From Acidobacteriota bacterium (GTDB lineage Bacteria > Acidobacteriota > Blastocatellia > UBA7656), in NCBI GenBank assembly GCA_016201275.1, contig JACQDB010000122.1, positions 1 through 64,000 on the forward strand: a stretch of 64,000 nt of DNA, in the 5' to 3' direction. Made by a program: the position numbers and the translations under genes. Positions 1 to 64,000 of this stretch are shown here, piece after piece. The notes beneath the pieces were generated by a model. The model was given only the letters and a program-made list of their open reading frames with translations. It searched no databases and was not told the origin of the DNA. Numbering within the stretch: position 1 is the stretch's first letter; each line of letters starts with the position of its first letter.

Positions 1-170
1 CCACGGGAATTCGTTTTTGCGCCGGAGGCGTAGCGGAGAGTAGCCCGTGGGAAAGCCACGGGGATTCGTTTTTGCGCCAGAGGCGCACAGGAGATTAGCC
101 CGTGGTGAAGCCACGGGGATTCGTTTTTGCGCCAGAGGCGCACAGGAGATTAGCCCGTGGTGAAGCCACG
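1..170. repeat. 55-bp tandem repeat, three units plus a partial fourth
   Basis: Three consecutive 55-bp units occupy 1-55, 56-110 and 111-165, and a fourth begins at 166 but diverges within about 10 bases. Units 2 and 3 look identical; unit 1 differs at several positions. Each unit starts with CCACGGG and carries CCCGTGG near its end, so one unit can fold as a hairpin. The array may continue left of the window. There are no unique spacers, so it is not CRISPR. The following 171-384 is non-coding and contains further small dyads, for example around 199-215 (GCGCTCTGGAAGAGCGC). Confidence 0.9.
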
Positions 171-384
171 GGAAGGCGCAGGCGGCTTGACGGTCGCGCT
201 CTGGAAGAGCGCAGGAGGTTTGCAACCTCGCCTCTCCTGCACCCTTTCAGGGCGCGCGGCATTTGCTTAACTTGATTCCAGTGCCTACCGCACTGGCTAA
301 TTTCCTACGCCCCTGCGGGGCAAAGAGGGCTGCGTCGTTACGTTTTTTTAAGGTGTTGGCGGCTTGTTGGCGTGTCAGCCGAAG

Positions 385-942
385 TTATTTGGCCTGTGCC
401 GCTTGCGCCTTCACCAGCGAGTTGAGTGCCTTGGCGACTTTGTGAATCAAGGCTTTTCCGGCGGCGGTCTCGCGGTGAAAAGTTGCCGCGCAGGTCTGGC
501 CATCGGCGCGATACTGTATCGTCAACAGGTAATCGCGATGAATCACTTCGGTGAAAGGGCGCGCCTGATTTTCCGCGCTGTGCAGCAAATATTTTTTCAG
601 CAGCGAAGTCTTCTTTTCGACTTTGATCTTTTCAATGCGAGTGTTGACGCGGACTTCTAGAATCGCTGCGGCGGCAATCTGATATAGGCGCGTGCCGGGC
701 ATGGTCTCTTTGACCTCTATGCCGTCGCTGTTGATGGTCAAGCGCACCGGCATCGCGTTATCGAGTCTGGCGATGCCGTGCAGATAATCCAACTCCACGG
801 TCAGCGTCGGAAAGTCGCTGGGCGCAAAGGCGGCGCTCAATGATTCACCGCACCACATACAAGCAGTGGAGGCCGGTGGATTGGGGCGGCCACATGGGTC
901 ACAGCGGCGCGGCGCAAGCACTAATTCTTCTGGTATCGGCAA
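385..942 (-). CDS. Hypothetical protein with N-terminal zinc ribbon
   Basis: A 185-residue protein of unknown function. It starts with two CxxC pairs (CDPCG near residue 14 and CMWCG near 28), the pattern of a small zinc ribbon. The rest is mixed beta/alpha and may be a PH-like or similar compact domain, but I do not recognise it. No signal peptide or membrane segment is visible, so it is probably cytoplasmic. The start is a TTG at 940-942: no ATG or GTG lies in frame after the upstream gene's stop, and an AGGGGG precedes it. It lies about 50 bases downstream of the deacylase gene on the same strand and is probably co-transcribed with it. Confidence 0.7.
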   Translation of the reverse strand: MPIPEELVLAPRRCDPCGRPNPPASTACMWCGESLSAAFAPSDFPTLTVELDYLHGIARLDNAMPVRLTINSDGIEVKETMPGTRLYQIAAAAILEVRVNTRIEKIKVEKKTSLLKKYLLHSAENQARPFTEVIHRDYLLTIQYRADGQTCAATFHRETAAGKALIHKVAKALNSLVKAQAAQAK

Positions 943-996
943 GCTGAGTTTTTCCCCCTGAAAGCAAATTCTGGCTTTTTCATCATCGCCTCCTGC

Positions 997-2712
997 CTAC
1001 GGTTTTTTGCCTGTGGGTTTGGCGACATAGCCAGCGCCGCGCAGAGGGCGACCGGGCAAAGCGGCGGTCTGTTGGCCGTTGAACAAGACGATTTCGCCGT
1101 TCACCAACACGTACTTCATGCCTACGGATAAACGATTCGGGTCTTCGAAGGTCGCTACCTCGTGAATCTGTTGCGGATCGAAAACCACCACATCGGCAAA
1201 ATATCCCGGCTTCAATAAACCTCGATCATTGAAATGAAAACGATTTGCTGCAAGCGCTGTCATCTTGCGTATGGCGTCTTCCAGAGTCAAGACTTTTTCC
1301 TCGCGCACATATTTTCCGAGAAGGCGCGGGAACGATCCATAGCCGCGCGGATGGGCGCGACCTTCGGCCAGCATTCCGGTCGTGGCCACGGCGCTGTAAT
1401 CTACGCCGATGCTGACCCAAGGCTTTTTCATCGCCAGTTTGACATCCTCTTCGCTCATTAAAAAATAGATCGCCCCGGTTTGCGCGTTGTCGGCAATCAC
1501 CAAATCAAACAGCGCGTCTATGTCATCACTCTTGCCCATCAGTCGAGCGACTTCGGAAATGCGCTTGCCTTCGTATTGCGCCAACTCGCGGTTTAACACG
1601 CTCGCCACCAAAATGCCTTCGCCGCCGCCAGCCAGAAAATAGAAGTTCTCCCACGCCGTGGTGTTGGTACGCATCTCCTGTTTCAATTTTTCGCGGGTCG
1701 CCGGGTCTTTTAAACGCTCGATGAATTTTGCCGTGCCGCCTTCGTGCGCCCACGGCGGAATGCTTGCGCCAAGCGCCGTGGCACCGGCCACATAAGGATA
1801 TTGATCGGCGGTGATGTCGAGTCCCTGAGCGCGTGCGTCTTCAATCTTGTTCAACACCTCGCTCATCTTGCCCCAGTTGGGTTTGCCTGCCATCTTCAGA
1901 TGAAAAATCTCTACGGGAATTTTCGCCTCTCTGCCGATGCGAAGGGTTTCGTCCAGCGCCTGCATAATCGAATTGCTTTCGTTTCGCATATGCGTGGCAT
2001 AGACGCCGCCGTAACGCGCCGCGACTTTGGCGAGTTCAATCAACTCTTCGGTCTTGGCATAAAACGCCGGAGCATAAACCAGCGAGGTGCTTAATCCGAC
2101 TGCGCCTTCCTGCATGGCTTGGGCGACTAGGGTTTTCATCTCAGCAAGTTCCGCCGTGGTTGGCGCACGATTCTCGTCTTTCAACACGCATTGTCGTACC
2201 TGCGTTGCGCCGACGTAGGTGGCGAGGTTGATGGCGGATTTTGTGCGTTCGAGGCGAGCGAAGTATTCGCCTATGGTGCGCCAGTCCACTTTGACATTGA
2301 AGTGTTTCAGACTCGGTTCCATCTCTTGCAGGATGTAATCGGTGAGGGGCGCAATCGAGCCGCCTTCGCCGGTGATTTCGGTGGTGATGCCCTGATAGAT
2401 TTTCGATTCGGCGCGTGGGTCTATCAACAGATTGATTTCCGATTGTCCGAGCATATCAATAAAACCGGGAGCGACGATCATGCCGTTGGCCATGATGCGG
2501 CGTACAGCGCGTGCAGCGCCGAGGTGACCGACCTTCACGATGCGGTCGCCTTTGATGGCGACATCGCCGTAAAACCACGGATTGCCGCTGCCGTCCACGA
2601 TGCGCCCGTTCATAATGATCAGGTCATAGGCTTGGACTTGGGCGAGGGCGGGCGCGACGGAACCGGAGAAGAGCAGAGCGATAGAGAACATAGCGCAGCA
2701 GAGTTTTTTCAT
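997..2712 (-). CDS. Exported D-aminoacylase-like amidohydrolase with altered metal site
   Basis: A 571-residue member of the N-acyl-D-amino-acid deacylase branch of the amidohydrolase superfamily, which hydrolyses N-acyl groups from D-amino acids. I start it at ATG 2712, which has GGGAG seven bases upstream and opens a signal peptide (MKKLCCAMFS...ALAQ); longer in-frame starts would bury this. Family landmarks are present: DLIIMNGRIVDG, THMRNE, the HLKMAGKPNWGK stretch and the EGRAHPRGYGSFPR block. The N-terminal HxH metal motif normally found after GFID is replaced by GFIDMLGQSE (L88 and Q90), and Glu116 sits where D-aminoacylases carry the metal-binding Cys. The enzyme may bind one metal or act on another substrate. 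It is the first gene of a short minus-strand unit. Confidence 0.88.
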   Translation of the reverse strand: MKKLCCAMFSIALLFSGSVAPALAQVQAYDLIIMNGRIVDGSGNPWFYGDVAIKGDRIVKVGHLGAARAVRRIMANGMIVAPGFIDMLGQSEINLLIDPRAESKIYQGITTEITGEGGSIAPLTDYILQEMEPSLKHFNVKVDWRTIGEYFARLERTKSAINLATYVGATQVRQCVLKDENRAPTTAELAEMKTLVAQAMQEGAVGLSTSLVYAPAFYAKTEELIELAKVAARYGGVYATHMRNESNSIMQALDETLRIGREAKIPVEIFHLKMAGKPNWGKMSEVLNKIEDARAQGLDITADQYPYVAGATALGASIPPWAHEGGTAKFIERLKDPATREKLKQEMRTNTTAWENFYFLAGGGEGILVASVLNRELAQYEGKRISEVARLMGKSDDIDALFDLVIADNAQTGAIYFLMSEEDVKLAMKKPWVSIGVDYSAVATTGMLAEGRAHPRGYGSFPRLLGKYVREEKVLTLEDAIRKMTALAANRFHFNDRGLLKPGYFADVVVFDPQQIHEVATFEDPNRLSVGMKYVLVNGEIVLFNGQQTAALPGRPLRGAGYVAKPTGKKP

Positions 2713-2789
2713 GACAGACTCCCATACGGATTTTTCATCGGTGTTGCGTTTCGTCGCAAGAAAACAGAAACTGGGAAACGGCAACCTTG

Positions 2790-3458
2790 ATGCAAGCGGC
2801 GGAGATTATAATCGTGAGTCTGGAAAGAATACAACGCGCCTGGTTGAGCCTGTCGTTTTTTATCGCGGCGCTGCTGTTGCTGCGCTTCGCTGTGGATTTT
2901 TTTATCGAGATGCCGTTGTTTCTGGCGCTGCCGTTTGCCTTATTGGTGGCAGCGGCTTTCGGCGTGGCGGCGATGAATCTGCTAGCCATCTACAAAGGCC
3001 GCAAAGGGGCGATGCTTGCCAAAGCCGTCACCGCAGGTTTGCTAATCATGATTCCGCTGGGCTTTCTGGCCTCATCGCTCGATTGTACGGGGTTGAGTTT
3101 GCAGGGCTGCACGCCGTTTTGCACCTTCATTAAAGTCATCTGGATACCGCTGATGGCCAGCGTTTGCGCGGTCTATTTCATAACTCAAAAAGCCTGGTTG
3201 TTGACCCTCATCAGTGTCATGGGACTGCTGACGCTCGCACCGCATTGCCAGTGTTTCAACGTCGGCAACGGCTGGTGGATTGAGCGATTGGGAGCCAGCC
3301 CCATGTGTTATGTATGGGGCTTTGTCATCAGTGTGATTGCCATAAGCGCCCTCCAAAGCGGGGTTCGCTGGTGGCCTGCGCTAGTCGTCAACGCGGCGAT
3401 CATCGGCGGCGCTTTGACCTTCTTCATCAGTCATCACTATTTTCATTTTCCCTGGTAG
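2790..3458 (+). CDS. Cysteine-containing multispanning membrane protein, unknown
   Basis: About 222 residues with six to seven hydrophobic segments, so an integral inner-membrane protein. Cysteines cluster between segments 3 and 4 (CTG, GCTPFC) and before segment 6 (HCQCFN, PMCYVW), which could bind metal or form disulfides. I do not recognise a family. The start is uncertain: ATG 2790 has a weak upstream signal, whereas GTG 2814 follows GGAG by nine bases and gives a shorter N terminus (MSLERIQRAWLS). It is divergent from the deacylase gene, with about 80 bases between starts. Confidence 0.75.
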   Translation: MQAAEIIIVSLERIQRAWLSLSFFIAALLLLRFAVDFFIEMPLFLALPFALLVAAAFGVAAMNLLAIYKGRKGAMLAKAVTAGLLIMIPLGFLASSLDCTGLSLQGCTPFCTFIKVIWIPLMASVCAVYFITQKAWLLTLISVMGLLTLAPHCQCFNVGNGWWIERLGASPMCYVWGFVISVIAISALQSGVRWWPALVVNAAIIGGALTFFISHHYFHFPW

Positions 3459-3930
3459 CGGCGGTGAGTGCCGTAAGGGAACGCGAAGATCTGCGAGAGT
3501 ATTTTCAAGTTTCTGTAAAAACTTCCAATTTCTCGTAAATCTTTCCAAGTTTTTGGAGAAGCCTTGGCTTTTCGATCAGTCGCTGCAAGCCTAACTCTTC
3601 CAGTTTCAAGCGGAAAAAGTAGTCGCCTTAGATGGTATGCGGCTTGCTCTATTTTTTCTCTCTTTTCCATCGGTTTCCGTGCCATTGTGATTCATACATT
3701 TATGCAATAGCAAAACCGCTTTATGCAGTAGTAGGACTTCGCAATCCGGTGGCTTCGGAAAATTATTCAGCAGGTGCGTTTAGCATCTGCAACCACCCGT
3801 ACCATGTTTGCCTTATATTTCGGGCAAATCACTTCAAACTCTCTGACTTGCCGGAAGGTTTCTCGTGCCTGTGTGGTTACGAGGTTGCGGCAGTTTCAGA
3901 AGGTAATCCAGTGTGGAGGAAACTCTATTT
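3459..3930. other. Intergenic region upstream of the TonB receptor gene
   Basis: About 470 bases without a convincing gene on either strand. Only short ORFs with no recognisable features are present. It ends with GTGGAGG at 3913-3919, the ribosome binding site of the receptor gene. Promoters for that gene should lie here, but I see no clear sigma-70 match. Confidence 0.6.
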
Positions 3931-6900
3931 ATGAAAAGCAAAACCCTATCCCCTATCGCAGTTCTCACCTTGATCTTGCTGCTGGTCGCGCAGGCGTCTC
4001 CGGCATTGGCGCAAACCAGCCGAGGCACGGTTACCGGAGTGGTGACGGATCCCCAAGGCGCGGTGATTGCGGGAGCCACCGCCGAGTTGACCAACAAAGG
4101 CACCAACCAGGCGCGCACCACCATCACCAACGATTCCGGGTTGTACCGTTTCGATGCCGTTGATTTGGGTGCTTACAGCTTGAAGATTACGGCGCAAGGC
4201 TTCAAAGCCTACACCGCTACCGGCATTGAAATTCAGGCCAACCGTATCGCTACCTTTGATATTCGTTTAGAGACAAGCGGCACCGAAGTCGTCGTCGAAG
4301 TGAATGCGGCGTCCGATGAAATTCTGCAAAAGAGTGATGCCGTGCATGGCGGCAACTTCGCGCATCAAATGGTCACCCAGTTGCCAACCGCTACCAGCAA
4401 TCCCTATAACCTGGCCGCCTTATTGCCTGGCGTTGTCCGACCTACCGGCACCACTGGGTTTGGCAATGGTACCGATTTGTCCATCAATGGGGCGCGTCCA
4501 CGCGGCAATAACTTTTTGCTGGATGGCGTCGAGAACAATGACATTTCCATAGGCGGTCCGGCCTTTCAACCAAGCAATGAAGATCAAGTGCGCGAAGTCT
4601 CCGTACAGACCGGATTGTTCAGCGCCGAATTCGGGCGCGCCGGTGGAGGCGTCTTCAATCAAGTGACCAATTCCGGCAATAATCAATATCACGGCACTGC
4701 CGGGTGGAAATTTCATTCACAGCGGTTCGATGCGCTGACCAATAGCGACCGCTTGAATGGTTTGAAAGAACCGGCAGTCTTTACCGAGAATAATTTCACC
4801 GCTACCTTTGGCGGGCCGATTATCAAAAATAAGACCTTCTTTTTTGGCGCGGGACAATGGTATCGCTTTCGTTCAACCGGCAACACCGGCTTTCTGGTGC
4901 CGACAGCGGCAGGACGGGCGCGCCTGCAACAACTCTTTCCGGCAGGCTCGAATCCGCGCGTTGATCTGTATCTGAAAGCTTGGGAGGGTGTGCTGGGCGT
5001 CACCAGCCTCACCAACATTCCCTTGGGTCGAGCGGCCAACAGCACAGACCGTGGCGCTATTGAATTCGGGCAAGCGCCGGTAACCATTCCGACGAAATTC
5101 AATGATAACAATTATGCGGTACGCCTAGACCACACTTTCACCGAAGCGCACCGGCTTTCCGGTCGTTACCTCTATGACCACAGCCCGGTAACGCCTAACG
5201 GCGTCAACGGCCCAGGCTTCACCTTTGATGGCGATTTCGGCTCGCAGAATCTGCTGGCGTCGCATACCTGGGTGATCAGTCCGACGATGACCAATGAATT
5301 TCGCTTCTCGTTCGGGCGCATCAATTTTCAGTTTCCGATTTCACCCAACGCCAGTGAACTGGCCAAGACCTTGCAGAACGTCGGTTTCGGCGGCACGATT
5401 TCGGCCTTTGGTATTCAGACCAACATTCCGCAGTTCCGCATTGCCAACAACTACCTTTATCAGGAAACCATGTCAAAAGTTTTTGGCACTCACACCTTCC
5501 GCTTTGGCGGCGAATATCTGCACCAAGTCGCTCGCCAGCATCCGCCGTTCAATGAGCGCGGTTCGTTTGCTTTTGCCACCGGCGGCGGTTACAGCGCCTT
5601 TGCCAATTTCATAGATAACTTCAGCGGCTTTCGCGGCTCGGCCAATATCAACTTTGGTGATTCGATTTATCATCCGAATCTTGACCGCCTCAGCCTCTTC
5701 TATCAGGATACCTGGAAGGTGAGTTCTACGCTGACCTTGACGCTGGGCTTGCGTTATGAAAACTTCGGACAACCAGCCAACAAGGCGTTCAAATTCCCGG
5801 CCATCAATCTGGACCCGGCTACCTTTACGACGCCCAATAAAGTGAAGACCGATAACAACAACCTCGGCCCGGTGGTCGGCTTTGCCTGGTCGCCGCGCTT
5901 CACTTCGGGATTTCTGGCCACCCTGTTTGGTGAAGATAAGACGGTGTGGCGCGGCGGTTATCAGGTGAGCTATGACACCTTCTTCAATAACCTGCTTTCC
6001 AATATTGCCGCCGATTCTCCCAACACCATCAACACCACCAATGTAGATGTCTCCTCCGGTTCAGCGGCTACCAGTCGCGGCACTGCCAATTGGTTTCCTA
6101 ACGCCATTCCCATCACGCCGCGTGCGGTTTCGGCGCTCGATAGCCAGACCTCGCTGTTCAATCCGAATATCCGCAACCCTTATACCCAGCGCTACTCGCT
6201 GCAAATCCAACGCCAACTGCCTTGGAAAATGTTGCTCGACACCGCTTATGTCGGTTCGCTGGGGCGAAAGCTTTTCGTCACCGAAGACATCAATCCGTTG
6301 ATTGGCACGGCCAGACGCTTCCCGACGCTCGGTATCAGGCGTATGCGAACCAACGGCGCAAACTCCAGCTATAACTCCTTACAGGTGCGGTTGGACAAAG
6401 CTTTCTCGCACGGCTTCCTGCTCAATACTTCTTATACCTGGTCGCGTTTCATAGACAATACCAGCGAAGTCTTTGCGACTTCCAACAGCGGCTCGGCATT
6501 GGCTTCGGTGCCGGTGTTCCAAGGAGGGTTGAGCCTTGATAAAGCGGTCTCCGATTACGACCGCACCCACCGCCTGGTGTTTAGCTATATATGGGATTTG
6601 CCGGGGCCGAAGAATGGTTGGTTGGGCGCAACTGTCGGCGGCTGGCAGATTGCTGGCGTGACGACCTTCCAATCGGGAGCGCCGTTTACCATTCTCAATG
6701 GCGTTGACCGCAACGGCGATGGCGTCAATGGTTTGGACCGACCCGATATCGGCAATCCCAATGCGCCACACAACACTCGCGCCCAGATCGTGCCAACGGC
6801 GACCTGCGCCACCGGCTTGCGAAATCCAGACCGGGGTGCCTGTGTCACCGCTAACGATGTCTTTGTGGTTCAGGGCGTAGGCTTTCCCACCGCTCGCACG

Positions 6901-7149
6901 CTTGGGCGCAATACCGAACGTTCGCAATGGACGAAGAACTTCGACACCTTCCTGTACAAGAACTTCCGTTTCAACGAGCGCTTCCGGTTAGAGTATCGTT
7001 TGGAAGCCTTCAATCTGTTCAACCATCCGCAATTTAGTGGCGTACCGGGGCGCTCGGTGGCGGGCACTGCGGCGACGCAATACTTCAACTATAATCTCTT
7101 GGGCGGTGGCGGCAGAACCATGCGTATGGGATTGAAACTGTTGTTCTAG
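3931..7149 (+). CDS. TonB-dependent receptor with carboxypeptidase-regulatory-like N-terminal domain
   Basis: A 1072-residue outer-membrane receptor of the large Oar/CarA-like class abundant in Acidobacteriota. ATG 3931 follows GGAGG at a good distance and starts a signal peptide ending ASPALAQ. Residues about 30-115 form a carboxypeptidase-regulatory-like beta-sandwich (GTVTGVVTDPQG, SGLYRFDAVDLGAY). A plug domain follows (LDGVENNDI, SAEFGRAGGGVFNQVT), then a long beta-barrel ending in aromatic-rich strands, with Phe as the last residue (MGLKLLF). Such receptors import bulky ligands using TonB energy; the substrate cannot be told from sequence. It appears monocistronic, with a strong terminator just after it. 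Confidence 0.93.
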   Translation: MKSKTLSPIAVLTLILLLVAQASPALAQTSRGTVTGVVTDPQGAVIAGATAELTNKGTNQARTTITNDSGLYRFDAVDLGAYSLKITAQGFKAYTATGIEIQANRIATFDIRLETSGTEVVVEVNAASDEILQKSDAVHGGNFAHQMVTQLPTATSNPYNLAALLPGVVRPTGTTGFGNGTDLSINGARPRGNNFLLDGVENNDISIGGPAFQPSNEDQVREVSVQTGLFSAEFGRAGGGVFNQVTNSGNNQYHGTAGWKFHSQRFDALTNSDRLNGLKEPAVFTENNFTATFGGPIIKNKTFFFGAGQWYRFRSTGNTGFLVPTAAGRARLQQLFPAGSNPRVDLYLKAWEGVLGVTSLTNIPLGRAANSTDRGAIEFGQAPVTIPTKFNDNNYAVRLDHTFTEAHRLSGRYLYDHSPVTPNGVNGPGFTFDGDFGSQNLLASHTWVISPTMTNEFRFSFGRINFQFPISPNASELAKTLQNVGFGGTISAFGIQTNIPQFRIANNYLYQETMSKVFGTHTFRFGGEYLHQVARQHPPFNERGSFAFATGGGYSAFANFIDNFSGFRGSANINFGDSIYHPNLDRLSLFYQDTWKVSSTLTLTLGLRYENFGQPANKAFKFPAINLDPATFTTPNKVKTDNNNLGPVVGFAWSPRFTSGFLATLFGEDKTVWRGGYQVSYDTFFNNLLSNIAADSPNTINTTNVDVSSGSAATSRGTANWFPNAIPITPRAVSALDSQTSLFNPNIRNPYTQRYSLQIQRQLPWKMLLDTAYVGSLGRKLFVTEDINPLIGTARRFPTLGIRRMRTNGANSSYNSLQVRLDKAFSHGFLLNTSYTWSRFIDNTSEVFATSNSGSALASVPVFQGGLSLDKAVSDYDRTHRLVFSYIWDLPGPKNGWLGATVGGWQIAGVTTFQSGAPFTILNGVDRNGDGVNGLDRPDIGNPNAPHNTRAQIVPTATCATGLRNPDRGACVTANDVFVVQGVGFPTARTLGRNTERSQWTKNFDTFLYKNFRFNERFRLEYRLEAFNLFNHPQFSGVPGRSVAGTAATQYFNYNLLGGGGRTMRMGLKLLF

Positions 7150-7221
7150 TAAGCTGGCCAATTCTTCTGCGGCAGCAGTGGCTTTGCTTGCTGCCTTCCA
7201 GAGAATTGGTGCCTGATGTGG

Positions 7222-7254
7222 GGGGAGCCATCGGTTGATGGCTCCCCTTTTCTT
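7222..7254 (+). terminator. Rho-independent terminator of the TonB receptor gene
   Basis: A perfect 11-bp stem (GGGGAGCCATC / GATGGCTCCCC) with a GGTT loop at 7222-7247 is followed by TTTTCTT. It lies 72 bases after the receptor stop codon. Confidence 0.92.
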
Positions 7255-7268
7255 ATGCCCACCGAAGT

Positions 7269-7577
7269 TCAGAGGTTTGCAAAAGCGTTGGCAAGTTTGC
7301 GGTGATGAATCAAAAATCGCCCGGTTTTATTGAGGTTTTTGCAGGGTCTAGCTTGAACGCTTCCCTCATTACAGACGGATTGATTTTGCCTAGCGCGCTC
7401 AACCTGATTATCCCGCCAGGTTTTCATGATGGCTTGCCGACATGGTTTGCAGGAACTCTGTAACCCCTCGCGGCTTGCACGGTTTTTGCTGAATGCCGCA
7501 AGCGATTTTTCCAGCTTGCATTGGGGACAGCGTTTTGTGCTTCTCACAGGTTGATTGGAAAAGACTACAAATTCCAT
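7269..7577 (-). CDS. Small double-CxxC zinc-finger protein
   Basis: A 102-residue protein with CPQC and CKPC about 24 residues apart, framing KSLAAFSKNRASREGLQSS. This layout is seen in many short zinc-binding proteins and in the N terminus of some phage or HNH-type proteins. The function is unknown; nucleic-acid binding is plausible. I start it at ATG 7577 because the longer frame runs into the tRNA gene at 7623-7696. No strong ribosome binding site is visible. It lies just downstream of tRNA-Glu on the same strand. Confidence 0.6.
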   Translation of the reverse strand: MEFVVFSNQPVRSTKRCPQCKLEKSLAAFSKNRASREGLQSSCKPCRQAIMKTWRDNQVERARQNQSVCNEGSVQARPCKNLNKTGRFLIHHRKLANAFANL

Positions 7578-7622
7578 AGGCGCAACTTCAGAATATTGGG
7601 TAGCTTTAAGATGAGATAGGAA

Positions 7623-7696
7623 TACCGCTAACGGGGCTCGAACCCGTAGTCTCAACCTTGAGAGGGTTGCGTGTTAACCACTTACACTATAGCGGC
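7623..7696 (-). tRNA. tRNA-Glu (anticodon CTC)
   Basis: The minus strand folds as a complete 74-nt tRNA: acceptor GCCGCTA/TAGCGGT (with a G1-U72 wobble), D stem GTGT/ACAC, anticodon stem CAACC/GGTTG around loop CTCTCAA, variable loop AGACT, T arm ACGGG-TTCGAGC-CCCGT and discriminator A. The anticodon is CTC, reading GAG. The CCA end is not encoded. Confidence 0.95.
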
Positions 7697-8272
7697 AAAT
7701 TATCGAAAGAACCGCGCTTGAACATTTCAAACGCAGGGAGATTATACACATCCTCGCGGTTGGTCGCAACGCTCGGTTTAGTGGCGCGGCGGCACGTTTG
7801 TAGAAAAAATCCCGGCTCATAAAAACGCTTAATGGCGAAGATAAAAAGTCGTAATACAAAGCAGCAAGTCGGGAACACCAGCGACATCTATTCATGAAGC
7901 GGTCGTTGAAAAAGTGAGAATTGCTGAGGATTTTATGGATTTTTTGCCGCGTCCTACCGGATTTTCTCCAAATGGATTTGCTCTTTTTTTAGCGGAATGG
8001 TAATTATAGGTTTAATCTTTCAGGCGCTTTACAACCTGATAGTTTGCGAGACCTTGCTTGAATAGTTAAAACAATATCTTGGGATTTTTTTGTTTGCCCG
8101 GGTGCGGTTGCCAGCAGGCATAGCTTTCCGGCTCGCCATCAATCAATGCAGTACCAGTTTGAGAAGCGATGCCCACGGCGCATCCGGCGGACTCGTGCGA
8201 CACCAGAATCCTATTGCTGAGTTTAGGCGATAAGAAGAACCCCGGACAGAGCCTGTCGCGGTTGAGGAAACG
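7697..8272. other. Gene-free stretch upstream of the respiratory operon
   Basis: About 575 bases in which I see no credible gene; short minus-strand ORFs lack ribosome binding sites and recognisable domains. The part around 7915-8045 is AT-rich and probably contains the promoter of the actA operon. GAGGAAACG immediately before 8273 is the actA ribosome binding site. Confidence 0.6.
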
Positions 8273-9034
8273 ATGCAGATTTTTCATGCCAGCACCAACA
8301 CGATTGCCAAATTGAGCATCTTTGGCGGCCTTTTCCTAGTTGTCGGCTTGTTGTTTCTGATTGTCGGCATTCAGCGTTCGTCGTATGTCACACAAGCCGG
8401 GGTGGCGCGGGAACAACCCATACAATTTTCGCATCAACATCACGTCGGCGGCATCGGTATAGATTGCCGCTATTGCCACACCTCGGTTGAAACGGCGGCC
8501 TCGGCGGGCATCCCGCCAACCAAGACCTGCATGAATTGTCATTCGCAAATCTGGTTGAGCAGCCCGTATCTGGAACCGGTGCGCGACAGTTGGAAGACCA
8601 ACAAGCCTTTGCAATGGAACCGCGTTCACGACCTGCCGGATTTTGTGTACTTCAATCACAGCATACACGTCGCCAAAGGCGTAGGCTGTTCGACCTGTCA
8701 CGGCAGAGTGGATCGTATGCCGTTGATGTGGCAGAGCGCTTCGCTGCAAATGGAATGGTGTCTGGAGTGTCATCGCAATCCTGAAAAATTTATTCGTCCC
8801 AAAAGCGAAGTCTTTACGATGGAGTGGCCGCCCAACACCACGGAAAGCGCACAGACCCGCGAAGAGGCGCGCGTGCAAAATGTTCCTGAACAAGGGATGA
8901 CGCAAGCGCCTGCCAAACCGGATTGGGATGCAAAAAAAGGCTGGCATCAGGACGTGGACGGCAAGCGTCTGGTCGAAGAGTACAAAATTCTCAAGCCCAA
9001 CGTGTTGACCAGTTGTTCGACTTGTCACCGCTAA
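8273..9034 (+). CDS. actA: Alternative complex III pentahaem cytochrome c subunit ActA
   Basis: A 253-residue membrane-anchored multihaem cytochrome c, the electron-output subunit of alternative complex III, which oxidises quinol and reduces a periplasmic acceptor. One N-terminal membrane segment (residues about 15-35) is followed by a periplasmic part with five CXXCH motifs: CRYCH, CMNCH, CSTCH, CLECH and a C-terminal CSTCH. Five haems is the usual ActA count. GAGGAAACG precedes the ATG. It is the first gene of a long co-directional operon and is followed 45 bases later by actB. Confidence 0.95.
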   Translation: MQIFHASTNTIAKLSIFGGLFLVVGLLFLIVGIQRSSYVTQAGVAREQPIQFSHQHHVGGIGIDCRYCHTSVETAASAGIPPTKTCMNCHSQIWLSSPYLEPVRDSWKTNKPLQWNRVHDLPDFVYFNHSIHVAKGVGCSTCHGRVDRMPLMWQSASLQMEWCLECHRNPEKFIRPKSEVFTMEWPPNTTESAQTREEARVQNVPEQGMTQAPAKPDWDAKKGWHQDVDGKRLVEEYKILKPNVLTSCSTCHR

Positions 9035-9079
9035 CCCAAAGGTGAAGACCGGAGATTAACAGGAGCTACGAAAAACTGC

Positions 9080-12000
9080 ATGACCAAGAAACGCGAGTTG
9101 ACCATTTTGACCGGGAAAGCCAACGAAGTCGCTCAATCTTCGATAGTCAATATCCACGCCGCCAAGACCGGCAAAGAGTATTGGCGCAGTCTGGAAGAAC
9201 TCGCAGAAACGCCGGAGTTTCAATCTTATCTGCACCGCGAATTTCCTGAAAACGCCGCCGAATGGCACGACCCCAAAGGCCGCCGAAACTTTCTCAAGTT
9301 GATGGGCGCGTCGCTTGCCCTCGCCGGTCTTTCGACCGCTTGCGTGGTGCAGCCCGAAGAAAAAATTATTCCCTACGTCAAACAACCCGAAGAGATTATT
9401 CCGGGCAAGCCTTTGTACTTTGCCACGGCGATGGCGCTGTCGGGCGTCGCCAGCGGCCTTTTGGTCGAATCGCACATGGGGCGGCCTACGAAAATCGAAG
9501 GCAATCCCGATCATCCCAATAATCAAGGCGCGGCAGGCGTCTTTGAGCAGGCTTCGATTCTCAACCTCTATGACCCGGATCGTTCGCAAGTCGTCACCTA
9601 CATCGGCGACATCTTGTCGTGGTCGTCGTTTTTGGGCGGCCTCAAACAGGCATTACAGGCGCAAAAGGCTTTGCAGGGCGCGGGTCTGAGAATCTTGACC
9701 GGCGCAGTTGCTTCGCCGACGCTGGCCAATCAGTTGAAAGAAATCAAGGCGCTTTATCCTTCCATGAAGGTGCATCATTATGAGCCGGTCAACAACAGCA
9801 ATGCCGTGAGTGGCGCGACGCTGGCCTTCGGTGAAGCGGTCGAAGCGGTCTATGATTTTTCACACGCGAAAGTGGTGTTGTCGCTTGATGCCGATTTTCT
9901 TTCCAGCCATCCGGCGAATCTCAAGTACATACGCGAGTTCGTCAACACACGGCGTTTGCAAAACGACAACAAAACGATGAGCCGTTTTTATGCGGTCGAA
10001 ACTTTCCCTTCCAACACCGGCGCAAAAGCCGATCATCGGTTGGCGCTCAGAGCTGCGGAGATGGAAGCCTTCGTGCGCGTGCTGGCCGAACAAGTCGGGG
10101 TTGAAGGCGTCAAAGGCGAAGGCACTTCGGTGGACGCGAAATATCTTGACGCGCTGGTTGCCGATTTGAAAGCCAATCGCGGCGCAAGCGTCATCATCGC
10201 CGGTCGTGAGCAATCGCCTATGGTTCACGCTTTGGTTTACGCCCTCAACAACGCGCTCGGCAACTTTGGCGCAACCGTGAACTTCATCGCGCCGCTTGAG
10301 CCGAACGCCGTTGACCACACCGCATCCATACGCGAACTTGCCGGTGACATCAACGCGGGCAAGGTTGATGCACTGGTCATTCTCGGCGGCAACCCTGTGT
10401 ATGATGCGCCTGCCGATCTGGATTTCAAATCGCTAATTCAAAAAGTCACCTTCACGGCGCATCTGGGATTTTATAACAACGAGACTTCGGCCTATTGTCG
10501 TTGGCACGTTCCCGAAGCTCACTACCTCGAAGCGTGGAGCGATGCGCGTGCGCTTGATGGCACCGTCAGCATCGTGCAGCCGTTGATCGAGCCGCTTTAT
10601 CAAGGCAAATCGGCGCACGAAATGTTAGCCGCCTTCACCGACCGCCCCGAACGCGCCAGTTATGAAATCGTCCGTGAGTATTGGTTGAGCCGCATCGAAA
10701 CGACCAACAACGCGACGGCGAATCCAGCGACGCTTAACCGGACGCTGGTCACAGGCGCAGGCGCAGGAACCGCGACCGGGCAACTGCTACCTGCGAAAGC
10801 CGCAACTCCGATGACGCCAAGTGCCAGCGCAACGCCACCAAAAGTCAACACCCCTGCGCCATCCACCACAGCGCCAGACGCAGGCGCGACCAACCCTGCA
10901 GCAACAACGAGCGCCGCCGCCAAGACAACTGGCGCGGCAACAAGTAGCGCGGCAACGACAACTGGCGCGGCAACAAGTAGCGCGGCGGCAAAGCCTACTG
11001 CTGCTGCCGAAAAATTATGGCGCAAAGCGCTGCACGATGGCTTGATTGTTGGAACCAGCGCAACGCCCAAGCCTGTCACCTTGAAAGCCAATTGGGCGGC
11101 AAGCCTGGCTGACCAATCCGCAAACCGCAATCCGCAATCCGCAATCGAAGTGGTGTTTCGCGCTGACCCCAACATCTATGACGGCAGCTTTTCCAACAAC
11201 GGCTGGTTGCAGGAACTCCCTAAGCCTTTATCGAAATTGACGTGGGGCAACGCCGCGTACCTCAGCCCGGCGACCGCGAAAAAACTCAGCGTCGCCAACG
11301 GCAATGTCATCAGGCTCACGGTTGAAGGCCGCTCGATTGATGCGCCGGTGTGGATTATGCCCGGTCACGCCAACGATTCCATCACCGTGCATTTCGGTTT
11401 CGGGCGCGAGCGCGTTGGCAAAGTCGGCAATAAAGTCGGCTTCAGCGCTTACAAGATTCGCTCGTCGAAGGCGCTGTGGTTTACCACCGACGTGCAGGTG
11501 AGCAACACTGGCAATCATGAAGGAATGGCCAGCACCCAAGACCATTGGGCTATGGAAGGCCGCGCTCTGGTGCGGGAAGCCACGCTTGAAGAGTATCTGC
11601 ACAAACCCGATTATGCGAAAGAGCGTGTGGACGCGCCGTCACGCGACCTCACTTTGTATCCGAATTTTGAGTACACCGGTCACAAGTGGGGAATGGCTAT
11701 TGACTTGAACAACTGTGTCGGCTGCAATGCCTGCGTCATCGCCTGTCAATCGGAAAACAACATCGCCGTAGTTGGCAAAGAGCAGGTCGCCAACGGACGC
11801 GAGATGCAATGGATTCGCATAGACCGTTACTACAAAGGCCATCAAGAGAACGATGCGGAGTTTGCCGCCGACCCGGAATTTTTCTTCGAGCCGGTCGCTT
11901 GTGTGCATTGCGAAGAAGCGCCCTGCGAAGTCGTCTGCCCGGTGGCTGCGACCACGCACAGCGCCGAAGGCACTAACGACATGGTTTATAACCGCTGTGT

Positions 12001-12418
12001 AGGGACGCGCTATTGCGCCAACAACTGCCCGTACAAAGTGCGCCGTTTCAACTTCCTGCTCTATCAGGATTTCGTTACAGAGAGTTTGAAATTGCAGCGC
12101 AACCCGGATGTGTCGGTGCGCTCGCGCGGCGTGATGGAAAAATGCACCTACTGCATACAGCGCATACAGGAAGCCAAGATTGATGCCGAAAAAGATAACA
12201 ATCGCCCGATCAAAGATGGCGACATCAAGACCGCCTGTCAGCAGACCTGTCCGGCGGATGCGATTGTCTTCGGCGATTTGAATGATGCGAGCAGTCGCGT
12301 AGCGAAACTTCATAACGAGCCGCGCGCTTTCGGGCTGTTGGAAGAGTTGAACACGCGACCGCGTACCCATTATCTGGCAGAGGTGCGAAACCCGAATCCG
12401 GCATTGAAAAAATCGTAG
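9080..12418 (+). CDS. actB: Alternative complex III molybdopterin-like/iron-sulfur subunit ActB
   Basis: A 1112-residue ActB in which a molybdopterin-oxidoreductase-like domain, which in this family lacks the cofactor, is fused to a ferredoxin-type domain. A twin-arginine-like signal (GRRNFLKLMGASLALAGL) and the lipobox-like STAC lie near residue 65. The C-terminal part carries the cluster motifs CVGCNACVIAC, CVHCEEAPCEVVCP, CVGTRYCANNCPYK, KCTYC and CQQTCPADAI, the pattern expected for three 4Fe-4S clusters and one 3Fe-4S. Unusual features are a Thr/Ala/Pro-rich linker of about 70 residues (about 570-643) between the domains and, slightly downstream, an in-frame 7-bp repeat array at 11114-11148 encoding QSANRNPQSAIE. 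Confidence 0.95.
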   Translation: MTKKRELTILTGKANEVAQSSIVNIHAAKTGKEYWRSLEELAETPEFQSYLHREFPENAAEWHDPKGRRNFLKLMGASLALAGLSTACVVQPEEKIIPYVKQPEEIIPGKPLYFATAMALSGVASGLLVESHMGRPTKIEGNPDHPNNQGAAGVFEQASILNLYDPDRSQVVTYIGDILSWSSFLGGLKQALQAQKALQGAGLRILTGAVASPTLANQLKEIKALYPSMKVHHYEPVNNSNAVSGATLAFGEAVEAVYDFSHAKVVLSLDADFLSSHPANLKYIREFVNTRRLQNDNKTMSRFYAVETFPSNTGAKADHRLALRAAEMEAFVRVLAEQVGVEGVKGEGTSVDAKYLDALVADLKANRGASVIIAGREQSPMVHALVYALNNALGNFGATVNFIAPLEPNAVDHTASIRELAGDINAGKVDALVILGGNPVYDAPADLDFKSLIQKVTFTAHLGFYNNETSAYCRWHVPEAHYLEAWSDARALDGTVSIVQPLIEPLYQGKSAHEMLAAFTDRPERASYEIVREYWLSRIETTNNATANPATLNRTLVTGAGAGTATGQLLPAKAATPMTPSASATPPKVNTPAPSTTAPDAGATNPAATTSAAAKTTGAATSSAATTTGAATSSAAAKPTAAAEKLWRKALHDGLIVGTSATPKPVTLKANWAASLADQSANRNPQSAIEVVFRADPNIYDGSFSNNGWLQELPKPLSKLTWGNAAYLSPATAKKLSVANGNVIRLTVEGRSIDAPVWIMPGHANDSITVHFGFGRERVGKVGNKVGFSAYKIRSSKALWFTTDVQVSNTGNHEGMASTQDHWAMEGRALVREATLEEYLHKPDYAKERVDAPSRDLTLYPNFEYTGHKWGMAIDLNNCVGCNACVIACQSENNIAVVGKEQVANGREMQWIRIDRYYKGHQENDAEFAADPEFFFEPVACVHCEEAPCEVVCPVAATTHSAEGTNDMVYNRCVGTRYCANNCPYKVRRFNFLLYQDFVTESLKLQRNPDVSVRSRGVMEKCTYCIQRIQEAKIDAEKDNNRPIKDGDIKTACQQTCPADAIVFGDLNDASSRVAKLHNEPRAFGLLEELNTRPRTHYLAEVRNPNPALKKS
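10911..11001 (+). repeat. Internal duplication in the actB linker
   Basis: Inside the Ala/Thr linker of actB, the run ACTGGCGCGGCAACAAGTAG occurs twice (near 10928 and 10961) within a background of GCGGCAAC repeats. This indicates slippage or unequal crossover expanding the linker, which has no conserved function. Confidence 0.7.
11114..11148 (+). repeat. Heptamer array (CAATCCG type) inside actB
   Basis: Five 7-bp units in a row: CAATCCG, CAAACCG, CAATCCG, CAATCCG, CAATCGA. They are translated in frame as QSANRNPQSAIE. The same unit on the coding strand of the SBBP gene (45062-45096) gives nearly the same peptide. Confidence 0.92.
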
Positions 12419-12450
12419 GCGGGCGGGGAGCATCACGGCTAGGTTGGCAG

Positions 12451-12485
12451 ACAAAAGTAAAAGGGCAAAAGGCAAAAGTGAATTG
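12451..12485 (+). repeat. Heptamer array (GCAAAAG type) between actB and actC
   Basis: Five 7-bp units: ACAAAAG, TAAAAGG, GCAAAAG, GCAAAAG, TGAATTG. The last drifts out of register and leads directly into the hairpin at 12487-12554. It is related to the arrays at 14752-14779 (reverse orientation) and 62281-62315. Confidence 0.85.
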
Positions 12486-12486
12486 A

Positions 12487-12554
12487 GTTTGGAGTTCCGC
12501 CTGCAGGCGGTTGTTGGCAAGGCGAAGCCGCCGCCTACAGGCGGAACTCCAAAC
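12487..12554. repeat. 24-bp inverted repeat, palindromic element between actB and actC
   Basis: The arms GTTTGGAGTTCCGCCTGCAG... (12487-12510) and the complement at 12531-12554 match with one mismatch over 24 bases. Similar GTTTGG(A/C)GT...CGCCT hairpins lie at 14052-14085 and 27882-27950. It may attenuate or process the operon transcript, but is more simply a dispersed palindromic repeat. Confidence 0.85.
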
Positions 12555-12629
12555 ACCAATCTCCACATACCAAAACTTGCCGTTAAATTGTTGGTCGGAA
12601 ACGCGCAGCAAACGAAGGTCGAATAACTG

Positions 12630-14012
12630 ATGAGTACGAATAATCCAGATAAACCAGAAGAAACCACTCGCGTTCCAGTCTTGCGACCGGGCTATACGTT
12701 CGGCTCGATCACCGATAAAATCGCCGCCATTGCCTTGGGGCGCAAAACGCCTATCGGCTGGCTCATCGGCTTCAGTCTGTCGTTCGGCGTGGCGATGATG
12801 TTGTTCTATTCGATAGGTGTGCTGCTGTTGAAAGGCATAGGGATATGGGGCAATAACAATCCGGTGGGCTGGGCTTTCGACATTATCAACTTCGTCTGGT
12901 GGATTGGCATAGGCCACGCGGGAACTTTGATTTCCGCCATCCTGTTGCTCTTTCGTCAACAATGGCGCACCTCTATCAACCGTTTCGCTGAAGCCATGAC
13001 GCTATTTGCGGTGGCCTGCGCGGGCGTCTATCCGGCTTTGCATACCGGGCGTCCGTGGCTTGATTACTGGTTGTTTCCCTATCCGAACACGATGGGAATA
13101 TGGCCGAATTTCCGCAGCCCCTTGATCTGGGATGTGTTCGCGGTTTCAACTTACGCGACGGTTTCGGCGCTCTTCTGGTTTGTTGGCCTAGTGCCTGACC
13201 TGGCGACCTTGCGCGACCGTGCGAAGAATCGCACGGCGAAAATAATTTATGGAATGCTGGCCTTGGGTTGGCGCGGTTCGGCGCGCCACTGGCATAGATA
13301 TGAAACCGCGTACCTGCTGTTGGCCGGACTTTCGACGCCGCTGGTGCTGTCGGTGCACACCGTCGTCAGTTTCGATTTCGCCGTAGGCATCGTACCGGGT
13401 TGGCACGCGACCATCTTTCCGCCGTACTTTGTCGCCGGGGCGATTTATGCAGGCTTTGCTATGGTGTTGACGATTTCGATTCCGCTGCGAAAGTTTTACA
13501 ACCTCCAGGACTTCATCACCATGCGCCACATTCGCAACATGGCAAAAATCATGTTGGCGACCGGTTTGATTGTCGCTTACGGCTATATGATGGAAGCCTT
13601 CATGGCGTGGTACAGCGGCAACGAATACGAACGCTTCATGATTTACAACCGCATGACGGGGCCATACTGGTGGTCGTACTGGTCGTTGATTTTGTGCAAC
13701 GTCATCACGCCGCAATTTTTGTGGGCGCGCAAAGTGCGCCACAGCACGACGGCGCTGTTCCTCATTTCGCTGGTTGTCGGCGTCGGTATGTGGCTGGAGC
13801 GTTTCGTGATTATCGTGGTCAGTCTGCACAGGGATTTTCTGCCGTCCTCGTGGGCGATGTATGCGCCGACCCGTTACGACTGGATGATGTTCATCGGTAC
13901 GTTGGGGTTGTTCTCGGCGTTGATGTTCCTGTTTATACGCTTCCTGCCGGTGATCTCCATCTTTGAGATGCGAACGCTGCTGCCGGAATCGAAGGTGAAA
14001 GAAGAAGCCTGA
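12630..14012 (+). CDS. actC: Alternative complex III membrane subunit ActC (NrfD/PsrC-like)
   Basis: A 460-residue integral membrane subunit of the NrfD/PsrC family with about ten helices. In alternative complex III, ActC is thought to hold the quinol-oxidation site next to ActB. Recognisable family blocks are WWIGIGHAGTLISA (helix 2), HTGRPW after helix 3, LVLSVHTVVSFDFAVGIVPGWH, and IRNMAKIMLATGLIVAYGYMME. The ATG at 12630 has GAAGG 11 bases upstream. It is separated from actB by about 210 bases holding two repeat elements, but is in the same direction and operon. Confidence 0.95.
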   Translation: MSTNNPDKPEETTRVPVLRPGYTFGSITDKIAAIALGRKTPIGWLIGFSLSFGVAMMLFYSIGVLLLKGIGIWGNNNPVGWAFDIINFVWWIGIGHAGTLISAILLLFRQQWRTSINRFAEAMTLFAVACAGVYPALHTGRPWLDYWLFPYPNTMGIWPNFRSPLIWDVFAVSTYATVSALFWFVGLVPDLATLRDRAKNRTAKIIYGMLALGWRGSARHWHRYETAYLLLAGLSTPLVLSVHTVVSFDFAVGIVPGWHATIFPPYFVAGAIYAGFAMVLTISIPLRKFYNLQDFITMRHIRNMAKIMLATGLIVAYGYMMEAFMAWYSGNEYERFMIYNRMTGPYWWSYWSLILCNVITPQFLWARKVRHSTTALFLISLVVGVGMWLERFVIIVVSLHRDFLPSSWAMYAPTRYDWMMFIGTLGLFSALMFLFIRFLPVISIFEMRTLLPESKVKEEA

Positions 14013-14051
14013 AACGACAAGGCAAGGTGAGATTGAGAAGAGGATAAGAAT

Positions 14052-14085
14052 TTGGCGTATCGCCTGTAGGCGGTACTCTAAAACC
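14052..14085. repeat. Small palindromic repeat between actC and actD
   Basis: TTTGGCGTATCGCCTGTAGG and the following CGGTACTCTAAAAC contain the dyad GTATCGCCTG/TAGGCGGTAC. It resembles a shortened copy of the elements at 12487-12554 and 27882-27950. Confidence 0.6.
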
Positions 14086-14096
14086 GTTGAGGAATT

Positions 14097-14636
14097 ATGG
14101 CAAAAAGACCGGAGATTTATGGCGTTGTCGCAGAGTTCGAGGATCCGAACGAGTTGTTGAAAGCAACGCGTGCGGCTTATGAGGCGGGCTATCGTCGTAT
14201 CGAAGCCTACACGCCGTACCCGATTGAAGAGGTGTCGGAAGCGGTCAGTCCGCATCGCAATCGCCTGCCGTTGATTGTCTTGATTGGCGGCATCATCGGC
14301 GGCCTTGCCGGTTACGCCCTGCAATATTACACGCAGGTGATAGATTACCCGATGAACATTGGCGGACGACCATTTCATAGCTGGCCTGCTTTTATTGTCC
14401 CGACCTTCGAGACGACGATTTTAGGCGCAGCGTTGTCGGCGGTCTTCGGTATGCTGGCCTTGAACGGATTGCCGCGTCCGCATCATCCGATTTTCAACAC
14501 CCCGCGTTTCGAGTTGGCGAGCCGCAATCGCTTTTTTCTGAGCATCGAAGCGAGCGATAAAAAATTTGATAGAGAGCAGACCAAAGAATTTCTGGCGAGC
14601 TTCGCGCCACGCGATGTTTCCGAAGTGGATTGGTAA
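14097..14636 (+). CDS. actD: Alternative complex III subunit ActD
   Basis: A 179-residue protein matching ActD (DUF3341). An N-terminal cytoplasmic domain (IYGVVAEFEDPNELLKATR, YEAGYRRIEAYTPYPIEEV) is followed by two membrane helices (about 60-80 and 100-122) and a short C-terminal part. ActD anchors on the cytoplasmic side of the complex and is implicated in assembly or stability. GAGGAATT precedes the ATG. It lies between actC and actE as in other act operons. Confidence 0.93.
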   Translation: MAKRPEIYGVVAEFEDPNELLKATRAAYEAGYRRIEAYTPYPIEEVSEAVSPHRNRLPLIVLIGGIIGGLAGYALQYYTQVIDYPMNIGGRPFHSWPAFIVPTFETTILGAALSAVFGMLALNGLPRPHHPIFNTPRFELASRNRFFLSIEASDKKFDREQTKEFLASFAPRDVSEVDW

Positions 14637-14641
14637 ATTAG

Positions 14642-14676
14642 TTCCTAGTCCCTAGTCATGAGTCCTTAGTCTGTAG
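14642..14676 (+). repeat. Heptamer array (TAGTCC type) between actD and actE
   Basis: Five 7-bp units: TTCCTAG, TCCCTAG, TCATGAG, TCCTTAG, TCTGTAG. It starts six bases after the actD stop codon. It belongs to the same type as 51424-51458. Because the unit contains TAG, it could not be read through in this orientation. Confidence 0.85.
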
Positions 14677-14713
14677 GGCGAGGCGGCTGACCAGGGGAAG
14701 AAAAGTTTTAACG

Positions 14714-15403
14714 ATGATGAATGAGAGAACCATCAAAACGCGAACTTTAATTTTTGCCTGTTGCCTGTTGCCTTTGGCCTTCCTGGCTTCGGCTTGTCGT
14801 GAAGATATGCAGAATCAACCGAAGTACAAGCCCTACCGACCGGGGGCGTTTTTCAAAGACGGGCAATCCGGTCGCCAGTTGATAGACGGCACGGTGGCGC
14901 GTGGGCATTTGAACGATGACCCGCTGTTTTACACCGGCAAAATCCCTGAAACCGGCAACCAGAGCCAATCTCAGGGCGCGATGCCCAGCGAGTTCAAAGG
15001 CTTCACCGCGACCTTTCCCATCGAGGTGACCGCCGCGACGCTGACGCGTGGACAGGAGCGTTTCAATATTTACTGCGCGGTTTGTCACGACCGCACCGGC
15101 ACAGGCAATGGCATGGTGGTGCAACGCGGCTACAAAAAACCGCCGTCCTTTCACAGCGACCGTTTGCGGCAAGCGCCGGTCGGCTATTTTTTCGATGTCA
15201 TCACCAATGGCTTTGGCGCGATGCCCGATTACGCGGCGCAGATTCAAGCGCGTGACCGCTGGGCTATTGTCGCCTATCTGCGCGCCTTGCAGTTGAGCGA
15301 AAACACCAATGTGAATACCTTGTCGCCCGACGAGCGCAAGAAACTGGACAGCGGCGCAGGCACAACCGAATCCAAGACCGAAAAAGGAGAGCAACATCAA
15401 TGA
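14714..15403 (+). CDS. actE: Alternative complex III monohaem cytochrome c lipoprotein ActE
   Basis: A 229-residue periplasmic cytochrome c lipoprotein. The signal peptide ends in the lipobox LASAC (Cys near residue 28). One haem site CAVCH lies near residue 120, and the GAMPDYAAQI segment supplies the likely Met ligand. ActE is one of the electron-exit cytochromes of the complex. The hydrophobic core of the signal peptide (FACCLLPLAF) is encoded by a 7-bp repeat array at 14752-14779. Two ATGs in tandem (14714 and 14717) are possible starts. The stop overlaps the actF start (ATGA). Confidence 0.94.
   Translation: MMNERTIKTRTLIFACCLLPLAFLASACREDMQNQPKYKPYRPGAFFKDGQSGRQLIDGTVARGHLNDDPLFYTGKIPETGNQSQSQGAMPSEFKGFTATFPIEVTAATLTRGQERFNIYCAVCHDRTGTGNGMVVQRGYKKPPSFHSDRLRQAPVGYFFDVITNGFGAMPDYAAQIQARDRWAIVAYLRALQLSENTNVNTLSPDERKKLDSGAGTTESKTEKGEQHQ
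14752..14779 (+). repeat. Heptamer array encoding the ActE signal-peptide core
   Basis: Four 7-bp units TTTTGCC, TGTTGCC, TGTTGCC, TTTGGCC fall inside actE. They are the reverse-complement type of GGCAAAA and read FACCLLPLA. Confidence 0.85.
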
Positions 15404-16617
15404 TGGATGCTGCCTACACAGCGCCGCCGGAACTGGACCGCTTACAACAACGCGCCCTCCTCGTAGGAGTGGTGGCGCTGGGCTTAACCGTAGCGGGCGC
15501 TTTTTTAAATCGCGAGCAATTCTTTCGCTCCTATCTGTTGGCCTATGTCTATTGGATAGGCATTTCTCTGGGCTGTTTCGCCATTCTGATGATTCAACAT
15601 CTGGCGACCGGCGCGTGGGGCATCGTCATACGCCGCCTACTGGAATCGGCGACGCGCACTTTTCCGCTCGGCCTGGTGCTGTTTGTGCCGATAGCCTTGG
15701 CCTTGTTTGGCGGCCATCTCTATATCTGGACGGATGCCAATTTCGTAGCCCACGACGCCATTTTGCAGGACAAAGCGAAGTATTTGAATGTGCCGTTTTT
15801 CTTAGGCCGCACCGCTTTATATTTTTTCATATGGTTTGTCATCGCTTACTTTTTGAACAAGTGGTCGCGTCAACAAGACGAAGCGTCTGACCCGAAAGAG
15901 ATGAAACGCAAGATGCAGGATTTGAGCGGCCCCAGTCTGGTACTGCTGGGCGGCACCATGACCTTCGCTTCGATTGACTGGGTGATGTCTTTAGACCCGC
16001 ACTGGACTTCGACCATCTTCGGTATTTTGTTTATGGGTGGGCAGGCGCTTTCGGCAATGGCCTTTATCATTACCATGATTGTTTTTCTGGCGAACTTCAA
16101 ACCGATGAAAGAGGTCATCGCCGGACGGCATTTGAATGACCTCGGCAAATTGATGTTGGCCTTTGTGATGTTGTGGGCATACTTTGCCTTCTCGCAATTT
16201 TTGATTATCTGGTCGGGCAATCTGCCGGAAGAAATTCCCTGGTATCTCAATCGTTTGTCGGGAGCGTGGAAGCTGCTGGCCGGGGCGATCATTCTGTTTC
16301 ATTTCATCCTGCCGTTCTTTCTGTTGTTGCCCAGAAAAGCCAATCGCAATCCGCGCCTGCTGGTCACGGTCGCTTTGCTGATTATTGTGATGCGCTATGT
16401 GGATTTGTATTGGTTAGTCGGCCCACAGGTGTCGCACGAAGTGGGCGGCAAGATGAATGCGGCGTTTCATTTCAGTTGGATGGACATCGCCGCGCCCGTA
16501 GGCGTAGGCGGGATTTGGCTTTGGTATTTTCTTACGCAGTTGAAAAAGCTGCCGCTGCTGCCCATCAATGAGCCGCAGTTGGAAGGCGCGTTAGGCGAAG
16601 GAGCCGGTCATCACTAG
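15400..16617 (+). CDS. actF: Alternative complex III membrane subunit ActF
   Basis: A 405-residue integral membrane protein with about ten helices, matching ActF, the second NrfD-like membrane subunit of alternative complex III. Helix blocks include YLLAYVYWIGISLGCFAI, HLATGAWG, FPLGLVLFVPIALALFGGHLY and WAYFAFSQFLIIWSGNLPEE. It overlaps actE by four bases (ATGA), so translational coupling is likely. Its stop codon TAG at 16615-16617 is formed by the left TA flank plus the first base of an inserted 123-bp element; without the insert the stop would be TAA. Confidence 0.94.
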   Translation: MMDAAYTAPPELDRLQQRALLVGVVALGLTVAGAFLNREQFFRSYLLAYVYWIGISLGCFAILMIQHLATGAWGIVIRRLLESATRTFPLGLVLFVPIALALFGGHLYIWTDANFVAHDAILQDKAKYLNVPFFLGRTALYFFIWFVIAYFLNKWSRQQDEASDPKEMKRKMQDLSGPSLVLLGGTMTFASIDWVMSLDPHWTSTIFGILFMGGQALSAMAFIITMIVFLANFKPMKEVIAGRHLNDLGKLMLAFVMLWAYFAFSQFLIIWSGNLPEEIPWYLNRLSGAWKLLAGAIILFHFILPFFLLLPRKANRNPRLLVTVALLIIVMRYVDLYWLVGPQVSHEVGGKMNAAFHFSWMDIAAPVGVGGIWLWYFLTQLKKLPLLPINEPQLEGALGEGAGHH

Positions 16618-16739
16618 AGCGGTTTTCATATGTGTGTACGGAACACCTTATCGTTGAGCAGCAGTCTTCGACTGCGCGCCGGTCAGAGACCGCCGCTCAA
16701 CGGGTTTGATATTTCAGTAATCTCAAACCAAAATCGCTC
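16617..16739 (+). mobile_element. 123-bp MITE-like element, copy A, TA-flanked
   Basis: A 123-bp sequence begins GAGCGGTTTT and ends AAAATCGCTC (terminal inverted repeats with one mismatch), flanked by TA on both sides (16615-16616 and 16740-16741). An internal dyad CGTTGAGCAGC...CCGCTCAACG can form a hairpin. A second copy of the same length lies in inverted orientation at 55722-55844, about 85% identical by hand count. TA duplication is typical of IS630/Tc1-mariner-type transposition. No transposase is encoded. Confidence 0.85.
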
Positions 16740-16761
16740 TAAAGAAAGCACAAAAGGTTTT

Positions 16762-17292
16762 ATGGCTAAACATGAGATGGATGAAGTACCGGATGTTTCG
16801 TACATTCGCAACGTCGGCGTAGCGCACGAAGAGAGCGATCTGAGTTTGGGCGGCATCGGCAAATTCGTCATACACCTGATCGTCTTGGTGGCGGCTTCGG
16901 CAGTGATTGTTTATGGAATGTTCAAATATTTTTCGGCGCAGGAGTACGCGCAGGAGAAGAGCGAACGGCCTTCGACCTTGTTGAAGCGCGAACAAAGAGC
17001 CAGCGGCGAGGTCAAAGATATATTCCCCGAACCGCGCTTGCAGACCTTGCCGATTCCCGACCTTGCCGCCTATCGCGCTGCCGAAGAGTACAAGTTGGAA
17101 AGCTATGGCTGGGTGGATAAAGAGAAAAGCCTCGTCCGCATACCGATTGAAGAGGCCAAGCAAAAATTTCTTGAAGAGATGAACGCCAAGAGCGCGGCAA
17201 GTGCGTCAGCAGCGCAAATGAAAACGGCGGCAGCGGCGCAAACCCAAGCGCCATCAGCGCCCACCAAAGTGCCGATGCCAGGGAAGCCGTAA
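16762..17292 (+). CDS. Single-TM protein of the act-cox operon, unknown
   Basis: A 176-residue protein with one membrane helix (about residues 32-55) after a cytoplasmic N terminus, then a periplasmic part and an Ala/Gln/Pro-rich tail. The block GWVDKEKSLVRIPIEEAKQKF is characteristic of small proteins found next to cytochrome oxidase genes in Acidobacteriota and related phyla; their role is unknown, perhaps in assembly or supercomplex contacts. ATG 16762 is chosen because the longer frame enters the inserted element; AAAAGG precedes it. Confidence 0.8.
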   Translation: MAKHEMDEVPDVSYIRNVGVAHEESDLSLGGIGKFVIHLIVLVAASAVIVYGMFKYFSAQEYAQEKSERPSTLLKREQRASGEVKDIFPEPRLQTLPIPDLAAYRAAEEYKLESYGWVDKEKSLVRIPIEEAKQKFLEEMNAKSAASASAAQMKTAAAAQTQAPSAPTKVPMPGKP

Positions 17293-17419
17293 GCGCTGGG
17301 CGCAAGGGAAAGCGCGTCATAGAGACGAGCCGCAGTAAAGGTAGATATGAAGAATTCAGCGACGAATCAAGCATCGTTTCATCAAAGGCTGTCGAGACAC
17401 CGGTTGACGGATTGCCGTT

Positions 17420-17450
17420 GTGTGGGCGACCCTCTGTGGTCGCTCCTGCC
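17420..17450. repeat. REP-like palindrome upstream of the SCO-COX2 gene
   Basis: A dyad with arms GGGCGACC and GGTCGCTC, related to the copies at 21171-21200 and 54463-54493. It lies in the gap before the fusion gene, which supports the downstream start at 17491. Confidence 0.6.
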
Positions 17451-17490
17451 CCAAAATCAAAGCCTTTGCCACCCAGAGCGAGCGCAGCAG

Positions 17491-19467
17491 ATGGCTCGTA
17501 CCCGGTTATCGCAAGCGCTCCAAGTGGTTTGGTGCTTTGTGCTTTTGGCCTTGTGCTGGTTGCCTGCTACGACCTTCGCGCAGTTCAAGGAACCGGGCAA
17601 AATTGCCGTGCGCGAAAACAATGTCCCGGCGACGTTGAAAGATATAGGCATCGAACAGAGACTTGACCAGCAACTGCCGCTTGACCTCAAATTCGTTGAT
17701 GAATATGGCAAGGCGGTGCAGCTCAAAGATTACTTCGGACAAAAGCCTGTGGTGCTGGCGATTGTCTATTACACCTGCCCTATGCTGTGCAATCAAGTGT
17801 TGAACGGCGCGGCGGGGGCGTTGAAATCGTTGAGCTTTAACATCGGTGATGAATTCGATGTCGTCACCGTGAGCTTTGATCCGAAGGACACGCCGGAAAC
17901 GGCTTTCGCCAAAAAGCAGGCGTACCTTGACCACTACGACCGCAAAGGGCCAGCGCGCAAACTGGCCGATCAAGGCTGGCACTTTTTAACCGGCGACGAG
18001 GCTTCGATCAAGGCTTTGTGCGAGGCCGCCGGATTCAAATACCGTTGGGACGAAGCGACCAGTCAATACATACACGCCAGCGGCATTATGGTGGTGACGC
18101 CGCAAGGGCGAATGTCGCGCTACCTCTACGGCATTGAATACGCGCCCAAAGATTTGAAGTACAGTTTGATTGAAGCTTCGCAAAATAAAATCGGCAGCCC
18201 CGTAGATCAACTCTATCTGTTCTGTTTTCACTACGACCCGGTGACCGGCAAGTATGGCCCGGTCATCATGAATTTCATACGGCTGGGCGGCTTGGTCACG
18301 TTTCTGGGGCTGGCGCTTTTGGTCTTCGTCATGCGTCGCCGCCGTGTTGCCCGAGAAAAAGTTGCCGAACCGAAGCCGACCATGAACCCAACTCATTTTG
18401 CTTGCTTGCCGTTGTTATTCAACTGGATTCCGTTTGCGCCCGAACAAGGTTCCACCATCGCCGAAAGCGTTGATTATTTGTACCTCTTTCTGGTTGGCTT
18501 GACGATTTTTTTCGGCGTTGCCATCAGCGCGGCGGTCTTCTATTTCGCGGTCAAATATCGTCGCCGTTCCGAAGACGAATACCCGGCGCAGATTGAAGGC
18601 TCGATGAAACTGGAAGTGTTGTGGATCGTCGTGCCGTTTATCATCGTGATGGTGATTTTCTGGTGGAGCGCCAGCGTCTATTTCAAAATCTTTCGTCCGC
18701 CTTCCGACCCGCTCGATATATATGTTGTCGGCAAACAATGGATGTGGAAGTTTGAACACCCGGACGGCCAGCGCGAGATCAACGAACTGCACGTACCCAT
18801 TGGTCGCCGCATCAAGTTGACGATGGGCAGCGAAGACGTGATTCACAGCCTCTTCGTGCCAGCCTTTCGCGTCAAAGCCGACGTCGTGCCTGGGCGCATC
18901 ACTAGCGTCTGGTGGGAGCCTACGAAACCGGGGCGCTATGAATTGTTCTGCGCCGAATATTGCGGCACCAAACATTCGGGCATGATTGGCTGGATTGTGG
19001 TGCAGGAGCCTGCCGATTACCAGGCGTGGTTGAGCGGCAGTTCCAGCGGCGGTAGCCTGGCGTCAAATGGCGAAAAATTATTTCAGACGCTGGCCTGCAA
19101 CTCCTGCCATAAATCTGATCAGTCGGGGCGCGGCCCGGCGCTTGAAGGCATCTTTGGCAAGCAACAAGCATTGCAGGGCGGCCAGACCGTCCTTGCCGAT
19201 GAAAATTATATACGCGAGTCCATCTTGAATCCGCGCGCCAAAGTCGTAGCCGGTTATGACCCGGTGATGCCGACCTTTCAAGGACTGGTTTCGGAAGAAC
19301 AATTATTACAGCTTATCGCCTACGTGAAATCGTTAGGCCAGAAATCGGAAGGCGGCGCGCCGAAAACCATTCTGCCGCCCGCCAACACGACGCAGAATTC
19401 GCCTGCGGTCAATCGGCAGAAAGCGACCCCTCCAGCGCCTGCGAAACAGGAGACCAGGAAGCAATGA
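17491..19467 (+). CDS. SCO1-COX2-cytochrome c fusion protein
   Basis: A 658-residue open frame joining three modules. Residues about 35-250 are a SCO1/SenC copper chaperone with TCPMLC (C96, C100) and a conserved His in YIHASG. A membrane helix near 260-280 ends in a positive patch (MRRRR). From Met298 onward it is cytochrome c oxidase subunit II: two helices, then the CuA domain with HSLFVPAFR and [14 protein letters not shown]-terminal cytochrome c domain has CNSCHKSD and a Met ligand in DPVMPTF. ATG 17491 starts a signal/anchor and avoids the upstream palindrome. An internal ATG at 18382 could instead start a separate COX2, though no ribosome binding site is evident. The stop overlaps COX1 by four bases. 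Confidence 0.88.
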
Positions 19468-21116
19468 TTAATACAGAAACTTTACAACCGGCGGAACCTC
19501 TGGTGCCGCGCACGCATTATTTAAATGCCAATTACGGCATCAAGTCATGGTTGTTGACCAAAGACCACAAACGCATAGCCTTGCTGTATCTGGCATCGGT
19601 CACCGCCTTCTTTTTTCTCGGCGGCGTCTTCGCGCTGTTGATTCGTCTGGAATTATTGACGCCGAAAGGCGACCTGGTGCAACCGGAAACTTATAACAAG
19701 CTCTTCACCATGCACGGCATCGTGATGATCTTCTTCTTTCTGATTCCGGCGATTCCGGCGGTGCTGGGCAATTTCCTGTTGCCGATGATGCTGGGCGCGA
19801 AAGACTTGGCCTTTCCGAAAATCAATCTACTCAGTTGGTACATTTATAACGTCGGCGCGATCTTCACGCTCTATGCCATCATCGCTGGCGGCGTGGATAC
19901 CGGCTGGACCTTTTACACGCCTTTGAGCAGCGTCTATTCCAACGGCAACGTCATCGCAGTCGCTTTAGGAATTTTCATCAACGGCTTTTCGTCCATCCTG
20001 ACGGGCTTGAATTTCATCGTCACCATACACACGATGCGCGCTCCGGGCTTGACGTGGTTTCGTCTGCCGCTGTTCGTCTGGGCGCATTATGCGACCAGCT
20101 TGATTCAGATTCTCGGCACTCCTGTGCTGGCCGTGACCATCGTATTGCTGGCGTTGGAAAGACTGTTCGGCGTAGGCATCTTCAGTCCGTCTTTGGGCGG
20201 CGATCCGATTTTGTTCCAGCACCTCTTCTGGTTCTATTCGCACCCAGCGGTCTATATCATGATCCTGCCTTCTATGGGTGTCATCAGCGAAATCATCGCG
20301 ACGTTTTCGCGCAAGAAAATTTTTGGTTACAAGTTCGTCGCCTTTTCGAGTTTGGCGATTGCCGTCTATGGCTTTCTAGTCTGGGGACATCATATGTTTG
20401 TCAGCGGACAATCGGTTTATGCTGGCATGGTCTTTTCGTTCCTCAGTTATTTTGTCGCTATACCGTCGGCAGTAAAAGTTTTCAACTGGACGGCGACCTT
20501 GTATAAAGGCTCGATTTCATACGCCACGCCGATGCTCTATGCCTTCGGTTTCATAGGGCTTTTCATCATCGGTGGCATGACGGGATTATTCTTAGCGGCC
20601 TTGGGATTGGATGTGCATTTGACCGACACCTATTTTGTGGTGGCGCATTTTCATTACATCATGGTGGGCGGCGCGGTGATGGGATATATGGGCGGTATGC
20701 ACTATTGGTGGCCGAAAATTTCCGGGCGTATGTACCCGGAAGGCTGGGCGAAATTGAGCGCCCTGATTGTCTTTTTAGGATTCAATTTGACTTTCTTTCC
20801 GCAGTTTCTGGCCGGGTACATGGGAATGCCGCGACGCTATCACGCCTACGCCGATCAATTTCAAGTGTTGAACGTGCTGTCAACGGCGGGGGCCTCGGTG
20901 TTAGGCGTCGGCTATTTGATGCCGATGATTTATTTCATATGGTCTATGCGCTATGGCCCGATAGCGTCCGCCAATCCGTGGCCGGGAAGCGGCTTGGAGT
21001 GGCAGACCGCTTCGCCGCCGCCTACGGAAAACTTTATAGATACGCCGACCGTCACTTGGGAGGCTTACGAGTTTGAAGAAGGTCAAAATTTGAATGTGCC
21101 GGTTGCCGCGAAATAG
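19464..21116 (+). CDS. ctaD: Cytochrome c oxidase subunit I, A2 type
   Basis: The 550-residue catalytic haem-copper subunit with 12 helices, reducing oxygen to water and pumping protons. Haem ligands are recognisable in [12 protein letters not shown] and HFHYIMVGG, CuB ligands in [12 protein letters not shown] and WGHHMF. The D-channel glutamate of A1 enzymes (GHPEVY) is replaced by the YSHPAVY signature, placing this in subfamily A2. The K-channel lysine is present in SAVKVFNW. It overlaps the upstream COX2 stop (ATGA) and is probably translationally coupled. Confidence 0.96.
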
Positions 21117-21170
21117 AGATTCGTTGCTTGAGGCGATGCCTGGGATAGTGAATAAATAATGGGCAATCCT

Positions 21171-21200
21171 GTACGGGCGACCACAGATGGTCGCTCGTAC
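21171..21200. repeat. REP-like palindrome between COX1 and COX3
   Basis: Arms GTACGGGCGACCA and TGGTCGCTCGTAC pair with one mismatch around a short loop. A close copy is at 54463-54493 and a weaker one at 17420-17450. Confidence 0.8.
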
Positions 21201-21271
21201 CAGGCATTTGAAAAATACTCAAGCCTGACCGTTTCTTGAATCGGCAATCCTTATTCGCTTGGAGGAATATC

Positions 21272-21976
21272 TTGGCTGACAGTCATGCAGTAACACATCA
21301 CAGTGCGCTGGCGCATCATTTCGACAACATGGAGCAGCAGCGCGAAGCTGGGTCGCTGGGAATGTGGGTTTTCCTGCTCACGGAAATCATGTTCTTTGGC
21401 GGGGCCTTCACCGCTTACATTGTTTATCGCAATCTGCCAAGCGCCCCGAACAAGCCCAGCATCTCGGAAGCATTTGTGGCAGCAAGCAACACCTTGAATG
21501 TGAAGCTTGGTTTGATCAATACAATAATTTTGATTTGCAGCAGTTTGACGATGGCGCTGGCGGTCTATTACGCGCAGACCGGGGTGCGCCGAAAGCAGAT
21601 TATTTTTCTGTTGCTGACGATGGTTTTAGGCACGGCGTTTCTGGTGATTAAGGGCTTCGAGTATGCCGACAAGATCAAGCATCATCACATACCGGGCAAG
21701 CAATTCGAGTTTGCCGAACCGTTTCAACATCAGGCGCAGATTTTCTTCACCATCTATTTTGCGATGACCGGCTTGCACGCCCTGCACATGATTATCGGCA
21801 TCGGCATTTTGCTGGTGATTACCTGGATGGCGTGGCGGAAACGCTTTTCACCGGAATGGCACGCGCCGGTCGAATTGTTCGGTTTATATTGGCATTTCGT
21901 TGACATCGTTTGGATATTCCTGTTCCCGTTGCTGTATTTGCTCGGCTATCACTTACATTCAGGAGGCGGTCATTAA
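21272..21976 (+). CDS. ctaE: Cytochrome c oxidase subunit III
   Basis: A 234-residue COX3 with about five membrane helices. Typical blocks are GMWVFLLTEIMFFGGAFTAY, FFTIYFAMTGLHALHMIIGIG and LYWHFVDIVWIFLFPLLYL. The start is TTG 21272, preceded by GGAGG at a spacing of six; the longer frame has no such signal. Its stop overlaps the COX4 start by one base (TAATG). It stabilises subunit I and its proton path. Confidence 0.94.
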   Translation: MADSHAVTHHSALAHHFDNMEQQREAGSLGMWVFLLTEIMFFGGAFTAYIVYRNLPSAPNKPSISEAFVAASNTLNVKLGLINTIILICSSLTMALAVYYAQTGVRRKQIIFLLLTMVLGTAFLVIKGFEYADKIKHHHIPGKQFEFAEPFQHQAQIFFTIYFAMTGLHALHMIIGIGILLVITWMAWRKRFSPEWHAPVELFGLYWHFVDIVWIFLFPLLYLLGYHLHSGGGH

Positions 21977-22263
21977 TGTCTGAAAAGATTGTTCCCAAGC
22001 GCGTCTATTTCACCATCTTTGGCTTGTTAATAGGCTTCACGTTGTTGACCGTGTGGGTCGCCAGTCGAGATTGGGGAGCCTTCAATACTATCATTGCTCT
22101 GACCATTGCGGTGACCAAAGCCTTGCTGGTGGCGCTGTGGTTTATGCACATCAAATACAGCAACCGCCTGACCCAATTGGTTGTCGCCAGCGGCCTGTTC
22201 TGGCTGGTGATTATGGTGGCCTTGACGTTGTTTGATTACCGCACCCGCTCGATGGGGCGTTGA
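21976..22263 (+). CDS. Cytochrome c oxidase subunit IV family protein
   Basis: A 95-residue protein with three membrane helices, matching the small prokaryotic COX4 family (VTKALLVALWFMHIKYSNRL, LVIMVALTLFDYRTR). AGGAGG lies in the end of COX3, seven bases before the ATG, and start and stop overlap by one base. It is the last clear gene of the act-cox operon. Confidence 0.9.
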   Translation: MSEKIVPKRVYFTIFGLLIGFTLLTVWVASRDWGAFNTIIALTIAVTKALLVALWFMHIKYSNRLTQLVVASGLFWLVIMVALTLFDYRTRSMGR

Positions 22264-22308
22264 GTTGAGGCGTAACAAAATGTTAGACGACTGAACTGAG
22301 GAGACTCT

Positions 22309-22845
22309 ATGCTCGACCTTTTTTCTGTTGCAGTTGTCTTTATCAGAGCAGGTGCGCTTTTGATCATTGCGAACACAATGTCGGCAATTCCGCCTATGTG
22401 GGGTGGGATCAGAGAGGCTACTTATTCTCCACCGTTCACAATCTCTATAATACTCGTTGGCGCGTTGAGCCAGCTTCTGCTGGCTTTATTGCTGCTAATC
22501 TTTGCAAAAAAGCTCGCCCGATTTATCACCAAAGGATTAGTGGACACAAGCATTCAAATTACGGAAACCAATACCAGTCATTTGCAAGCCGTAGCTTTCT
22601 CAACACTGGGAGCGTATGTTCTCCTATACTCAATCCCTAGACTTATCGAATTAATTCTTATTATAGTTCTCCCGGACAACAAACAAAGCGACTACAGACA
22701 GCCAATGACGGTTCCTGTTGAATTCATTGTAGAGCAAGTAGTACGAGTAGCCTTTGGTCTTTGGCTCCTATTGGGATCTAAAGGCATAGCTATTTTGATA
22801 AAGAATTTCTGGATGACGAGAATATCGGCTGACAGTGCAGAGTAA
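22309..22845 (+). CDS. Hypothetical four-helix membrane protein
   Basis: A 178-residue membrane protein with about four hydrophobic segments and no recognised motif. GAGGAG precedes the ATG. It follows COX4 by 45 bases on the same strand, so it might be co-transcribed, but its DNA is visibly more AT-rich than the oxidase genes, which suggests recent acquisition. A hairpin at 22907-22939 lies downstream. Confidence 0.75.
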   Translation: MLDLFSVAVVFIRAGALLIIANTMSAIPPMWGGIREATYSPPFTISIILVGALSQLLLALLLLIFAKKLARFITKGLVDTSIQITETNTSHLQAVAFSTLGAYVLLYSIPRLIELILIIVLPDNKQSDYRQPMTVPVEFIVEQVVRVAFGLWLLLGSKGIAILIKNFWMTRISADSAE

Positions 22846-22906
22846 CGCTGTCAAACAACAGGATGGACAGGAATGCGCCTGGTCATCTCAACCGTTATAC
22901 ACATCA

Positions 22907-22939
22907 ACAAAGGCAAGCTTCATTCAAGCTTGCCTTTGT
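22907..22939. terminator. Bidirectional hairpin terminator between convergent genes
   Basis: A perfect 14-bp stem ACAAAGGCAAGCTT/AAGCTTGCCTTTGT with a 5-base loop. The T-tract is imperfect on both sides. It separates the plus-strand gene ending at 22845 from the minus-strand gene ending at 22972. Confidence 0.75.
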
Positions 22940-22971
22940 CGTTTGTGTGAAAAACGCCAGTAAAATCAAGG

Positions 22972-24228
22972 CTATTTTGCCATGCGTAAATTTCGCCAAG
23001 TGGTCTCCGTTATGGTATTGCCTTTGTCGTCCAACGCCACCACCCGCCAGCGAAATTTTCCATCACTCGATTTTTCCTGCAACCACGAAGGCGCGTGATA
23101 ACTGGCCGCGCCGGGTAATAAAACCGCCGATAACACCGGCACTTCTTGAGCGTCGGCGATCTCTATGCGATAAAATGCCGCGCCGGAAATTTCCGTCCAC
23201 TTGAACACGGCGCTCGGCGTTTTCTGCAACACCGCGTTATCCAGCGGCGCAAGCAATTGCAAACCACTCGCTGTCGCATCAATCGCCGAGAGGCCGCCGC
23301 TGCCTATGTAATAACGCAGCACCGGCAACGAAAAACCCGCGACGCCGCCGCTTGTGGCAAGCTCTTGGCCTGCGCCCAACGCCTGCAAATCGGAGTTACC
23401 ATTTTGATCTTCAACCGCTTCGATTCTCAACAACACCAGATACATTCCTTCAACAGGATTTTCCAGTCGCCAGCTTTCCGGCCCCTGCAAAATAAATTTG
23501 CCGGTCGGCGGCAGATAGCTGTTGAAGCGGCTGAGTTGGGTATATCGCCTTTGCGAACCGCGCTGCTCGACCGGCAAGGTGGATTCGGTCAACAGGTCGC
23601 GCTCACTTGGCAGCTCGTCGCCAGGCTTGACGATTTCCCAGCGACCGCGCAATCTGCCCGATCCTGTATAAGTGATTTCGGCCTCTATTTTCGGCACTTT
23701 TTCACCGACTTTCAAAAACAGCACAGGCTTGTTGAGGGCAAACGCGAGTTTCACATTGGTCAACGAAAAAGGCGCAGCCGCGCCGTTGCCCGATAAACGT
23801 ATGGTCACCGGCACATATTCATCTGCGCCGCCTGCGGGGTTGACGAAACGACGGACGTAATAAAAGGTCGCGGGTGCGCCTCGCGTCGCGTCAACGTAAG
23901 CGCGGCGCGCCACCGATGGCGGTATGGACATAATGTCCGTGTAAGTAGAATTGGCGCTCAAGGTGGATTGATTGTAGCGCACTGGCAGGCAGCCGTATTG
24001 CGTCGCCTGATTGCATTTCAAACCGATGTCGGGAGCGGCAGAAACCACCTCGCCGCAGAAGCAACCTTCGACCGGGCGTTTATTTTTGACGTTGCTGAAG
24101 GTGAGCAAAGCCGAAGTTGCGCCCTGCGAATAGGCGTTGATATTCGACGGCGAAACTTGAATCTCCTGCGCCGCTGCGCTGGTGAGCAAGCCTGTGAAAA
24201 AGATGAGCGTGAAAACAATTCTTTTCAT
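22972..24228 (-). CDS. Exported protein with CxC motif and Ig-like C-terminal domain, unknown
   Basis: A 418-residue exported protein. ATG 24228 follows GGAG and opens a signal peptide (MKRIVFTLIFFTGLLTSAAAQ). The N-terminal part has four cysteines (CFCGEV, LKCN, GCLPV), likely disulfides or a metal site. The middle is beta-rich, and the C-terminal 90 residues resemble a fibronectin-III-like domain (KWTEISGAAFYRIEI, FRWRVVALDDKGN). I recognise no characterised family. It is the last of six minus-strand genes for exported proteins and probably works with the beta-barrel protein upstream. Confidence 0.8.
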   Translation of the reverse strand: MKRIVFTLIFFTGLLTSAAAQEIQVSPSNINAYSQGATSALLTFSNVKNKRPVEGCFCGEVVSAAPDIGLKCNQATQYGCLPVRYNQSTLSANSTYTDIMSIPPSVARRAYVDATRGAPATFYYVRRFVNPAGGADEYVPVTIRLSGNGAAAPFSLTNVKLAFALNKPVLFLKVGEKVPKIEAEITYTGSGRLRGRWEIVKPGDELPSERDLLTESTLPVEQRGSQRRYTQLSRFNSYLPPTGKFILQGPESWRLENPVEGMYLVLLRIEAVEDQNGNSDLQALGAGQELATSGGVAGFSLPVLRYYIGSGGLSAIDATASGLQLLAPLDNAVLQKTPSAVFKWTEISGAAFYRIEIADAQEVPVLSAVLLPGAASYHAPSWLQEKSSDGKFRWRVVALDDKGNTITETTWRNLRMAK

Positions 24229-24328
24229 TGCGAACTCCAAAATGTGAAAACGCGTGTGAGGTGCGAGACCCGGAAGCCTCCTTGACCTCGAAGCCACTAC
24301 GAAGGGAAGCGGAAAGAAATAGCCTCCG

Positions 24329-24406
24329 GTTGAGAAGCGGTCTGTGACCGCCTGTTGAGAAGCGGTCTGTGACCGCTGGACTGGCGGTCGCAGACCGCTT
24401 CTCAAC
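24329..24406. repeat. Three copies of a 23-bp repeat, two direct and one inverted
   Basis: GTTGAGAAGCGGTCTGTGAC plus CGC occurs at 24329-24351 and 24354-24376, and its complement with one change at 24384-24406. Copies two and three can form a long hairpin. The GTTGAG(A/C)AGCGGTC module also forms the internal hairpin of the MITE-like elements at 16617 and 55722. It lies inside the gap between two genes of the exported-protein cluster. Confidence 0.9.
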
Positions 24407-24439
24407 GAGAATTATGGGATTATATTTTCTTCCCCTTCC

Positions 24440-26974
24440 CTAAAAGAACGTAAAGCTCATGCCGATGTTCAGGGTTTGAGCCTTCGTGCGAGTGTCCAGA
24501 CCAAAAGCAAAGTCCCGCGCCTTCGCATAGCGATTGGCGTAGCGAATGAAGGCTTGACCTTGCAGCTTTTTGAATTTCTCTTTGCCAATAGTGAATTGAT
24601 AAGACCACTGCACATCGAGTTCGAGATTGCGATTGCGATTGGTTTTTGCCGTGTCGCCCAACAACGTATGCGACAGATTCGTAGCTAACAAATTGTGTTG
24701 CGTGATGCGCCAATTGATACTGTTGGCAAAGCGAAAGGTGCGGTCGGTGCGCTGGTTTTCTATGCTTCTGGCCTGCTCCATGCTGAACTCGAAATTTAGA
24801 TCAAGGGTTTTGGTAGCGTTGATGCCGGTGGAAATCGCGTGAACGAAATTGAACAAGTCGGCTTGCTCGCGTCCGCGCTGTTGATTGTTCTGCACCGAAT
24901 GATTGAAGCGATAACCGAGGCGCAGTTTGTTCAACTGCCAGTCGGAGGTGAAGCTTTGATTGGTTCCAAGAAAATCAGGTATCGCTTCGGGGGCAATCTC
25001 GAAACCGCCGTTGATGGGAAGCGCCGCGCCGAATTGATGTATGCGGTCGAGCGTGTAAGAGACTCTCGGCAGCAACGCCTTCGGTTGGTTGGCATCGCCA
25101 AAAATTGCGGTGAGCGGCGCGCCTATGGAAAAGCGTTCGGCACGCGATAAGGATTTCAATATCGAAGGCACATCGCGCAGATTATCGTGGAAGCGGATAA
25201 GCGAAAACTGCGCGAGAATTTCGCCAACATTGCCAATCAGTTCAAATTGATTTTGCGTTTTGTCGGCCTGGGTTGATGCGCCCAAACTGCGATAAAGCGG
25301 GTCAACCGTTTCGTGACGATAGTTGAAGGTCAAAGTCGCTTTGCGGGTTTTCGTCACCTCGACATCTTTCAAAATGTCGAATCCGGCTTCAAGGTAGCGA
25401 GCGTTTCTGGCCAGGTTCGGCACTTCGACAACCGCCAGTCCTTGATTCACCAAGGGGTCTGCGGGGTTGATAAAGACGCTGCGCGCAAAACCGCCATCAA
25501 CGCGCAGGCGTTGTTTCGGGTCGCTGGCGAGGATGCGAAAACCCAGGCCGCGACTGCGCTCTACATCGTTGATGCTGCTTTGCGACACACTGTTCAAAGC
25601 TTGCACATAGCCACTGAAATACGTAGCTTCGAGGCGCAAGCCGCTGGGTCGGCTCTTGATGAATTCGACGCCCAGAGTGCCGCCCAAAATCTGGTGTTGG
25701 CGGTTGCTCAGTCCGAAAAAATTTTCGATGCCGACAATGCTAGTGCCGTTCATCGCCGCAAGCGTCAAGTCAAGACCCTGCGGCAAAGGCAAGGTCATGG
25801 TAATGCCGCGACTGGAAAAGCTGTTGACCAGCAGGCGATTGGTTCCGTAAGCGGTATGGCCGACGAGGAATTTCGCTTTGCTGATTTGAAACTGCATCAG
25901 GTAACTGGCCAGGTCTAGGCGCGGCGCGTCGTTGCCCAATTGCCCGAAACGCAAAGCCTCCTGTTGAAAGCTGGAACCGGCGATGTCGAATTGATTTTGC
26001 GAAATGAAGATGCCGCGTGCCGCTTCGCTTTTGAACGAGCCTTGCACGGTGACATCGGAAAAGGTCGGGCGCGACGGGCGATTGGTTGCGGGGAAGTGCG
26101 ATTCGGCGGCCTGCGATTTATAGCCGATGGTCAGAGATGGGGTGAAATCAAGTTTGTCAAAGCCGCCGCGCTTACCTGTCGGTTCCGCCTGCGCGGTCGT
26201 AGTGGTTGACGCAGGCGAAGCGGTCGCGGCGTCTGTCGTAGTGCTGGAAGCGTTCGCTGTTGAACTCGAAGCGTTGGTTGTGGCGCTCGTTGTGGTTGCA
26301 GGGGGCGCGCCGTTTGTCGCGCTCGTGGGGTTTGCAGGGGGCGCGCCGTTTGTGGCGTTCGTGGTGGTGGCGCTCTCTTGATTTGTAACTGCATTGGTTA
26401 CAGATGGCTTATCATTTGCCGAAGGTTTTGCGGCCTTCTCGACGGCGTTGGCGGTGGTGCCGTTTGGCGTTTCGGTTGCCGGTTTTTCAGGGTTATCGGC
26501 AATTTGGGACTCGCTTATGCCTGGCGTTTGTTGACCGGGTTTTTGATTGGCGACGCGCAAGGTGAAGCGGACGATCTCGCGCCACTCTTCAGCAGGCGAA
26601 ACCAGATAAACCGTCAAAGCATTTTCGCCCACGGGGAGCGGCAGAATTTTGCGATTGTAGGTCAGCGTCTGTTGGAAAGGCGTAAACAGACTGGTCAAAT
26701 CGGTTTGCCCGATGAGGATGGCCAGGCGACCTTCAGATTTTTTCAACTCGCGGCTCAACCGCAATTCGATTTTGTCATTCGGCAGAAGGGTCTGATGGTC
26801 GGCAAGGTTAAGCGTGATTTGCAAATCGTTGGCTGGCGCGGCGGCGTGGCTTTGCACGAAAGCCTGCGCGAAGTATTCGGCTCTGGCAAAGGCCATCACG
26901 ACGACCAGGCCGATGGCCAGCGCGGCAACGATTTTTTCTATGACAGACTTGGTTTTTTGACTTGCTTTGCTCAT
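24440..26974 (-). CDS. Large predicted outer-membrane beta-barrel protein with Thr/Ala linker
   Basis: An 844-residue protein with an N-terminal signal/anchor (VAALAIGLVVVMAFA), an Ig-like domain (about 45-145: DKIELRLSRELKKSEGRLAI, LTYNRKILPLPVGENALTVY), a linker of about 130 residues rich in Thr, Ala, Ser, Pro and Asn (about 150-275), and about 560 residues of alternating beta pattern ending MSFTFF, as expected for an outer-membrane barrel. The Ig-like domain would sit in the periplasm. The function is unknown; transport of a polymer or surface protein is a guess from context. It lies between the paralogous secreted genes and the CxC protein. Confidence 0.75.
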   Translation of the reverse strand: MSKASQKTKSVIEKIVAALAIGLVVVMAFARAEYFAQAFVQSHAAAPANDLQITLNLADHQTLLPNDKIELRLSRELKKSEGRLAILIGQTDLTSLFTPFQQTLTYNRKILPLPVGENALTVYLVSPAEEWREIVRFTLRVANQKPGQQTPGISESQIADNPEKPATETPNGTTANAVEKAAKPSANDKPSVTNAVTNQESATTTNATNGAPPANPTSATNGAPPATTTSATTNASSSTANASSTTTDAATASPASTTTTAQAEPTGKRGGFDKLDFTPSLTIGYKSQAAESHFPATNRPSRPTFSDVTVQGSFKSEAARGIFISQNQFDIAGSSFQQEALRFGQLGNDAPRLDLASYLMQFQISKAKFLVGHTAYGTNRLLVNSFSSRGITMTLPLPQGLDLTLAAMNGTSIVGIENFFGLSNRQHQILGGTLGVEFIKSRPSGLRLEATYFSGYVQALNSVSQSSINDVERSRGLGFRILASDPKQRLRVDGGFARSVFINPADPLVNQGLAVVEVPNLARNARYLEAGFDILKDVEVTKTRKATLTFNYRHETVDPLYRSLGASTQADKTQNQFELIGNVGEILAQFSLIRFHDNLRDVPSILKSLSRAERFSIGAPLTAIFGDANQPKALLPRVSYTLDRIHQFGAALPINGGFEIAPEAIPDFLGTNQSFTSDWQLNKLRLGYRFNHSVQNNQQRGREQADLFNFVHAISTGINATKTLDLNFEFSMEQARSIENQRTDRTFRFANSINWRITQHNLLATNLSHTLLGDTAKTNRNRNLELDVQWSYQFTIGKEKFKKLQGQAFIRYANRYAKARDFAFGLDTRTKAQTLNIGMSFTFF

Positions 26975-27100
26975 CGTCTTTCACCTCGTGGGCGAGATTC
27001 ATCAGTGGTCGGCGTATGGGTACTCAAGCAAATTGTTTTATCAGGTGGCGCGCTACAGACTCAGAGCGCGCCACTGAAGCGCAGATTATTCGTTCATTCT

Positions 27101-27820
27101 TTATTGACCTTTGCAGGTGTCGGCGAAGTGATCGGCGTCGCTTGTGCTGTCGTTGCCTTTAAGGGTTTTGATAATCAAACGCGCTCCCAAGACCAGACAA
27201 GTGAAAGTCAGAGCAAAGACCGGCGCGGCTGCCGAGGCCGGTCTATAAGCGGCGCGGGTCAAGGGAAATTCCGATGGAAATATGCCTTCGCGGTTGAAGC
27301 CAACGGCGCGTCTTTGAAAGATCGGGTCCGCGAGAAACTGATCTACGCGGTTGAGTTGATCGGCAATGTTCGAGGTGCCGTCCAATATGTTATGCGCGCC
27401 GCCTGCCGATTGCAGTTTGCTTGCCGCTGCTGCATTTTTATTGCGAACCGCGTTCACTACGAAATTGTCTTGCTCGACATACTTGTTGGCCGCTTTCAGT
27501 TTGTTGATAATCGCCGACAAGTGGTTCTTCATGGTGTTGAGTTGCGTTTTGGCGCGCAGCAGATCGGCGCGCACGCTTTGAATTTCGGCGGCGGTGGGTT
27601 TGGCTTTGGCTTTCAAGTCGGCGATTCTGACCGGTATGCCTTCCCAGTTTTTCAGGTAATCCGACGAAGCATTGATAAACGAATCCGCATCAAGCGAGAT
27701 GGCGGCCTTCAATTGTGGCGACAGGAATTCATCAGTTGCGGCCTGGCTGTAGGAAGTGGCGAAACTCGCCAATAAGGTCAAGACCACCAACCTAGATAAG
27801 GTTTTGTGTAATCGTTTCAT
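27101..27820 (-). CDS. Exported helical protein, paralogue of its upstream neighbour
   Basis: A 239-residue exported protein with a signal peptide (MKRLHKTLSRLVVLTLLASF, cleavage near SQA). A long helical stretch (about 60-150, coiled-coil-like) leads to AAYRP...VFALTFTC and a C-terminal hydrophobic segment. The blocks TAAE...LSAIINKLKA and AAYRP match the next gene upstream (28039-28788) at low identity, so the two appear to be diverged tandem duplicates. GGAGAACCC precedes the ATG. Function unknown. Confidence 0.78.
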   Translation of the reverse strand: MKRLHKTLSRLVVLTLLASFATSYSQAATDEFLSPQLKAAISLDADSFINASSDYLKNWEGIPVRIADLKAKAKPTAAEIQSVRADLLRAKTQLNTMKNHLSAIINKLKAANKYVEQDNFVVNAVRNKNAAAASKLQSAGGAHNILDGTSNIADQLNRVDQFLADPIFQRRAVGFNREGIFPSEFPLTRAAYRPASAAAPVFALTFTCLVLGARLIIKTLKGNDSTSDADHFADTCKGQ

Positions 27821-27881
27821 GGGTTCTCCTTTAATTCAGTTGAAAAGTAAGGTAGGGGGTCAAGGAGGAGAGAAAAGAAAA

Positions 27882-27950
27882 GTTTGGCGTCGCGCCTTTA
27901 GGCGGCGGCTGCCGCAAACCATAAACCCGTCGGAAGGCGCAACGCCAAAC
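27882..27950. repeat. Imperfect hairpin element between the helical paralogues
   Basis: Arms GTTTGGCGTCGCGCCTT and AAGGCGCAACGCCAAAC pair with one mismatch around a GC-rich loop. The flanks (GGAGGAGAGAAAAG... and ...CTCTCTCCTCTTT) extend it weakly. It resembles the elements at 12487-12554 and 14052-14085. Confidence 0.75.
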
Positions 27951-28038
27951 TCCCTCTCTCCTCTTTGCTCCACTACCAAAAGTAATTTTTTCGAGTAGGG
28001 TCACGGCTGACCTTACTCGAACGATCAGACGTGCGGCA

Positions 28039-28788
28039 TCATTCGGCGAACAACTGGCTACAGGCCGCTCCATCGGCGTCGCAAAAACAATTGACCGCGA
28101 GGATGGATTTATCCGAAGGGCCGCTGCCCGGATGAAACGCCCCGCTGATACCGCCGCGAATGTAGGCAAGGCTGCAGCGCAGATTGAATGTGAACACCAC
28201 AGGCGTCGGGCGATAGGCGACCGCAACAGCGCGTGATGCCAACAGCGAATGGTTTGGTTCAAAGAGAGAGTCTTGCGCCTGCGCTCGTATGCGGTTGCGA
28301 AGCAGGTCGAGCGGCGCGCTGATTTCATTGGCGTTGCCGGAAAGATTTGCCGCCGTTTCCTCTAAAACTTTTTTGAAACCGTCGCGGCGAACTCTGGATT
28401 GAAATTTCGCGTCGCTGATTTTCGCCAGCACTATGGCGTCAAGATTATCGAATTGGCCTGTAGCCTTGAGCTTGCGAATGATTTCGCGCAAGGTGCTTTG
28501 CATTGCGGAGAGGCGATTCTTGAGGCTGTTGGCAAGGCGTTGATGCGTCTCGAATTCGGCGCGGGTCAAGGAAGATTGTTTGTTCAATTCCGCAACTTTT
28601 TTGTCAAACAGGCTGAGTTCATTCACCAGACGGTCGAGCGCCTGAAGCTCGCTGATGAGATTGGCGTCGCTGGGCGGACGTGAAGCCGCTTGACTGTTGA
28701 GTAGCGGGCGGAAACCGGCGAATAATATCAGCGCGGCGATGGCCAGCGCGAAGCTGATCGGATAGCGATTGCGTTGGTGTTTCTCCAT
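28039..28788 (-). CDS. Exported helical protein with Cys-rich tail
   Basis: A 249-residue protein starting at ATG 28788 (AAAGGAG upstream). One N-terminal membrane segment (FALAIAALILFAGF) is a signal peptide or anchor. A coiled-coil-like region (about 45-140: LDRLVNELSLFDKKVAELNK) precedes a conserved VAYRPTPVVFTFNLRC block, and the tail carries CFCDADGAAC. It is paralogous to the gene at 27101-27820 but has the extra cysteine tail. The function is unknown; the layout suggests a periplasmic or surface structural component. Confidence 0.78.
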   Translation of the reverse strand: MEKHQRNRYPISFALAIAALILFAGFRPLLNSQAASRPPSDANLISELQALDRLVNELSLFDKKVAELNKQSSLTRAEFETHQRLANSLKNRLSAMQSTLREIIRKLKATGQFDNLDAIVLAKISDAKFQSRVRRDGFKKVLEETAANLSGNANEISAPLDLLRNRIRAQAQDSLFEPNHSLLASRAVAVAYRPTPVVFTFNLRCSLAYIRGGISGAFHPGSGPSDKSILAVNCFCDADGAACSQLFAE

Positions 28789-28975
28789 GATGTTCGTCTC
28801 CTTTACGGCCAGGCTTAACTTCCGATCAGTGAGTTGAAAGTAAGCCGAAAACTCGCGGGTTCCGACCGCTGGCGATATTGATTTGCCGTCGGCCAGGTGC
28901 CTCGAGAGTAGCGGCAGTTGGCTTATCGTACAGACAGCGACAACTGCCGCAGGTTTGACCGGCTTCAAGCGCGGA

Positions 28976-29416
28976 TTACAAATTCAAGAAAGATTGACCG
29001 AAGGGTTTGAGCGTGATGGTAGCGGTGACGGTCGCTTCTACCTTGTCAATTCCGGCGATGCTGCGGAATTTGGCGATGGCACGACGCTCGCCGCCGCCGA
29101 CGTTCAAGACTTCTTTGCCTAAGAGGTTGCCGCCGACATTGCGTTTGGCTCTGACTTCAACATTGAAGGCTTGGGCTTGCAAGCAAGTGTCAGGGCTGCC
29201 GAATTCCCAGGTCACTTCAAAATCGCTGCGCCCCAGGTCGCGGACTTTGACATTTTTGACATAAGAAAAATCGCATACCCCAAAGGCAGGCGCAGGCGCG
29301 GCGGCGGCGACGGTGTTGGCTTTGACGGCGGGGTTTTCGATGCCTTTCAATCCGCTCATGGCCAGGCCCAGAGTTAATACGAATACAAATGATGCGAACA
29401 TGATTTTACGTGTCAT
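28976..29416 (-). CDS. Small exported beta-rich protein
   Basis: 146 residues with a clear signal peptide (FASFVFVLTLGLAMSGLKG) and AAGGAG before the ATG. The mature part has two cysteines (FGVCDF, DTCLQ) and an all-beta pattern with VKNVKVRDLGRSDFEVTWEF and FNVEVRAKRNVGGN, resembling a single Ig/fibronectin-like sandwich. It is similar in plan and in the VKN...W motif to the upstream gene at 29541-29978. Function unknown. Confidence 0.78.
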   Translation of the reverse strand: MTRKIMFASFVFVLTLGLAMSGLKGIENPAVKANTVAAAAPAPAFGVCDFSYVKNVKVRDLGRSDFEVTWEFGSPDTCLQAQAFNVEVRAKRNVGGNLLGKEVLNVGGGERRAIAKFRSIAGIDKVEATVTATITLKPFGQSFLNL

Positions 29417-29540
29417 TGGGTTTCTCCTTAAAAAAATTGTGTTATGGGTTGAAGGAAAGCGGTCAACGCGCCTTCCCGTTACAGTGCTGCATCTTTATGT
29501 GCCAGTCCTTGCTGAGGGAACCGGCGTGATAAAAGACCGA

Positions 29541-29978
29541 TTAAAAATTGCCCTGTTTTATTGTGGTTTCCGTGAAATTGGCCGTGAGGGCGGCCTTGAA
29601 ACTCCGCAACTCCGCACGGAGTCTGCCAGGCACAAGGTGCAGCGTCGGCACTTCAAATCGAGCTTTGCGGTCGGTGCTGCTGGCGGAAGTTTTAAAGCGT
29701 TCAATCGTGCCGTCTGCATAAGCTACTTCAAGGACGGCATCGAAAGACTTGATTGAAAGCGGCGGTTGAGCGTTCACCGCCCACTGCATTTGCAGTATGG
29801 ATTTACTCTCGTTGCTTGCCGATACGCCGAGGTTTTTCACTTCGGTGAGGTCAACCAGTGAGGCAGAAACGAAAGGTTGCGCTTGCATTTTTATGGCTGC
29901 GGCAAGCAGTATGAAAACCGCAAGCAGCAGCCCTGCACTCATCAATCGTGTTGGTTTTAAGTTGTTGTTGGTCTTCAT
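29541..29978 (-). CDS. Small exported beta-rich protein, first gene of the cluster
   Basis: 145 residues starting at ATG 29978 (GAGG eight bases upstream). A signal peptide (AGLLLAVFILLAAAIKMQAQ) precedes a predicted beta-sandwich containing VKNLGVSASNESKSILQMQW and FDAVLEVAYADGTIERF. It lacks the two cysteines of its downstream paralogue. It is the first gene of the six-gene minus-strand cluster, with a divergent promoter region upstream. Confidence 0.75.
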   Translation of the reverse strand: MKTNNNLKPTRLMSAGLLLAVFILLAAAIKMQAQPFVSASLVDLTEVKNLGVSASNESKSILQMQWAVNAQPPLSIKSFDAVLEVAYADGTIERFKTSASSTDRKARFEVPTLHLVPGRLRAELRSFKAALTANFTETTIKQGNF

Positions 29979-30057
29979 AACTTGCCTCTTTTTCGCTTCG
30001 TGCTGCGAGTTTCTGTTGCTGCGACAACGCGGACTATAGGCCAAGCTGGTTTCGTCT

Positions 30058-30093
30058 AGCGTGGCATTTTCCGAATTCCGAAAATGCCACGCT
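30058..30093. promoter_or_regulatory. 14-bp inverted repeat in the divergent intergenic region
   Basis: AGCGTGGCATTTTC (30058-30071) and GAAAATGCCACGCT (30080-30093) are perfect complements around an 8-base centre. No T-tract follows on either strand, so an intrinsic terminator is unlikely. The position between the divergent starts at 29978 and 30165 suits an operator controlling both directions, though a dispersed palindrome is possible. Confidence 0.55.
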
Positions 30094-30112
30094 GAAAAAA
30101 AATCATTCGTTC

Positions 30113-30118
30113 TATAAT
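30113..30118 (+). promoter_or_regulatory. Possible -10 element (TATAAT)
   Basis: A consensus TATAAT lies 46 bases before the ATG at 30165, just downstream of the inverted repeat. No good -35 is visible at the right distance, so the assignment is tentative. Confidence 0.4.
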
Positions 30119-30164
30119 CCGTCGGTACAGCCGCAAAAGGCTTTTCACACGAGGGCAATGTCTT

Positions 30165-32258
30165 ATGGATCGAACCGAGAATGTTGATGCTGCTATGCAC
30201 CACGCCTTGCAACTCGCTTTCTTCATACACGGCGACAAAGCGACGGCGACGCAGGTTGCCGCACAGGCATTGAGCAAACTACAGTTGGCGGCACAGGCGC
30301 AGGACAAGCGGCTCTATTACACGCCGAGCGGTCGCGCAGCGGCGCGCTCGGCGCGCACCAAAGTCTCGCTGGGTGAACATCATCTGCTGCAACGCCTCGT
30401 TTACATCGAATCGGAAGCGTTCGAGAAACGCCGAGAGGCCGAAGGGCAGGTGGACGCGGAAGACCTGATGATTCATTTCATCAAACACCTGATGAAGATT
30501 ACGCTCAAGCGCAACTCGTTTTATGTGGCGTTAGGTCTTAGCCGTCTGCTGCACAATTATTCAACGGCAGAGACTATGGAGATTTATAATTTGGTGGTGC
30601 AGGACCCTGAGCGTGTGCGCGATGATTATTATTATCGTTCGCGCAAGGCGCGTTTGATGACCGAAATGAAAGAGCGCTTCGGTGAACTGATTAAAGCGAC
30701 GCGCCAAAATCGCGGCGAAGAGCGTTTTGAATCCGATACGCTTTCCGGCCTCAGCAAGCCATTGGTCAGCGAATGCCTTGAGCAGTTCACGCCTTGGCAG
30801 ACGCGCTGCATCTTGCCGGAAAAATTCGACCCGACCCGCGAGGTTATCAAAGGGTTGTCGTTTGCCAGTAAAGACCCAGATGCCGAACACGCTATCGAAG
30901 TCAATCGCTTTCATTCGCTGATTCACCCGGATTGTTATCTGCACCTGGTTGACGCTTTGCAGTTTGATACTCCCGCCAACCGTCTGGACATCCCGCGTTT
31001 TTATCTTGCGGAGAAGGCACAGAAACCGCCGCGCAATCGCCACTCATCAAATTGGAGCGACACGGATATGGACGACATGAAAAACCATTTACGCGAACAG
31101 GCGGCGCGACGCAAAAGCTTTTCGGCCAACCTGCTACGCCTACTCGTGGACGGCGTCGAACAACAGACGATGGATTTGCGACGCGCCACACAGTCGCAAC
31201 TTTATGTGCAGGGAGATGCCGAGTTGATGGAAGTCATCGGCGTCAACGGCAAGGAAGAGGTGTTGTTGGCGGTGCGTTTATTCGATGAAGCGTCGGTGAA
31301 AAATTTGCGGACGGCGATTCGTTTGGAAGGCGGACAGGAGATCGCTTTCACCTTGACGCCGAGTTTCGATTCCGTAGGCGAAATCGAAGAGATGTTGGTG
31401 GAAGTTGGCTATAGCGAAACGCATCTATGGCGGGCGGCAAGATTAGCTATGCGGCAAAGCCTGACGCGATGGAGTGAGGTGATGACGGGCGGCGCGATTG
31501 TGGGTTGGGCAAAGCCGGCATTGGCCTTGGCGTTACTTGCGTTGTTGGTTGCAGGCGTGTGGTTTTTTGCGCGGCGCGGCAATGATTTTTCCAAGCATCA
31601 GCAACAGGCGCAGAAGGAAAAGCAAACACCCGCGTCCAACGAAAAACGCGAAGTTGCGCCGACGCCTGAGCCGAAACAAAATCAGGAGAAACCACAACAG
31701 GCGGAGAATCAAAATCCGCAAACGCCGCCAGCAACGAAGCCGCAGGAGCCGCCGCCTGCGCCCAGACAAAATAACCGGCAAACTTCGCCGGTTGCGACTA
31801 CTGATTCAAAACGCAAATCGCCAGACGTGAGCGCGCCGCGTCATCAAGTGCCGCTTGCGCCTGACCAACAAGATACCATCGCCATCGTGCCAGACACTCG
31901 CGGCAGTGTTCCTAGACCGACCGGCTTGCTATTGCCGGAAGTGAAATCCATTGCGCTTGATGTGCAGGGCGATGAAGAGTTGAATCAGCAGTTGACGGAA
32001 AAATTAACCGCCGCCTTCGCCTCAACCAGTCGCTTCAAATTGGTCGAGCGCAATCAGGCCGACGCTTTGTTAAAGATTTTTATCAAACGTGAGAAGTCCG
32101 GCGCGGTGTTCAGTGTGCGTCTGGCAAACGATAAATTGTTCGTGATTTTCCCAATCGAAGCAAAATCCGCGAGCCGAAAATACACCGGCTCGCCCGAGGT
32201 GGTCGCCGCGAAAATCCTCAGCGATTTAGTAACCGCAAGCGGCAAACGGAAACCATAG
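30165..32258 (+). CDS. One-TM protein with large cytosolic domain and periplasmic C-terminal domain
   Basis: A 697-residue protein of unknown function. The first 440 residues are cytosolic; the start (HALQLAFFIHGDKATATQVA) recalls the first helices of ECF sigma factors, but I see no region 4. A membrane helix lies at about 447-467 (PALALALLALLVAGVWFFAR), followed by a Gln/Pro/Lys-rich linker of about 120 residues. The C-terminal domain of about 120 residues (LPEVKSIALDVQGDEELNQQ, RFKLVERNQADALLKIF) resembles the alpha/beta fold of CsgG/FlgO-like envelope proteins. It is divergent from the six-gene exported cluster and may sense or control its assembly; this is inference from position and topology. 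Confidence 0.75.
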   Translation: MDRTENVDAAMHHALQLAFFIHGDKATATQVAAQALSKLQLAAQAQDKRLYYTPSGRAAARSARTKVSLGEHHLLQRLVYIESEAFEKRREAEGQVDAEDLMIHFIKHLMKITLKRNSFYVALGLSRLLHNYSTAETMEIYNLVVQDPERVRDDYYYRSRKARLMTEMKERFGELIKATRQNRGEERFESDTLSGLSKPLVSECLEQFTPWQTRCILPEKFDPTREVIKGLSFASKDPDAEHAIEVNRFHSLIHPDCYLHLVDALQFDTPANRLDIPRFYLAEKAQKPPRNRHSSNWSDTDMDDMKNHLREQAARRKSFSANLLRLLVDGVEQQTMDLRRATQSQLYVQGDAELMEVIGVNGKEEVLLAVRLFDEASVKNLRTAIRLEGGQEIAFTLTPSFDSVGEIEEMLVEVGYSETHLWRAARLAMRQSLTRWSEVMTGGAIVGWAKPALALALLALLVAGVWFFARRGNDFSKHQQQAQKEKQTPASNEKREVAPTPEPKQNQEKPQQAENQNPQTPPATKPQEPPPAPRQNNRQTSPVATTDSKRKSPDVSAPRHQVPLAPDQQDTIAIVPDTRGSVPRPTGLLLPEVKSIALDVQGDEELNQQLTEKLTAAFASTSRFKLVERNQADALLKIFIKREKSGAVFSVRLANDKLFVIFPIEAKSASRKYTGSPEVVAAKILSDLVTASGKRKP

Positions 32259-32482
32259 AGGAATGCAGGCAATCTGAAAATTGCACGCTGAACGACCAAC
32301 GGTTTCCTATGGCCAGCGTAATGAAGTTGCGCCGAACACCCGAATCTAGGCGAAACATTGGTAGTGGCTTCCGTAGAATGCACGTTAAGCAGGGGGATTC
32401 AATGATGTGCTTACTGAGTTATATCTAAAGGCATATGTATATGAACTTCTCAGTTTCAGTCAATTTTTTAATGGTTTCTTTT

Positions 32483-33601
32483 TTATTTATCCTTTGCTGC
32501 CTCACTTAGGTTCTGCTCGACGCGATCACGGAACTCATAGGCTGTAGGCAATACTTTGCGCGGCTTGGCTCCGTCCGCAGGGCTGATGAACCCTTCTCTC
32601 TCCATTGTATCGAGTATCTTCGCTGCGCGACCGTACCCGACTGATAATCTCCGCTGAAGCACCGAAGTTGAAGCGCGATCCATATCAGTGACTATGGCTA
32701 GCGCCTCATCGTAAAGCTCATCCTGCTCGCCAGCAGACTCACCCCTTTGCTCGCTCAAGGGCACTTTCTTAATTTGATTTTCCGTAGCTTTATCACCGAT
32801 TTCTGGTTTATTTGCTGATGTGCTTCGCCTAATCTCAGCGGCCTTGCTTATCTTGGCCACATCAGCGTCCATCGTATTTTCTGATTTTGATACCCCTTCA
32901 GAGTCCATTTGCACAACTTTGGCTGTATAAGTTTCAAGAGCCGCCTTTGCACGACTGCGTATAGATGATGGTTGTTCGGTACGCTTATCACTGCGTGTAT
33001 CAGAGGGTAGAATAGCTTGTGTTTGTCCTTGGGTTTTGAGGGCTGCAAAAGCAATGTTTATTTCCTTCATTCGACGCTCAGCAACTTCTCGAAATTCAGG
33101 AGCCAAACTTGCCACTTTATCAGGATGGTACATTTGAGCCATCCGTTTGTAAGCAGCACTTATTTCCTCTATAGAAGCAGATAGAGGAACCTGAAGCACT
33201 TCGTATGGGTTTTGGCTGTTTATTGCTGGCTCAGGCAGTTCTGGCGGGCTATAACTTTGCCTTTGTGGTTTATGGCGAACAAAAGGTTTATTTCCAGTAA
33301 TGATAGATATATTTTTTGAGCGACAACTTGGACAGGACGCAGGGGGAGTATTCTTTCGAGCTTGCCAGCGATAACCACAGTTATAGCAACCCATCTCACC
33401 GTACCATAGGTTGGGATCGCGTACTGGCGCAGTAGATGTATAAGAGGTTTTAGAATAATGGTTCGAAGTTGAATTACTACCTGCTTTGTTTATAGTCCCA
33501 ATAATTATGATGATAATGATGACAACAATAACTATAATAAGGCGCACATCAGTATCTATGTTATTTTTGCTTAATAGCAATAGGATAATAGATGCTGTCA
33601 T
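32483..33601 (-). CDS. Membrane zinc-ribbon/J-domain/FtsK-gamma fusion protein
   Basis: A 372-residue protein with an unusual architecture. A hydrophobic segment at about 20-36 (LIIVIVVIIII) anchors it. A zinc ribbon follows (C72, C75, C90, C93). A J domain covers about 130-190 with the catalytic HPD at 159-161 (AQMYHPDK), able to stimulate an Hsp70. The C-terminal part from about 294 to 353 matches the winged-helix gamma domain of FtsK (VLQRRLSVGYGRAAKILDTM, ISPADGAKPRKVL), which reads DNA polarity sequences in true FtsK. No FtsK motor is present. AAAGG precedes the ATG. DNA is AT-richer than in most neighbours. Confidence 0.85.
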   Translation of the reverse strand: MTASIILLLLSKNNIDTDVRLIIVIVVIIIIIIIGTINKAGSNSTSNHYSKTSYTSTAPVRDPNLWYGEMGCYNCGYRWQARKNTPPASCPSCRSKNISIITGNKPFVRHKPQRQSYSPPELPEPAINSQNPYEVLQVPLSASIEEISAAYKRMAQMYHPDKVASLAPEFREVAERRMKEINIAFAALKTQGQTQAILPSDTRSDKRTEQPSSIRSRAKAALETYTAKVVQMDSEGVSKSENTMDADVAKISKAAEIRRSTSANKPEIGDKATENQIKKVPLSEQRGESAGEQDELYDEALAIVTDMDRASTSVLQRRLSVGYGRAAKILDTMEREGFISPADGAKPRKVLPTAYEFRDRVEQNLSEAAKDK

Positions 33602-33750
33602 TGCTTGCCTTTCGTAAGTAATCCAAATCGCCCAGAAGGATATTATGGGAATCCCCAGTGGTCAAGCAGGCAGGCCATTAACAGGGCTTTTCTCTGAATG
33701 ACGGAAACTACCAATCCGTGAAAAAATTCTTCTTACCCGACTGCCGATGA

Positions 33751-36700
33751 TTATTTCGGTTCGCCCTGCAACACGAACGCCGCCCAATAATAGGGCGATG
33801 ACCAGCGCCGGTTTTTTGCCATAGAAGCTTGCGCGGCGCGTAACGCAGCGGCTGGCGAGAACTTCTCTTTGCCCAACATCGCTTGGTAAAAACGCGACAT
33901 CAATGCTGCTGTTGCTTCATCATCAACATCCCACAAACTGACCAGCACACGCGCTGCTCCGGCGTACATGAAACCGCGTGTCAATCCCATCAAACCTTCG
34001 CCGCGAATCTCTTTGCCCAAGCCGGTGCGACAACCGCTCAAGACCACAAGTTCGGCGGGCAATTTTAAATTATAGATTTCATGAGCGCGTAGGAAACCGT
34101 CCGCTTCGTTGCCCTCCGAGTCAATCAGCGAAAGCACGATGCCGGATAATTCCGGGTGCGCGGTGTTTAGAAAACCGTGCGTGGCGAAATGCACATAGCG
34201 ATATTGCTCTAGCTCTTGACTTAAAGCGGTGGTTTTATTTGCCTCGAAATCTATCGCCACTTTGTGTTGCGAAGCGGGAACCAGCCGTAAAATAGCTTGC
34301 GCTTCGAGACGGGTGAAAGGCATTCGCGGCAAAGCCATGCCGTCACTCTCTAGCCCCACTTCTCTGGCGGCGCGGGTTACATCGCTTTCTCTTTTGGGAG
34401 GGCTTTCGCTTTCTCTTGTCGAGGTTTTCTCGCTTTCCGGCTTGGGCATTTTTTCGCTTTCTCTTATCGAGGTTTTTTCGCTTTCCGGTTTGGGCATTTT
34501 TTCGCTTGCTGTGGAGGTGGTGGAGGCGCTCCGGGTCTCAGGTTTTGCGGTGGTCGTGTTGGGTTGCGACTTCGATGCGGTGGTCGTGTTGGTTTGCGAC
34601 TGCGATGCGGCAGCGTTTGGCGCGGCTGAATCACTGCGACGGTTGGCGCGATTGCGAGCTTGGGCGAGGACTTGTGCCGCTCTTTTTTTATGGGCTTTGG
34701 CAGCGGTCAACCGCTCGTCGTTTTTGTCGAAAATGGGGTCAGCAAAAACCGCTATAGTTTTCGGCGCGGGTTGGCGATGGTAGATTTCGCGACGCACTAC
34801 GGCAAGCGTGGAAGCCGAAGGCAGATAGACGATTTCATTACTCACGCCAAGCAACGAAGCTTTGACATGAGTTTTTTCAGGCAAGGGCAGCGCGGCAAAC
34901 GGTATGTATTGCAAAGCCCCGTCGTTGACCACGAGCAGTCGCTGGTTCTTCAATTCGGCGGCTACTGGCGCAAGAATCATTTGTGATAGAGCGGCGGCGG
35001 TTGATGGTAATTCGGCGTCGGCTTGTGCTAGGCGTTGCTGGCGTTCAGCAAGGGTTTCAAACTTTACGGTTTTATTGCGCGCCGTCAGGTGTTCATAAAA
35101 TTGCTTTGCCAAAGTTTCAATCTCGGCGCGTTTGGGCAAGTCAAAAGCCTTGATGGAATCTTTGGTGATGGCAAAAAGATAGCTGCGTTCATCGCCCAGC
35201 GCATATTCCAGTAACAGCGCGTCTGCGTCAAGCACTTGCTGTTGGAGGTCTGCCACAGAGAGGGCTTGCGGTTGCGTCAGCGCCGCATATTTCGGATTGG
35301 TTTGGCGAATCTTTGCCTCCATTTCCTGCAACTGGTTGCTGATCGTTTCAAGCTCTGTACGCCCCAACTCTTTTTTCTCCTCGGAAGCTTTGCTGCTCAG
35401 TAGGCGTGTGACTTGATAGGCTTTGCTGTTGAGTTGCGTTTTTAATTCGCGTTCCTGTTTCAACAAAGTTGCGTCAATGCCTTGCCGTATGTCGGCATTG
35501 GCTTCGCTTAAAGATTCTAAGAGGGTGCGAGCTTTTGCCTGATCGTTCACTTGCATTGCCGCCGCCAAATAATTTTTTGTCGGGTCTTGCCTGTGCAGTC
35601 GCATCAGCAAATCTGTATAAAGCTCGTAGGGTTTGATTAACGCAGCAAAATAGGCGGCGCGTAGTTGTTGCATCTCCACCTTGGTGCGTAACGATTCAAC
35701 CAAACGTATGGCGCGTTGAATTCCGGCAACGGCTTGTTGGAGATTGCCCAACTTTCCTTGCAGTTGAGCGATGTTATATTCGATTTCGATTTCCGCAGTT
35801 TTTTCACCAATGCTGCGGACAATGGCGAGAGCTTGAGTAAAATAATTCAAAGCGGTTGGCGCATCCGCGAGTTTATTGTAGAGCTTGCCCAAGTTGTTGA
35901 AGACCACAGCCTCGCCGCGTCGTTCGCCAATTTTCTGGCAAATTGCCAGTGATTGATGCAAGTTTTCAAGAGCTTTTGGCGTATCGCCTGACCGTGTATA
36001 GACGCCGCCGAGATTTTTCAGCGTAGCGGCTTCCGAGCCAATGGCTCCGGTCTTTTTGTGAATCAGCAGCGCCTGATTATAGTAGTCAAGAGCTTTGGGC
36101 AAATCATCCAGCGCATCGTAAACCAAACCTATATTATTGAGGGTTACGCCTTCGCCGCGCAGGTCTTTAACGGCGCGGCGAATTTGCAGAGACTTCTCGA
36201 AATAATCCAGGGCTTTGTCAGTTTCGCCCAACGAGCTATAAAGTGAGCCGAGACTGGCGAGCGTGTAGGCTTCACCGAAAGGGTCTTTTGCCTCGCGTCT
36301 GAGCGGCAAGGCTTGGCTGAAATAATCCAAGGCTTGCTGTTTTTCGCCCAGCCGGTCATAGACCAAACCGATATTACTCAAGGTCACGGCTTCGCTGCCT
36401 CGGTCTCCTGTGGCGCGTAAAAGCGTTAAAGCGGGTAGGTAATACTCCAGCGATTTTTGCGTTTCGCCGGTCGTGTAATACGTCAGCGCGATGTTGTTCA
36501 GAATATTGCCTTCCAGCACGCGGTCATTAGCGGTTTGACTCAAGAGCAAAGACTGATTGAAATAGCTGAGAGCTTTGGGGAACTCTGCCAGCGAGTAGTA
36601 GATTTCGCCCAGGTAATTTACTGACGCGGCTTCTTTGGCGGTATTGCCTAACTGCTGCCATAGAGGGATGACTTCGGCAAATTTCACTATACCGGCTTTG

Positions 36701-37236
36701 CGAGATTCTAAAGTTCCTACGGCTCTATAATCATTTAATCCGCCTGCAAACAGTTGATGAGCGTTGATAAAGATGCTGTCTTGAGCCACTGCCGGTCGTA
36801 GCTCTTTGACTTCGATTTCATATTTGCCTGCCGCGTCTTTTGCCAGCGAGCGCACTTCCAAGCGATAAGTGCCGGAGAGTTTAGTGAGGAAAAATATAGG
36901 CTCCAATCCCTCTGTGCCATTCGGGCTATCCACTTCAAGCGCCTTTACGCCAGTCGGATCAAACAGCGTGACTGCTACATCAATGCCTTTTTGTTCGACA
37001 ACGGCGTGAAGAAAAAAACCTGCCTCGGCGGTCAATTGGTAAAGGTGTGCTTGGTCGCCGCTCATCTCTCGTAAGACCGGCTGGGTTACGGTGAGCGCGC
37101 GAGGCTCTTGCGCTTGTGCATAAATAATAATTGGCTGGAAGCAAGACAGCAGTATGATTGCTAAAGAGTAGCAGACTGCTTGTCGAAGAAAATTTAAAGA
37201 GAAGTGTGAAAAATAACGAAAGACGATTTGCTCCAT
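33751..37236 (-). CDS. Secreted TPR-CHAT protease-like protein
   Basis: A 1161-residue protein: signal peptide (ATG 37236, with GGGTGGG before it), a PPC-like beta domain (about 40-145), about nine TPR repeats of 40 residues (about 165-560), a helical region, and a C-terminal CHAT domain with the caspase-like His (VHFATHGF) and Cys (VLSGCRTGLG). CHAT domains are clan CD peptidases often tied to signalling or cell death. Before the catalytic part, a low-complexity stretch contains the direct repeat SEKMPKPESEKT(S)(I/T)RE twice (48 bp each). It was probably exported to the periplasm. It is followed 150 bases later by the J-domain gene on the same strand. Confidence 0.9.
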   Translation of the reverse strand: MEQIVFRYFSHFSLNFLRQAVCYSLAIILLSCFQPIIIYAQAQEPRALTVTQPVLREMSGDQAHLYQLTAEAGFFLHAVVEQKGIDVAVTLFDPTGVKALEVDSPNGTEGLEPIFFLTKLSGTYRLEVRSLAKDAAGKYEIEVKELRPAVAQDSIFINAHQLFAGGLNDYRAVGTLESRKAGIVKFAEVIPLWQQLGNTAKEAASVNYLGEIYYSLAEFPKALSYFNQSLLLSQTANDRVLEGNILNNIALTYYTTGETQKSLEYYLPALTLLRATGDRGSEAVTLSNIGLVYDRLGEKQQALDYFSQALPLRREAKDPFGEAYTLASLGSLYSSLGETDKALDYFEKSLQIRRAVKDLRGEGVTLNNIGLVYDALDDLPKALDYYNQALLIHKKTGAIGSEAATLKNLGGVYTRSGDTPKALENLHQSLAICQKIGERRGEAVVFNNLGKLYNKLADAPTALNYFTQALAIVRSIGEKTAEIEIEYNIAQLQGKLGNLQQAVAGIQRAIRLVESLRTKVEMQQLRAAYFAALIKPYELYTDLLMRLHRQDPTKNYLAAAMQVNDQAKARTLLESLSEANADIRQGIDATLLKQERELKTQLNSKAYQVTRLLSSKASEEKKELGRTELETISNQLQEMEAKIRQTNPKYAALTQPQALSVADLQQQVLDADALLLEYALGDERSYLFAITKDSIKAFDLPKRAEIETLAKQFYEHLTARNKTVKFETLAERQQRLAQADAELPSTAAALSQMILAPVAAELKNQRLLVVNDGALQYIPFAALPLPEKTHVKASLLGVSNEIVYLPSASTLAVVRREIYHRQPAPKTIAVFADPIFDKNDERLTAAKAHKKRAAQVLAQARNRANRRSDSAAPNAAASQSQTNTTTASKSQPNTTTAKPETRSASTTSTASEKMPKPESEKTSIRESEKMPKPESEKTSTRESESPPKRESDVTRAAREVGLESDGMALPRMPFTRLEAQAILRLVPASQHKVAIDFEANKTTALSQELEQYRYVHFATHGFLNTAHPELSGIVLSLIDSEGNEADGFLRAHEIYNLKLPAELVVLSGCRTGLGKEIRGEGLMGLTRGFMYAGAARVLVSLWDVDDEATAALMSRFYQAMLGKEKFSPAAALRAAQASMAKNRRWSSPYYWAAFVLQGEPK
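34403..34506 (-). repeat. 48-bp in-frame tandem repeat in the CHAT gene
   Basis: Two consecutive 48-bp units, read on the minus strand as SEKMPKPESEKTSIRE and SEKMPKPESEKTSTRE, lie in the disordered linker before the CHAT domain. A partial third unit follows. Confidence 0.8.
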
Positions 37237-38103
37237 GACCCACCCCCACAGTTGGCAGCTAAGATTAAGCGCACACGGTAATGATGCCAAAGTGACTACT
37301 TGATCTGGCAAATTTGTTTGAGGAGAAACTTTTCGGACAGGTCATCATAGCAGCGCCTTCATTTGGTCTCAATGCAAATGCAGAGTATCAGGCAAGCACG
37401 GCTCGGCAGGGTCATTGAGTTTTCGACGATGAAGTTGAATTTCTTGCAGCGCAAGCCCTGATGGATGGCACACCAAGATGTGTAGGGGTCGCAGGCACAA
37501 GTCAGTACCGGGAGCGGTAGCGACCGGGTAAGGACTCGATACCCGGTCGCTACCGCTCCCGGTACTGACATCGCGCTTGGCATACCCGGTCGCTACCGCT
37601 CCCGGTACTGACACCGCGCTCGGCATCTTGGTGTATCGCTCATATAGGGCATTCAATAAGATTTCCCCTGGCGCCTATCGCCTTCCATTATGAGCGGCTT
37701 GAAAAAATAAATTTCGCGCTTGCGACAAGCTGTTTGAGCGGCTTATTCTTACACTTCTTTTCGCGCCTGGAAAACGGCTACAGGATGTTGACCTTGATGA
37801 TGCTTTCGCACCAACTACCGCAACGACTCGCGCCTGATATGCTTTCGGCAAATGGCGTTGGTTGTCTGCGCCTGTCGCAACTGTTTCGCTGTCTGGTGCT
37901 GTATCGTTTGATTGATAGCTTGTTCCCGCGTCCGGCAATTATCCCTTCCTTTGCGCCTTCTGCATCTTGATAGGATTTTCCTGCGATTTCCCTTACAATT
38001 TGCTTTTAACGACGCCCAACGCGGCTGACATTTTGATACCAACTGCATAGCGATTGAAACGCGGTTGCTTGCCACCAAGCAGCGCGTTACGGAAATAAAA
38101 AGT
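37237..38103. other. Gene-poor interval upstream of the molybdenum hydroxylase operon
   Basis: About 870 bases between divergent genes. Short ORFs here have no recognisable features. The interval holds the repeat cassette at 37471-37633 and should carry the promoters for both the CHAT gene and the hydroxylase operon. Confidence 0.6.
37471..37633. repeat. Repeat cassette: 30-bp repeat in three copies, bounded by an inverted repeat
   Basis: A 30-bp sequence beginning GTCAGTACCGGGAGCGGTAG lies at 37501-37530; its complement follows at 37540-37569 and 37583-37612. The last two are part of a 43-bp tandem unit (37540-37582 and 37583-37625). The whole is bounded by CACCAAGATG (37471-37480) and CATCTTGGTG (37624-37633). 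Strong cruciform or hairpin potential; no coding capacity. Confidence 0.9.
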
Positions 38104-38634
38104 ATGTCTGAGACCAAGAAACAGAAAGCTCATTTGCAATTTACGCTCAACGGCGAACTGACGGAAGTCGCCTTTGCGCCGCACAAAACCTTGCTCGAAG
38201 TTTTGCGCGAAGACCTTGCCTTAACCGGCACGAAACACGGTTGCGAATTGGGCGAATGCGGCGCTTGCACGGTGTTGGTTGATGGGCGAGCCATTTTGTC
38301 TTGCCTGATGCTTGGGTTGGATGTCGAAGACCGCAAGGTTCAGACCATCGAAGGCATGGGAACGAGTACCGCGCTGCACCCTTTGCAAGATACCTTTGCC
38401 GATTTAGGCGCAGCGCAATGCGGCTATTGTACGCCGGGTTTTTTGCTTGCCGCCAAAGAATTGTTGGATAAAAATCTCCGTCCTTCACGCGAGGAAATTC
38501 AAGAGGCGCTGTCGGGCAATCTCTGCCGCTGCACCGGCTACATCAAAATTTATGAAGCCGTAGAGTTTGCCGCCGCTCGTCTGCGCGGCGAAGTCGTAGA
38601 GATGCCGCGAGAAGTGGTTTACGGTTTGGAATAA
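38104..38634 (+). CDS. Molybdenum hydroxylase 2Fe-2S subunit (HcrC/CoxS-like)
   Basis: A 176-residue small subunit of the xanthine oxidase family. The N-terminal plant-type 2Fe-2S site is C47, C52, C55, C67 (CELGECGACTVLVDG) and the second site C106, C109, C141, C143 (CGYCTPG, LCRCTGY). It passes electrons between the molybdenum and FAD subunits in the cytoplasm. ATG 38104 gives a normal N terminus for the family. First gene of the operon; the catalytic subunit follows after a small unrelated gene. Confidence 0.94.
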   Translation: MSETKKQKAHLQFTLNGELTEVAFAPHKTLLEVLREDLALTGTKHGCELGECGACTVLVDGRAILSCLMLGLDVEDRKVQTIEGMGTSTALHPLQDTFADLGAAQCGYCTPGFLLAAKELLDKNLRPSREEIQEALSGNLCRCTGYIKIYEAVEFAAARLRGEVVEMPREVVYGLE

Positions 38635-38647
38635 TGAGGAACCTATA

Positions 38648-38944
38648 ATGACACCAAGCGAAGTTGCAATAACTGTCGTCATTGATTTGGGAGAATATGA
38701 GTTCAAACCGATTCGCTTGACGACAAAATATGATGCAGGTCATTTGGAGACCATCAAGCAAGAAGCGAGGCAATTCATTCAGGATTTGCAGAATGTTATA
38801 TCGTTTGAAATAGGAGAAGTTTATCGAGTCGGACTTCCCCAAGATAAAGCCTTAGCCGACGAGTGGGATGCAACGGTTTCAGAGTTTTTGGAAAAATATC
38901 CGCGCTGGCAATATGAGGCTCTTTGGGCAGAAGGGATAGGCTAG
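38648..38944 (+). CDS. Hypothetical 98-residue protein inside the hydroxylase operon
   Basis: A small soluble protein of unknown function with no recognised motif. GAGGAAC precedes the ATG, 13 bases after the upstream stop, and its stop is two bases before the next start, so it is translated as part of the operon. Such genes are not part of known molybdenum hydroxylases; it may be a recent insertion or an uncharacterised accessory factor. Confidence 0.75.
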   Translation: MTPSEVAITVVIDLGEYEFKPIRLTTKYDAGHLETIKQEARQFIQDLQNVISFEIGEVYRVGLPQDKALADEWDATVSEFLEKYPRWQYEALWAEGIG

Positions 38945-38946
38945 TT

Positions 38947-41382
38947 ATGAAAAATGGAAACAACGGCAAGCCGCTGAAAGTAGTTGGAAAACCTTTTCGC
39001 AAAGTTGATGCGCGCGCCAAATGCACGGGGCAAACGCGCTTTGCCGACGACATCACACTGCCGCGAATGCTCTACGCCAAACTCTTGCGAAGCCACGTTC
39101 CGCACGCCCTCATCAAGAGCATAGATGTGTCGAAAGCCTTAGCCTTGCCCGGCGTCGTCGCCGTCATCACCGGCAAAGATTTGCCCATTGCTTACGGCAT
39201 CCTTCCGGTCTCGCAAGACGAACACGCCCTCTGCATAGACAAAGTGCGCTTCATAGGCGACCCCGTAGCGGCTATCGCTGCCATAGACGAAGACACAGCA
39301 TTTGCGGCTATGGATTTAATTGCAGTCGAATACCAACGCTTGAAAACCATCTCGACTATCGAAGAAGGTTTGCACATAGAAGAACCGCGCATTCACGAAT
39401 ACGGCGATAGCGGCAACGTGCATAAAAAAGTCTCGCTCGAATTTGGCGATATGGACGAAGGCTTTGCCGCAGCCGACCACATACGCGAAGACTTTTTCTT
39501 TTACGAAGGCAACACCCATCTGCCCATAGAGCAACACGCGGCGCTGGCGCATTACGATGCCGACGAAAAACTCACGCTCTGGAGTTCAACCCAAACGCCG
39601 CATTATGTGCATCGCGCTCTCGCCAAAGTTTTAGAGCTTGCGCCCACTCACGTTCGCATTATTGCCACGCCAAACGGCGGCGGCTTCGGCGGCAAAAGCG
39701 ACCCCTTCAATCACGAAGTAGCCGTAGCGAAACTTGCGATGATTACCGGACGACCTGTGAAAATCACTCTCACTCGCGAAGAGGTTTTCTATTGCCATCG
39801 CGGTCGCCACCCTGTCTTGATGTCTATAAAAACCGGCGTTAAAAAAGACGGCGCGATTACCGCTATGCACTTTCGCTCGTTCCTAGACGGCGGCGCATAT
39901 GGCAGCTACGGCGTGGCTTCGACGTTCTACACGGGAGCCTTGCAAACCGTGACATACACCGTGCCGCGTTACAAATTTGAAGGCGCGAGACTGTTTACTA
40001 ACAAGCCGCCTTGCGGACCCAAACGCGGACACGGCACACCGCAACCGCGCTTTGCTCTCGAAGTGCAGATAGACAAAATCGCCGACGACTTAGGCTTAGA
40101 CCCTGCAAAGATGCGGCGTAATAATTTAGCGGCGGCGCATTCCGTCACCGCCAATTATCTGCGCCTCGGCACCATAGGTTTGGGCGAGTGCATAGACAAA
40201 ATTGTTGCTGCGAGTGATTGGCAAAACAAGTTCAAAAAATTGCCTTACGGCAAAGGCATAGGCATCGCTTGCAGTTCGTATTTGTGCGGCGCGGGGTTGC
40301 CGATTTACTGGAATTCGATGCCGCATTCGGGCGTCCAACTGCGCTTAGACCGTCAAGGTGGCGTCTGCGTGATGTGCGGCTCAACAGACATAGGGCAAGG
40401 GTCGGATTCGGTTCTCGCTTACATCGTCGCGGAAGTTTTAGGCATAGACCCCTTTGATATTCGCGTCATCACTGCCGACACAGATTTAACCCCTGTGGAT
40501 TTGGGCAGCTATTCAAGCCGCGTCACCTTGATGACGGGCAACGCCGCGTTGCAAGCCGCCGAACGCGCTAGAGAATTATTGACCGTAGCGGTTGCGGAAA
40601 AATTGCAAGCGCCAATAGAAAACATTTCGTTTGCCGAGCGTCGCGTCTTCGATGTTGAAAACCCCGAAGTCGGCGTGACCTTTGCCGAAGCCGTAGTCTT
40701 AGCCGAATCGAAATTCGGAACCATTGGCACGGTTGGCTCTTATTCGCCGCCGCGTTCACCTGGCAAATTCAAAGGCGCGGGTGTTGGTCCGTCACCGGCT
40801 TATAGTTATTCAGCGGCGATTGCTGAAGTGGATGTTGACGCGGACACAGGCATCACTACGGTTGAAAGAATCTGGATCGGTCACGACATAGGCAGGTCTA
40901 TCAATCCGGCTTTGGTGATGGGGCAAGTTGAAGGCGGCGTTTACATGGGCTTGGGCGAAGTCTTGATGGAAGAGATGGTCTATCGCGGCAATCGCAATGT
41001 GGTGCATAAATTTCCTTCGATGTTGGAGTACAAGAGTCCTACGACGATGGAGATGTGCGAGGTGAAAACATTTTTGATTGAAGACCCTGACCCCAATGGT
41101 CCCTTTGGCGCGAAAGAGGTTGGGCAAGGACCACTGCTTCCGGTGATGCCTGCGGTAGTGAACGCGATTTACGACGCGGTAGGAGTGCGCGTGGATGAAG
41201 TTCCGGCGACCCCTGAAAAAGTTTTGGCGGCATTACGAGCAAAGGCGCAAGGCAAAGAAGGACGCTACGGACCGCAGGGCGTACCGGCAACGAATTGGCC
41301 TGAGCCGCTGAAAGTTTTGCCCCCGGCAGAAGGCGGCGACGGGCGTGAGATGCCCCGCGAAGCGGTTCACTTGAGAGATTAG
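38947..41382 (+). CDS. Molybdenum hydroxylase catalytic subunit (HcrA-like)
   Basis: An 811-residue large subunit of the xanthine oxidase family binding the molybdenum cytosine dinucleotide-type cofactor. Landmarks: VVGKPFRKVDARAKCTGQ at the N terminus, PNGGGFGGKSDPF, NKPPCGPKRGHGTPQPRFA, and a C-terminal GPFGAKEVGQG with the probable catalytic Glu. The NKPPCG...RGHG block and the iron-sulfur flavin partner resemble 4-hydroxybenzoyl-CoA reductase rather than CO dehydrogenase; the CODH motif AYxCSFR is absent. The actual substrate is unknown. ATG 38947 fits the family start. Confidence 0.92.
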   Translation: MKNGNNGKPLKVVGKPFRKVDARAKCTGQTRFADDITLPRMLYAKLLRSHVPHALIKSIDVSKALALPGVVAVITGKDLPIAYGILPVSQDEHALCIDKVRFIGDPVAAIAAIDEDTAFAAMDLIAVEYQRLKTISTIEEGLHIEEPRIHEYGDSGNVHKKVSLEFGDMDEGFAAADHIREDFFFYEGNTHLPIEQHAALAHYDADEKLTLWSSTQTPHYVHRALAKVLELAPTHVRIIATPNGGGFGGKSDPFNHEVAVAKLAMITGRPVKITLTREEVFYCHRGRHPVLMSIKTGVKKDGAITAMHFRSFLDGGAYGSYGVASTFYTGALQTVTYTVPRYKFEGARLFTNKPPCGPKRGHGTPQPRFALEVQIDKIADDLGLDPAKMRRNNLAAAHSVTANYLRLGTIGLGECIDKIVAASDWQNKFKKLPYGKGIGIACSSYLCGAGLPIYWNSMPHSGVQLRLDRQGGVCVMCGSTDIGQGSDSVLAYIVAEVLGIDPFDIRVITADTDLTPVDLGSYSSRVTLMTGNAALQAAERARELLTVAVAEKLQAPIENISFAERRVFDVENPEVGVTFAEAVVLAESKFGTIGTVGSYSPPRSPGKFKGAGVGPSPAYSYSAAIAEVDVDADTGITTVERIWIGHDIGRSINPALVMGQVEGGVYMGLGEVLMEEMVYRGNRNVVHKFPSMLEYKSPTTMEMCEVKTFLIEDPDPNGPFGAKEVGQGPLLPVMPAVVNAIYDAVGVRVDEVPATPEKVLAALRAKAQGKEGRYGPQGVPATNWPEPLKVLPPAEGGDGREMPREAVHLRD

Positions 41383-41407
41383 ATTGTTGTGAATGAGGAG
41401 GAACACG

Positions 41408-41971
41408 ATGGCATCAAATCCTAAAAAGTTATATACGCCAGAAGAATATCTAGCGATGGAACGTGAAGCTGAATACAAGAGCGAATATTTCGATGGCGAA
41501 ATTTTTGCTATGGCTGGCGCAAGCGAAGAACATAACTTGATAGCCGGAAATATTTTTGCTTCTCTTCATTCACAAGTCAGAAAGCACGGGTGCAGAGCCT
41601 ATACCAGCGATATGCGGATTGATATGAGTAAAAAAGGGCTGTACGCCTATCCCGATGTGGTAGTCGTTTGTGGCGAATCTAAGTTTAGTGATAAGCACAA
41701 AGATAATCTCATCAATCCGAAAGTTATTATTGAAGTTCTCTCTAAATCAACAGAGGCAAAAGATAGAGGCTTCAAGTTCATGCGCTATCGAAAACTGGAT
41801 AGCTTTGTTGAGTATTTGCTCGTATCTCAAGACAAAGTAAATGTTGAACACTACGTTAGACAATCTGACAATCGTTGGATAATGACGGAAATCAGTAGCC
41901 TTGAAGATACCATCAAATTATCCTCAATTCAGTGCGAGCTAAAGATGTCTGATATTTATGAGATGAACTGA
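41408..41971 (+). CDS. Uma2 family endonuclease
   Basis: A 187-residue protein of the Uma2/DUF820 family, a PD-(D/E)XK nuclease fold. The start LYTPEEYLAMEREAEYKSEY, the pair YPDVVVVCG (Asp) and KVIIEVLSKSTEAKD (Glu, Lys) form the expected active-site pattern. GAGGAGGAAC precedes ATG 41408. The gene lies between two subunits of the hydroxylase, without any obvious functional link. Its DNA is AT-richer than the neighbours, so insertion by transfer is likely. Confidence 0.88.
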   Translation: MASNPKKLYTPEEYLAMEREAEYKSEYFDGEIFAMAGASEEHNLIAGNIFASLHSQVRKHGCRAYTSDMRIDMSKKGLYAYPDVVVVCGESKFSDKHKDNLINPKVIIEVLSKSTEAKDRGFKFMRYRKLDSFVEYLLVSQDKVNVEHYVRQSDNRWIMTEISSLEDTIKLSSIQCELKMSDIYEMN

Positions 41972-42000
41972 GAAAGAATAGTAGAGAGCGTTAAACCGTT

Positions 42001-42990
42001 ATGATGAGACTTCCGAAATTTACTTACCGTGTGCCGAAAACTATTGCCGACGCGGTGCAGATGAAAGCCGATTGCGGCGATGAATCTATGTTCGTTGCCG
42101 GTGGCACAGACCTCTACCCGAATATGAAACGGCGACAGCAAACACCCCAAACAGTGATTTCCGTGATGCGTCTTGCAGAGTTGCATTCCATCAGTGGCGA
42201 TGCTGAAAAAGGCATAACCATTGGCGCAAGCGTTCTGCTCACAGAGGTCTGCGACAACCCGACTATTCACCATTCGCATAAAGTTGTCGCCGAAGCGGCG
42301 CACACAATTTCAACGCCCTTGCTTCGCAATATGGGAACGATTGGCGGCAATTTGTTATTAGACACGCGCTGCAATTATTACGATCAGAATTATGAATGGC
42401 GCAAAGGCATAAACTTCTGTTTGAAAAAAGACGGCGAGGTTTGTTGGGTCGCGCCCGGCAGCGCGAAATGTTGGGCAGTGCAATCGTCTGACCTTGTGCC
42501 GGTGATGGTGGCGCTCGGCGCACAGTTGAAATTTGTTTCAACGCAAGGTGAACGAGTTGTTGAAGCGGCGGAACTTTATAACGATGACGGCATCAATTAT
42601 CTGCATAAAAGCCCTGATGAAATGTTGACGGAAATCTATTTGCCGCCGATGAAGGGGAAGCGTGCGGTCTATAAAAAATTGCGCCGACGCGGGGCTTTCG
42701 ATTTCCCTGTGCTGGGCGTAGCGGCTATGGTTGAAGTCGCCAGTGACGGCACCATTGCAACGGCGCGGATTGTTTTAGGCGGCGTCGCTCCTGCGCCCAT
42801 TGAAGTGACGGACGCCGAAGCGGCACTCGTCGGGCAAGCGTTTTCGCAAGCCACTATCGAAGCCGCTGCCGAAGCTTGTTACATAAAAGCGCGACCCCTT
42901 GACAACACGGATTTTGTCATGGGATGGCGCAAACAGATGGCTCGTCCGTTTGCCAGACGCGCCTTGGTTGAATTGCAATCGGCGTTATAA
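42001..42990 (+). CDS. Molybdenum hydroxylase FAD subunit with extra 4Fe-4S (HcrB-like)
   Basis: A 329-residue medium subunit of the xanthine oxidase family. The FAD-binding motifs FVAGGTDLYP and NMGTIGGNLLLDTRC are present. Four cysteines C124, C140, C148 and C157 lie in an inserted loop; this arrangement is the one that carries the additional 4Fe-4S cluster in 4-hydroxybenzoyl-CoA reductase beta subunits and is absent from ordinary CoxM or XdhB. This makes a dearomatising or low-potential role plausible. Two consecutive ATGs (42001, 42004) are possible starts. The Uma2 gene separates it from the catalytic subunit. Confidence 0.92.
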   Translation: MMRLPKFTYRVPKTIADAVQMKADCGDESMFVAGGTDLYPNMKRRQQTPQTVISVMRLAELHSISGDAEKGITIGASVLLTEVCDNPTIHHSHKVVAEAAHTISTPLLRNMGTIGGNLLLDTRCNYYDQNYEWRKGINFCLKKDGEVCWVAPGSAKCWAVQSSDLVPVMVALGAQLKFVSTQGERVVEAAELYNDDGINYLHKSPDEMLTEIYLPPMKGKRAVYKKLRRRGAFDFPVLGVAAMVEVASDGTIATARIVLGGVAPAPIEVTDAEAALVGQAFSQATIEAAAEACYIKARPLDNTDFVMGWRKQMARPFARRALVELQSAL

Positions 42991-43023
42991 AAGCTCCATT
43001 TAATTTCTGGAGAAAGGGCTTTC

Positions 43024-43170
43024 GTGATTATTTTATTTTTACTTGTTATCGCGGTGGTTTTCGGATTAGCGATTGCCGCCTTTGTCACCTGGGCAGTCCT
43101 CAGCGAGCGCAAAAAAAATGAGCCGCCGCGCCAAGAAAAACCGTGCGCGGCGGCTCAACACGCTGCTTAA
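43024..43170 (+). CDS. Small single-TM protein at the end of the hydroxylase operon
   Basis: A 48-residue ORF starting at GTG 43024, preceded by GGAGAAAGGG. It encodes one hydrophobic helix (ILFLLVIAVVFGLAIAAFV) followed by a short charged tail (ERKKNEPPRQEK). It lies 33 bases after the FAD-subunit stop. Its 3' part overlaps a terminator that works on the opposite strand. Function unknown; real translation is likely but not certain. Confidence 0.6.
   Translation: MIILFLLVIAVVFGLAIAAFVTWAVLSERKKNEPPRQEKPCAAAQHAA
43112..43156 (-). terminator. Rho-independent terminator of the SBBP gene (minus strand)
   Basis: Read on the minus strand, a perfect 12-bp stem GAGCCGCCGCGC/GCGCGGCGGCTC (43120-43156) is followed by ATTTTTTTT. 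It lies 46 bases beyond the stop of the minus-strand SBBP gene and inside the 3' end of the convergent 48-residue ORF. Confidence 0.92.
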
Positions 43171-43201
43171 AAATACTTCCTCGCCTTACCTCTTGCAGCA
43201 A

Positions 43202-45895
43202 CTATTGCACGGTCAATGTCAGGGTAGCGGTGCGTGTCTTGCCGGAATCGTCTTTGGCTTGAAAGCTCAATTGATGAGCGCCGCGCTCGGCGCTGCCCTT
43301 CACTTTTAACTTGAAACCGATGCTGCTATCGGTTGTTGAAACTGACCCGCCGACTAAAATAATGCCTTTGGGCAAAGGGGTTGCGGGGGTAATCGTGACG
43401 TTGCCCGTGAAGCCGCCGGTGCGCGAGATATTGGCGGTGACTTTCACTTTGCCGAAAGAAGTGTTGATGCTTGGCTGGGCAAACGACAGAGAGAAATCGG
43501 GACCTGTAGGAATATCCACAGGGGAATACTTGACCAGGAAAGCGTCGTTGCGTCCTTTGAGGTCGCGTTGAAATGCGCCCGGCGTTGTTGGAAAAGTCGT
43601 ACCAATGGTGACCGTGCCGGAGACGAAGATATTGCCTTGCGCGTCAACGGCTATGCTTTGCGGGAGGGTAAAGCCGTCGCCGCCTAGATAGGTTGCAAAC
43701 AGCACATCGAACGTATCGGGAGCAAAGACGACGACAAAGCCGTTATCGTTCGCGCCGCCGGGTGTGGCTTGCGTAGGGTTGACGGTTGGCAGGTCGGTTG
43801 AATTGGTATCCCCAGTGATATAGACTGCGCCGCGTGAATCTTTCGTTACGGCGGCGGCAAATTCGTCACGGCTGCCGCCGAAGATACCTTTCGCGCTACC
43901 ATTGCCGTTTTGATCAATCGGCGCAATAAAAACGTCGAACCCGCCGCCGCCGGCCTGAGGTGTTAGCGATGAAGGAGTTACCAGACCGCTACCACCCGGA
44001 GGATACGAGCCGCTGCCCGTAAGTTGCCCCATGGGTATCGTCGTGTTTGGAAATGGATTATATATAGGCGAATCCTCAGTATATATTTCGTGCAATATTT
44101 CCGTGCAAGTCGGATCTCGGCGCAAGTTGTCACGCAAATTCTTGACAATCTGCGCGTATTGAAGCGGCACCACAATATCGATGTGGCCGCGCATGGTACC
44201 CTCGTTAAAAAAAATGGCCAGCAATGCCTTTAATTCATCACAACTGGGGTCATCCGCCTGCGTAACAATTTCGCTCGCCGCCAGATTTGTCGAGTTGCTG
44301 GCGCCGGCGACGGTCACCAAGTTTCCGGTAGATGAAACGGCAAACGAACTGGCCTCCTCGTCGCCGTTGCCGCCAAAAAAAGTAGAGAACAAAAGGCTGG
44401 TGCCGTTTGCCGCGACGATGGATAAAAACATATCGCGGTCGCCGCCGCCATAACTTGCCTGCGTTGGATTGACCGTCGGAAAGGTGACACTAGCAACGCC
44501 GCGTCCGGGGATTTCGCCAAGCAGGTAAACATTATTCTGCGCGTCTAGTTTGAGGTCTCTCAGGTTTTCACCCTGGTTGCCGCCGAGAAAGCTCGAATAG
44601 ATAATCATCGTCCCGGCAGCATTCATCTTGGTAAGGAAAGCATCGGAGAAACTGCCCGCCGTCGGTTGAAAAGCGTTGACGATGGGGAAGCCGGGGTTGG
44701 CGCTGCCTGCGACATAGATCGCTCCCGTCCCATCTACAGCGATGGCATCAGCACTGCTGCTACCATCCGTGCTGCCGAGAAAAGTCGAGTAAATCAGTGA
44801 GCCGTCGGGCGCGAATTTTGCGATGAACGCTTTGGATGCGAATCTCTGCGGCGGCGCTCCATCAAACGGGTTGCGCGTCGGGAAATCGCTTGATTCCGCT
44901 ACGCCGACAATGTAAGCGTTGCCCTCAGCATCAACCGCCACGTCTCTTGCGCCGTCGAAATTCCCCGCCGCACCGCCGAGCAAAGTTGAATAGACAACCA
45001 CAGGGTCAATCACTAAAGGTTTGCTCTCGTCGTATTCGCCAAGCTCAAAAGCCACCACTTCCTGATTGCGGATTGCAGATTGCGGATGGCGGATTTTCTT
45101 TTCGCCATCAATCAAGCGGTAGCGCCCGGCGATTTCCTGCCGCTTGCCGTTGACCTCTTGATAGATGAGCGGCGCGTGTTGACGCACACGACCTACGGTT
45201 GTGCTTAAAATCAAATCGCCCGATGGCTCGTCTATCTCTAGCTTTTCGGCTCCTTCGACAGACATGGCGATTAACTCAGAATTGGCTCCTGCAGCCACTT
45301 TAAAGTCATATTCGATTTCGCCTGCGTCGTTGCCGTAATAGATCAAATCAATGCCGGGATAGAGGTTTTCATACTTGACCTTCGCAAAAGCTTCAACCTC
45401 GGTGCGCCATTTTCGCGGGTCGTTGCCGATGAAGTAATTCGACACGCCCGGTAATTTTTCCATGCCGGTGAGGCGCGGCTGTGCATTGCTGTTGACCGGA
45501 CGCAAGCGAATCACCGCGCTTTCAGTAGGCATGGAGATTTCTTCAAATGTTGCTTTACGCGCTTTGCGAGCCGCAGGTTTTGCCTCAGACTGGGGCGCGA
45601 GTTTTGGCAGATGCAGCACGGCTTCGTTGGCTGTAAGAAAGAGCGTAGAGTCGCTGGCTCTGGCGATGAAGCGCGCTTGCAAGTCAGTTTGTCCGCGATT
45701 GATTTCAAAACGCAACGGCTGTCTTTTGAATTGCATTGCATCTGCGCCGACAGCGACAGAGCGATTGATTGGCGGCAGACAATTATCAGCCAACCCTAAA
45801 GAGGCGCTTGCCTTGTACTGCGAAAGCGTCGGCAAAATGCCTAGCGTAAAAAACAAACAGAGGCTAATCAACGAGCGAGAGTTGAGAATGTTCAT
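43202..45895 (-). CDS. Secreted SBBP beta-propeller repeat protein
   Basis: An 897-residue exported protein; ATG 45895 follows AAGGAG and starts a signal peptide. The N-terminal third is the conserved domain preceding SBBP repeats (FEINRGQTD, NYFIGNDPRKWRTEV, YPGIDLIYYGN). Then come at least six SBBP repeats (VDAEGNAYIVG, FPTRNPF, YSTFLGG), forming a propeller, and a C-terminal Ig-like domain. A 110-residue segment with three cysteines (DDPSCDELKALLAIFF...) interrupts the propeller near residues 570-690. An in-frame 7-bp repeat array encodes RHPQSAIRNQ near residue 300. Likely surface or extracellular; role unknown. Confidence 0.88.
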   Translation of the reverse strand: MNILNSRSLISLCLFFTLGILPTLSQYKASASLGLADNCLPPINRSVAVGADAMQFKRQPLRFEINRGQTDLQARFIARASDSTLFLTANEAVLHLPKLAPQSEAKPAARKARKATFEEISMPTESAVIRLRPVNSNAQPRLTGMEKLPGVSNYFIGNDPRKWRTEVEAFAKVKYENLYPGIDLIYYGNDAGEIEYDFKVAAGANSELIAMSVEGAEKLEIDEPSGDLILSTTVGRVRQHAPLIYQEVNGKRQEIAGRYRLIDGEKKIRHPQSAIRNQEVVAFELGEYDESKPLVIDPVVVYSTLLGGAAGNFDGARDVAVDAEGNAYIVGVAESSDFPTRNPFDGAPPQRFASKAFIAKFAPDGSLIYSTFLGSTDGSSSADAIAVDGTGAIYVAGSANPGFPIVNAFQPTAGSFSDAFLTKMNAAGTMIIYSSFLGGNQGENLRDLKLDAQNNVYLLGEIPGRGVASVTFPTVNPTQASYGGGDRDMFLSIVAANGTSLLFSTFFGGNGDEEASSFAVSSTGNLVTVAGASNSTNLAASEIVTQADDPSCDELKALLAIFFNEGTMRGHIDIVVPLQYAQIVKNLRDNLRRDPTCTEILHEIYTEDSPIYNPFPNTTIPMGQLTGSGSYPPGGSGLVTPSSLTPQAGGGGFDVFIAPIDQNGNGSAKGIFGGSRDEFAAAVTKDSRGAVYITGDTNSTDLPTVNPTQATPGGANDNGFVVVFAPDTFDVLFATYLGGDGFTLPQSIAVDAQGNIFVSGTVTIGTTFPTTPGAFQRDLKGRNDAFLVKYSPVDIPTGPDFSLSFAQPSINTSFGKVKVTANISRTGGFTGNVTITPATPLPKGIILVGGSVSTTDSSIGFKLKVKGSAERGAHQLSFQAKDDSGKTRTATLTLTVQ
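45062..45096 (-). repeat. Heptamer array (CAATCCG type) inside the SBBP gene
   Basis: On the plus strand the units are CTGATTG, CGGATTG, CAGATTG, CGGATGG, CGGATTT; on the coding strand they are CAATCCG-like and read HPQSAIRNQ. This is the same unit, orientation and peptide as in actB at 11114-11148. Confidence 0.88.
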
Positions 45896-45910
45896 ACGGT
45901 ACTCCTTGCG

Positions 45911-46018
45911 AATGTAGAATCTGCAACGGACGAAAAAGCGAGTTCTTGCAGATGCGATGCCCACCTCTGGCTGCCCCTATGCCGTGCGCTTTGCCCTAAG
46001 CAAGCCAGCCATTGACAG
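45911..46018 (-). pseudogene. Fragment of an HTH gene upstream of the SBBP gene
   Basis: About 108 bases closely match the 3' end of the HTH gene at 47586-47693 (for example ATCTGCAACGGACGAAAAAG is identical), but the frame is broken by stops and small indels and the 5' part is missing. It lies directly upstream of the SBBP gene, as the intact HTH gene lies upstream of the protease gene. Confidence 0.85.
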
Positions 46019-46124
46019 GCGGCTCTATTGGTTTTTCTGGCTTCTGCTCTCATCTTGACACTCCTCTGCATAAATTCCAGATCGCGAACTCTTCTTTGCT
46101 ACGTCACTCGGTTCAGCAGACACC

Positions 46125-47525
46125 TCACTGCGAGTTACAGGTGTTGTCTTGCGTGTTTCTGTCAACAATAGAGCACTTGATGGTTCCCGGTGGTGTCTGC
46201 AAGTTCGCTGTTCCCTTGTGTACGCTTTCATCAACTTTAATCAGCACTCTGCGGTCGAGAGCATTGTGCTGAAGAGTAAAGCTGTTCCCTTTGATGGTCA
46301 TCTTGCCCCTGCCAGTGACGACATCGCCATTGCAACTGAAGATGTAGTCTCCTGTTGATAAGTTCATGAACACTACTTTGGACGGATCGCTCTCATCTTG
46401 CAGGCAGATGTTGAATGATGCGCCCTGGCTGAGGTCAAGGGTGAGATTGAATCTGCTCAGTATGCTCGCTATTGGAACTACGCCCCCGAAGATTCCATCA
46501 TTACTTGCGCTAATAAGCAGCCCAACAATCTGCGGCGGATTCCCCCTGGTAAGAACTGCTGACCCTGAATCACCCGGGCGAGAGGACGCGCAAGGTGGGT
46601 TTGAACAACCACCCCCTGCCTCAAAAAAGATCAGTCCGTTGAAGACACTGCTGCCGCATGGGAAGGTAACCAGGTTTGACAAATTTACAAACCTCACCGT
46701 ATCAAAAGTTAGTCCGGTGGTGCGCCCGGACTTTTGAACTAAGTCGCCCGGCAACACCGTCGCAGGGATCGCGCTCGGCGTGCCAATGTCTCGAATCGCT
46801 GAGGAGGTCTGGGCATCGCTGCTGATAATCTCCGCAGCATCTATGTTGGTATCGCCCAGCGTCGGGAATGCCCGATCAGCCAGAGCGCCGATATTGAGCA
46901 ACCCCGCCAGACTACAGCCATTGTCTCCTGTGCCACGATGAAGGCTCATCGTGCCTATCGGGGCGGAGGCTGGGCAAGTGGTTGCATCAATGGCGCAGTG
47001 TCCGGCAGTCATATACACCAATTGCCCGGTATCGAGGTCGCGAGCCTTGAACCCCAGCGTGCAAGAAAAACAAGCAAGATCATTGCTCGTCGAATTCCCC
47101 ATCTGCACCGGCAAAGAGAGTTGCTCGGAATGGCAGGGTATGCAGCCGTCGCCGCCATTGATCATCATCATTGGTTGCCGCCTTTCAACCTCCAACGGCA
47201 CGCCTTCTATGGTTGCGGGCATCGAGGCTATCGAGGCTATTGGTTCATCTTCATCCATAAATATGCGATAGACCAGTTGCCGCGTGTCGCTGTTGACGCC
47301 GATGCCAAAGCCGATCACTCCGGGGTGAGCCATCATCGCAGGCTGATGACGCGCCTGGATTCGCATTAACCGTTTGACTTCGCGCTCCGCGACTACTCTT
47401 TCAGCACCTTCAAAGAAATTGTTACTGCCGCCTTGAGTCGCCACAGAGCCTTTTGAGCCAGAGAAGCTGGCTAGCTGGCTGGAAAAGCAATAAAAACCGT
47501 CAGCAAGATGCTGATATATCTCCAT
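46125..47525 (-). CDS. Trypsin-like serine protease with out-of-frame signal peptide
   Basis: A 466-codon ORF for a chymotrypsin-fold protease: His in MTAGHCA, a candidate Asp in GDTNIDAAEI and Ser in RPGDSGSAVL. Several cysteines (CIPCHSE, CFSC) and a C-terminal beta domain follow. ATG 47525 gives a poor N terminus. ATG 47533, preceded by GGGAG, encodes a textbook signal peptide (MKRWRYISILLTVFIAFPAS) in another frame that meets TAG at 47474-47472 within the duplicated AGCCAGCTAGCCAGC. A single-base slip there would join the two. The gene is therefore either frameshifted, or the assembly has an error. Confidence 0.75.
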   Translation of the reverse strand: MEIYQHLADGFYCFSSQLASFSGSKGSVATQGGSNNFFEGAERVVAEREVKRLMRIQARHQPAMMAHPGVIGFGIGVNSDTRQLVYRIFMDEDEPIASIASMPATIEGVPLEVERRQPMMMINGGDGCIPCHSEQLSLPVQMGNSTSNDLACFSCTLGFKARDLDTGQLVYMTAGHCAIDATTCPASAPIGTMSLHRGTGDNGCSLAGLLNIGALADRAFPTLGDTNIDAAEIISSDAQTSSAIRDIGTPSAIPATVLPGDLVQKSGRTTGLTFDTVRFVNLSNLVTFPCGSSVFNGLIFFEAGGGCSNPPCASSRPGDSGSAVLTRGNPPQIVGLLISASNDGIFGGVVPIASILSRFNLTLDLSQGASFNICLQDESDPSKVVFMNLSTGDYIFSCNGDVVTGRGKMTIKGNSFTLQHNALDRRVLIKVDESVHKGTANLQTPPGTIKCSIVDRNTQDNTCNSQ

Positions 47526-47533
47526 CGTTTCAT
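47472..47533 (-). pseudogene. Out-of-frame signal peptide of the protease gene
   Basis: ATG 47533 with GGGAG upstream encodes 20 residues of signal peptide before TAG. The hydrophobic core ISILLTVFIAF and small residues at the end fit export. It overlaps the protease ORF in a different frame; see the protease entry. Confidence 0.75.
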
Positions 47534-47583
47534 GATTTTCTCCCTCGCCTATTTTGGTAATGGCTCAATCGAACGCCATTTTT

Positions 47584-47850
47584 TTAATGTGAAATCTGCA
47601 ACGGACGAAAAAGCGAATTGCGACATACGCGATGCCCGCCTCCGGCTGTCCTTACGCCGTGCGATTTGCCTTGCGCCAGCCAGCGATAGATGGTTTGCGC
47701 TTTGACTTGCGCCAGTGCGCCAGCTTGTTCGGGCGTAAGAAATTCACCGCGCTGTTGACAGACAGGGCAGGGCATTTGCGCCGGGCTTGCGGTGATGCGC
47801 TCGCGCTCGAAGGCTACGATTTCAAGCCGTCTCTTTATCAATGCGACCAT
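47584..47850 (-). CDS. Small excisionase-like HTH DNA-binding protein
   Basis: An 88-residue protein with a CPVCQQ pair near the middle and a C-terminal MerR/excisionase-type helix-turn-helix (FLTPEQAGALAQVKAQTIYR, GGGHRVCRNSLF). ATG 47850 has GGAG ten bases upstream; a TTG at 47892 is an alternative. It lies 50 bases upstream of the protease gene on the same strand and may regulate or be co-transcribed with it. A broken copy precedes the SBBP gene. Confidence 0.75.
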   Translation of the reverse strand: MVALIKRRLEIVAFERERITASPAQMPCPVCQQRGEFLTPEQAGALAQVKAQTIYRWLAQGKSHGVRTAGGGHRVCRNSLFRPLQISH

Positions 47851-47974
47851 AGCTGGTACACTCCGTCCGGTAAGTTCAAGATTTGGCTGCAAGTGTCTTT
47901 TAACCGATAGCCTCGGTGGGAGTCCTGAAAAAAAAGTGAAATAAATCTGACAGCAGAGATTTAGAAGGTCGCTT

Positions 47975-50020
47975 ATGGTTGTTCAGATCAGAACTATCTA
48001 TTCGTTGGGCGAGTTTAGGCTGGACCCTCATAAAAAACTGATTACCTGCGAAGGCGCAACAGTTCATCTTGCCAATCGCCCGTTTCAGGTTTTGCTCCAC
48101 CTGATTGAGAATCGTGACCGTATGGTGAGCCGCGCGGAATTGCTCGATCTGTTTTGGGACGGCAAAGACGTTTACGAAAACACGCTGACCAAATGCGTCG
48201 GCGCGATTCGCAAGGCTCTCAACGATACGCTCGAACAGCCGCGCTTCATCGAAACCCAATGGGCAAAAGGCTATCGCTTTATAGGTGCGCTGGAAGAAAG
48301 TCATTCAAAAGCGCATCAATCATCGTCTTTTGAAATCGAAAGGACGCGAGGCGTCAAAGTTATCGTCGAAGAAGAATACCTGGAAATTCTGCCGGATGGC
48401 GAAACCACCACACAGTCACAATTGCCTGATGAAAAACCGCTTGCCACAAACCTGCTCGATGAGAAAACGATTTCTGCCAACTCAGCCATCAAGTCGGCGC
48501 AAGCCTTACTTTCGCGTCGGGCGGTTGCTCTGGCGGTTGCGATTACTGCCATTTTGCTGTTGTCGGTCGGCTGGCTGGCGCTTCGCAGTCGTTCGAATTT
48601 GGCTGAAGCGCGAAGCAATGCCTTCAATGCAACCTCGTCGCTGATGCCTTCCATCGCCGTGTTGCCTTTTAGGAATCTTTCCGACGATGCGGCAAGCGAA
48701 TATTTCAGCGACGGACTTACGGAAACTTTCATCACGGAACTGGCGAAAATTGATGGCTTGAAAGTCATCTCGCGCAATTCTGTATTCACCTTCAAAGGCA
48801 AAGATGTCGACCCGCTGGAGGTCGGCAGGAAATTCGATGTAGCGGCAATTTTGGAAGGCAGCGTTCGCAAAAGTGGCGATATGGTTCGCGTTGATGTGCG
48901 TTTGGTGAACACCAAAGATGGCAGCGTCATCTGGTCAGGCAACACTTATGATCGCGCCTTGAAAGATATACTGGCGGTGCAAGATGAAATCGCCTGTAGC
49001 GTGGCTGCCGGGCTGCGCGTCAAATTGTGTGGCGAAGCAGAAACGGCGAAACACTACACCAGCAATGTTGACGCTTATCAAGCTTACTTGAAAGGTCGCT
49101 ACTACTGGAACAAACGCACGGCGGAAGGCATCAAGCGCAGCATCGAACATTTCGAGCAGGCAATTTCTATAGACCCGAATTATGCTTTGGCTTACGCGGG
49201 ACTGGCAGACAGTTATATACAAGGCGTTTGGCACGTGCCTTTCGACCCCAAAGAAGTGTTGCCAAAAGCCAAAGCCGCCGCCTTGCAAGCCGTAAAAATT
49301 GATGACACTTTGGCTGAAGCGCATACCGCTCTCGGCAATATCTATCAAATGGAATGGCAATGGTCTAAAGCGGGAAAAGAATTTGCGCGTGCGCTTGAAC
49401 TCAATCCAAGCCTTGCCAGAGCCTACCATGTGCAAGCCTTTCATCTGGATATTATTGGGCAGCACAATGAGGCCGTTCGAGCAATCAGACAGGCGCAGGC
49501 GCTTGACCCCTTGAGTATGATTATCAATGTTGATGTGGCGGTGATTTTGTGGGATGCAGGGCAGCACGATGAAGCCCTCGCGCAGTGCTTGAAAGCCGTA
49601 GAGATGGAGCCAAACTTTGCGACTGGACATTGGACTCTGGCACTCTTTTACCAATTGCAAGGAAGAGAAAAAGAGACGGCTGAGGCTTATTTCAAAACCT
49701 TGATGCTTAACGGCAGAAGCGAGACGGACATAGCGGCTTATCGCAAGGCATATATGAAAAAAGGCATATCGGGCATTTATCAAAAAGAGCTTGCCGAACA
49801 ACTTCGCAATCAAGCTAGTGGGGGCTATAGTTCGCCCATCCAACTCGCCCGACTTTATGCCTCGCTTGGTCAGAAAGAAGCCGCCTTCAAATGGCTGGAG
49901 TTTGCGGTTGCAGACCGTAATGCAGAAGGTGCGACGATCAAGCACGCACTATATTTTGATTCCTTGCGTTCAGACCCACGATATGTCGAGTTGTTACGGC
50001 GCATGGGATTCTCTGAATGA
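47975..50020 (+). CDS. CadC-like transmembrane wHTH regulator with TPR domain
   Basis: A 681-residue one-component regulator: N-terminal OmpR/PhoB-type winged helix (YSLGEFRLDPHKKLITCEG, RFIETQWAKGYRFIGAL), a membrane helix at about 185-205, a TolB/FlgO-like periplasmic domain (SIAVLPFRNLSDDAASEYFS, DVAAILEGSVRKSGDMVRVD) and about six TPR repeats. Such proteins sense an envelope signal and bind DNA from the membrane. GAAGG precedes the ATG. It is divergent from the HTH and protease genes. Confidence 0.92.
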   Translation: MVVQIRTIYSLGEFRLDPHKKLITCEGATVHLANRPFQVLLHLIENRDRMVSRAELLDLFWDGKDVYENTLTKCVGAIRKALNDTLEQPRFIETQWAKGYRFIGALEESHSKAHQSSSFEIERTRGVKVIVEEEYLEILPDGETTTQSQLPDEKPLATNLLDEKTISANSAIKSAQALLSRRAVALAVAITAILLLSVGWLALRSRSNLAEARSNAFNATSSLMPSIAVLPFRNLSDDAASEYFSDGLTETFITELAKIDGLKVISRNSVFTFKGKDVDPLEVGRKFDVAAILEGSVRKSGDMVRVDVRLVNTKDGSVIWSGNTYDRALKDILAVQDEIACSVAAGLRVKLCGEAETAKHYTSNVDAYQAYLKGRYYWNKRTAEGIKRSIEHFEQAISIDPNYALAYAGLADSYIQGVWHVPFDPKEVLPKAKAAALQAVKIDDTLAEAHTALGNIYQMEWQWSKAGKEFARALELNPSLARAYHVQAFHLDIIGQHNEAVRAIRQAQALDPLSMIINVDVAVILWDAGQHDEALAQCLKAVEMEPNFATGHWTLALFYQLQGREKETAEAYFKTLMLNGRSETDIAAYRKAYMKKGISGIYQKELAEQLRNQASGGYSSPIQLARLYASLGQKEAAFKWLEFAVADRNAEGATIKHALYFDSLRSDPRYVELLRRMGFSE

Positions 50021-50101
50021 GGCGAAGAATACGCGATGAAAATTTGTTGCAGACCCTAGCTTTCAGCAAAGCCGAGAAACGCCCTGTTTCACAAAACCCA
50101 A

Positions 50102-50144
50102 AAGGGCATATTGATTGTAAGCCTTATACAATCAATATGCCCTT
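50102..50144. terminator. Bidirectional terminator between convergent genes
   Basis: A perfect 18-bp stem AAGGGCATATTGATTGTA with its complement at 50127-50144 and a 7-base loop. It separates the plus-strand regulator from the minus-strand permease. Short T or A stretches flank it. Confidence 0.85.
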
Positions 50145-50165
50145 CAACTTTAAAAAGGCGAACCG

Positions 50166-51419
50166 TTATTCGTATCTAAGCGATTCAATCGGATCAAGGC
50201 GCGCTGCTTTTCTGGCAGGCCACAAGCCAAATATTAAACCGATGCCGCACGATACCGTCAGTCCGGCAATCGGTGCCCAGGTCGGCACATAAACCGGCAA
50301 GATCAAATTCACCAGCAAGGTCAACAACCAACCGATCAGAATGCCCAGTAAACCGCCCGATCCGGTCAAGGCTATCGCTTCAATTAAAAACTGCCGCATG
50401 ATGTCGCGTTGCCGCGCCCCTATGGCTTTGCGAACGCCGATCTCTTTGGTGCGTTCGGTCACAGACACCAGCATGATGTTCATCACGCCGATGCCGCCAA
50501 TCAGCAAGCCGACGCTGGAGATGGCGAACATCAAAATGGCGATGCCGCCGGTGATCTGGCGGAATTGTTCGGTGATGCCTTCGGGGGTGGCGATGCCGAA
50601 ATTATTATCTTTGTAAAACGGCACATTGCGACGGCGACGCAGCACCTGAGTGATTTCATCTATCGCCTGATTCATTTTGCCTTCGGCGGCTTGCGCCATG
50701 ACGAAGTGATCTTTCTCCTGCGGGTACATTTTGCGTATGGTTTCATAAGGCGTATAGACGGCGCGATTTTGATTGCCGCCATCGCCATCACCACTGAAAA
50801 ACGAATCCTGCTTTTCCAACACGCCGATGACCGTCAAGGGTTTTTCATCCACCAAAATCTGTCTGCCCAAAGGCTTGAGGCCGGTAAAAAGTTTATCGGC
50901 AATGTCCGCACCGATCACGCAAACATCGGAACGATGCTGGTTTTCAGTCTCGGTGAAAAATCTCCCTTCGGCGATATGCACGGAAGCCATGCGGTCATAT
51001 TCGGGCAGCGTCCCTTGCACCTGCGAGACATACAACTCCTGATCCTGATAGCGCACTTTGGGCGGAAAATCTGAACTCAAAAACGGCACCACATACTCGA
51101 CCGAAGGGCATAGCTCTTTGATCGCTATGGCGTCTTCATACGACAGCGGTTTCCGCATACGCTCTTCGGGAGACAATCTGCCCATGTGTATCCCCGGATT
51201 GAATTTGTAAATGAAGATAGCGTTAGTGCCGAACGACTCCACATCTTTCTGGAATTGTTTATCGAGTCCGGCAATGAAAGCCGAAATCACCATCACCGTA
51301 AGCGTCCCAATGACGACACCCAGCACCGTCAAAAACGAACGGAACTTGTGCGCCTTCAAGGTCGCCATCGCCATACGGAAACTTTCTATTGATCCCAGAT
51401 TTCTTTTGATGAGCTGCAT
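50166..51419 (-). CDS. MacB/FtsX-type ABC transporter permease
   Basis: A 417-residue permease with the MacB layout: helix 1 (FRSFLTVLGVVIGTLTVMVI), a large MacB-like periplasmic domain (about 45-285), and three C-terminal helices with MLVSVTERTKEIGVRKAIGA between them. Such permeases work with a MacB-type ATPase and a membrane fusion protein in export or mechanotransmission; neither is adjacent here. No good ribosome binding site precedes the ATG because a heptamer array abuts it. It follows a second, similar permease. Confidence 0.9.
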   Translation of the reverse strand: MQLIKRNLGSIESFRMAMATLKAHKFRSFLTVLGVVIGTLTVMVISAFIAGLDKQFQKDVESFGTNAIFIYKFNPGIHMGRLSPEERMRKPLSYEDAIAIKELCPSVEYVVPFLSSDFPPKVRYQDQELYVSQVQGTLPEYDRMASVHIAEGRFFTETENQHRSDVCVIGADIADKLFTGLKPLGRQILVDEKPLTVIGVLEKQDSFFSGDGDGGNQNRAVYTPYETIRKMYPQEKDHFVMAQAAEGKMNQAIDEITQVLRRRRNVPFYKDNNFGIATPEGITEQFRQITGGIAILMFAISSVGLLIGGIGVMNIMLVSVTERTKEIGVRKAIGARQRDIMRQFLIEAIALTGSGGLLGILIGWLLTLLVNLILPVYVPTWAPIAGLTVSCGIGLIFGLWPARKAARLDPIESLRYE

Positions 51420-51423
51420 AATT

Positions 51424-51503
51424 TAGTCCGTAGTCCGTAGTCCGTAGTCCGTAGTCATTAGCTTTCGAGAAATGATGGCGCAAAGCTAAGGACTACAGAC
51501 TAT
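51424..51503. repeat. Heptamer array (TAGTCCG type) with inverted partner forming a hairpin
   Basis: Four perfect TAGTCCG units and TAGTCAT run from 51424 to 51458. After a 17-base loop the complement of TAGTCTG-TAGTCCT-TAGCTTT appears at 51483-51503, pairing with 51445-51465. The whole fills the gap between the two permease genes, from the upstream stop to the downstream start. Confidence 0.9.
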
Positions 51504-51506
51504 TGA

Positions 51507-52727
51507 TTAATCCGCCCGCAGGGCTTCTATGGGGTCAAGTTTGGCGGCTTTCATGGCCGGGTAAATGCCGAAAAATAAGCCTATGCTTGCCGACACCGTC
51601 AACGCCATAATCGTCCAGAACAACGGCAGCGTCGTCGGCAGCGACACCAATGCCGTGACCAGTTTGCCCAGAGCATACGCCAACCCCACTCCGACCAGGC
51701 CGCCGAATAAAGAGAGCATGGTGGATTCGGCAAGAAACTGTTTGAGGATGTCGCTGCGCTTTGCGCCTAGAGATTTGCGTATGCCGATTTCGCGTGTGCG
51801 TTCGGTCACAGACACCAGCATCATGTTCATAATGACGATGCCACCGACGACTAGGGAAATTGAAGTGACGCCGACCGCGACGATGCCTATAGTGCCGAAA
51901 ATCCGGTCGCGCAAATTATTGAGAGCTTCGCTGGAAACGATGCCGAAGGTGTCGGCGTCTGCGTATTTCAAATGTCGGCGTGAACGCAGAATGACGCGCA
52001 CTTCGTCTTGTGCGCGTTCGATGGTCTGTTGACTGGTGGCGGCGATTTTGAGAGAGATCGAACCGCGTGAGCCGAACATATTTTGATAGGTGGTCAGCGG
52101 GATGATGATGAAATTATCACGCGGATTGCCCATCACCGTGCCGATTTCCTGCGCCACACCAACGATGCGAAACGGGCGACCTTCAATCTTAATCTCTTTA
52201 TCGAGCGGGTCGGTGGCGGGAAAAAATTGTTTGACCAATTCATAACCAATGAAGCAGGTGGGGCGGGCGTGTTGCTCTTCTTCGCTGCTGATGTATCTGC
52301 CCTGGCCGATTTTCACCGTATCTATGTCAACCATATTGGCGGTGACGCCCATCATCATTACATCTTGCAAAGACTGCGATTCATATTTCACGGTCAAGCG
52401 GCGGCGCATCATACCGGCGGCGTCTTTGACATAGGTCGGATTGGCTTTGATGGCTTCGAGGTCTTCGACTTTGATGTCTTTATTTTTTTTACTCTTATCA
52501 ATCCACTCCTGCATACTGGTGACGATGCCCATCTTGTCCACCACGAAGGCATTGGAGCCGAGGTCGGAAATTTTTTCTTCAAAGTATTTGTTGAAGCCTT
52601 CGATGAGCGAGACCACAACGATGACCACGGCAACTCCGAAGATGATGCCGAGCAGCGTTAAAAAAGAGCGTAATTTGTGGGCTTTTATGGCGTTGATGGC
52701 CAATCTGAGTGCTTCAAAAAAATTCAT
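51507..52727 (-). CDS. MacB/FtsX-type ABC transporter permease
   Basis: A 406-residue permease of the same family as its downstream neighbour: helix 1 (LRSFLTLLGIIFGVAVVIVV), periplasmic domain, then three helices containing VSVTERTREIGIRKSLGAKR. ATG 52727 gives the usual N terminus (MNFFEALRLAINAIKAHK). The two permeases are tandem duplicates; together they could form a heterodimeric FtsX pair, with the ATPase encoded elsewhere. Confidence 0.9.
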   Translation of the reverse strand: MNFFEALRLAINAIKAHKLRSFLTLLGIIFGVAVVIVVVSLIEGFNKYFEEKISDLGSNAFVVDKMGIVTSMQEWIDKSKKNKDIKVEDLEAIKANPTYVKDAAGMMRRRLTVKYESQSLQDVMMMGVTANMVDIDTVKIGQGRYISSEEEQHARPTCFIGYELVKQFFPATDPLDKEIKIEGRPFRIVGVAQEIGTVMGNPRDNFIIIPLTTYQNMFGSRGSISLKIAATSQQTIERAQDEVRVILRSRRHLKYADADTFGIVSSEALNNLRDRIFGTIGIVAVGVTSISLVVGGIVIMNMMLVSVTERTREIGIRKSLGAKRSDILKQFLAESTMLSLFGGLVGVGLAYALGKLVTALVSLPTTLPLFWTIMALTVSASIGLFFGIYPAMKAAKLDPIEALRAD

Positions 52728-52858
52728 TGCGTTAATCCGTGTTGATGATTGAATGCTAGGCTTTCCTTCTTCCCGTTGGCTACAACGATAGGCGGAAATG
52801 ATTAGTTCGATGAAAATGAAGCAGGGTTGCAGGGGCGTCAAACGGCAGGTTTTTCACC

Positions 52859-53464
52859 TCAGCATTTTTCCAGAACCCAAGTGGTCATGCAGCGCAGGTT
52901 CTCTACGTTGGTGGTCTTCAAAGGGTCAAGCCAGCGGCCCTGCAAGCGTGCGCTGGTTTGGTGCAGCAAGGCCGCATCTACCAGAAAGCGTGCGCTGCCA
53001 TCGGGGAGTCGGTAGCGTCGTTCGCCGAGTGTTTGGAGGTGCGCTTCAATGCCTATCGAACTGGCAAGCCGCGCAAAAAATATTCCGCCAGGTTTAAGAA
53101 CCCGCCACATCTCGTCTAGCATATGATGGAAATGCGCTTCATCAGTGGCGAAATGCAACACGGCGCTGCTGATGACTAGATCAAATTGTTCGCTGGCAAA
53201 CGGCAACGCCGATACTGCGGCGACGTGGAAATTTTCTTGGGCAAGGGTGGGCGCAAGCTGCGCTGCCAGTTTCCGAACCGCATCAACGGCGTTGGCGTCG
53301 GCATCCACCGCGAAGACTTGATAGCCGTGGCGCAGAAAATAGATCAGATTGCGACCCTTGCCGCAACCGGCATCAAGAATCTTCATGGCCGGTTGGATTC
53401 TGCCCTTCAACAGTTGATCGAACAGATAGATGTCCAGGTCGCCGAATTCTTCGCGTATATTCAT
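52859..53464 (-). CDS. Class I SAM-dependent methyltransferase
   Basis: A 201-residue methyltransferase with motif I ILDAGCGKGRN, an acidic residue after beta 2 (VFAVDADANAV), motif IV (FDLVISSAVLHF) and the post-motif VLKPGG. The substrate is unknown. GGAAACC precedes the ATG. It is about 130 bases upstream of the permease genes on the same strand. Confidence 0.9.
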   Translation of the reverse strand: MNIREEFGDLDIYLFDQLLKGRIQPAMKILDAGCGKGRNLIYFLRHGYQVFAVDADANAVDAVRKLAAQLAPTLAQENFHVAAVSALPFASEQFDLVISSAVLHFATDEAHFHHMLDEMWRVLKPGGIFFARLASSIGIEAHLQTLGERRYRLPDGSARFLVDAALLHQTSARLQGRWLDPLKTTNVENLRCMTTWVLEKC

Positions 53465-53876
53465 AGGTTTCCATTCTCAAGTTTGCGCGAATCCCGTTTT
53501 TCCATCTTGCCGTGTTTATCTGGAAAAACTTTTAGGCTTGCTGCGCTGTGCCTTGCTTGAAGTGACCGACTGAGTGCCGGTTCGCTCATCAACGATAGCA
53601 ACAGCGCAATCATACGTCGCCGCATTTTTTCCACGCAAGCGGAAAGGTTCAAACGCTGGCAGCGTCGGCAGGGCGAGGCCCTCGGTCGTTTCAGCAACCC
53701 CTTGATTCATCAAGATGACAGCGCCGCGCTCAAGCACGTCGTTATGGAAAGACGGAGAGGCGGCGTGGCGAGAACGGAATGCCTGCGGTCAGCTAGTCCC
53801 TAGATGTCGTGGCGCTTGACGATGCGGCGATGGCTGAGATAGCTTGATGAGAGGCGAACCACATAGGAGAGTGACT
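53465..53876. other. Interval without a convincing gene
   Basis: About 410 bases between divergent genes. Short minus-strand ORFs are present but without ribosome binding sites or recognisable domains. TAGGAGAG at its right end is the ribosome binding site of the next gene. Confidence 0.55.
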
Positions 53877-54392
53877 TTGAAAAATCTTTTCCTGGTCTTA
53901 TTGACGTGCATTCTCGTGTTATCTTCGACCGCCACTTCGCAAACCCGCCGCCATGCGTCCGCGAAATCGCGCGCCCGCGCTGCGAAAGCGGCAGCGGAAA
54001 AGAGCGCCGCCGAAGTCAAAGCCGGACGCGAACGAGTGGCGACGCAGATTAAAACCCTGACCCATTTTCTCTACTTGCTCGGCGGCATTGCCAAAGGTAT
54101 CGAATCGGTTGACCAGGCGGTGCGCGGCAGTCCGGGAACCATAGAACAAAACGAGCGCAACAAAGCGAAACTCAAAGAAAGTCTCAAAACCGTGCGCGAA
54201 GGACTGGATAAATTGGCGAACGATTTTCGTTATTATGCGGCCTTGAGTGCGTACTCCACTTATGTGACCAGCGCCGCCAATCTCGCCACGCAAGCAGAAC
54301 ATCAGGCGGCAGGAAATCGCTTCGATGACGCGGGGAAATCTCTGCTCGAGGCGGTAGGACAATTGGCCGACGCGCTGGCAGCGATGCGCTGA
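53877..54392 (+). CDS. Secreted helical protein, unknown
   Basis: A 171-residue exported protein. I choose TTG 53877, seven bases after AGGAG, which starts a compact signal peptide (MKNLFLVLLTCILVLSSTAT); ATG 53844 is an alternative with a longer N terminus. The mature protein is almost all helical and rich in Ala, Lys and Glu, with coiled-coil-like stretches (LKESLKTVREGLDKLANDF). No family recognised. Confidence 0.7.
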   Translation: MKNLFLVLLTCILVLSSTATSQTRRHASAKSRARAAKAAAEKSAAEVKAGRERVATQIKTLTHFLYLLGGIAKGIESVDQAVRGSPGTIEQNERNKAKLKESLKTVREGLDKLANDFRYYAALSAYSTYVTSAANLATQAEHQAAGNRFDDAGKSLLEAVGQLADALAAMR

Positions 54393-54945
54393 ACCAACGA
54401 TTTCCTCAGTAAAGATGGTGGAGTAAATGACCTGCAAGACTTGAGTGCTTCGCCCAGACCCTGTACGGGCGACCACCGCAGGATCGCTCGTACCCGGTTG
54501 CACGTTATTTAGAGGATGTTGCAGAAATGGATGTTCTGCCCAGATATTGTGTGTGATAGTTTAGCCATCTACAACATATGGGCGATTGCGGGAACTCTGC
54601 GACACTCTCTATTTACTTCACCATCCTAACCACGAATAAAATCGCCTTCCTCAATTGGCTCTCGCCAACGTGCGATTGCTACGCCGCTAGCCTGTAATCC
54701 AAACGTCAGCACTGATCGTCTCTTGCGGCTAATCGGGCTACGGTCGAGAGGCTCTATGGACTCGCTCGCTACGCGCCCAGCAAGCGCATCAGAAAATTTC
54801 GCGTCTCTGAAACTATTGCGAAAAGCGTAGCGTAAAGGGCTGCAACAACTGAAAGGTCAAAGTGAGCGCGATAGGTAAAAGAATGATTTTCACCTCATGC
54901 CGCTGCTAGACTCGAAAAAAAAATCTGACTCAGGAGGTGTAGTTC
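54393..54945. other. Gene-free stretch with a REP-like palindrome
   Basis: About 550 bases with no credible ORF. It contains the palindrome at 54463-54493 and, at its right end, CAGGAGGTG, the ribosome binding site of the gene at 54946. Confidence 0.6.
54463..54493. repeat. REP-like palindrome
   Basis: GTACGGGCGACCACCGCAGG followed by ATCGCTCGTAC forms a dyad. It is closely related to 21171-21200 (GTACGGGCGACCA...TCGCTCGTAC) and less so to 17420-17450. Confidence 0.75.
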
Positions 54946-55689
54946 ATGTATATTGCAAAAAAATTAGCGGTGATTCTCTTTCTGGTTTCCATAGTGGCAG
55001 CGCAATCACCGGAGCCGCCGCTTGCCGACACGCGATTGACGGTTCACACGCTGCTTCGCGAAGATATTTTCGCAGGCTTTTTAGCCGATGATCTGAAGCG
55101 CTTCAATCGAGGCGAAAAAAATATTCAACTGTTGCTGGAAAAACGCCCCGCCGCCAAAGCTGAACTGTTGGCCTGGAAAGGCGGCGCAACGCTGTATCGC
55201 GCCATTCAGGCGCTGGAAAATCAACATCAGGAGGAGTTTCAAAATTATTATCGTCAGGCGCAGGCCAAGTTTGCCGAAGCGCGCCAGCTTGGTCCGCAAA
55301 ACGGCAGTGTCGCAGCCGTCACCGGCGGCAGTTTCGTATTCTTTGCCGACCGCTTGCCCAAAGAGTACCGCGCCGCCGCCTGGGCGCAAGCCTACGACGC
55401 TTATCACCTTCTCTGGGATCAGCAAGCTGCCGTGCTAGATCAATTGCCCGTGCATATTCGCGGCGAACTGCTCGGCGGATTGGCGCAATCGGCGCAGCGC
55501 ACCAATCGCCGTGAAGAGTTCGCGCAGTACGTGGACAAGATTCTTGAACACCTGCGCGACACGCCATATGAACCGGTCGCCAAAAAATGGAAAGCCAATC
55601 CCGAAGCCGCCGTCAAAGGCAGCATCACCTGTTTGAGTTGTCACGATGGCGGACGCCTTGCCGCCCGCCTCACGGCGCTCAATCAATAG
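54946..55689 (+). CDS. Exported helical protein with C-terminal CXXCH motif
   Basis: A 247-residue exported protein with a signal peptide (LAVILFLVSIVAAQ) and AGGAGGTG nine bases before the ATG. The body is helical and TPR-like (YYRQAQAKFAEARQLGPQNG, AYDAYHLLWDQQ). Near the C terminus, ITCLSCHDGG is a perfect haem c attachment motif, but no full cytochrome fold surrounds it and only about 17 residues follow. It could carry a single exposed haem or be an adaptor for another cytochrome. It stands alone. Confidence 0.78.
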   Translation: MYIAKKLAVILFLVSIVAAQSPEPPLADTRLTVHTLLREDIFAGFLADDLKRFNRGEKNIQLLLEKRPAAKAELLAWKGGATLYRAIQALENQHQEEFQNYYRQAQAKFAEARQLGPQNGSVAAVTGGSFVFFADRLPKEYRAAAWAQAYDAYHLLWDQQAAVLDQLPVHIRGELLGGLAQSAQRTNRREEFAQYVDKILEHLRDTPYEPVAKKWKANPEAAVKGSITCLSCHDGGRLAARLTALNQ

Positions 55690-55703
55690 GCCGCAGGCGG
55701 CTT

Positions 55704-55862
55704 GAAATTCCGGCACGCTTAGAGCGGTTTTGGTTTGAGATTACGGAAACCTCAAAGCCGTTGAGCGGCGGTCGAAGACCTTCGTGCGGTCGAAGACCGC
55801 TGCTCAACGATAGCGCGTTCCGTACACACCTATGCAAACCGCTCTAAGCGTGCCGGAATTTC
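55704..55862. repeat. Perfect palindrome split by the inserted element
   Basis: GAAATTCCGGCACGCT-TA at 55704-55721 and TA-AGCGTGCCGGAATTTC at 55845-55862 are exact complements. Without the 123-bp insert and one TA, they form a continuous 34-bp perfect palindrome just after the CXXCH gene, a likely transcription terminator or REP. Confidence 0.85.
55722..55844 (-). mobile_element. 123-bp MITE-like element, copy B, TA-flanked
   Basis: This has the same length as copy A (16617-16739) and is in inverted orientation, with terminal GAGCGGTTT/AAACCGCTC and TA on both sides (55720-55721, 55845-55846). The internal hairpin GTTGAGC...GCTCAAC is kept, with paired changes in the loop region. It has no ORF of note and no transposase. 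Confidence 0.87.
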
Positions 55863-56047
55863 GGCAATTGGCAAAACGCTCGGCAAACCGGCGGCAAGGT
55901 TGCGGCTTGGTCACCACGGCGATCAGCCTTTCAAGGGTGCGGTTGGTTGCTTGCCGGTTGAACCTTCCTGTTTTCGCACTACCAAATGTAAGACTCGTCT
56001 GCCGCCCCGTGCCGGGCACTTACGCTATAATTTTTCTTGCCGGTTTA

Positions 56048-56076
56048 TTGACAGTTGCTGGTTCTGCTACTATGCT
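56048..56076 (+). promoter_or_regulatory. Sigma-70 promoter of the TetR-RND operon
   Basis: TTGACA (56048-56053), a 17-base spacer, and TATGCT (56071-56076): a near-consensus sigma-70 promoter. The expected transcription start (about 56083) falls inside the operator palindrome at 56082-56105. Confidence 0.8.
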
Positions 56077-56081
56077 GGAAA

Positions 56082-56105
56082 AAGTAAGTAAGTGCTTACT
56101 TACTT
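56082..56105. promoter_or_regulatory. TetR-type operator palindrome
   Basis: AAGTAAGTAAG-TG-CTTACTTACTT is a perfect 11-bp dyad with a 2-base centre, placed at the transcription start of the efflux operon and 40 bases upstream of the TetR gene. This position and symmetry fit a self-repressing TetR regulator. The half-site itself is made of GTAA repeats. Confidence 0.8.
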
Positions 56106-56144
56106 ACGGAACAAATTACCGGACGAAGGCGTAGGTCGAGATTG

Positions 56145-56846
56145 ATGGAAAAAACCAGAACCCTGCCAACCTTGGGAACTGCTCTGGAAGAAGGGCGTAT
56201 GTCGAGCGAAGTCCGGCGTCAGCAATTGATTCGCGTCGCCATCAGCCTGTTTTCCAAAAAGGGCTTCCGAGGTACGACCACCAAAGAGATCGCCCACGCC
56301 GCTGGCGTCACCGAAGCTATGATCTTTCGCCACTTCCCGACCAAAGATGATTTGTATTCCGCCATCCTGGATTATAAAGCCAATCAATTGGAATTTGCTC
56401 AATGGCTGAAGGAATTGCGCGAACACGCCGAGCGCCGCGATGACGAGGCGCTGTTTCGCGCTTTCTTTACCAAGCTGGTGAATTATCATTGCAGCGATGG
56501 CGATATGATTCGCCTGATGTTGTATTCGGCGCTTGAAGGCCACAGCCTGGCGCAGAAATTTCACGACAAGCGCGGCAACACCATTCAAAAGTTTCTGCGC
56601 GATTATATCTTGATGCGGCAGCGCGAAGGAGCGTTTCACAACTTGAACGTCAACGCCGTGGTCTGCTCCTGTTTTGCGATGCCTACGAATCATTCGATGG
56701 CCAGGAATCTGTTTCAGTTCAGAAATATGGAGGTTCCCGCTGACGAAGCCATTGCCACCTTCACGCAATTGTTGTTAAGCGGTTTGCGCCAGAAACCGAC
56801 AAGCAAAAAAACCTCGCGTAAATCGTCCAGAAAAAAATCGGAGTAA
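56145..56846 (+). CDS. TetR family transcriptional regulator
   Basis: A 233-residue TetR regulator. The N-terminal helix-turn-helix is clear (AISLFSKKGFRGTTTKEIAH, AGVTEAMIFRHFPTKDDLYS). The C-terminal helical domain would bind a ligand. ATG 56145 is preferred over TTG 56142. A Ser/Lys-rich tail ends the protein. It is two bases upstream of the adaptor gene and most likely represses the operon via the palindrome upstream of its own start. Confidence 0.93.
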   Translation: MEKTRTLPTLGTALEEGRMSSEVRRQQLIRVAISLFSKKGFRGTTTKEIAHAAGVTEAMIFRHFPTKDDLYSAILDYKANQLEFAQWLKELREHAERRDDEALFRAFFTKLVNYHCSDGDMIRLMLYSALEGHSLAQKFHDKRGNTIQKFLRDYILMRQREGAFHNLNVNAVVCSCFAMPTNHSMARNLFQFRNMEVPADEAIATFTQLLLSGLRQKPTSKKTSRKSSRKKSE

Positions 56847-56848
56847 TC

Positions 56849-58156
56849 ATGGGTTTTCGCAATCGTCATTTTTTTCATGCTGTCATGCTTGCCGTGGCGC
56901 TCGCCCTTGTTATCTTTGCCGCTGGCTGTAAGCGTGCCACATCCGGCTCGGCTGCGGTCAGCGAAGCCGCCGAGTTGAAACCCGTCGAAGTCGCTACGGC
57001 GCTGGCTGAAGGGCGCGACGTGCCGTTGTTCGTACAGGCGACCGGCAGTTTCGCCGCCGATGAAGTCTCCGACGTGGCTTCGCAGGCTGCCGGTCAAATC
57101 ATCGCCACGCCGGTTGACGTAGGCTCGTTTGTCAAGCAAGGCACGGTTATCGCCAGGCTTGACGACCGCGATGCCAAATTGCGTTTGCAACAACTGCTGG
57201 CCAGTGCGCGACAGGCCGAAGCCGCCTTGCGACAAGCCGAAGCCAAACTCGGTTTGGGTTCCGGCAAAGGCTTTGAGGCCAGCACCATTCCTGAAGTCGC
57301 AGCGGCGCGGCAAAATTTTGAAGCGGCGGACGCACAAGCGCGGCTCGCGGAAACCAATGCTCGACGTTATCAAAACCTTGTAGCGACCGGCGATGTTTCG
57401 CAAATCGTTTACGACCAGGCGCGCACTCAGGCCGACACCGCACGCGCTCAGGCCAACGCCGCTAAACAACAATATGAAGTCGCTATCAATGTAGCGCGTC
57501 AGAATAATCAAGGCATAGCCACCGCGCAGGCGGCGCTCGAAGCGGCACGCGCCCAAGTCGCTATCGCTCGCAAAGCCGTCAACGATACGGTCATCACTGC
57601 ACCGTTTGCGGGATACATCAGCGAACGCCCCGTAGCGCTCGGTGAATACGTCACGCCACAATCGAAAATCGCTACCTTGTTAAAGACCAACCCGATTAAG
57701 TTGAAAGTGCAGTTGCCCGAAGGCGATGCCGCCAGAGCGCGACGTGGAGTGACGGTCAGCGCTACGGTGGCGGCCTTTCCGAACACCGAATTTTCCGGCC
57801 AGGTGAGCGATGTAAACCCGGCGCTTGATCCGGCCTCGCGCACGGTGACGGTTGAAGTGAATCTGAAAAACGACAACAACCGTTTGAAGCCCGGAATGTT
57901 TGCCTCGGCGAAGCTTTACGAACAGGGTGGCGGACGCGGCATCTTTGTTCCCAAAGCGGCAGTGATGACCGAAGCGAACATCTCTACGGCTAGAGTCTAT
58001 GTGGTCGAAGGCGAAGTGGCACGCTTGCGAGTGGTTCAAACCGGCGAAACGGAAGGCGATTCGATACGTCTCGTCCACGGGGTGAAAGAGGGCGAAGTTG
58101 TAGTGACCAGCAACCTCGAGCAACTCTACGACGGCGCGAAGATCATAAAGAAATAG
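56849..58156 (+). CDS. RND efflux periplasmic adaptor lipoprotein
   Basis: A 435-residue membrane fusion protein (HlyD/AcrA type). The signal peptide ends in a lipobox (FAAGC). A lipoyl-like domain (GQIIATPVDVGSFVKQGTVI), an alpha-hairpin (about 110-235), a second lipoyl half (APFAGYISERPVALGEYV) and beta-barrel/membrane-proximal domains follow. It connects the RND pump to the TolC channel. GGAG precedes the ATG. The stop codon TAG abuts a heptamer array. Confidence 0.93.
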   Translation: MGFRNRHFFHAVMLAVALALVIFAAGCKRATSGSAAVSEAAELKPVEVATALAEGRDVPLFVQATGSFAADEVSDVASQAAGQIIATPVDVGSFVKQGTVIARLDDRDAKLRLQQLLASARQAEAALRQAEAKLGLGSGKGFEASTIPEVAAARQNFEAADAQARLAETNARRYQNLVATGDVSQIVYDQARTQADTARAQANAAKQQYEVAINVARQNNQGIATAQAALEAARAQVAIARKAVNDTVITAPFAGYISERPVALGEYVTPQSKIATLLKTNPIKLKVQLPEGDAARARRGVTVSATVAAFPNTEFSGQVSDVNPALDPASRTVTVEVNLKNDNNRLKPGMFASAKLYEQGGGRGIFVPKAAVMTEANISTARVYVVEGEVARLRVVQTGETEGDSIRLVHGVKEGEVVVTSNLEQLYDGAKIIKK

Positions 58157-58242
58157 TTACTGGTTATTGGTTACTGGTTATTGGTTACTTGTACAACCAT
58201 GCCCATCAAGTAACCAATAACCAATAACCAGTAACCAGTAAC
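58156..58242. repeat. Heptamer arrays (GTTACTG/GTTATTG type) as a 33-bp inverted repeat
   Basis: Arm one (58156-58188) is GTTACTG, GTTATTG, GTTACTG, GTTATTG, GTTAC. Arm two (58210-58242) is the complement of the same units in a slightly different order. A 21-base spacer separates them. The structure begins at the last base of the adaptor stop codon and can form a long hairpin in the operon transcript. Confidence 0.92.
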
Positions 58243-58268
58243 AGCGAGCTACGGCCAGAGGAGCAAAA

Positions 58269-58922
58269 ATGTTTGTCGGACATTACAGTGTGAGTTTCGC
58301 CGCCAAAAGTATAGAGAAGAGCATTCCGCTGTGGCTCTTATTTTTGGCTGTGCAATTTATTGATGTGCTGTGGGGCATATTGGTTCTGTTGGGCATAGAG
58401 AAGGTTCGCATCGTGCCGGGGATCACTGCATCGAATGCTTTAGACCTTTATTTTATGCCTTACACTCACAGCCTGCTTGGTGCTTTGTGGTGGTCGTTGG
58501 TCGGCTTCGCAGTTTATAAAGTGCTGCGCTCACGAGGCGCAAACACACGCGCCGCTGCGCTGGTCGGCGTCGCCATCTTTTCACACTGGATACTGGATTT
58601 TGTTGTCCATCGCCCGGATTTAGGGTTGTACAACGACAGCCACAAAATGGGTTTGGGGTTATGGAATTACCCAGTGCTTGCCTTCGCTTTGGAGGCTATC
58701 TTGTTAGTGGTTGGCCTGATTCTTTATCTGCGCTCGACGGTGGCGGTAACCAAAGTCGGCAAATTCGCCATCTCCGTTTTTACCTTGATTTTATTGCTGG
58801 TGCAATTGGCGACGCTCCTCGGCCCAGCCCCAGCCACCGCGCCCGCGCAGGCGGTGGCAGCGTTGAGCCTGTACTTTATTTTCGCGGCGATGGTCTTTTG
58901 GCTGGAGCGTCAAAGGCAATGA
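58269..58922 (+). CDS. Multispanning membrane protein inside the RND operon
   Basis: A 217-residue membrane protein with about five to six helices. Conserved-looking His and Asp residues lie in MFVGHYSVSFAAKS, YTHSLLGALWW and SHWILDFVVHRPDLGL, which suggests a membrane-bound metal-dependent hydrolase of the YdjM/DUF457 type. GAGGAGC precedes the ATG. It separates the adaptor and pump genes, an unusual position for RND operons. The substrate is unknown. Confidence 0.8.
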   Translation: MFVGHYSVSFAAKSIEKSIPLWLLFLAVQFIDVLWGILVLLGIEKVRIVPGITASNALDLYFMPYTHSLLGALWWSLVGFAVYKVLRSRGANTRAAALVGVAIFSHWILDFVVHRPDLGLYNDSHKMGLGLWNYPVLAFALEAILLVVGLILYLRSTVAVTKVGKFAISVFTLILLLVQLATLLGPAPATAPAQAVAALSLYFIFAAMVFWLERQRQ

Positions 58923-59045
58923 TGAAAGCGGTCAGAGGTTGACAGGCGGCTGTCTGGTTGAAACACCAAACCGGCTACAGGAGCCAGTTTCAGGGTTTTC
59001 AACACGGACACACCACAGCCAACTTCCGACCTTCAAGAAGGAAGT

Positions 59046-62000
59046 ATGCAAAAATTAGCTGAGATTTGTGTGCGCCGACCGGTGTTTGCCGTGATGCTGA
59101 TTATGGCGTTGACGGTGGTGGGATGGTTTTCGTACAAGTCGTTGGGCGTTGATCTGTTTCCCAAAATTGACCTGCCGACGATCACCGTCACGGTGATCAA
59201 TCCCGGCGCTTCGCCGCAGGAAATCGAAACCGAAATCACTGATAAGATCGAAGCCGCTGTCAATACCATCAGCGGCATAGACGAGTTGCGCTCGACTTCC
59301 GTTGAAGGGGTATCGCAAGTTTTTATCACCTTTCAACTGGAAAAAAATGCTGACGTAGCCAATCAGGAAGTGCGCTCCAAAGTTGATCTGGTGGTTCCCG
59401 ATTTGCCGGAGACCGCGAAGGCTCCGACGGTGCAAAAATTCGATCAAGACGCGGCGGCGGTGATTCAAATCGCGGTCTCGGCTGATCGTCCGCTGCGCGA
59501 TGTCACCTTGATTGCCGATAAGCAAATCAAAGAGCGCATCGAAAGTTTGAACGGCGTCGGTCAAGTGCAGATGGTCGGCAAAGCCGAACGCGAAATTCAT
59601 GTCTGGGTGGACCCCGACAAACTGCGCGGCTACAACGTCACGGTTCCCGAAGTTGTCAACGCCGTGCGCCAGCAAAACATGGAATTGCCCGGCGGTCGCG
59701 TGGATGAAGGGGCGCGTGAATTAACCGTGCGCACGATGGGGCGCATCACCGATCCCAAAGAATTCGCCGACATCACCGTAGCCTGGCGCAACGGTTTGCC
59801 CGTAAAGATCAGCGACATAGGCCAAGTCGAAGACGGTTCCGAAGAGCAACGCACGATGGCGCGTTTGGATGGCAAGCCTACGGTGACGCTGCTGGTGTCC
59901 AAGCAATCGGGGCAAAATACCGTAGCGGTTGCCGACGCCGTTAAAGAGCGACTGGCGGAACTGCGCCCGACCTTGCCCAAAGATATCAAGACCGAAATCG
60001 TCGGCGACCAGTCCATCTTTATCAAAGCGTCGCTCGATAATATCAAGAAGCATTTGATTGAAGGCAGCCTGTTTGCAGCCCTGGTGGTGTTTCTGTTTTT
60101 GTGGAGCTTTCGTTCGACCTTCATTGCGGCGTTGGCGATTCCGACTTCGATTATTGCGACCTTTTCGCTGATGGCGGTGATGGGCTACACCTTGAACAAC
60201 ATTACCATGTTGGCATTGACCTTGATGGTCGGCATCGTCATTGACGACGCCATAGTGGTACTGGAAAACATCTATCGCTTCATTGAAGAAAAAAATATGT
60301 CGCCCTTTGAAGCGGCGATTGAAGGCACCAGAGAGATCGGTCTGGCGGTGATGGCGACGACGCTTTCGTTGCTGGCGGTGTTCGTGCCGGTCGGCTTTAT
60401 GGGCGGCATCATGGGGCGCTTCATGTCGTCTTTCGGTTTGACCTCGGCGTTTGCGATAGCCGTTTCGCTGCTGGTCTCGTTCACCTTGACGCCGATGTTG
60501 TCGGCGCGTTTGTTGAAGAAAAAAGAACCGCACGACGAAGCGGCCAACGCCAATTCGCAAGCCGCCCTTCACTCTTCGCAATCGAAGGAGTCGCGGTTTT
60601 ATCGCCCCATTGACAAGACCTACACCTGGTTACTGGAATGGTCGCTGGCGCATCGCTGGGTTGTGGTCACGATAGGTGTGTTGGTTATCTTCAGCACCAT
60701 TCCTTTGTTTATGAAGGTCGGCAAAAACTTTTTACCTGCCGATGATTCGTCGCAATTTGAAATTACGCTACGCACGCCGGAAGGCTCGACCCTGGCCGCT
60801 ACCTCGACCATCGTCGAACGCATCGCTACGGATTTGCGAACGCTTCCGGGCATTGCCGACACCTTGACGACGATTGGCGGCGGCGGCCAAGGGCAAGTCA
60901 ACAGCGGCTATATCTACGTCAAATTGCAACCGATTGAAGAGCGCCAGAAATCGCAAGATGACTTGATGATTCAAGCCCGCGCCATACTGAAAAAATATCC
61001 CCCGGAATTGCGCCCCAGCGTGCAACAGGTCGCAGCGTTTTCGGGCAGCGGTTTTCGCAACGCCGATGTGCAATACATCATCAGCGGCCCGGATTTGAAC
61101 AAGCTGACCGAGTATTCCAACAAACTGCTCGAAAAGATGAAGACGATTCCTGATGCGGTTGACCCGGATAGCTCTTTGATTACCGGCAAGCCGGAATTGC
61201 GCGTTCACATAGACCGCCAGCGCGCCGCCGATTTAGGCGTCAAGGTCAGCGACATCGCGCAGGTGTTAAACACTATGGTCGCCGGTCAAGACGCTGGCAA
61301 TTACGACGAAGGCACAGAGCAGTACAATGTTTTAGTCCGGGCAAGCGGCGCATATCGCGCCAGCCCCGAAGGCTTGCAACGCATGATTGTGAATTCTGCC
61401 AAAGGTGGTTGGGTGAGCCTGGATAATCTGGTCAAAGTTTCCGAAGGCACTGGCCCGTCCTCTATCGAAAGACAGAACCGCGAACGCCGTGTGTTGTTGC
61501 TGTGCAATTCGCGCCCCGGCGGTTCGCAATCGGCCATCATTAGCGCCATGAATCAATTTGTTGCCGACATGAAAATTGACCCGCAATACAAAACCGGTCT
61601 GGCCGGTCGCTCGAAAGAGTTGGGCAAGGCGGGTTATTATTTCGGTCTGGCATTTTTGCTGGCGTTTATTTTCATGTACATGATTTTGGCGGCGCAGTTT
61701 GAATCTTTCATTCATCCGGTAACTATTCTGTTGACGCTGCCGATGTCCGTACCCTTCGGCATACTGTCGTTGTTGATTATGGGACAGACCATGAACATCT
61801 TTTCGGCGCTCGGCATTTTTCTGTTGTTCGGCGTCGTTAAGAAAAACGCCATTTTGCAGATTGATCACACCAGCACCTTGCGCGCTGCGGGGATGACGCG
61901 TTATGCCGCCATCGTGCAGGCCAATCGCGACCGCCTGCGCCCGATTTTGATGACCACGATTGCGTTGGTCGCCGGTATGTTGCCGCTGGTGCTTTCCAGA

Positions 62001-62273
62001 GGCGCGGGTTCCGGCACCAGTCGTTCGATAGGCGTGCTGGTGGTCGGCGGTCAGACCTTGTGTTTGCTGCTGACCTTGCTGGCCGTGCCGGTTTTCTACT
62101 CAATATTTGAAGACGCCAGAGAGTTGACGGCGTGGAAAACCTTGAGCGTGCGCGTTCATAGCGTGGGCGCGATGGCGCGAGCCAAACTGTTATCGCCGTT
62201 GACCAATCTCTTTTCACGCAAACCGAAAAAGGAACATTATGGTGATGAAGTATCCAAAGCATCCGGCGATTAA
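59046..62273 (+). CDS. RND efflux pump, HAE1/AcrB type
   Basis: A 1075-residue inner-membrane RND transporter with 12 helices and two large periplasmic loops. Features: [20 protein letters not shown] at the N terminus, helix 4 with [14 protein letters not shown] (proton-relay Asp pair), GREMG-like blocks, and helix 10-11 with [14 protein letters not shown]. It exports hydrophobic compounds using proton-motive force. GAAGGAAG precedes the ATG. Its 3' end overlaps the TolC gene by 35 bases. Confidence 0.95.
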
Positions 62274-64000
62274 TTTCATACAAGGCAAAAGGCCAAAGGC
62301 CAAAGGCAAAAGTGAATTGCCCGTAAATTGGTCCGGCGATTTTCTGCTTGTTACAGAAAAGCGGCGGCAGGTGATTTCGCAACTGCTGGTTGTATGTTTG
62401 ATGATTGGATTGCTGATGCCCTTTGCGGCCATCGCGCAGGAAGATTGCGAGAACAAACCGAAATCGAAACTGGCGGGCAGGAAACTGGATTTGCCTGACC
62501 CGAATGCGACGCCGCCAAAGATTGTTGACGCCAAGCAGAATCCGAGCGCTGCAACCCCAGCCGCTAATCCGACTTCTCAAGATAGCCAAGCGTCGCAGCG
62601 CCCTTTGCCATCTGCCGATAGAGTTGGCGTCAACGTCGCCGAGCAAACGCCCATCTCGCTTGACGAAGCGATAGCGCTGGCGTTGGCCAATAACAAAGAC
62701 ATCAATGCTTCGCGTCTGGATGTGGAAATGGCGCGCTTCGATTTGACCGGCGCGAAGGGTGTCTATGACCCAAAGCTTGCCGTCGAGTCGTATTATGAAC
62801 ACCGCGAAACGCCGGTCAGTTCCATCATTGGGGGCAGCGCTTCGGGCAAACTCACCGCGACCGACAGCACTTCGGTGGCGCGGCTGAGTGGCAATACACC
62901 GTTGGCCGGTGGCGTCTATCAAATAGATTTTTCGTCGGGGCGACAGACCACCGATAATCAATTCGCGTCGCTCAATCCGCAATATCCATCGGGCGTCAGC
63001 GTGACTTATACGCAACCCTTGTTGAAGGGCTTGACGACCGATGACAATCGCCGCCGCATCGAAATCGCTAAAAAAAATCTCTCGCTCACCGATTCGCAAT
63101 TTCGTCAGCGCGCCATCGAAGTCATCACCCGCGTGCAGCAGGCGTACTGGGATTTGGTCTTCGCGCTTCGCAATCTGCAAGTGCAAAACGATGCCGTAAC
63201 CCAGGCGCGTTCGCAATTGGAAAGCAATCGGCGACAGGTCGCGCAAGGCACGCTGGCACCGATTGACATTGTGTCGGCAGAAGCGCAGATGACTTTGTTT
63301 GAGCAGAATGTTTTTGTGGCGCAGGAAGGGGTGACCCGCGCCGAAAACAATTTGAAATTATTGATGCTGCCCGAACGCACGGCGCAATTGTGGGCGAAGG
63401 CTTTGTTGCCGACCACTGCGGTTGACTTGGACGTGCCGCGTGTGGAATTGCCGGAGGCGGTCTCGATTGCGTTGGCCAGTCGCCCGGAACTGGAACAGGT
63501 CGCCAGGTCGGCGGAGATCAATCAGATCAATCAAAAATTTTTTCACAATCAGTTGAAACCGCAGATTGATTTATTCGGCGTCTATACCTCTGCGGGACTG
63601 GCCGGAAGTTTAGCGCAACGCGGCCCCAATCCGTTCACCGCCGGAACTATTGCTTTGACTGAACGAGTCAATCAGTTGTCGCAGCTTGCCGGTTTGCCGG
63701 TGTTGCCGCCGACGCAATCCTCCGGCTCGATTCCGGCACTGTTGGTGGGCGGCACAGGGCAATCGTTATCGAATTTGTTCGGCTTGAATTTTCCCACCGC
63801 TCGTGTCGGCATACGGTTTTCGCTGCCGATAGGCAATCGCACGGCGGAAGCGAACTTGGGGCGCTCTTTGGCCGAAGGTCGCAAGATTCAAAATCAGCGC
63901 CAGCAGTTGGAGCAGAGCATTGAAGCCGATGTCCGCAATACCTTGCAGGCGGTGCGTTCGGCGCAGGCGCGTTTGATGTCGGCAGGCGCTTCGCGTGACG
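62239..64000 (+). CDS. TolC family outer-membrane efflux channel (partial)
   Basis: The 5' 587 codons of an outer-membrane factor; the gene continues past the window. ATG 62239 follows AAGGA and overlaps the pump gene. The first 50 residues are unusual: a Lys-rich stretch encoded by a heptamer array at 62281-62315 (QGKRPKAKGKSE) precedes the signal-peptide-like VISQLLVVCLMIGLLMPFAA. A Pro/Ala-rich region follows, then the TolC fold from about residue 140 (ISLDEAIALALANNKDINAS, VTYTQPLLKG, IEVITRVQQAYWDLV). It completes the RND tripartite pump. Confidence 0.9.
   Translation, partial: MVMKYPKHPAINFIQGKRPKAKGKSELPVNWSGDFLLVTEKRRQVISQLLVVCLMIGLLMPFAAIAQEDCENKPKSKLAGRKLDLPDPNATPPKIVDAKQNPSAATPAANPTSQDSQASQRPLPSADRVGVNVAEQTPISLDEAIALALANNKDINASRLDVEMARFDLTGAKGVYDPKLAVESYYEHRETPVSSIIGGSASGKLTATDSTSVARLSGNTPLAGGVYQIDFSSGRQTTDNQFASLNPQYPSGVSVTYTQPLLKGLTTDDNRRRIEIAKKNLSLTDSQFRQRAIEVITRVQQAYWDLVFALRNLQVQNDAVTQARSQLESNRRQVAQGTLAPIDIVSAEAQMTLFEQNVFVAQEGVTRAENNLKLLMLPERTAQLWAKALLPTTAVDLDVPRVELPEAVSIALASRPELEQVARSAEINQINQKFFHNQLKPQIDLFGVYTSAGLAGSLAQRGPNPFTAGTIALTERVNQLSQLAGLPVLPPTQSSGSIPALLVGGTGQSLSNLFGLNFPTARVGIRFSLPIGNRTAEANLGRSLAEGRKIQNQRQQLEQSIEADVRNTLQAVRSAQARLMSAGASRD
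62281..62315 (+). repeat. Heptamer array (GGCAAAA type) at the TolC gene start
   Basis: Five 7-bp units: CAAGGCA, AAAGGCC, AAAGGCC, AAAGGCA, AAAGTGA. It lies eight bases after the pump stop codon and inside the first 26 codons of the TolC-like gene. AAAAGTGAATTG at its end is also found after the array at 12451-12485. Confidence 0.88.

Follow-up and report, generated by a model that had tools for sequence, protein, structure and literature searches.

A 123-bp MITE with IS630-type ends at the stop codon of actF in an acidobacterial respiratory operon

The DNA analyzed here, referred to as the window, is a stretch of 64,000 nucleotides from an Acidobacteriota bacterium (contig JACQDB010000122.1 of assembly GCA_016201275.1). 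It carries a respiratory operon in which actF, encoding a 405-aa subunit of alternative complex III (match to PDB ActF chain 6lod_F, E = 4.8e-91), is preceded by the genes for ActD and an NrfD-type ActC and followed by those for COX2 and COX1. An initial annotation had placed a MITE-like element of 123 bp exactly at the actF stop codon, and such an element is indeed found there, with a TA dinucleotide on either side (Table 1). The junctions read ...CATCAC TA/GAGCGGTTTT...AAAATCGCTC/TA AAGAAAG..., where slashes mark the limits of the element. As annotated, the TA flank and the first base of the element, which contributes the final G, together form the TAG stop of actF (16615–16617), and both actF and the next gene are intact.

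Table 1. Features of the actF locus, of the wider MITE family, and of related elements (positions refer to the window unless a contig position or another locus is named)
Feature	Position	Strand	Basis or remark
123-bp MITE	16617..16739	+	end A to end B on + strand; part of 68-copy strict set
Left TA of target duplication	16615..16616		first two bases of actF stop; sequence and single-TA empty sites of sister copies
Right TA of target duplication	16740..16741		sequence and single-TA empty sites
Left terminal inverted repeat GAGCGGTTTT	16617..16626	+	end A continues CATATGTGTGTACGG; same end in full-length IS630 L200, 23/25 bases of family consensus
Right terminal inverted repeat GAGCGATTTT	16730..16739	-	end B continues GGTTTGAGATTAC; same end in IS630 of L189, 23/25 bases of family consensus
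actF, alternative complex III subunit	15400..16617	+	PDB ActF chains; neighbours ActD, NrfD, COX2, COX1
Next operon gene, intact	16762..17292	+	start 20 bases past right TA; translation; homologue directly after actF in G002
Second MITE copy in window	55722..55844	-	TA at 55720-55721 and 55845-55846; identical to third copy at contig position 65945, 10 kb apart
Second MITE-like family (~102 bp), example sites	window 54510-54611; contig position 64857-64957; L002 1335-1437		
Full-length IS630-type elements, similar ends, TA flanks	L189, L192-L195, L198, L200, L218, L219		1009-1046 bp

The ends of the element form terminal inverted repeats (TIRs) of 10 bp, 9 of which pair in this copy; across the 68 strictly defined copies described below, pairing ranges from 0.96 to 1.00 at the first nine positions. 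This copy deviates from the family consensus at 13 of 123 positions, and it is too short to hold a transposase gene. Folding is strong relative to shuffled sequences, both as DNA (z = -6.8 for 16610–16745) and as RNA (z = -6.6 for 16617–16739), with an RNA folding energy of -50.8 kcal/mol. The internal hairpin reported initially is retained in refined form, since the fold is an imperfect palindrome over nearly the entire element and more than a local hairpin. An RNA family search with the element returned nothing above gathering score.

Further TA-flanked copies, which had been anticipated, are abundant. Under a strict pattern (TAGAGCGGTTT-N88..118-AAACCGCTCTA, with no more than two mismatches per end), 68 complete copies were found in the 6.84-Mb genome, and the reversed control pattern gave 0 matches in the same genome. 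Both orientations are present among the copies read. Relaxed criteria gave 43 copies in 1.14 Mb of fully read contigs, and 32 of these are strict, which suggests a whole-genome total of ~90; the contigs were picked for holding copies, a choice that should have little effect on the strict-to-relaxed ratio. Local statistics given below for the 43-copy set are based on these 1.14 Mb of stretches. Divergence from the consensus is 3–13 of 123 positions for most copies, and one pair of copies, separated by 10 kb, shows no differences, so the family appears to have spread over some time and has perhaps moved recently.

Some copies occur in unusual arrangements. For instance, locus L002 (1434–1627) holds a partial and a complete MITE in tandem, adjoining an element of the ~102-bp family described below, and L160 (1501–1528; G000:C46:102861) is a minimal, TA-flanked element of 24 bp with little beyond two inverted repeats. 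At L009 (282–408) and L026 (1502–1628), two copies of another repeat each carry the MITE at one and the same point but in opposite orientations, which reflects either two separate insertion events or an inversion. The genome also contains a second family of MITE-like elements, ~102 bp in length; its ends read TAGAG[CG]GTG..., and it gave 54 matches in 1.26 Mb.

The nature of the flanking TA is revealed by several MITE copies that interrupt other repeats. Uninterrupted copies of these repeats carry one TA (e.g., CTACTCATAGGTTC, GATGCTTAAAGTC, and CCCTAAATGTTG), and read-through empty sites with a single TA include CTCATAGGTTC, GCTTAAAGTC, and CCCTAAATG. Because the uninterrupted repeats read through with one TA, the TA is a target duplication and lies outside the element proper. 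Targets conform to YTAR in 58 of 68 copies and to CTAG in 27 of 68, the latter being 13.5 times the intergenic background. A preference for CTAG is reported for IS630 (Tenzen and Ohtsubo 1991, as cited in PMC2170065), and cut-and-paste insertion at TA has been demonstrated for ISY100 of the same IS630 family (PMC2170065).

None of the 43 copies lies inside a called gene, although more than half of the preferred sites are genic. Intervals between convergent genes hold 14 of 37 copies, versus 16 percent expected (p = 0.001); genes were called by a simple script, and these gene-position figures are approximate. Stop codons are occupied by 3 of the 43 copies, versus 2.3 expected given the measured target preference, and enrichment at stop codons was therefore rejected. 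The special status that the initial annotation implied for the stop codon is not confirmed, and landing on one is a chance event that happens to be harmless. One more stop-codon copy (C19) lies outside the 43-copy set. At the stop-codon copies TAG is rebuilt whether the empty site has TAA or TAG; the stop survives because the element starts with G at either end, so that either target yields TAG. If the element at actF is removed and a single TA left, the flanks read CAC TAA AG, and the original stop was probably TAA. At another locus (L153, 1500–1530; G000:C2:60441), a 505-aa open reading frame takes its final codons and its TAG stop from a truncated MITE end.

No element separates actF from the next gene in the nearest relative, G002, where the two overlap (TGATG). 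An actF junction that lacks the element is thus present in a relative, as had been envisaged, but it is too diverged for the literal empty site CACTAAAG to be read. The two genes are spaced by 144 bp in the present genome, versus the overlap in G002, so that any translational coupling would be lost. We infer that the insertion was near-neutral and that any influence on expression of the downstream operon genes is mild at most. It could be argued that the copy has been kept as a regulatory hairpin of the respiratory operon, i.e., as an attenuator, RNA-processing site, or stabilizer between actF and the downstream oxidase genes, given its position within the operon, its RNA fold of -50.8 kcal/mol, and its separation of genes that overlap in G002. 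However, pairing is preserved mostly through identity of sequence, double-sided changes number 14 in 2607 paired cells, and there is no clear sign of selection on the RNA; the terminator search at the element revealed no terminator-like site; and most copies are at other places, those between convergent genes being in excess. A regulatory role is consequently judged unlikely. Also quite improbable is a compound proposal, whereby the terminal G and TA target render the MITE harmless at TAA and TAG stops and landings within operons are kept for an effect of the hairpin on the gene that follows, whose translation it would uncouple or tune.

A search by sequence in 57 relatives found none that has the element, with three short matches (28–39 bp) in the element core. 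Within the phylum (396 genomes), the end pattern has 160 occurrences in this genome and a single one elsewhere, in G019, which possesses a 168-bp MITE with like ends and a different core (L173, 1501–1668). Besides L173, the same ends with other cores were seen in other genomes at L185 (920–1020), L187 (78–179; Chloracidobacterium sp. UBA7656), and L186 (196–343). Such same-ended short elements with different cores indicate that MITEs have arisen from this end type more than once. The match at L184 lies downstream of a gene and consists of a hairpin with trailing T's; it was therefore not accepted as a MITE.

No transposase of the corresponding IS630 group was found in the 162-contig draft assembly with the L189 orfB and profile A1 as queries. 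Likewise, searches of the genome for PF13358, DUF4096, and DDE_Tnp_1 gave no element with MITE ends; IS630-like genes are present, but without such ends. L069 was rejected as a parent, as only a diverged MITE adjoins it. A search of the genome for MITE ends with a non-MITE interior, which could miss a parent sharing the excluded bases, gave no parent; it yielded MITE variants, the remnant L153, the 24-bp TIR-only L160, a diverged composite (L157), and a lone end (L168). None was found in the plasmids and viral contigs searched. Since the assembly lacks such a transposase, the helper is no longer present, falls in a gap of the assembly, or is foreign. MITEs can outlive their helper.

Autonomous elements with these ends do exist elsewhere. 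A scan for the end pattern across 84,980 species genomes identified L189, a complete 1046-bp element of an alphaproteobacterial Micropepsaceae MAG, with a transposase carrying DDE_3 and HTH_Tnp_IS630 and a match to MITE end B at 23 of 25 bases. Its transposase, used as a query, led to eight more complete elements of 1009–1015 bp, all TA flanked and from the same class as the acidobacterial host. For example, the end of L200 reads GAGCGGTTTTCATATCAGTGTACGG, compared with GAGCGGTTTTCATATGTGTGTACGG for the MITE. The NCBIfam model for IS630 family transposases (NF033545) matches all three transposases tested; that of L200 scores slightly under the cut-off and the other two score over it. These GAGCGGTTTT-ended IS630 elements (L200, L218, and L189) have ends, TA flanks, and YTAR-type targets in common with the MITE, but they measure ~1 kb and contain a transposase gene, in most cases spread over two frames, whereas the MITE is a 123-bp palindrome without a gene. 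The initial suggestion that an IS630 element with like ends might be found therefore holds for other genomes, at up to 23 of 25 bases, but not for the organism's own assembly.

A helper from another TA-duplicating family, such as the IS427 group of IS5, would make the likeness to IS630 ends coincidental. IS5-group elements can also duplicate TA, and no IS630 with MITE ends resides in the genome. Even so, this origin is very unlikely: DUF4096 genes number 0 in the genome, none of its four DDE_Tnp_1 loci has a matching end pair, and the full-length IS630 elements, which match the ends at up to 23 of 25 bases and share the target, largely refute it. Spread as a REP/BIME-like extragenic palindrome by a REP-associated tyrosine transposase is scarcely credible, since the element, albeit short, palindromic, extragenic, and of high copy number, has precise ends with TIRs and a TA duplication in empty sites that contradicts it, and REPs are described as palindromes of 20–40 bp (PMC3733652), some of them linked to tyrosine transposases (PMC2817692).

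The element is very probably a non-autonomous MITE of the IS630 (Tc1/mariner) kind, moved in trans by a transposase of a GAGCGGTTTT-ended IS630 group into the TA of the actF stop codon, leaving the protein unchanged. It is short and devoid of a transposase gene, bears TIRs, duplicates its target as seen in empty sites, is present in many copies, and has a same-ended autonomous relative in other genomes. A TA duplication with CTAG preference was found, as for an IS630 derivative, though the draft assembly gave no resident helper. As far as sequence can indicate, mobilization in trans by the IS630 family is well supported because of the CTAG and YTAR targets and the IS630 elements with matching ends, and the IS630/Tc1-type mobility proposed in the initial annotation agrees with these, with the copies, and with the single-TA empty sites. 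The transposase, acting in trans, would have recognized ends of ~25 bp, excised the element, and inserted it at a TA, preferably within CTAG, thereby doubling the TA. At this locus the target would have been the TA of the actF stop codon TAA, and a G at either end of the element would allow TAA or TAG stops to be rebuilt as TAG without change to the protein.

These copies represent a new family within a known kind of MITE. Nezha of cyanobacteria is an IS630-type element. By description it is alike in being a bacterial MITE reported to be active (as cited in PMC10969869). RUP (repeat unit of pneumococcus), for which IS630-Spn1 is the proposed mobilizer, is ~107 bp long and present in ~110 copies (PMC2229807, PMC3049150). 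Its description is similar with respect to a short TIR, TA duplication, IS630-like ends, and a tight fold (PMC2229807, PMC3049150), and, as with the MITE copies here, it is over-represented between convergent genes (PMC3049150). Among such elements, PMC2229807 names RUP as the sole one with IS-like ends. Unlike the present family, RUP has been described from streptococci, shares its genome with an IS630 whose ends resemble its own, and is able to insert into genes, whereas here no helper was found and 0 of 43 sampled copies lie in a called gene; the two are set apart by description. Correia/NEMIS of Neisseria are likewise short MITEs with TA at their termini, but have a TIR of 24 bp rather than 10 bp (PMC2229807).

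The family is a data-rich example of IS630-driven MITEs in Acidobacteriota, in which empty sites, target preference, and donor-type IS elements are all visible. It also illustrates a simple rule, namely that a TA target combined with a terminal G lets elements land on stop codons with the protein unchanged. With regard to annotation, it accounts for many of the short palindromic repeats of this genome.

Follow-up and report, generated by a model that had tools for sequence, protein, structure and literature searches.

The window analysed here is a stretch of 64,000 nt from an Acidobacteriota bacterium (GTDB lineage Bacteria; Acidobacteriota; Blastocatellia; UBA7656), namely positions 1-64,000 of the forward strand of contig JACQDB010000122.1 in assembly GCA_016201275.1. 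It harbors six minus-strand genes, referred to here as G1 to G6, a divergent gene, G7, and the gene of an exported TPR-CHAT protein (Table 1). All seven reading frames of the initial annotation are present at this locus, the start codon having been corrected for the long G1, G4 and G6 frames, and its view that the six minus-strand genes encode exported proteins is borne out by a signal-peptide-like N-terminal stretch in each of G1-G6. As described there, G3 and G4 are mutually related coiled-coil proteins, and G5 and G6 are small, beta-sandwich-like and remotely alike; we judged the latter two from their sequences to be Ig-like. None of the seven reached the cut-off for any Pfam or NCBIfam family, and sequence searches of solved structures with G1, G2, G3/G4 and G6 returned nothing beyond chance.

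Table 1. Positions of the genes, protein domains and DNA elements discussed in the text.
Feature	Position	Strand	Description
Hairpin	22907..22939	+	14 pairs; between convergent genes 22309-22845 and G1
G1	22972..24228	-	418 aa; exported partner; invariant core component
G1 domain D3	22975-23271	-	FN3-like
G1 domain D2	23293-23775	-	beta-sandwich
G1 domain D1	23779-24165	-	beta-sandwich
G2	24440..26974	-	844 aa; outer-membrane protein; invariant core component
G2 beta-barrel	24446..26155	-	residues 274-843; 26 strands; outer loops conserved
G2 linker	26180..26533	-	residues 148-265; Thr/Ala-rich, disordered; unconserved, length varies
G2 N-terminal Ig-like (periplasmic) domain	26552..26827	-	residues 50-141; pLDDT about 88-96
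G3	27101..27820	-	239 aa; exported coiled-coil, Cys-containing C-terminus; G4 paralogue; candidate cargo
G4	28039..28788	-	249 aa; exported coiled-coil; G3 paralogue; candidate cargo
G5	28976..29416	-	146 aa; small exported Ig-like protein; candidate cargo
G6	29541..29978	-	145 aa; small exported Ig-like protein; candidate cargo
Palindrome	30058..30093	.	14-bp arms, 8-bp centre; G6/G7 divergent intergenic region
G7	30165..32258	+	697 aa; cytosolic domain, one membrane helix, linker, periplasmic domain; putative signalling
TPR-CHAT protein, exported	33751..37311	-	caspase-like His/Cys dyad HFATHG / LSGC

The palindrome, which occurs as a single copy in the genome, is a possible operator, and the hairpin is likely a terminator bounding the cassette. 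An Rfam scan of the region 22-38 kb gave no match, and a sigma-70 promoter scan gave no excess over chance.

G1 and G2 are real genes, since they have homologues across phyla that are 37-68% (G1) and 26-60% (G2) identical. The earlier description of G2 as a barrel with an Ig-like domain and a Thr/Ala linker agrees with our model, in which most blocks of the 26-strand barrel have a pLDDT >90, the final residue is Phe and the secondary structure reveals no evident inserted plug domain. The best structural neighbour is MtrB (Z 17.6, 470 aligned, rmsd 6.2, 8% identity), followed among others by SprA (Z 16.5, rmsd 11.9) and FimD (Z 16.0, 376 aligned); PapC (Z 14.2) is one among many barrels matched, LptD and AlgE are also found, with LptD chains low in the ranking, and the top Foldseek match is the Deinococcus SlpA/SDBC barrel. 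Conservation is higher in the outer loops than in the periplasmic turns (0.416 vs 0.302, p=5e-7) and also higher than in the strands. This is the opposite of porins, in which variability is highest in the outer loops (PMC4849052), and the outer loops of G2 therefore probably serve a fixed partner. Conserved outer loops are equally compatible with a gated channel. In G1, the CxC motif reported for an Ig-like protein does exist (C56/C58), but the cysteines invariant across the family are C58 and C72. On sequence grounds, the idea that G1 is a PapD-type chaperone was rejected, as PapD_N/PapD_C matched 0/57 G1 members at E<=0.1, and no G1 was found on plasmids or viral contigs.

Wherever no contig end cuts the locus, the gene immediately upstream of G1 is G2; a usable G2 match was missing at six loci, and in these G1 is located within about 330 bp of a contig end. 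Acidobacteriota, Gemmatimonadota, Cyanobacteria and Proteobacteria all include carriers of the pair. Among 396 Acidobacteriota genomes, those with a full-length G1 and those with a full-length G2 are an identical set of 15, and even a very divergent version of the pair retains the G2-G1 order. G2-G1 is thus a constant, inseparable core, and the machine is smaller than seven genes: the initial annotation proposed that the seven genes make up a self-contained machine that includes its controller, but only G2-G1 is conserved, G3-G6 change from locus to locus, G7 is present in 18/58 relatives vs 10/58 for the pair, and most pair loci have other regulators. What stands is the broader suggestion of an unrecognised kind of export or surface assembly with conserved synteny, as synteny was found for G2-G1 and the members were not all assigned to a known pathway.

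The exported neighbours of the pair belong to several unrelated families that vary between pair loci, and the small ones are arranged as tandem paralogues, up to seven genes in a row; Proteobacterial pairs often have a regulator only, with no exported neighbour. Among 58 genomes, all G6-type matches (6/6, including three from outside the training set) and both G5-type matches are located at pair loci, an exclusivity that rests on small alignments, and G3/G4-type matches were confined to pair-bearing genomes (9/9). The G5 of a sister cassette is 78% identical, above the identity of the core. Neighbour type tracks the pair tree (3 changes vs 7.9 when shuffled, 0 of 5000), a pattern explained in part by vertical inheritance of neighbourhoods; in one genome (G002), two copies of the pair fall into separate clades and have different neighbours. 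Given that the signal-peptide heuristic flagged 37% of background genes and is too permissive, the signal-peptide count of the neighbours is descriptive only. P-domain proteins were rejected as obligate cargo, since both in genome G268 and on contig C76 of the source genome they were found within a CHAT/ECF/anti-sigma module that lacks the pair, and this neighbour class therefore needs no pair in cis.

The pair is accompanied by interchangeable regulators. At most pair loci G7 is replaced by unrelated regulators, including ECF/anti-sigma with CHAT, ECF with a kinase, two-component systems and winged-helix TPR proteins; regulators are concentrated at gene positions -1 to -3 (23-30%), compared with about 5% downstream. 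Signalling genes lie within five genes of the pair at 36/71 loci, mostly just upstream, and many have periplasmic domains. G7 itself is no dedicated controller of the pair, as it is mostly located away from it, often beside an exported TPR-CHAT (caspase-like) gene; a CHAT gene adjoins G7 in 9/19 loci examined. TPR-CHAT is also a recurrent, not constant, neighbour of the pair. The architecture first proposed for G7 holds, a single membrane helix separating a conserved cytosolic part from a C-terminal part in the periplasm, but no CsgG/FlgO match was found for it; LptE was matched weakly by 3/15 G7 homologues. Comparison of G7 profiles with ECF and ECF-like alignments was empty, and a sigma-like role was discarded. 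The same holds for anti-phage defence, as the only PADLOC matches were weak ones of low-complexity or coiled-coil type and, for the CHAT protein, a TPR model.

Pairing, topology and neighbour linkage were computed; export is what we infer. Because an inseparable pair adjoins near-exclusive small exported proteins and interchangeable control genes, we contend that G2-G1 may be a new kind of device, a two-protein outer-membrane export or surface-assembly platform, at a probability of roughly 0.45. The best reading is a regulated platform for small exported proteins that would work in a chaperone-usher- or T9SS-like manner, a comparison that implies no relatedness to either. G1-G6 would cross the inner membrane by Sec, to judge from their signal peptides, and G2 is predicted to insert as a barrel of 26 strands, with a flexible arm holding its Ig domain in the periplasm. 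G1 may then dock on G2, most likely at the conserved outer loops or else as a plug, and together with the Ig arm it could bring small locus-specific exported proteins (here G3-G6) to the barrel, and either through it or on it these would be displayed or assembled at the surface. Each cassette copy would have its own cargo and be switched on by the adjoining signalling module, which at this locus, from gene position, would probably be G7 with the exported CHAT protein. Neither an energy source nor a motor can be discerned for G2-G1; chaperone-usher systems lack them too. It can further be speculated, as a doubtful extension, that G2-G1 is the core of an unrecognised outer-membrane secretion or assembly pathway of several phyla, whose cargo cassettes are dedicated and whose control lies in part with exported caspase-like proteases (CHAT) that are coupled to ECF sigma factors.

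Chaperone-usher systems (FimD/FimC, PapC/PapD) resemble the cassette in that one operon encodes both the outer-membrane barrel and its multi-Ig partner, in their small, tandem-duplicated exported beta-sandwich neighbours and in having several copies per genome with different subunits, and FimD is among the fold matches. In contrast, Usher, PapD and fimbrial Pfam matches are absent from all scanned members (Usher in 0/51 G2 members at E<=0.1), G2 has 26 strands, no evident plug and an N-terminal Ig domain on a linker, and G1 has three domains where the chaperone has two. Type IX secretion (SprA/PorV/PorU, with Ig-like CTD cargo) shares a very large barrel, exported Ig-like proteins, ECF or two-component control and a nearby exported protease of the caspase/gingipain fold (CHAT). 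It differs from the pair in strand number and phyla, CHAT is not constant beside the pair, and neither a shared C-terminal sorting domain nor motor genes or GldKLMN-like neighbours were noted at pair loci; PorP/SprF was weakly matched by 1/51 G2 members. The MtrAB(C) electron conduit contains the nearest structure, but at 8% identity, with PF11854 matched by a single G2 member of 51 (E=0.039 only) and no multihaem cytochrome noted by eye among the pair neighbours. LptD-LptE also combines a 26-strand barrel, an N-terminal beta-domain and a small partner, whereas LptD/OstA Pfam models match 0/51 G2 members, LptD ranks low by fold and the G2-G1 cassette is multi-copy with varied regulators. Two-partner secretion (type Vb, TpsB/TpsA) is likewise a gene pair of barrel and exported partner; however, POTRA and TpsB Pfam models match 0/51 G2 members, and G1 is a compact Ig protein and not a long beta-helix. 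ECF sigma factors and DUF1822 have been reported with caspase-domain genes (eLife 2021, PMC8195603), with outer membranes and beta-barrels unmentioned. Such modules with CHAT or caspase genes come close to the pair in Hassallia (locus L119), where CHAT-CHASE2 and DUF1822 flank it, but they are one kind of regulator among several beside the pair.

Three other functions need to be weighed against an export platform. G2-G1 could be a channel that lets a solute or polymer across the outer membrane, G1 being its accessory lid or plug, comparable to LptE for LptD and SusD for SusC, and the exported proteins and regulators would then belong to the same response and not be cargo. The MtrB-like 26-strand barrel, the LptD and AlgE matches, the Proteobacterial pairs that stand alone with a regulator and the P-domain neighbours that exist without the pair would all suit such a channel, which we nevertheless consider fairly unlikely: genes for transport, catabolism or polymer synthesis are not recurrent beside the pair, the outer loops of G2 are conserved across phyla, and the G5 and G6 types occur only at pair loci. 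A structural surface complex, in which the pair is an adhesin or outer-membrane anchor and a coat is built from G1 together with the small Ig-like and coiled-coil proteins, with no translocation through the barrel, is improbable. It accords with the SlpA/SDBC match, with G1 as a chain of beta-sandwiches and with the exported coiled-coil proteins in the window, but surface proteins of diderm bacteria would still require an outer-membrane route, and the neighbours are too variable for a single coat. Least probable is a surface sensor comparable to FecA-FecR-FecI, whose barrel senses the outside and whose periplasmic Ig arm, long and flexible, relays the signal to a regulator in the inner membrane (G7, anti-sigma, CHASE2 or histidine kinase), as the upstream signalling genes with periplasmic domains might suggest; the regulators are mutually unrelated and several resemble soluble transcription factors, so that they are more easily seen as regulating the pair than as receiving its signals, a plug domain was not noticed in G2, and G7 is mostly elsewhere.

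Two-protein outer-membrane machines are few (usher/chaperone, TpsB/A, LptD/E), and each has defined a field. Strictly paired, undescribed in the open-access literature searched, spread over four phyla and accompanied by swappable regulators and neighbours, G2-G1 is a compact candidate for another. Exported TPR-CHAT proteins are abundant in Blastocatellia and unexplained, and they would, if the platform is real, gain a first physiological context. Isolates carrying the pair include Paraglaciecola arctica and Nostocales HT-58-2.

The conserved core of this locus is two genes, G2, which encodes an outer-membrane barrel, and G1, which encodes its three-domain beta-sandwich partner. All seven genes that the initial annotation had placed at 22972-32258 were found there (see table), with signal-peptide-like N-termini in G1-G6 and gaps of 124-218 bp along the G6-to-G1 run, and none of the seven matched any family at cut-off in Pfam or NCBIfam. 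The divergent intergenic region between G6 and G7 (186 bp) contains a palindrome, a possible operator, that has no second copy in the 6.84-Mb genome and whose folding is much stronger than that of shuffled versions (z -6.9). Cytochrome-oxidase genes neighbour the convergent gene beyond G1, and a hairpin parts G1 from them.

Features of the window and of two compared loci
Feature	Position	Strand	Remark
G6, G5, G4, G3, G2, G1	29978 down to 22972	-	gene run in this order
G7	30165-32258	+	divergent from G6
Convergent gene	22309-22845		
Hairpin	22907-22939		14 pairs; between G1 and convergent gene
Palindrome	30058-30093		36 nt; AGCGTGGCATTTTC-CGAATTCC-GAAAATGCCACGCT
REP-like intergenic element	24323-24406		between G2 and G1; direct and inverted repeats, GTTGAGAAGCGGTCTGTGACCGC and complement
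Zinc-ribbon-like, DnaJ and FtsK-gamma domains in one protein	32483-33601		odd combination; between G7 and CHAT gene
Open frame, 465 aa	26378-27775	+	antisense to G2/G3; not a gene, judged a codon-bias by-product
L161 (window's genome)	C76:20500-40400		CHAT, ECF-like, anti-sigma-like and P-domain genes; order interrupted by unrelated genes
L119 (Hassallia byssoidea)	3788-13696		CHAT-CHASE2 on one side of pair; DUF1822 gene and an unassigned protein on the other

Among 58 relatives, the 10 genomes with G2 are also those with G1, and the two genes are adjacent wherever the assembly permits, and in an evenly drawn sample of 396 Acidobacteriota genomes both occurred full-length in the same 15, with no genome carrying one alone. 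A single G1-family scan across genome contigs yielded 71 loci, which by record title (MAG labels are set by submitters and may be wrong) belong to Acidobacteriota, Gemmatimonadota, Cyanobacteria (including Nostocales HT-58-2, Hassallia byssoidea, Chamaesiphon polymorphus and FACHB-63), Gamma- and Betaproteobacteria (including Paraglaciecola arctica) and a few others. G2 lies directly upstream at every G1 locus having sequence there; in the six loci without a usable G2 match, G1 is about 330 bp or less from the contig end. A search of plasmids and viral contigs found no member of the G1 family.

The G2 model, built on a 51-sequence alignment (mean pLDDT 82, low chiefly in the N-terminus and linker), comprises an Ig-like domain (residues 50-141), a disordered linker (148-265) and 26 strands (274-843). 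In structure comparison it resembles MtrB (Z 17.6, 470 aligned, rmsd 6.2), SprA (Z 16.5), FimD (Z 16.0) and many porins, which establishes a barrel in the model, not a family. Placing both termini in the periplasm, as for outer-membrane proteins in general, turns the long loops outward. These loops are more conserved (0.416) than the periplasmic turns (0.302, p = 5e-7) and the strands (0.373, p = 0.004), an unusual pattern from which we infer that they bind a constant partner or serve as a constant gate. G1 is modelled (mean pLDDT 91) as three beta-sandwich domains, of which the third is FN3-like, and has generic Ig/FN3 structural neighbours only; its mean majority residue is 66% in D1 and 64% in D2 versus 42% in D3, and the family-wide invariance of Cys58 and Cys72 suggests a disulphide.

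Of the small exported neighbours, G3 and G4 are helical relatives of each other whose C-terminal cysteines are conserved, and G5 and G6 remotely resemble each other and the small cluster 14 proteins encoded at other loci. Tandem paralogue arrays elsewhere reach seven genes. In the 58 genomes, all six G6-type matches (three outside the alignment) and both G5 matches lie at pair loci; all nine G3/G4-type matches fall in pair-bearing genomes, six near the pair, two on a contig ending just past them and one without the pair in view. Neighbour type changes three times on the G2+G1 tree versus 7.9 in shuffles (0/5000), and between the two sister cassettes identity is higher for G5 (78%) than for G1 (68%) and G2 (60%). 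Genome G002 has two pair copies, one grouping with the window and accompanied by G5/G6, the other grouping elsewhere and accompanied by P-domain proteins. For this last class the linkage carries a caveat, since L161 and L162 (genome G268) hold P-domain genes in the same CHAT/ECF-like/anti-sigma-like order without G2-G1; that module is separable from the pair and is the constant company of the P-domain class.

At the three gene positions upstream of G2, 23-30% of the places are taken by signalling genes, versus about 5-9% downstream of G1. These genes are of mutually unrelated kinds, assigned by individual scans or, for the rest, by sequence clustering: ECF-like with zinc-finger anti-sigma-like and exported TPR-CHAT (L097, L110, L138), ECF with Ser/Thr kinase-TPR (L085, L105, L112, L113, L133), kinase-CHASE2 or FHA (L091, L093), CHAT-CHASE2 and DUF1822 (L119), response regulator with histidine kinase (L135, L140, L143, L146) and winged-helix TPR (L081, L083, L104, L106, L108, L114, L141). 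G7 belongs among these exchangeable regulators, given that a CHAT gene lies within about 1.5 kb of its homologue in 9 of 19 loci examined, that it is present in 18/58 relatives and that in G002 it is about 20 kb from the pair. CHAT matches number about 17 in the window's genome versus only three in G032, of which one lies some 3 kb away from the G032 pair.

Around an unchanging barrel and partner, each locus has its own small exported proteins and its own switch. Export or assembly platforms that serve dedicated cargo, such as chaperone-usher systems, are laid out in this way, and the likeliest reading is that the pair is such a platform. G1 would dock on G2, and the small proteins would be received by G1 and the G2 Ig arm and reach the surface through or on G2. 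Of three rival readings, a lidded and gated solute channel is the strongest, ahead of a structural coat and a surface sensor. Pairing, topology, loop conservation, neighbour linkage and regulator swapping are computational observations. Pfam searches of the pair for the defining features of the usher, TpsB, LptD and MtrB families did not find them. For type IX secretion the picture is mixed: SprA is a fold match (Z 16.5) at rmsd 11.9, one of 51 G2 members matches PorP/SprF weakly, and no GldKLMN-like genes were noted among the neighbours. The sequence families, specific fold families and literature searched held none covering the pair; judged by family and layout, we file G2-G1 as a new type of outer-membrane system, with a hypothetical function.

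Another acidobacterial family has a G2-G1-like pair of very divergent sequence (L151, L152, L153, L155), in which the gene order is kept and the GSG-L-WE and FYVR motifs can still be recognised; in L151 and L155 the gene directly upstream encodes an exported protein of about 480 aa with two repeats. At L078 (G003:C129), two G4-type genes and a small 'FRGR..CKK' gene, which elsewhere precedes G2, run up to the edge of the contig; this may be one more pair locus that the assembly has truncated.
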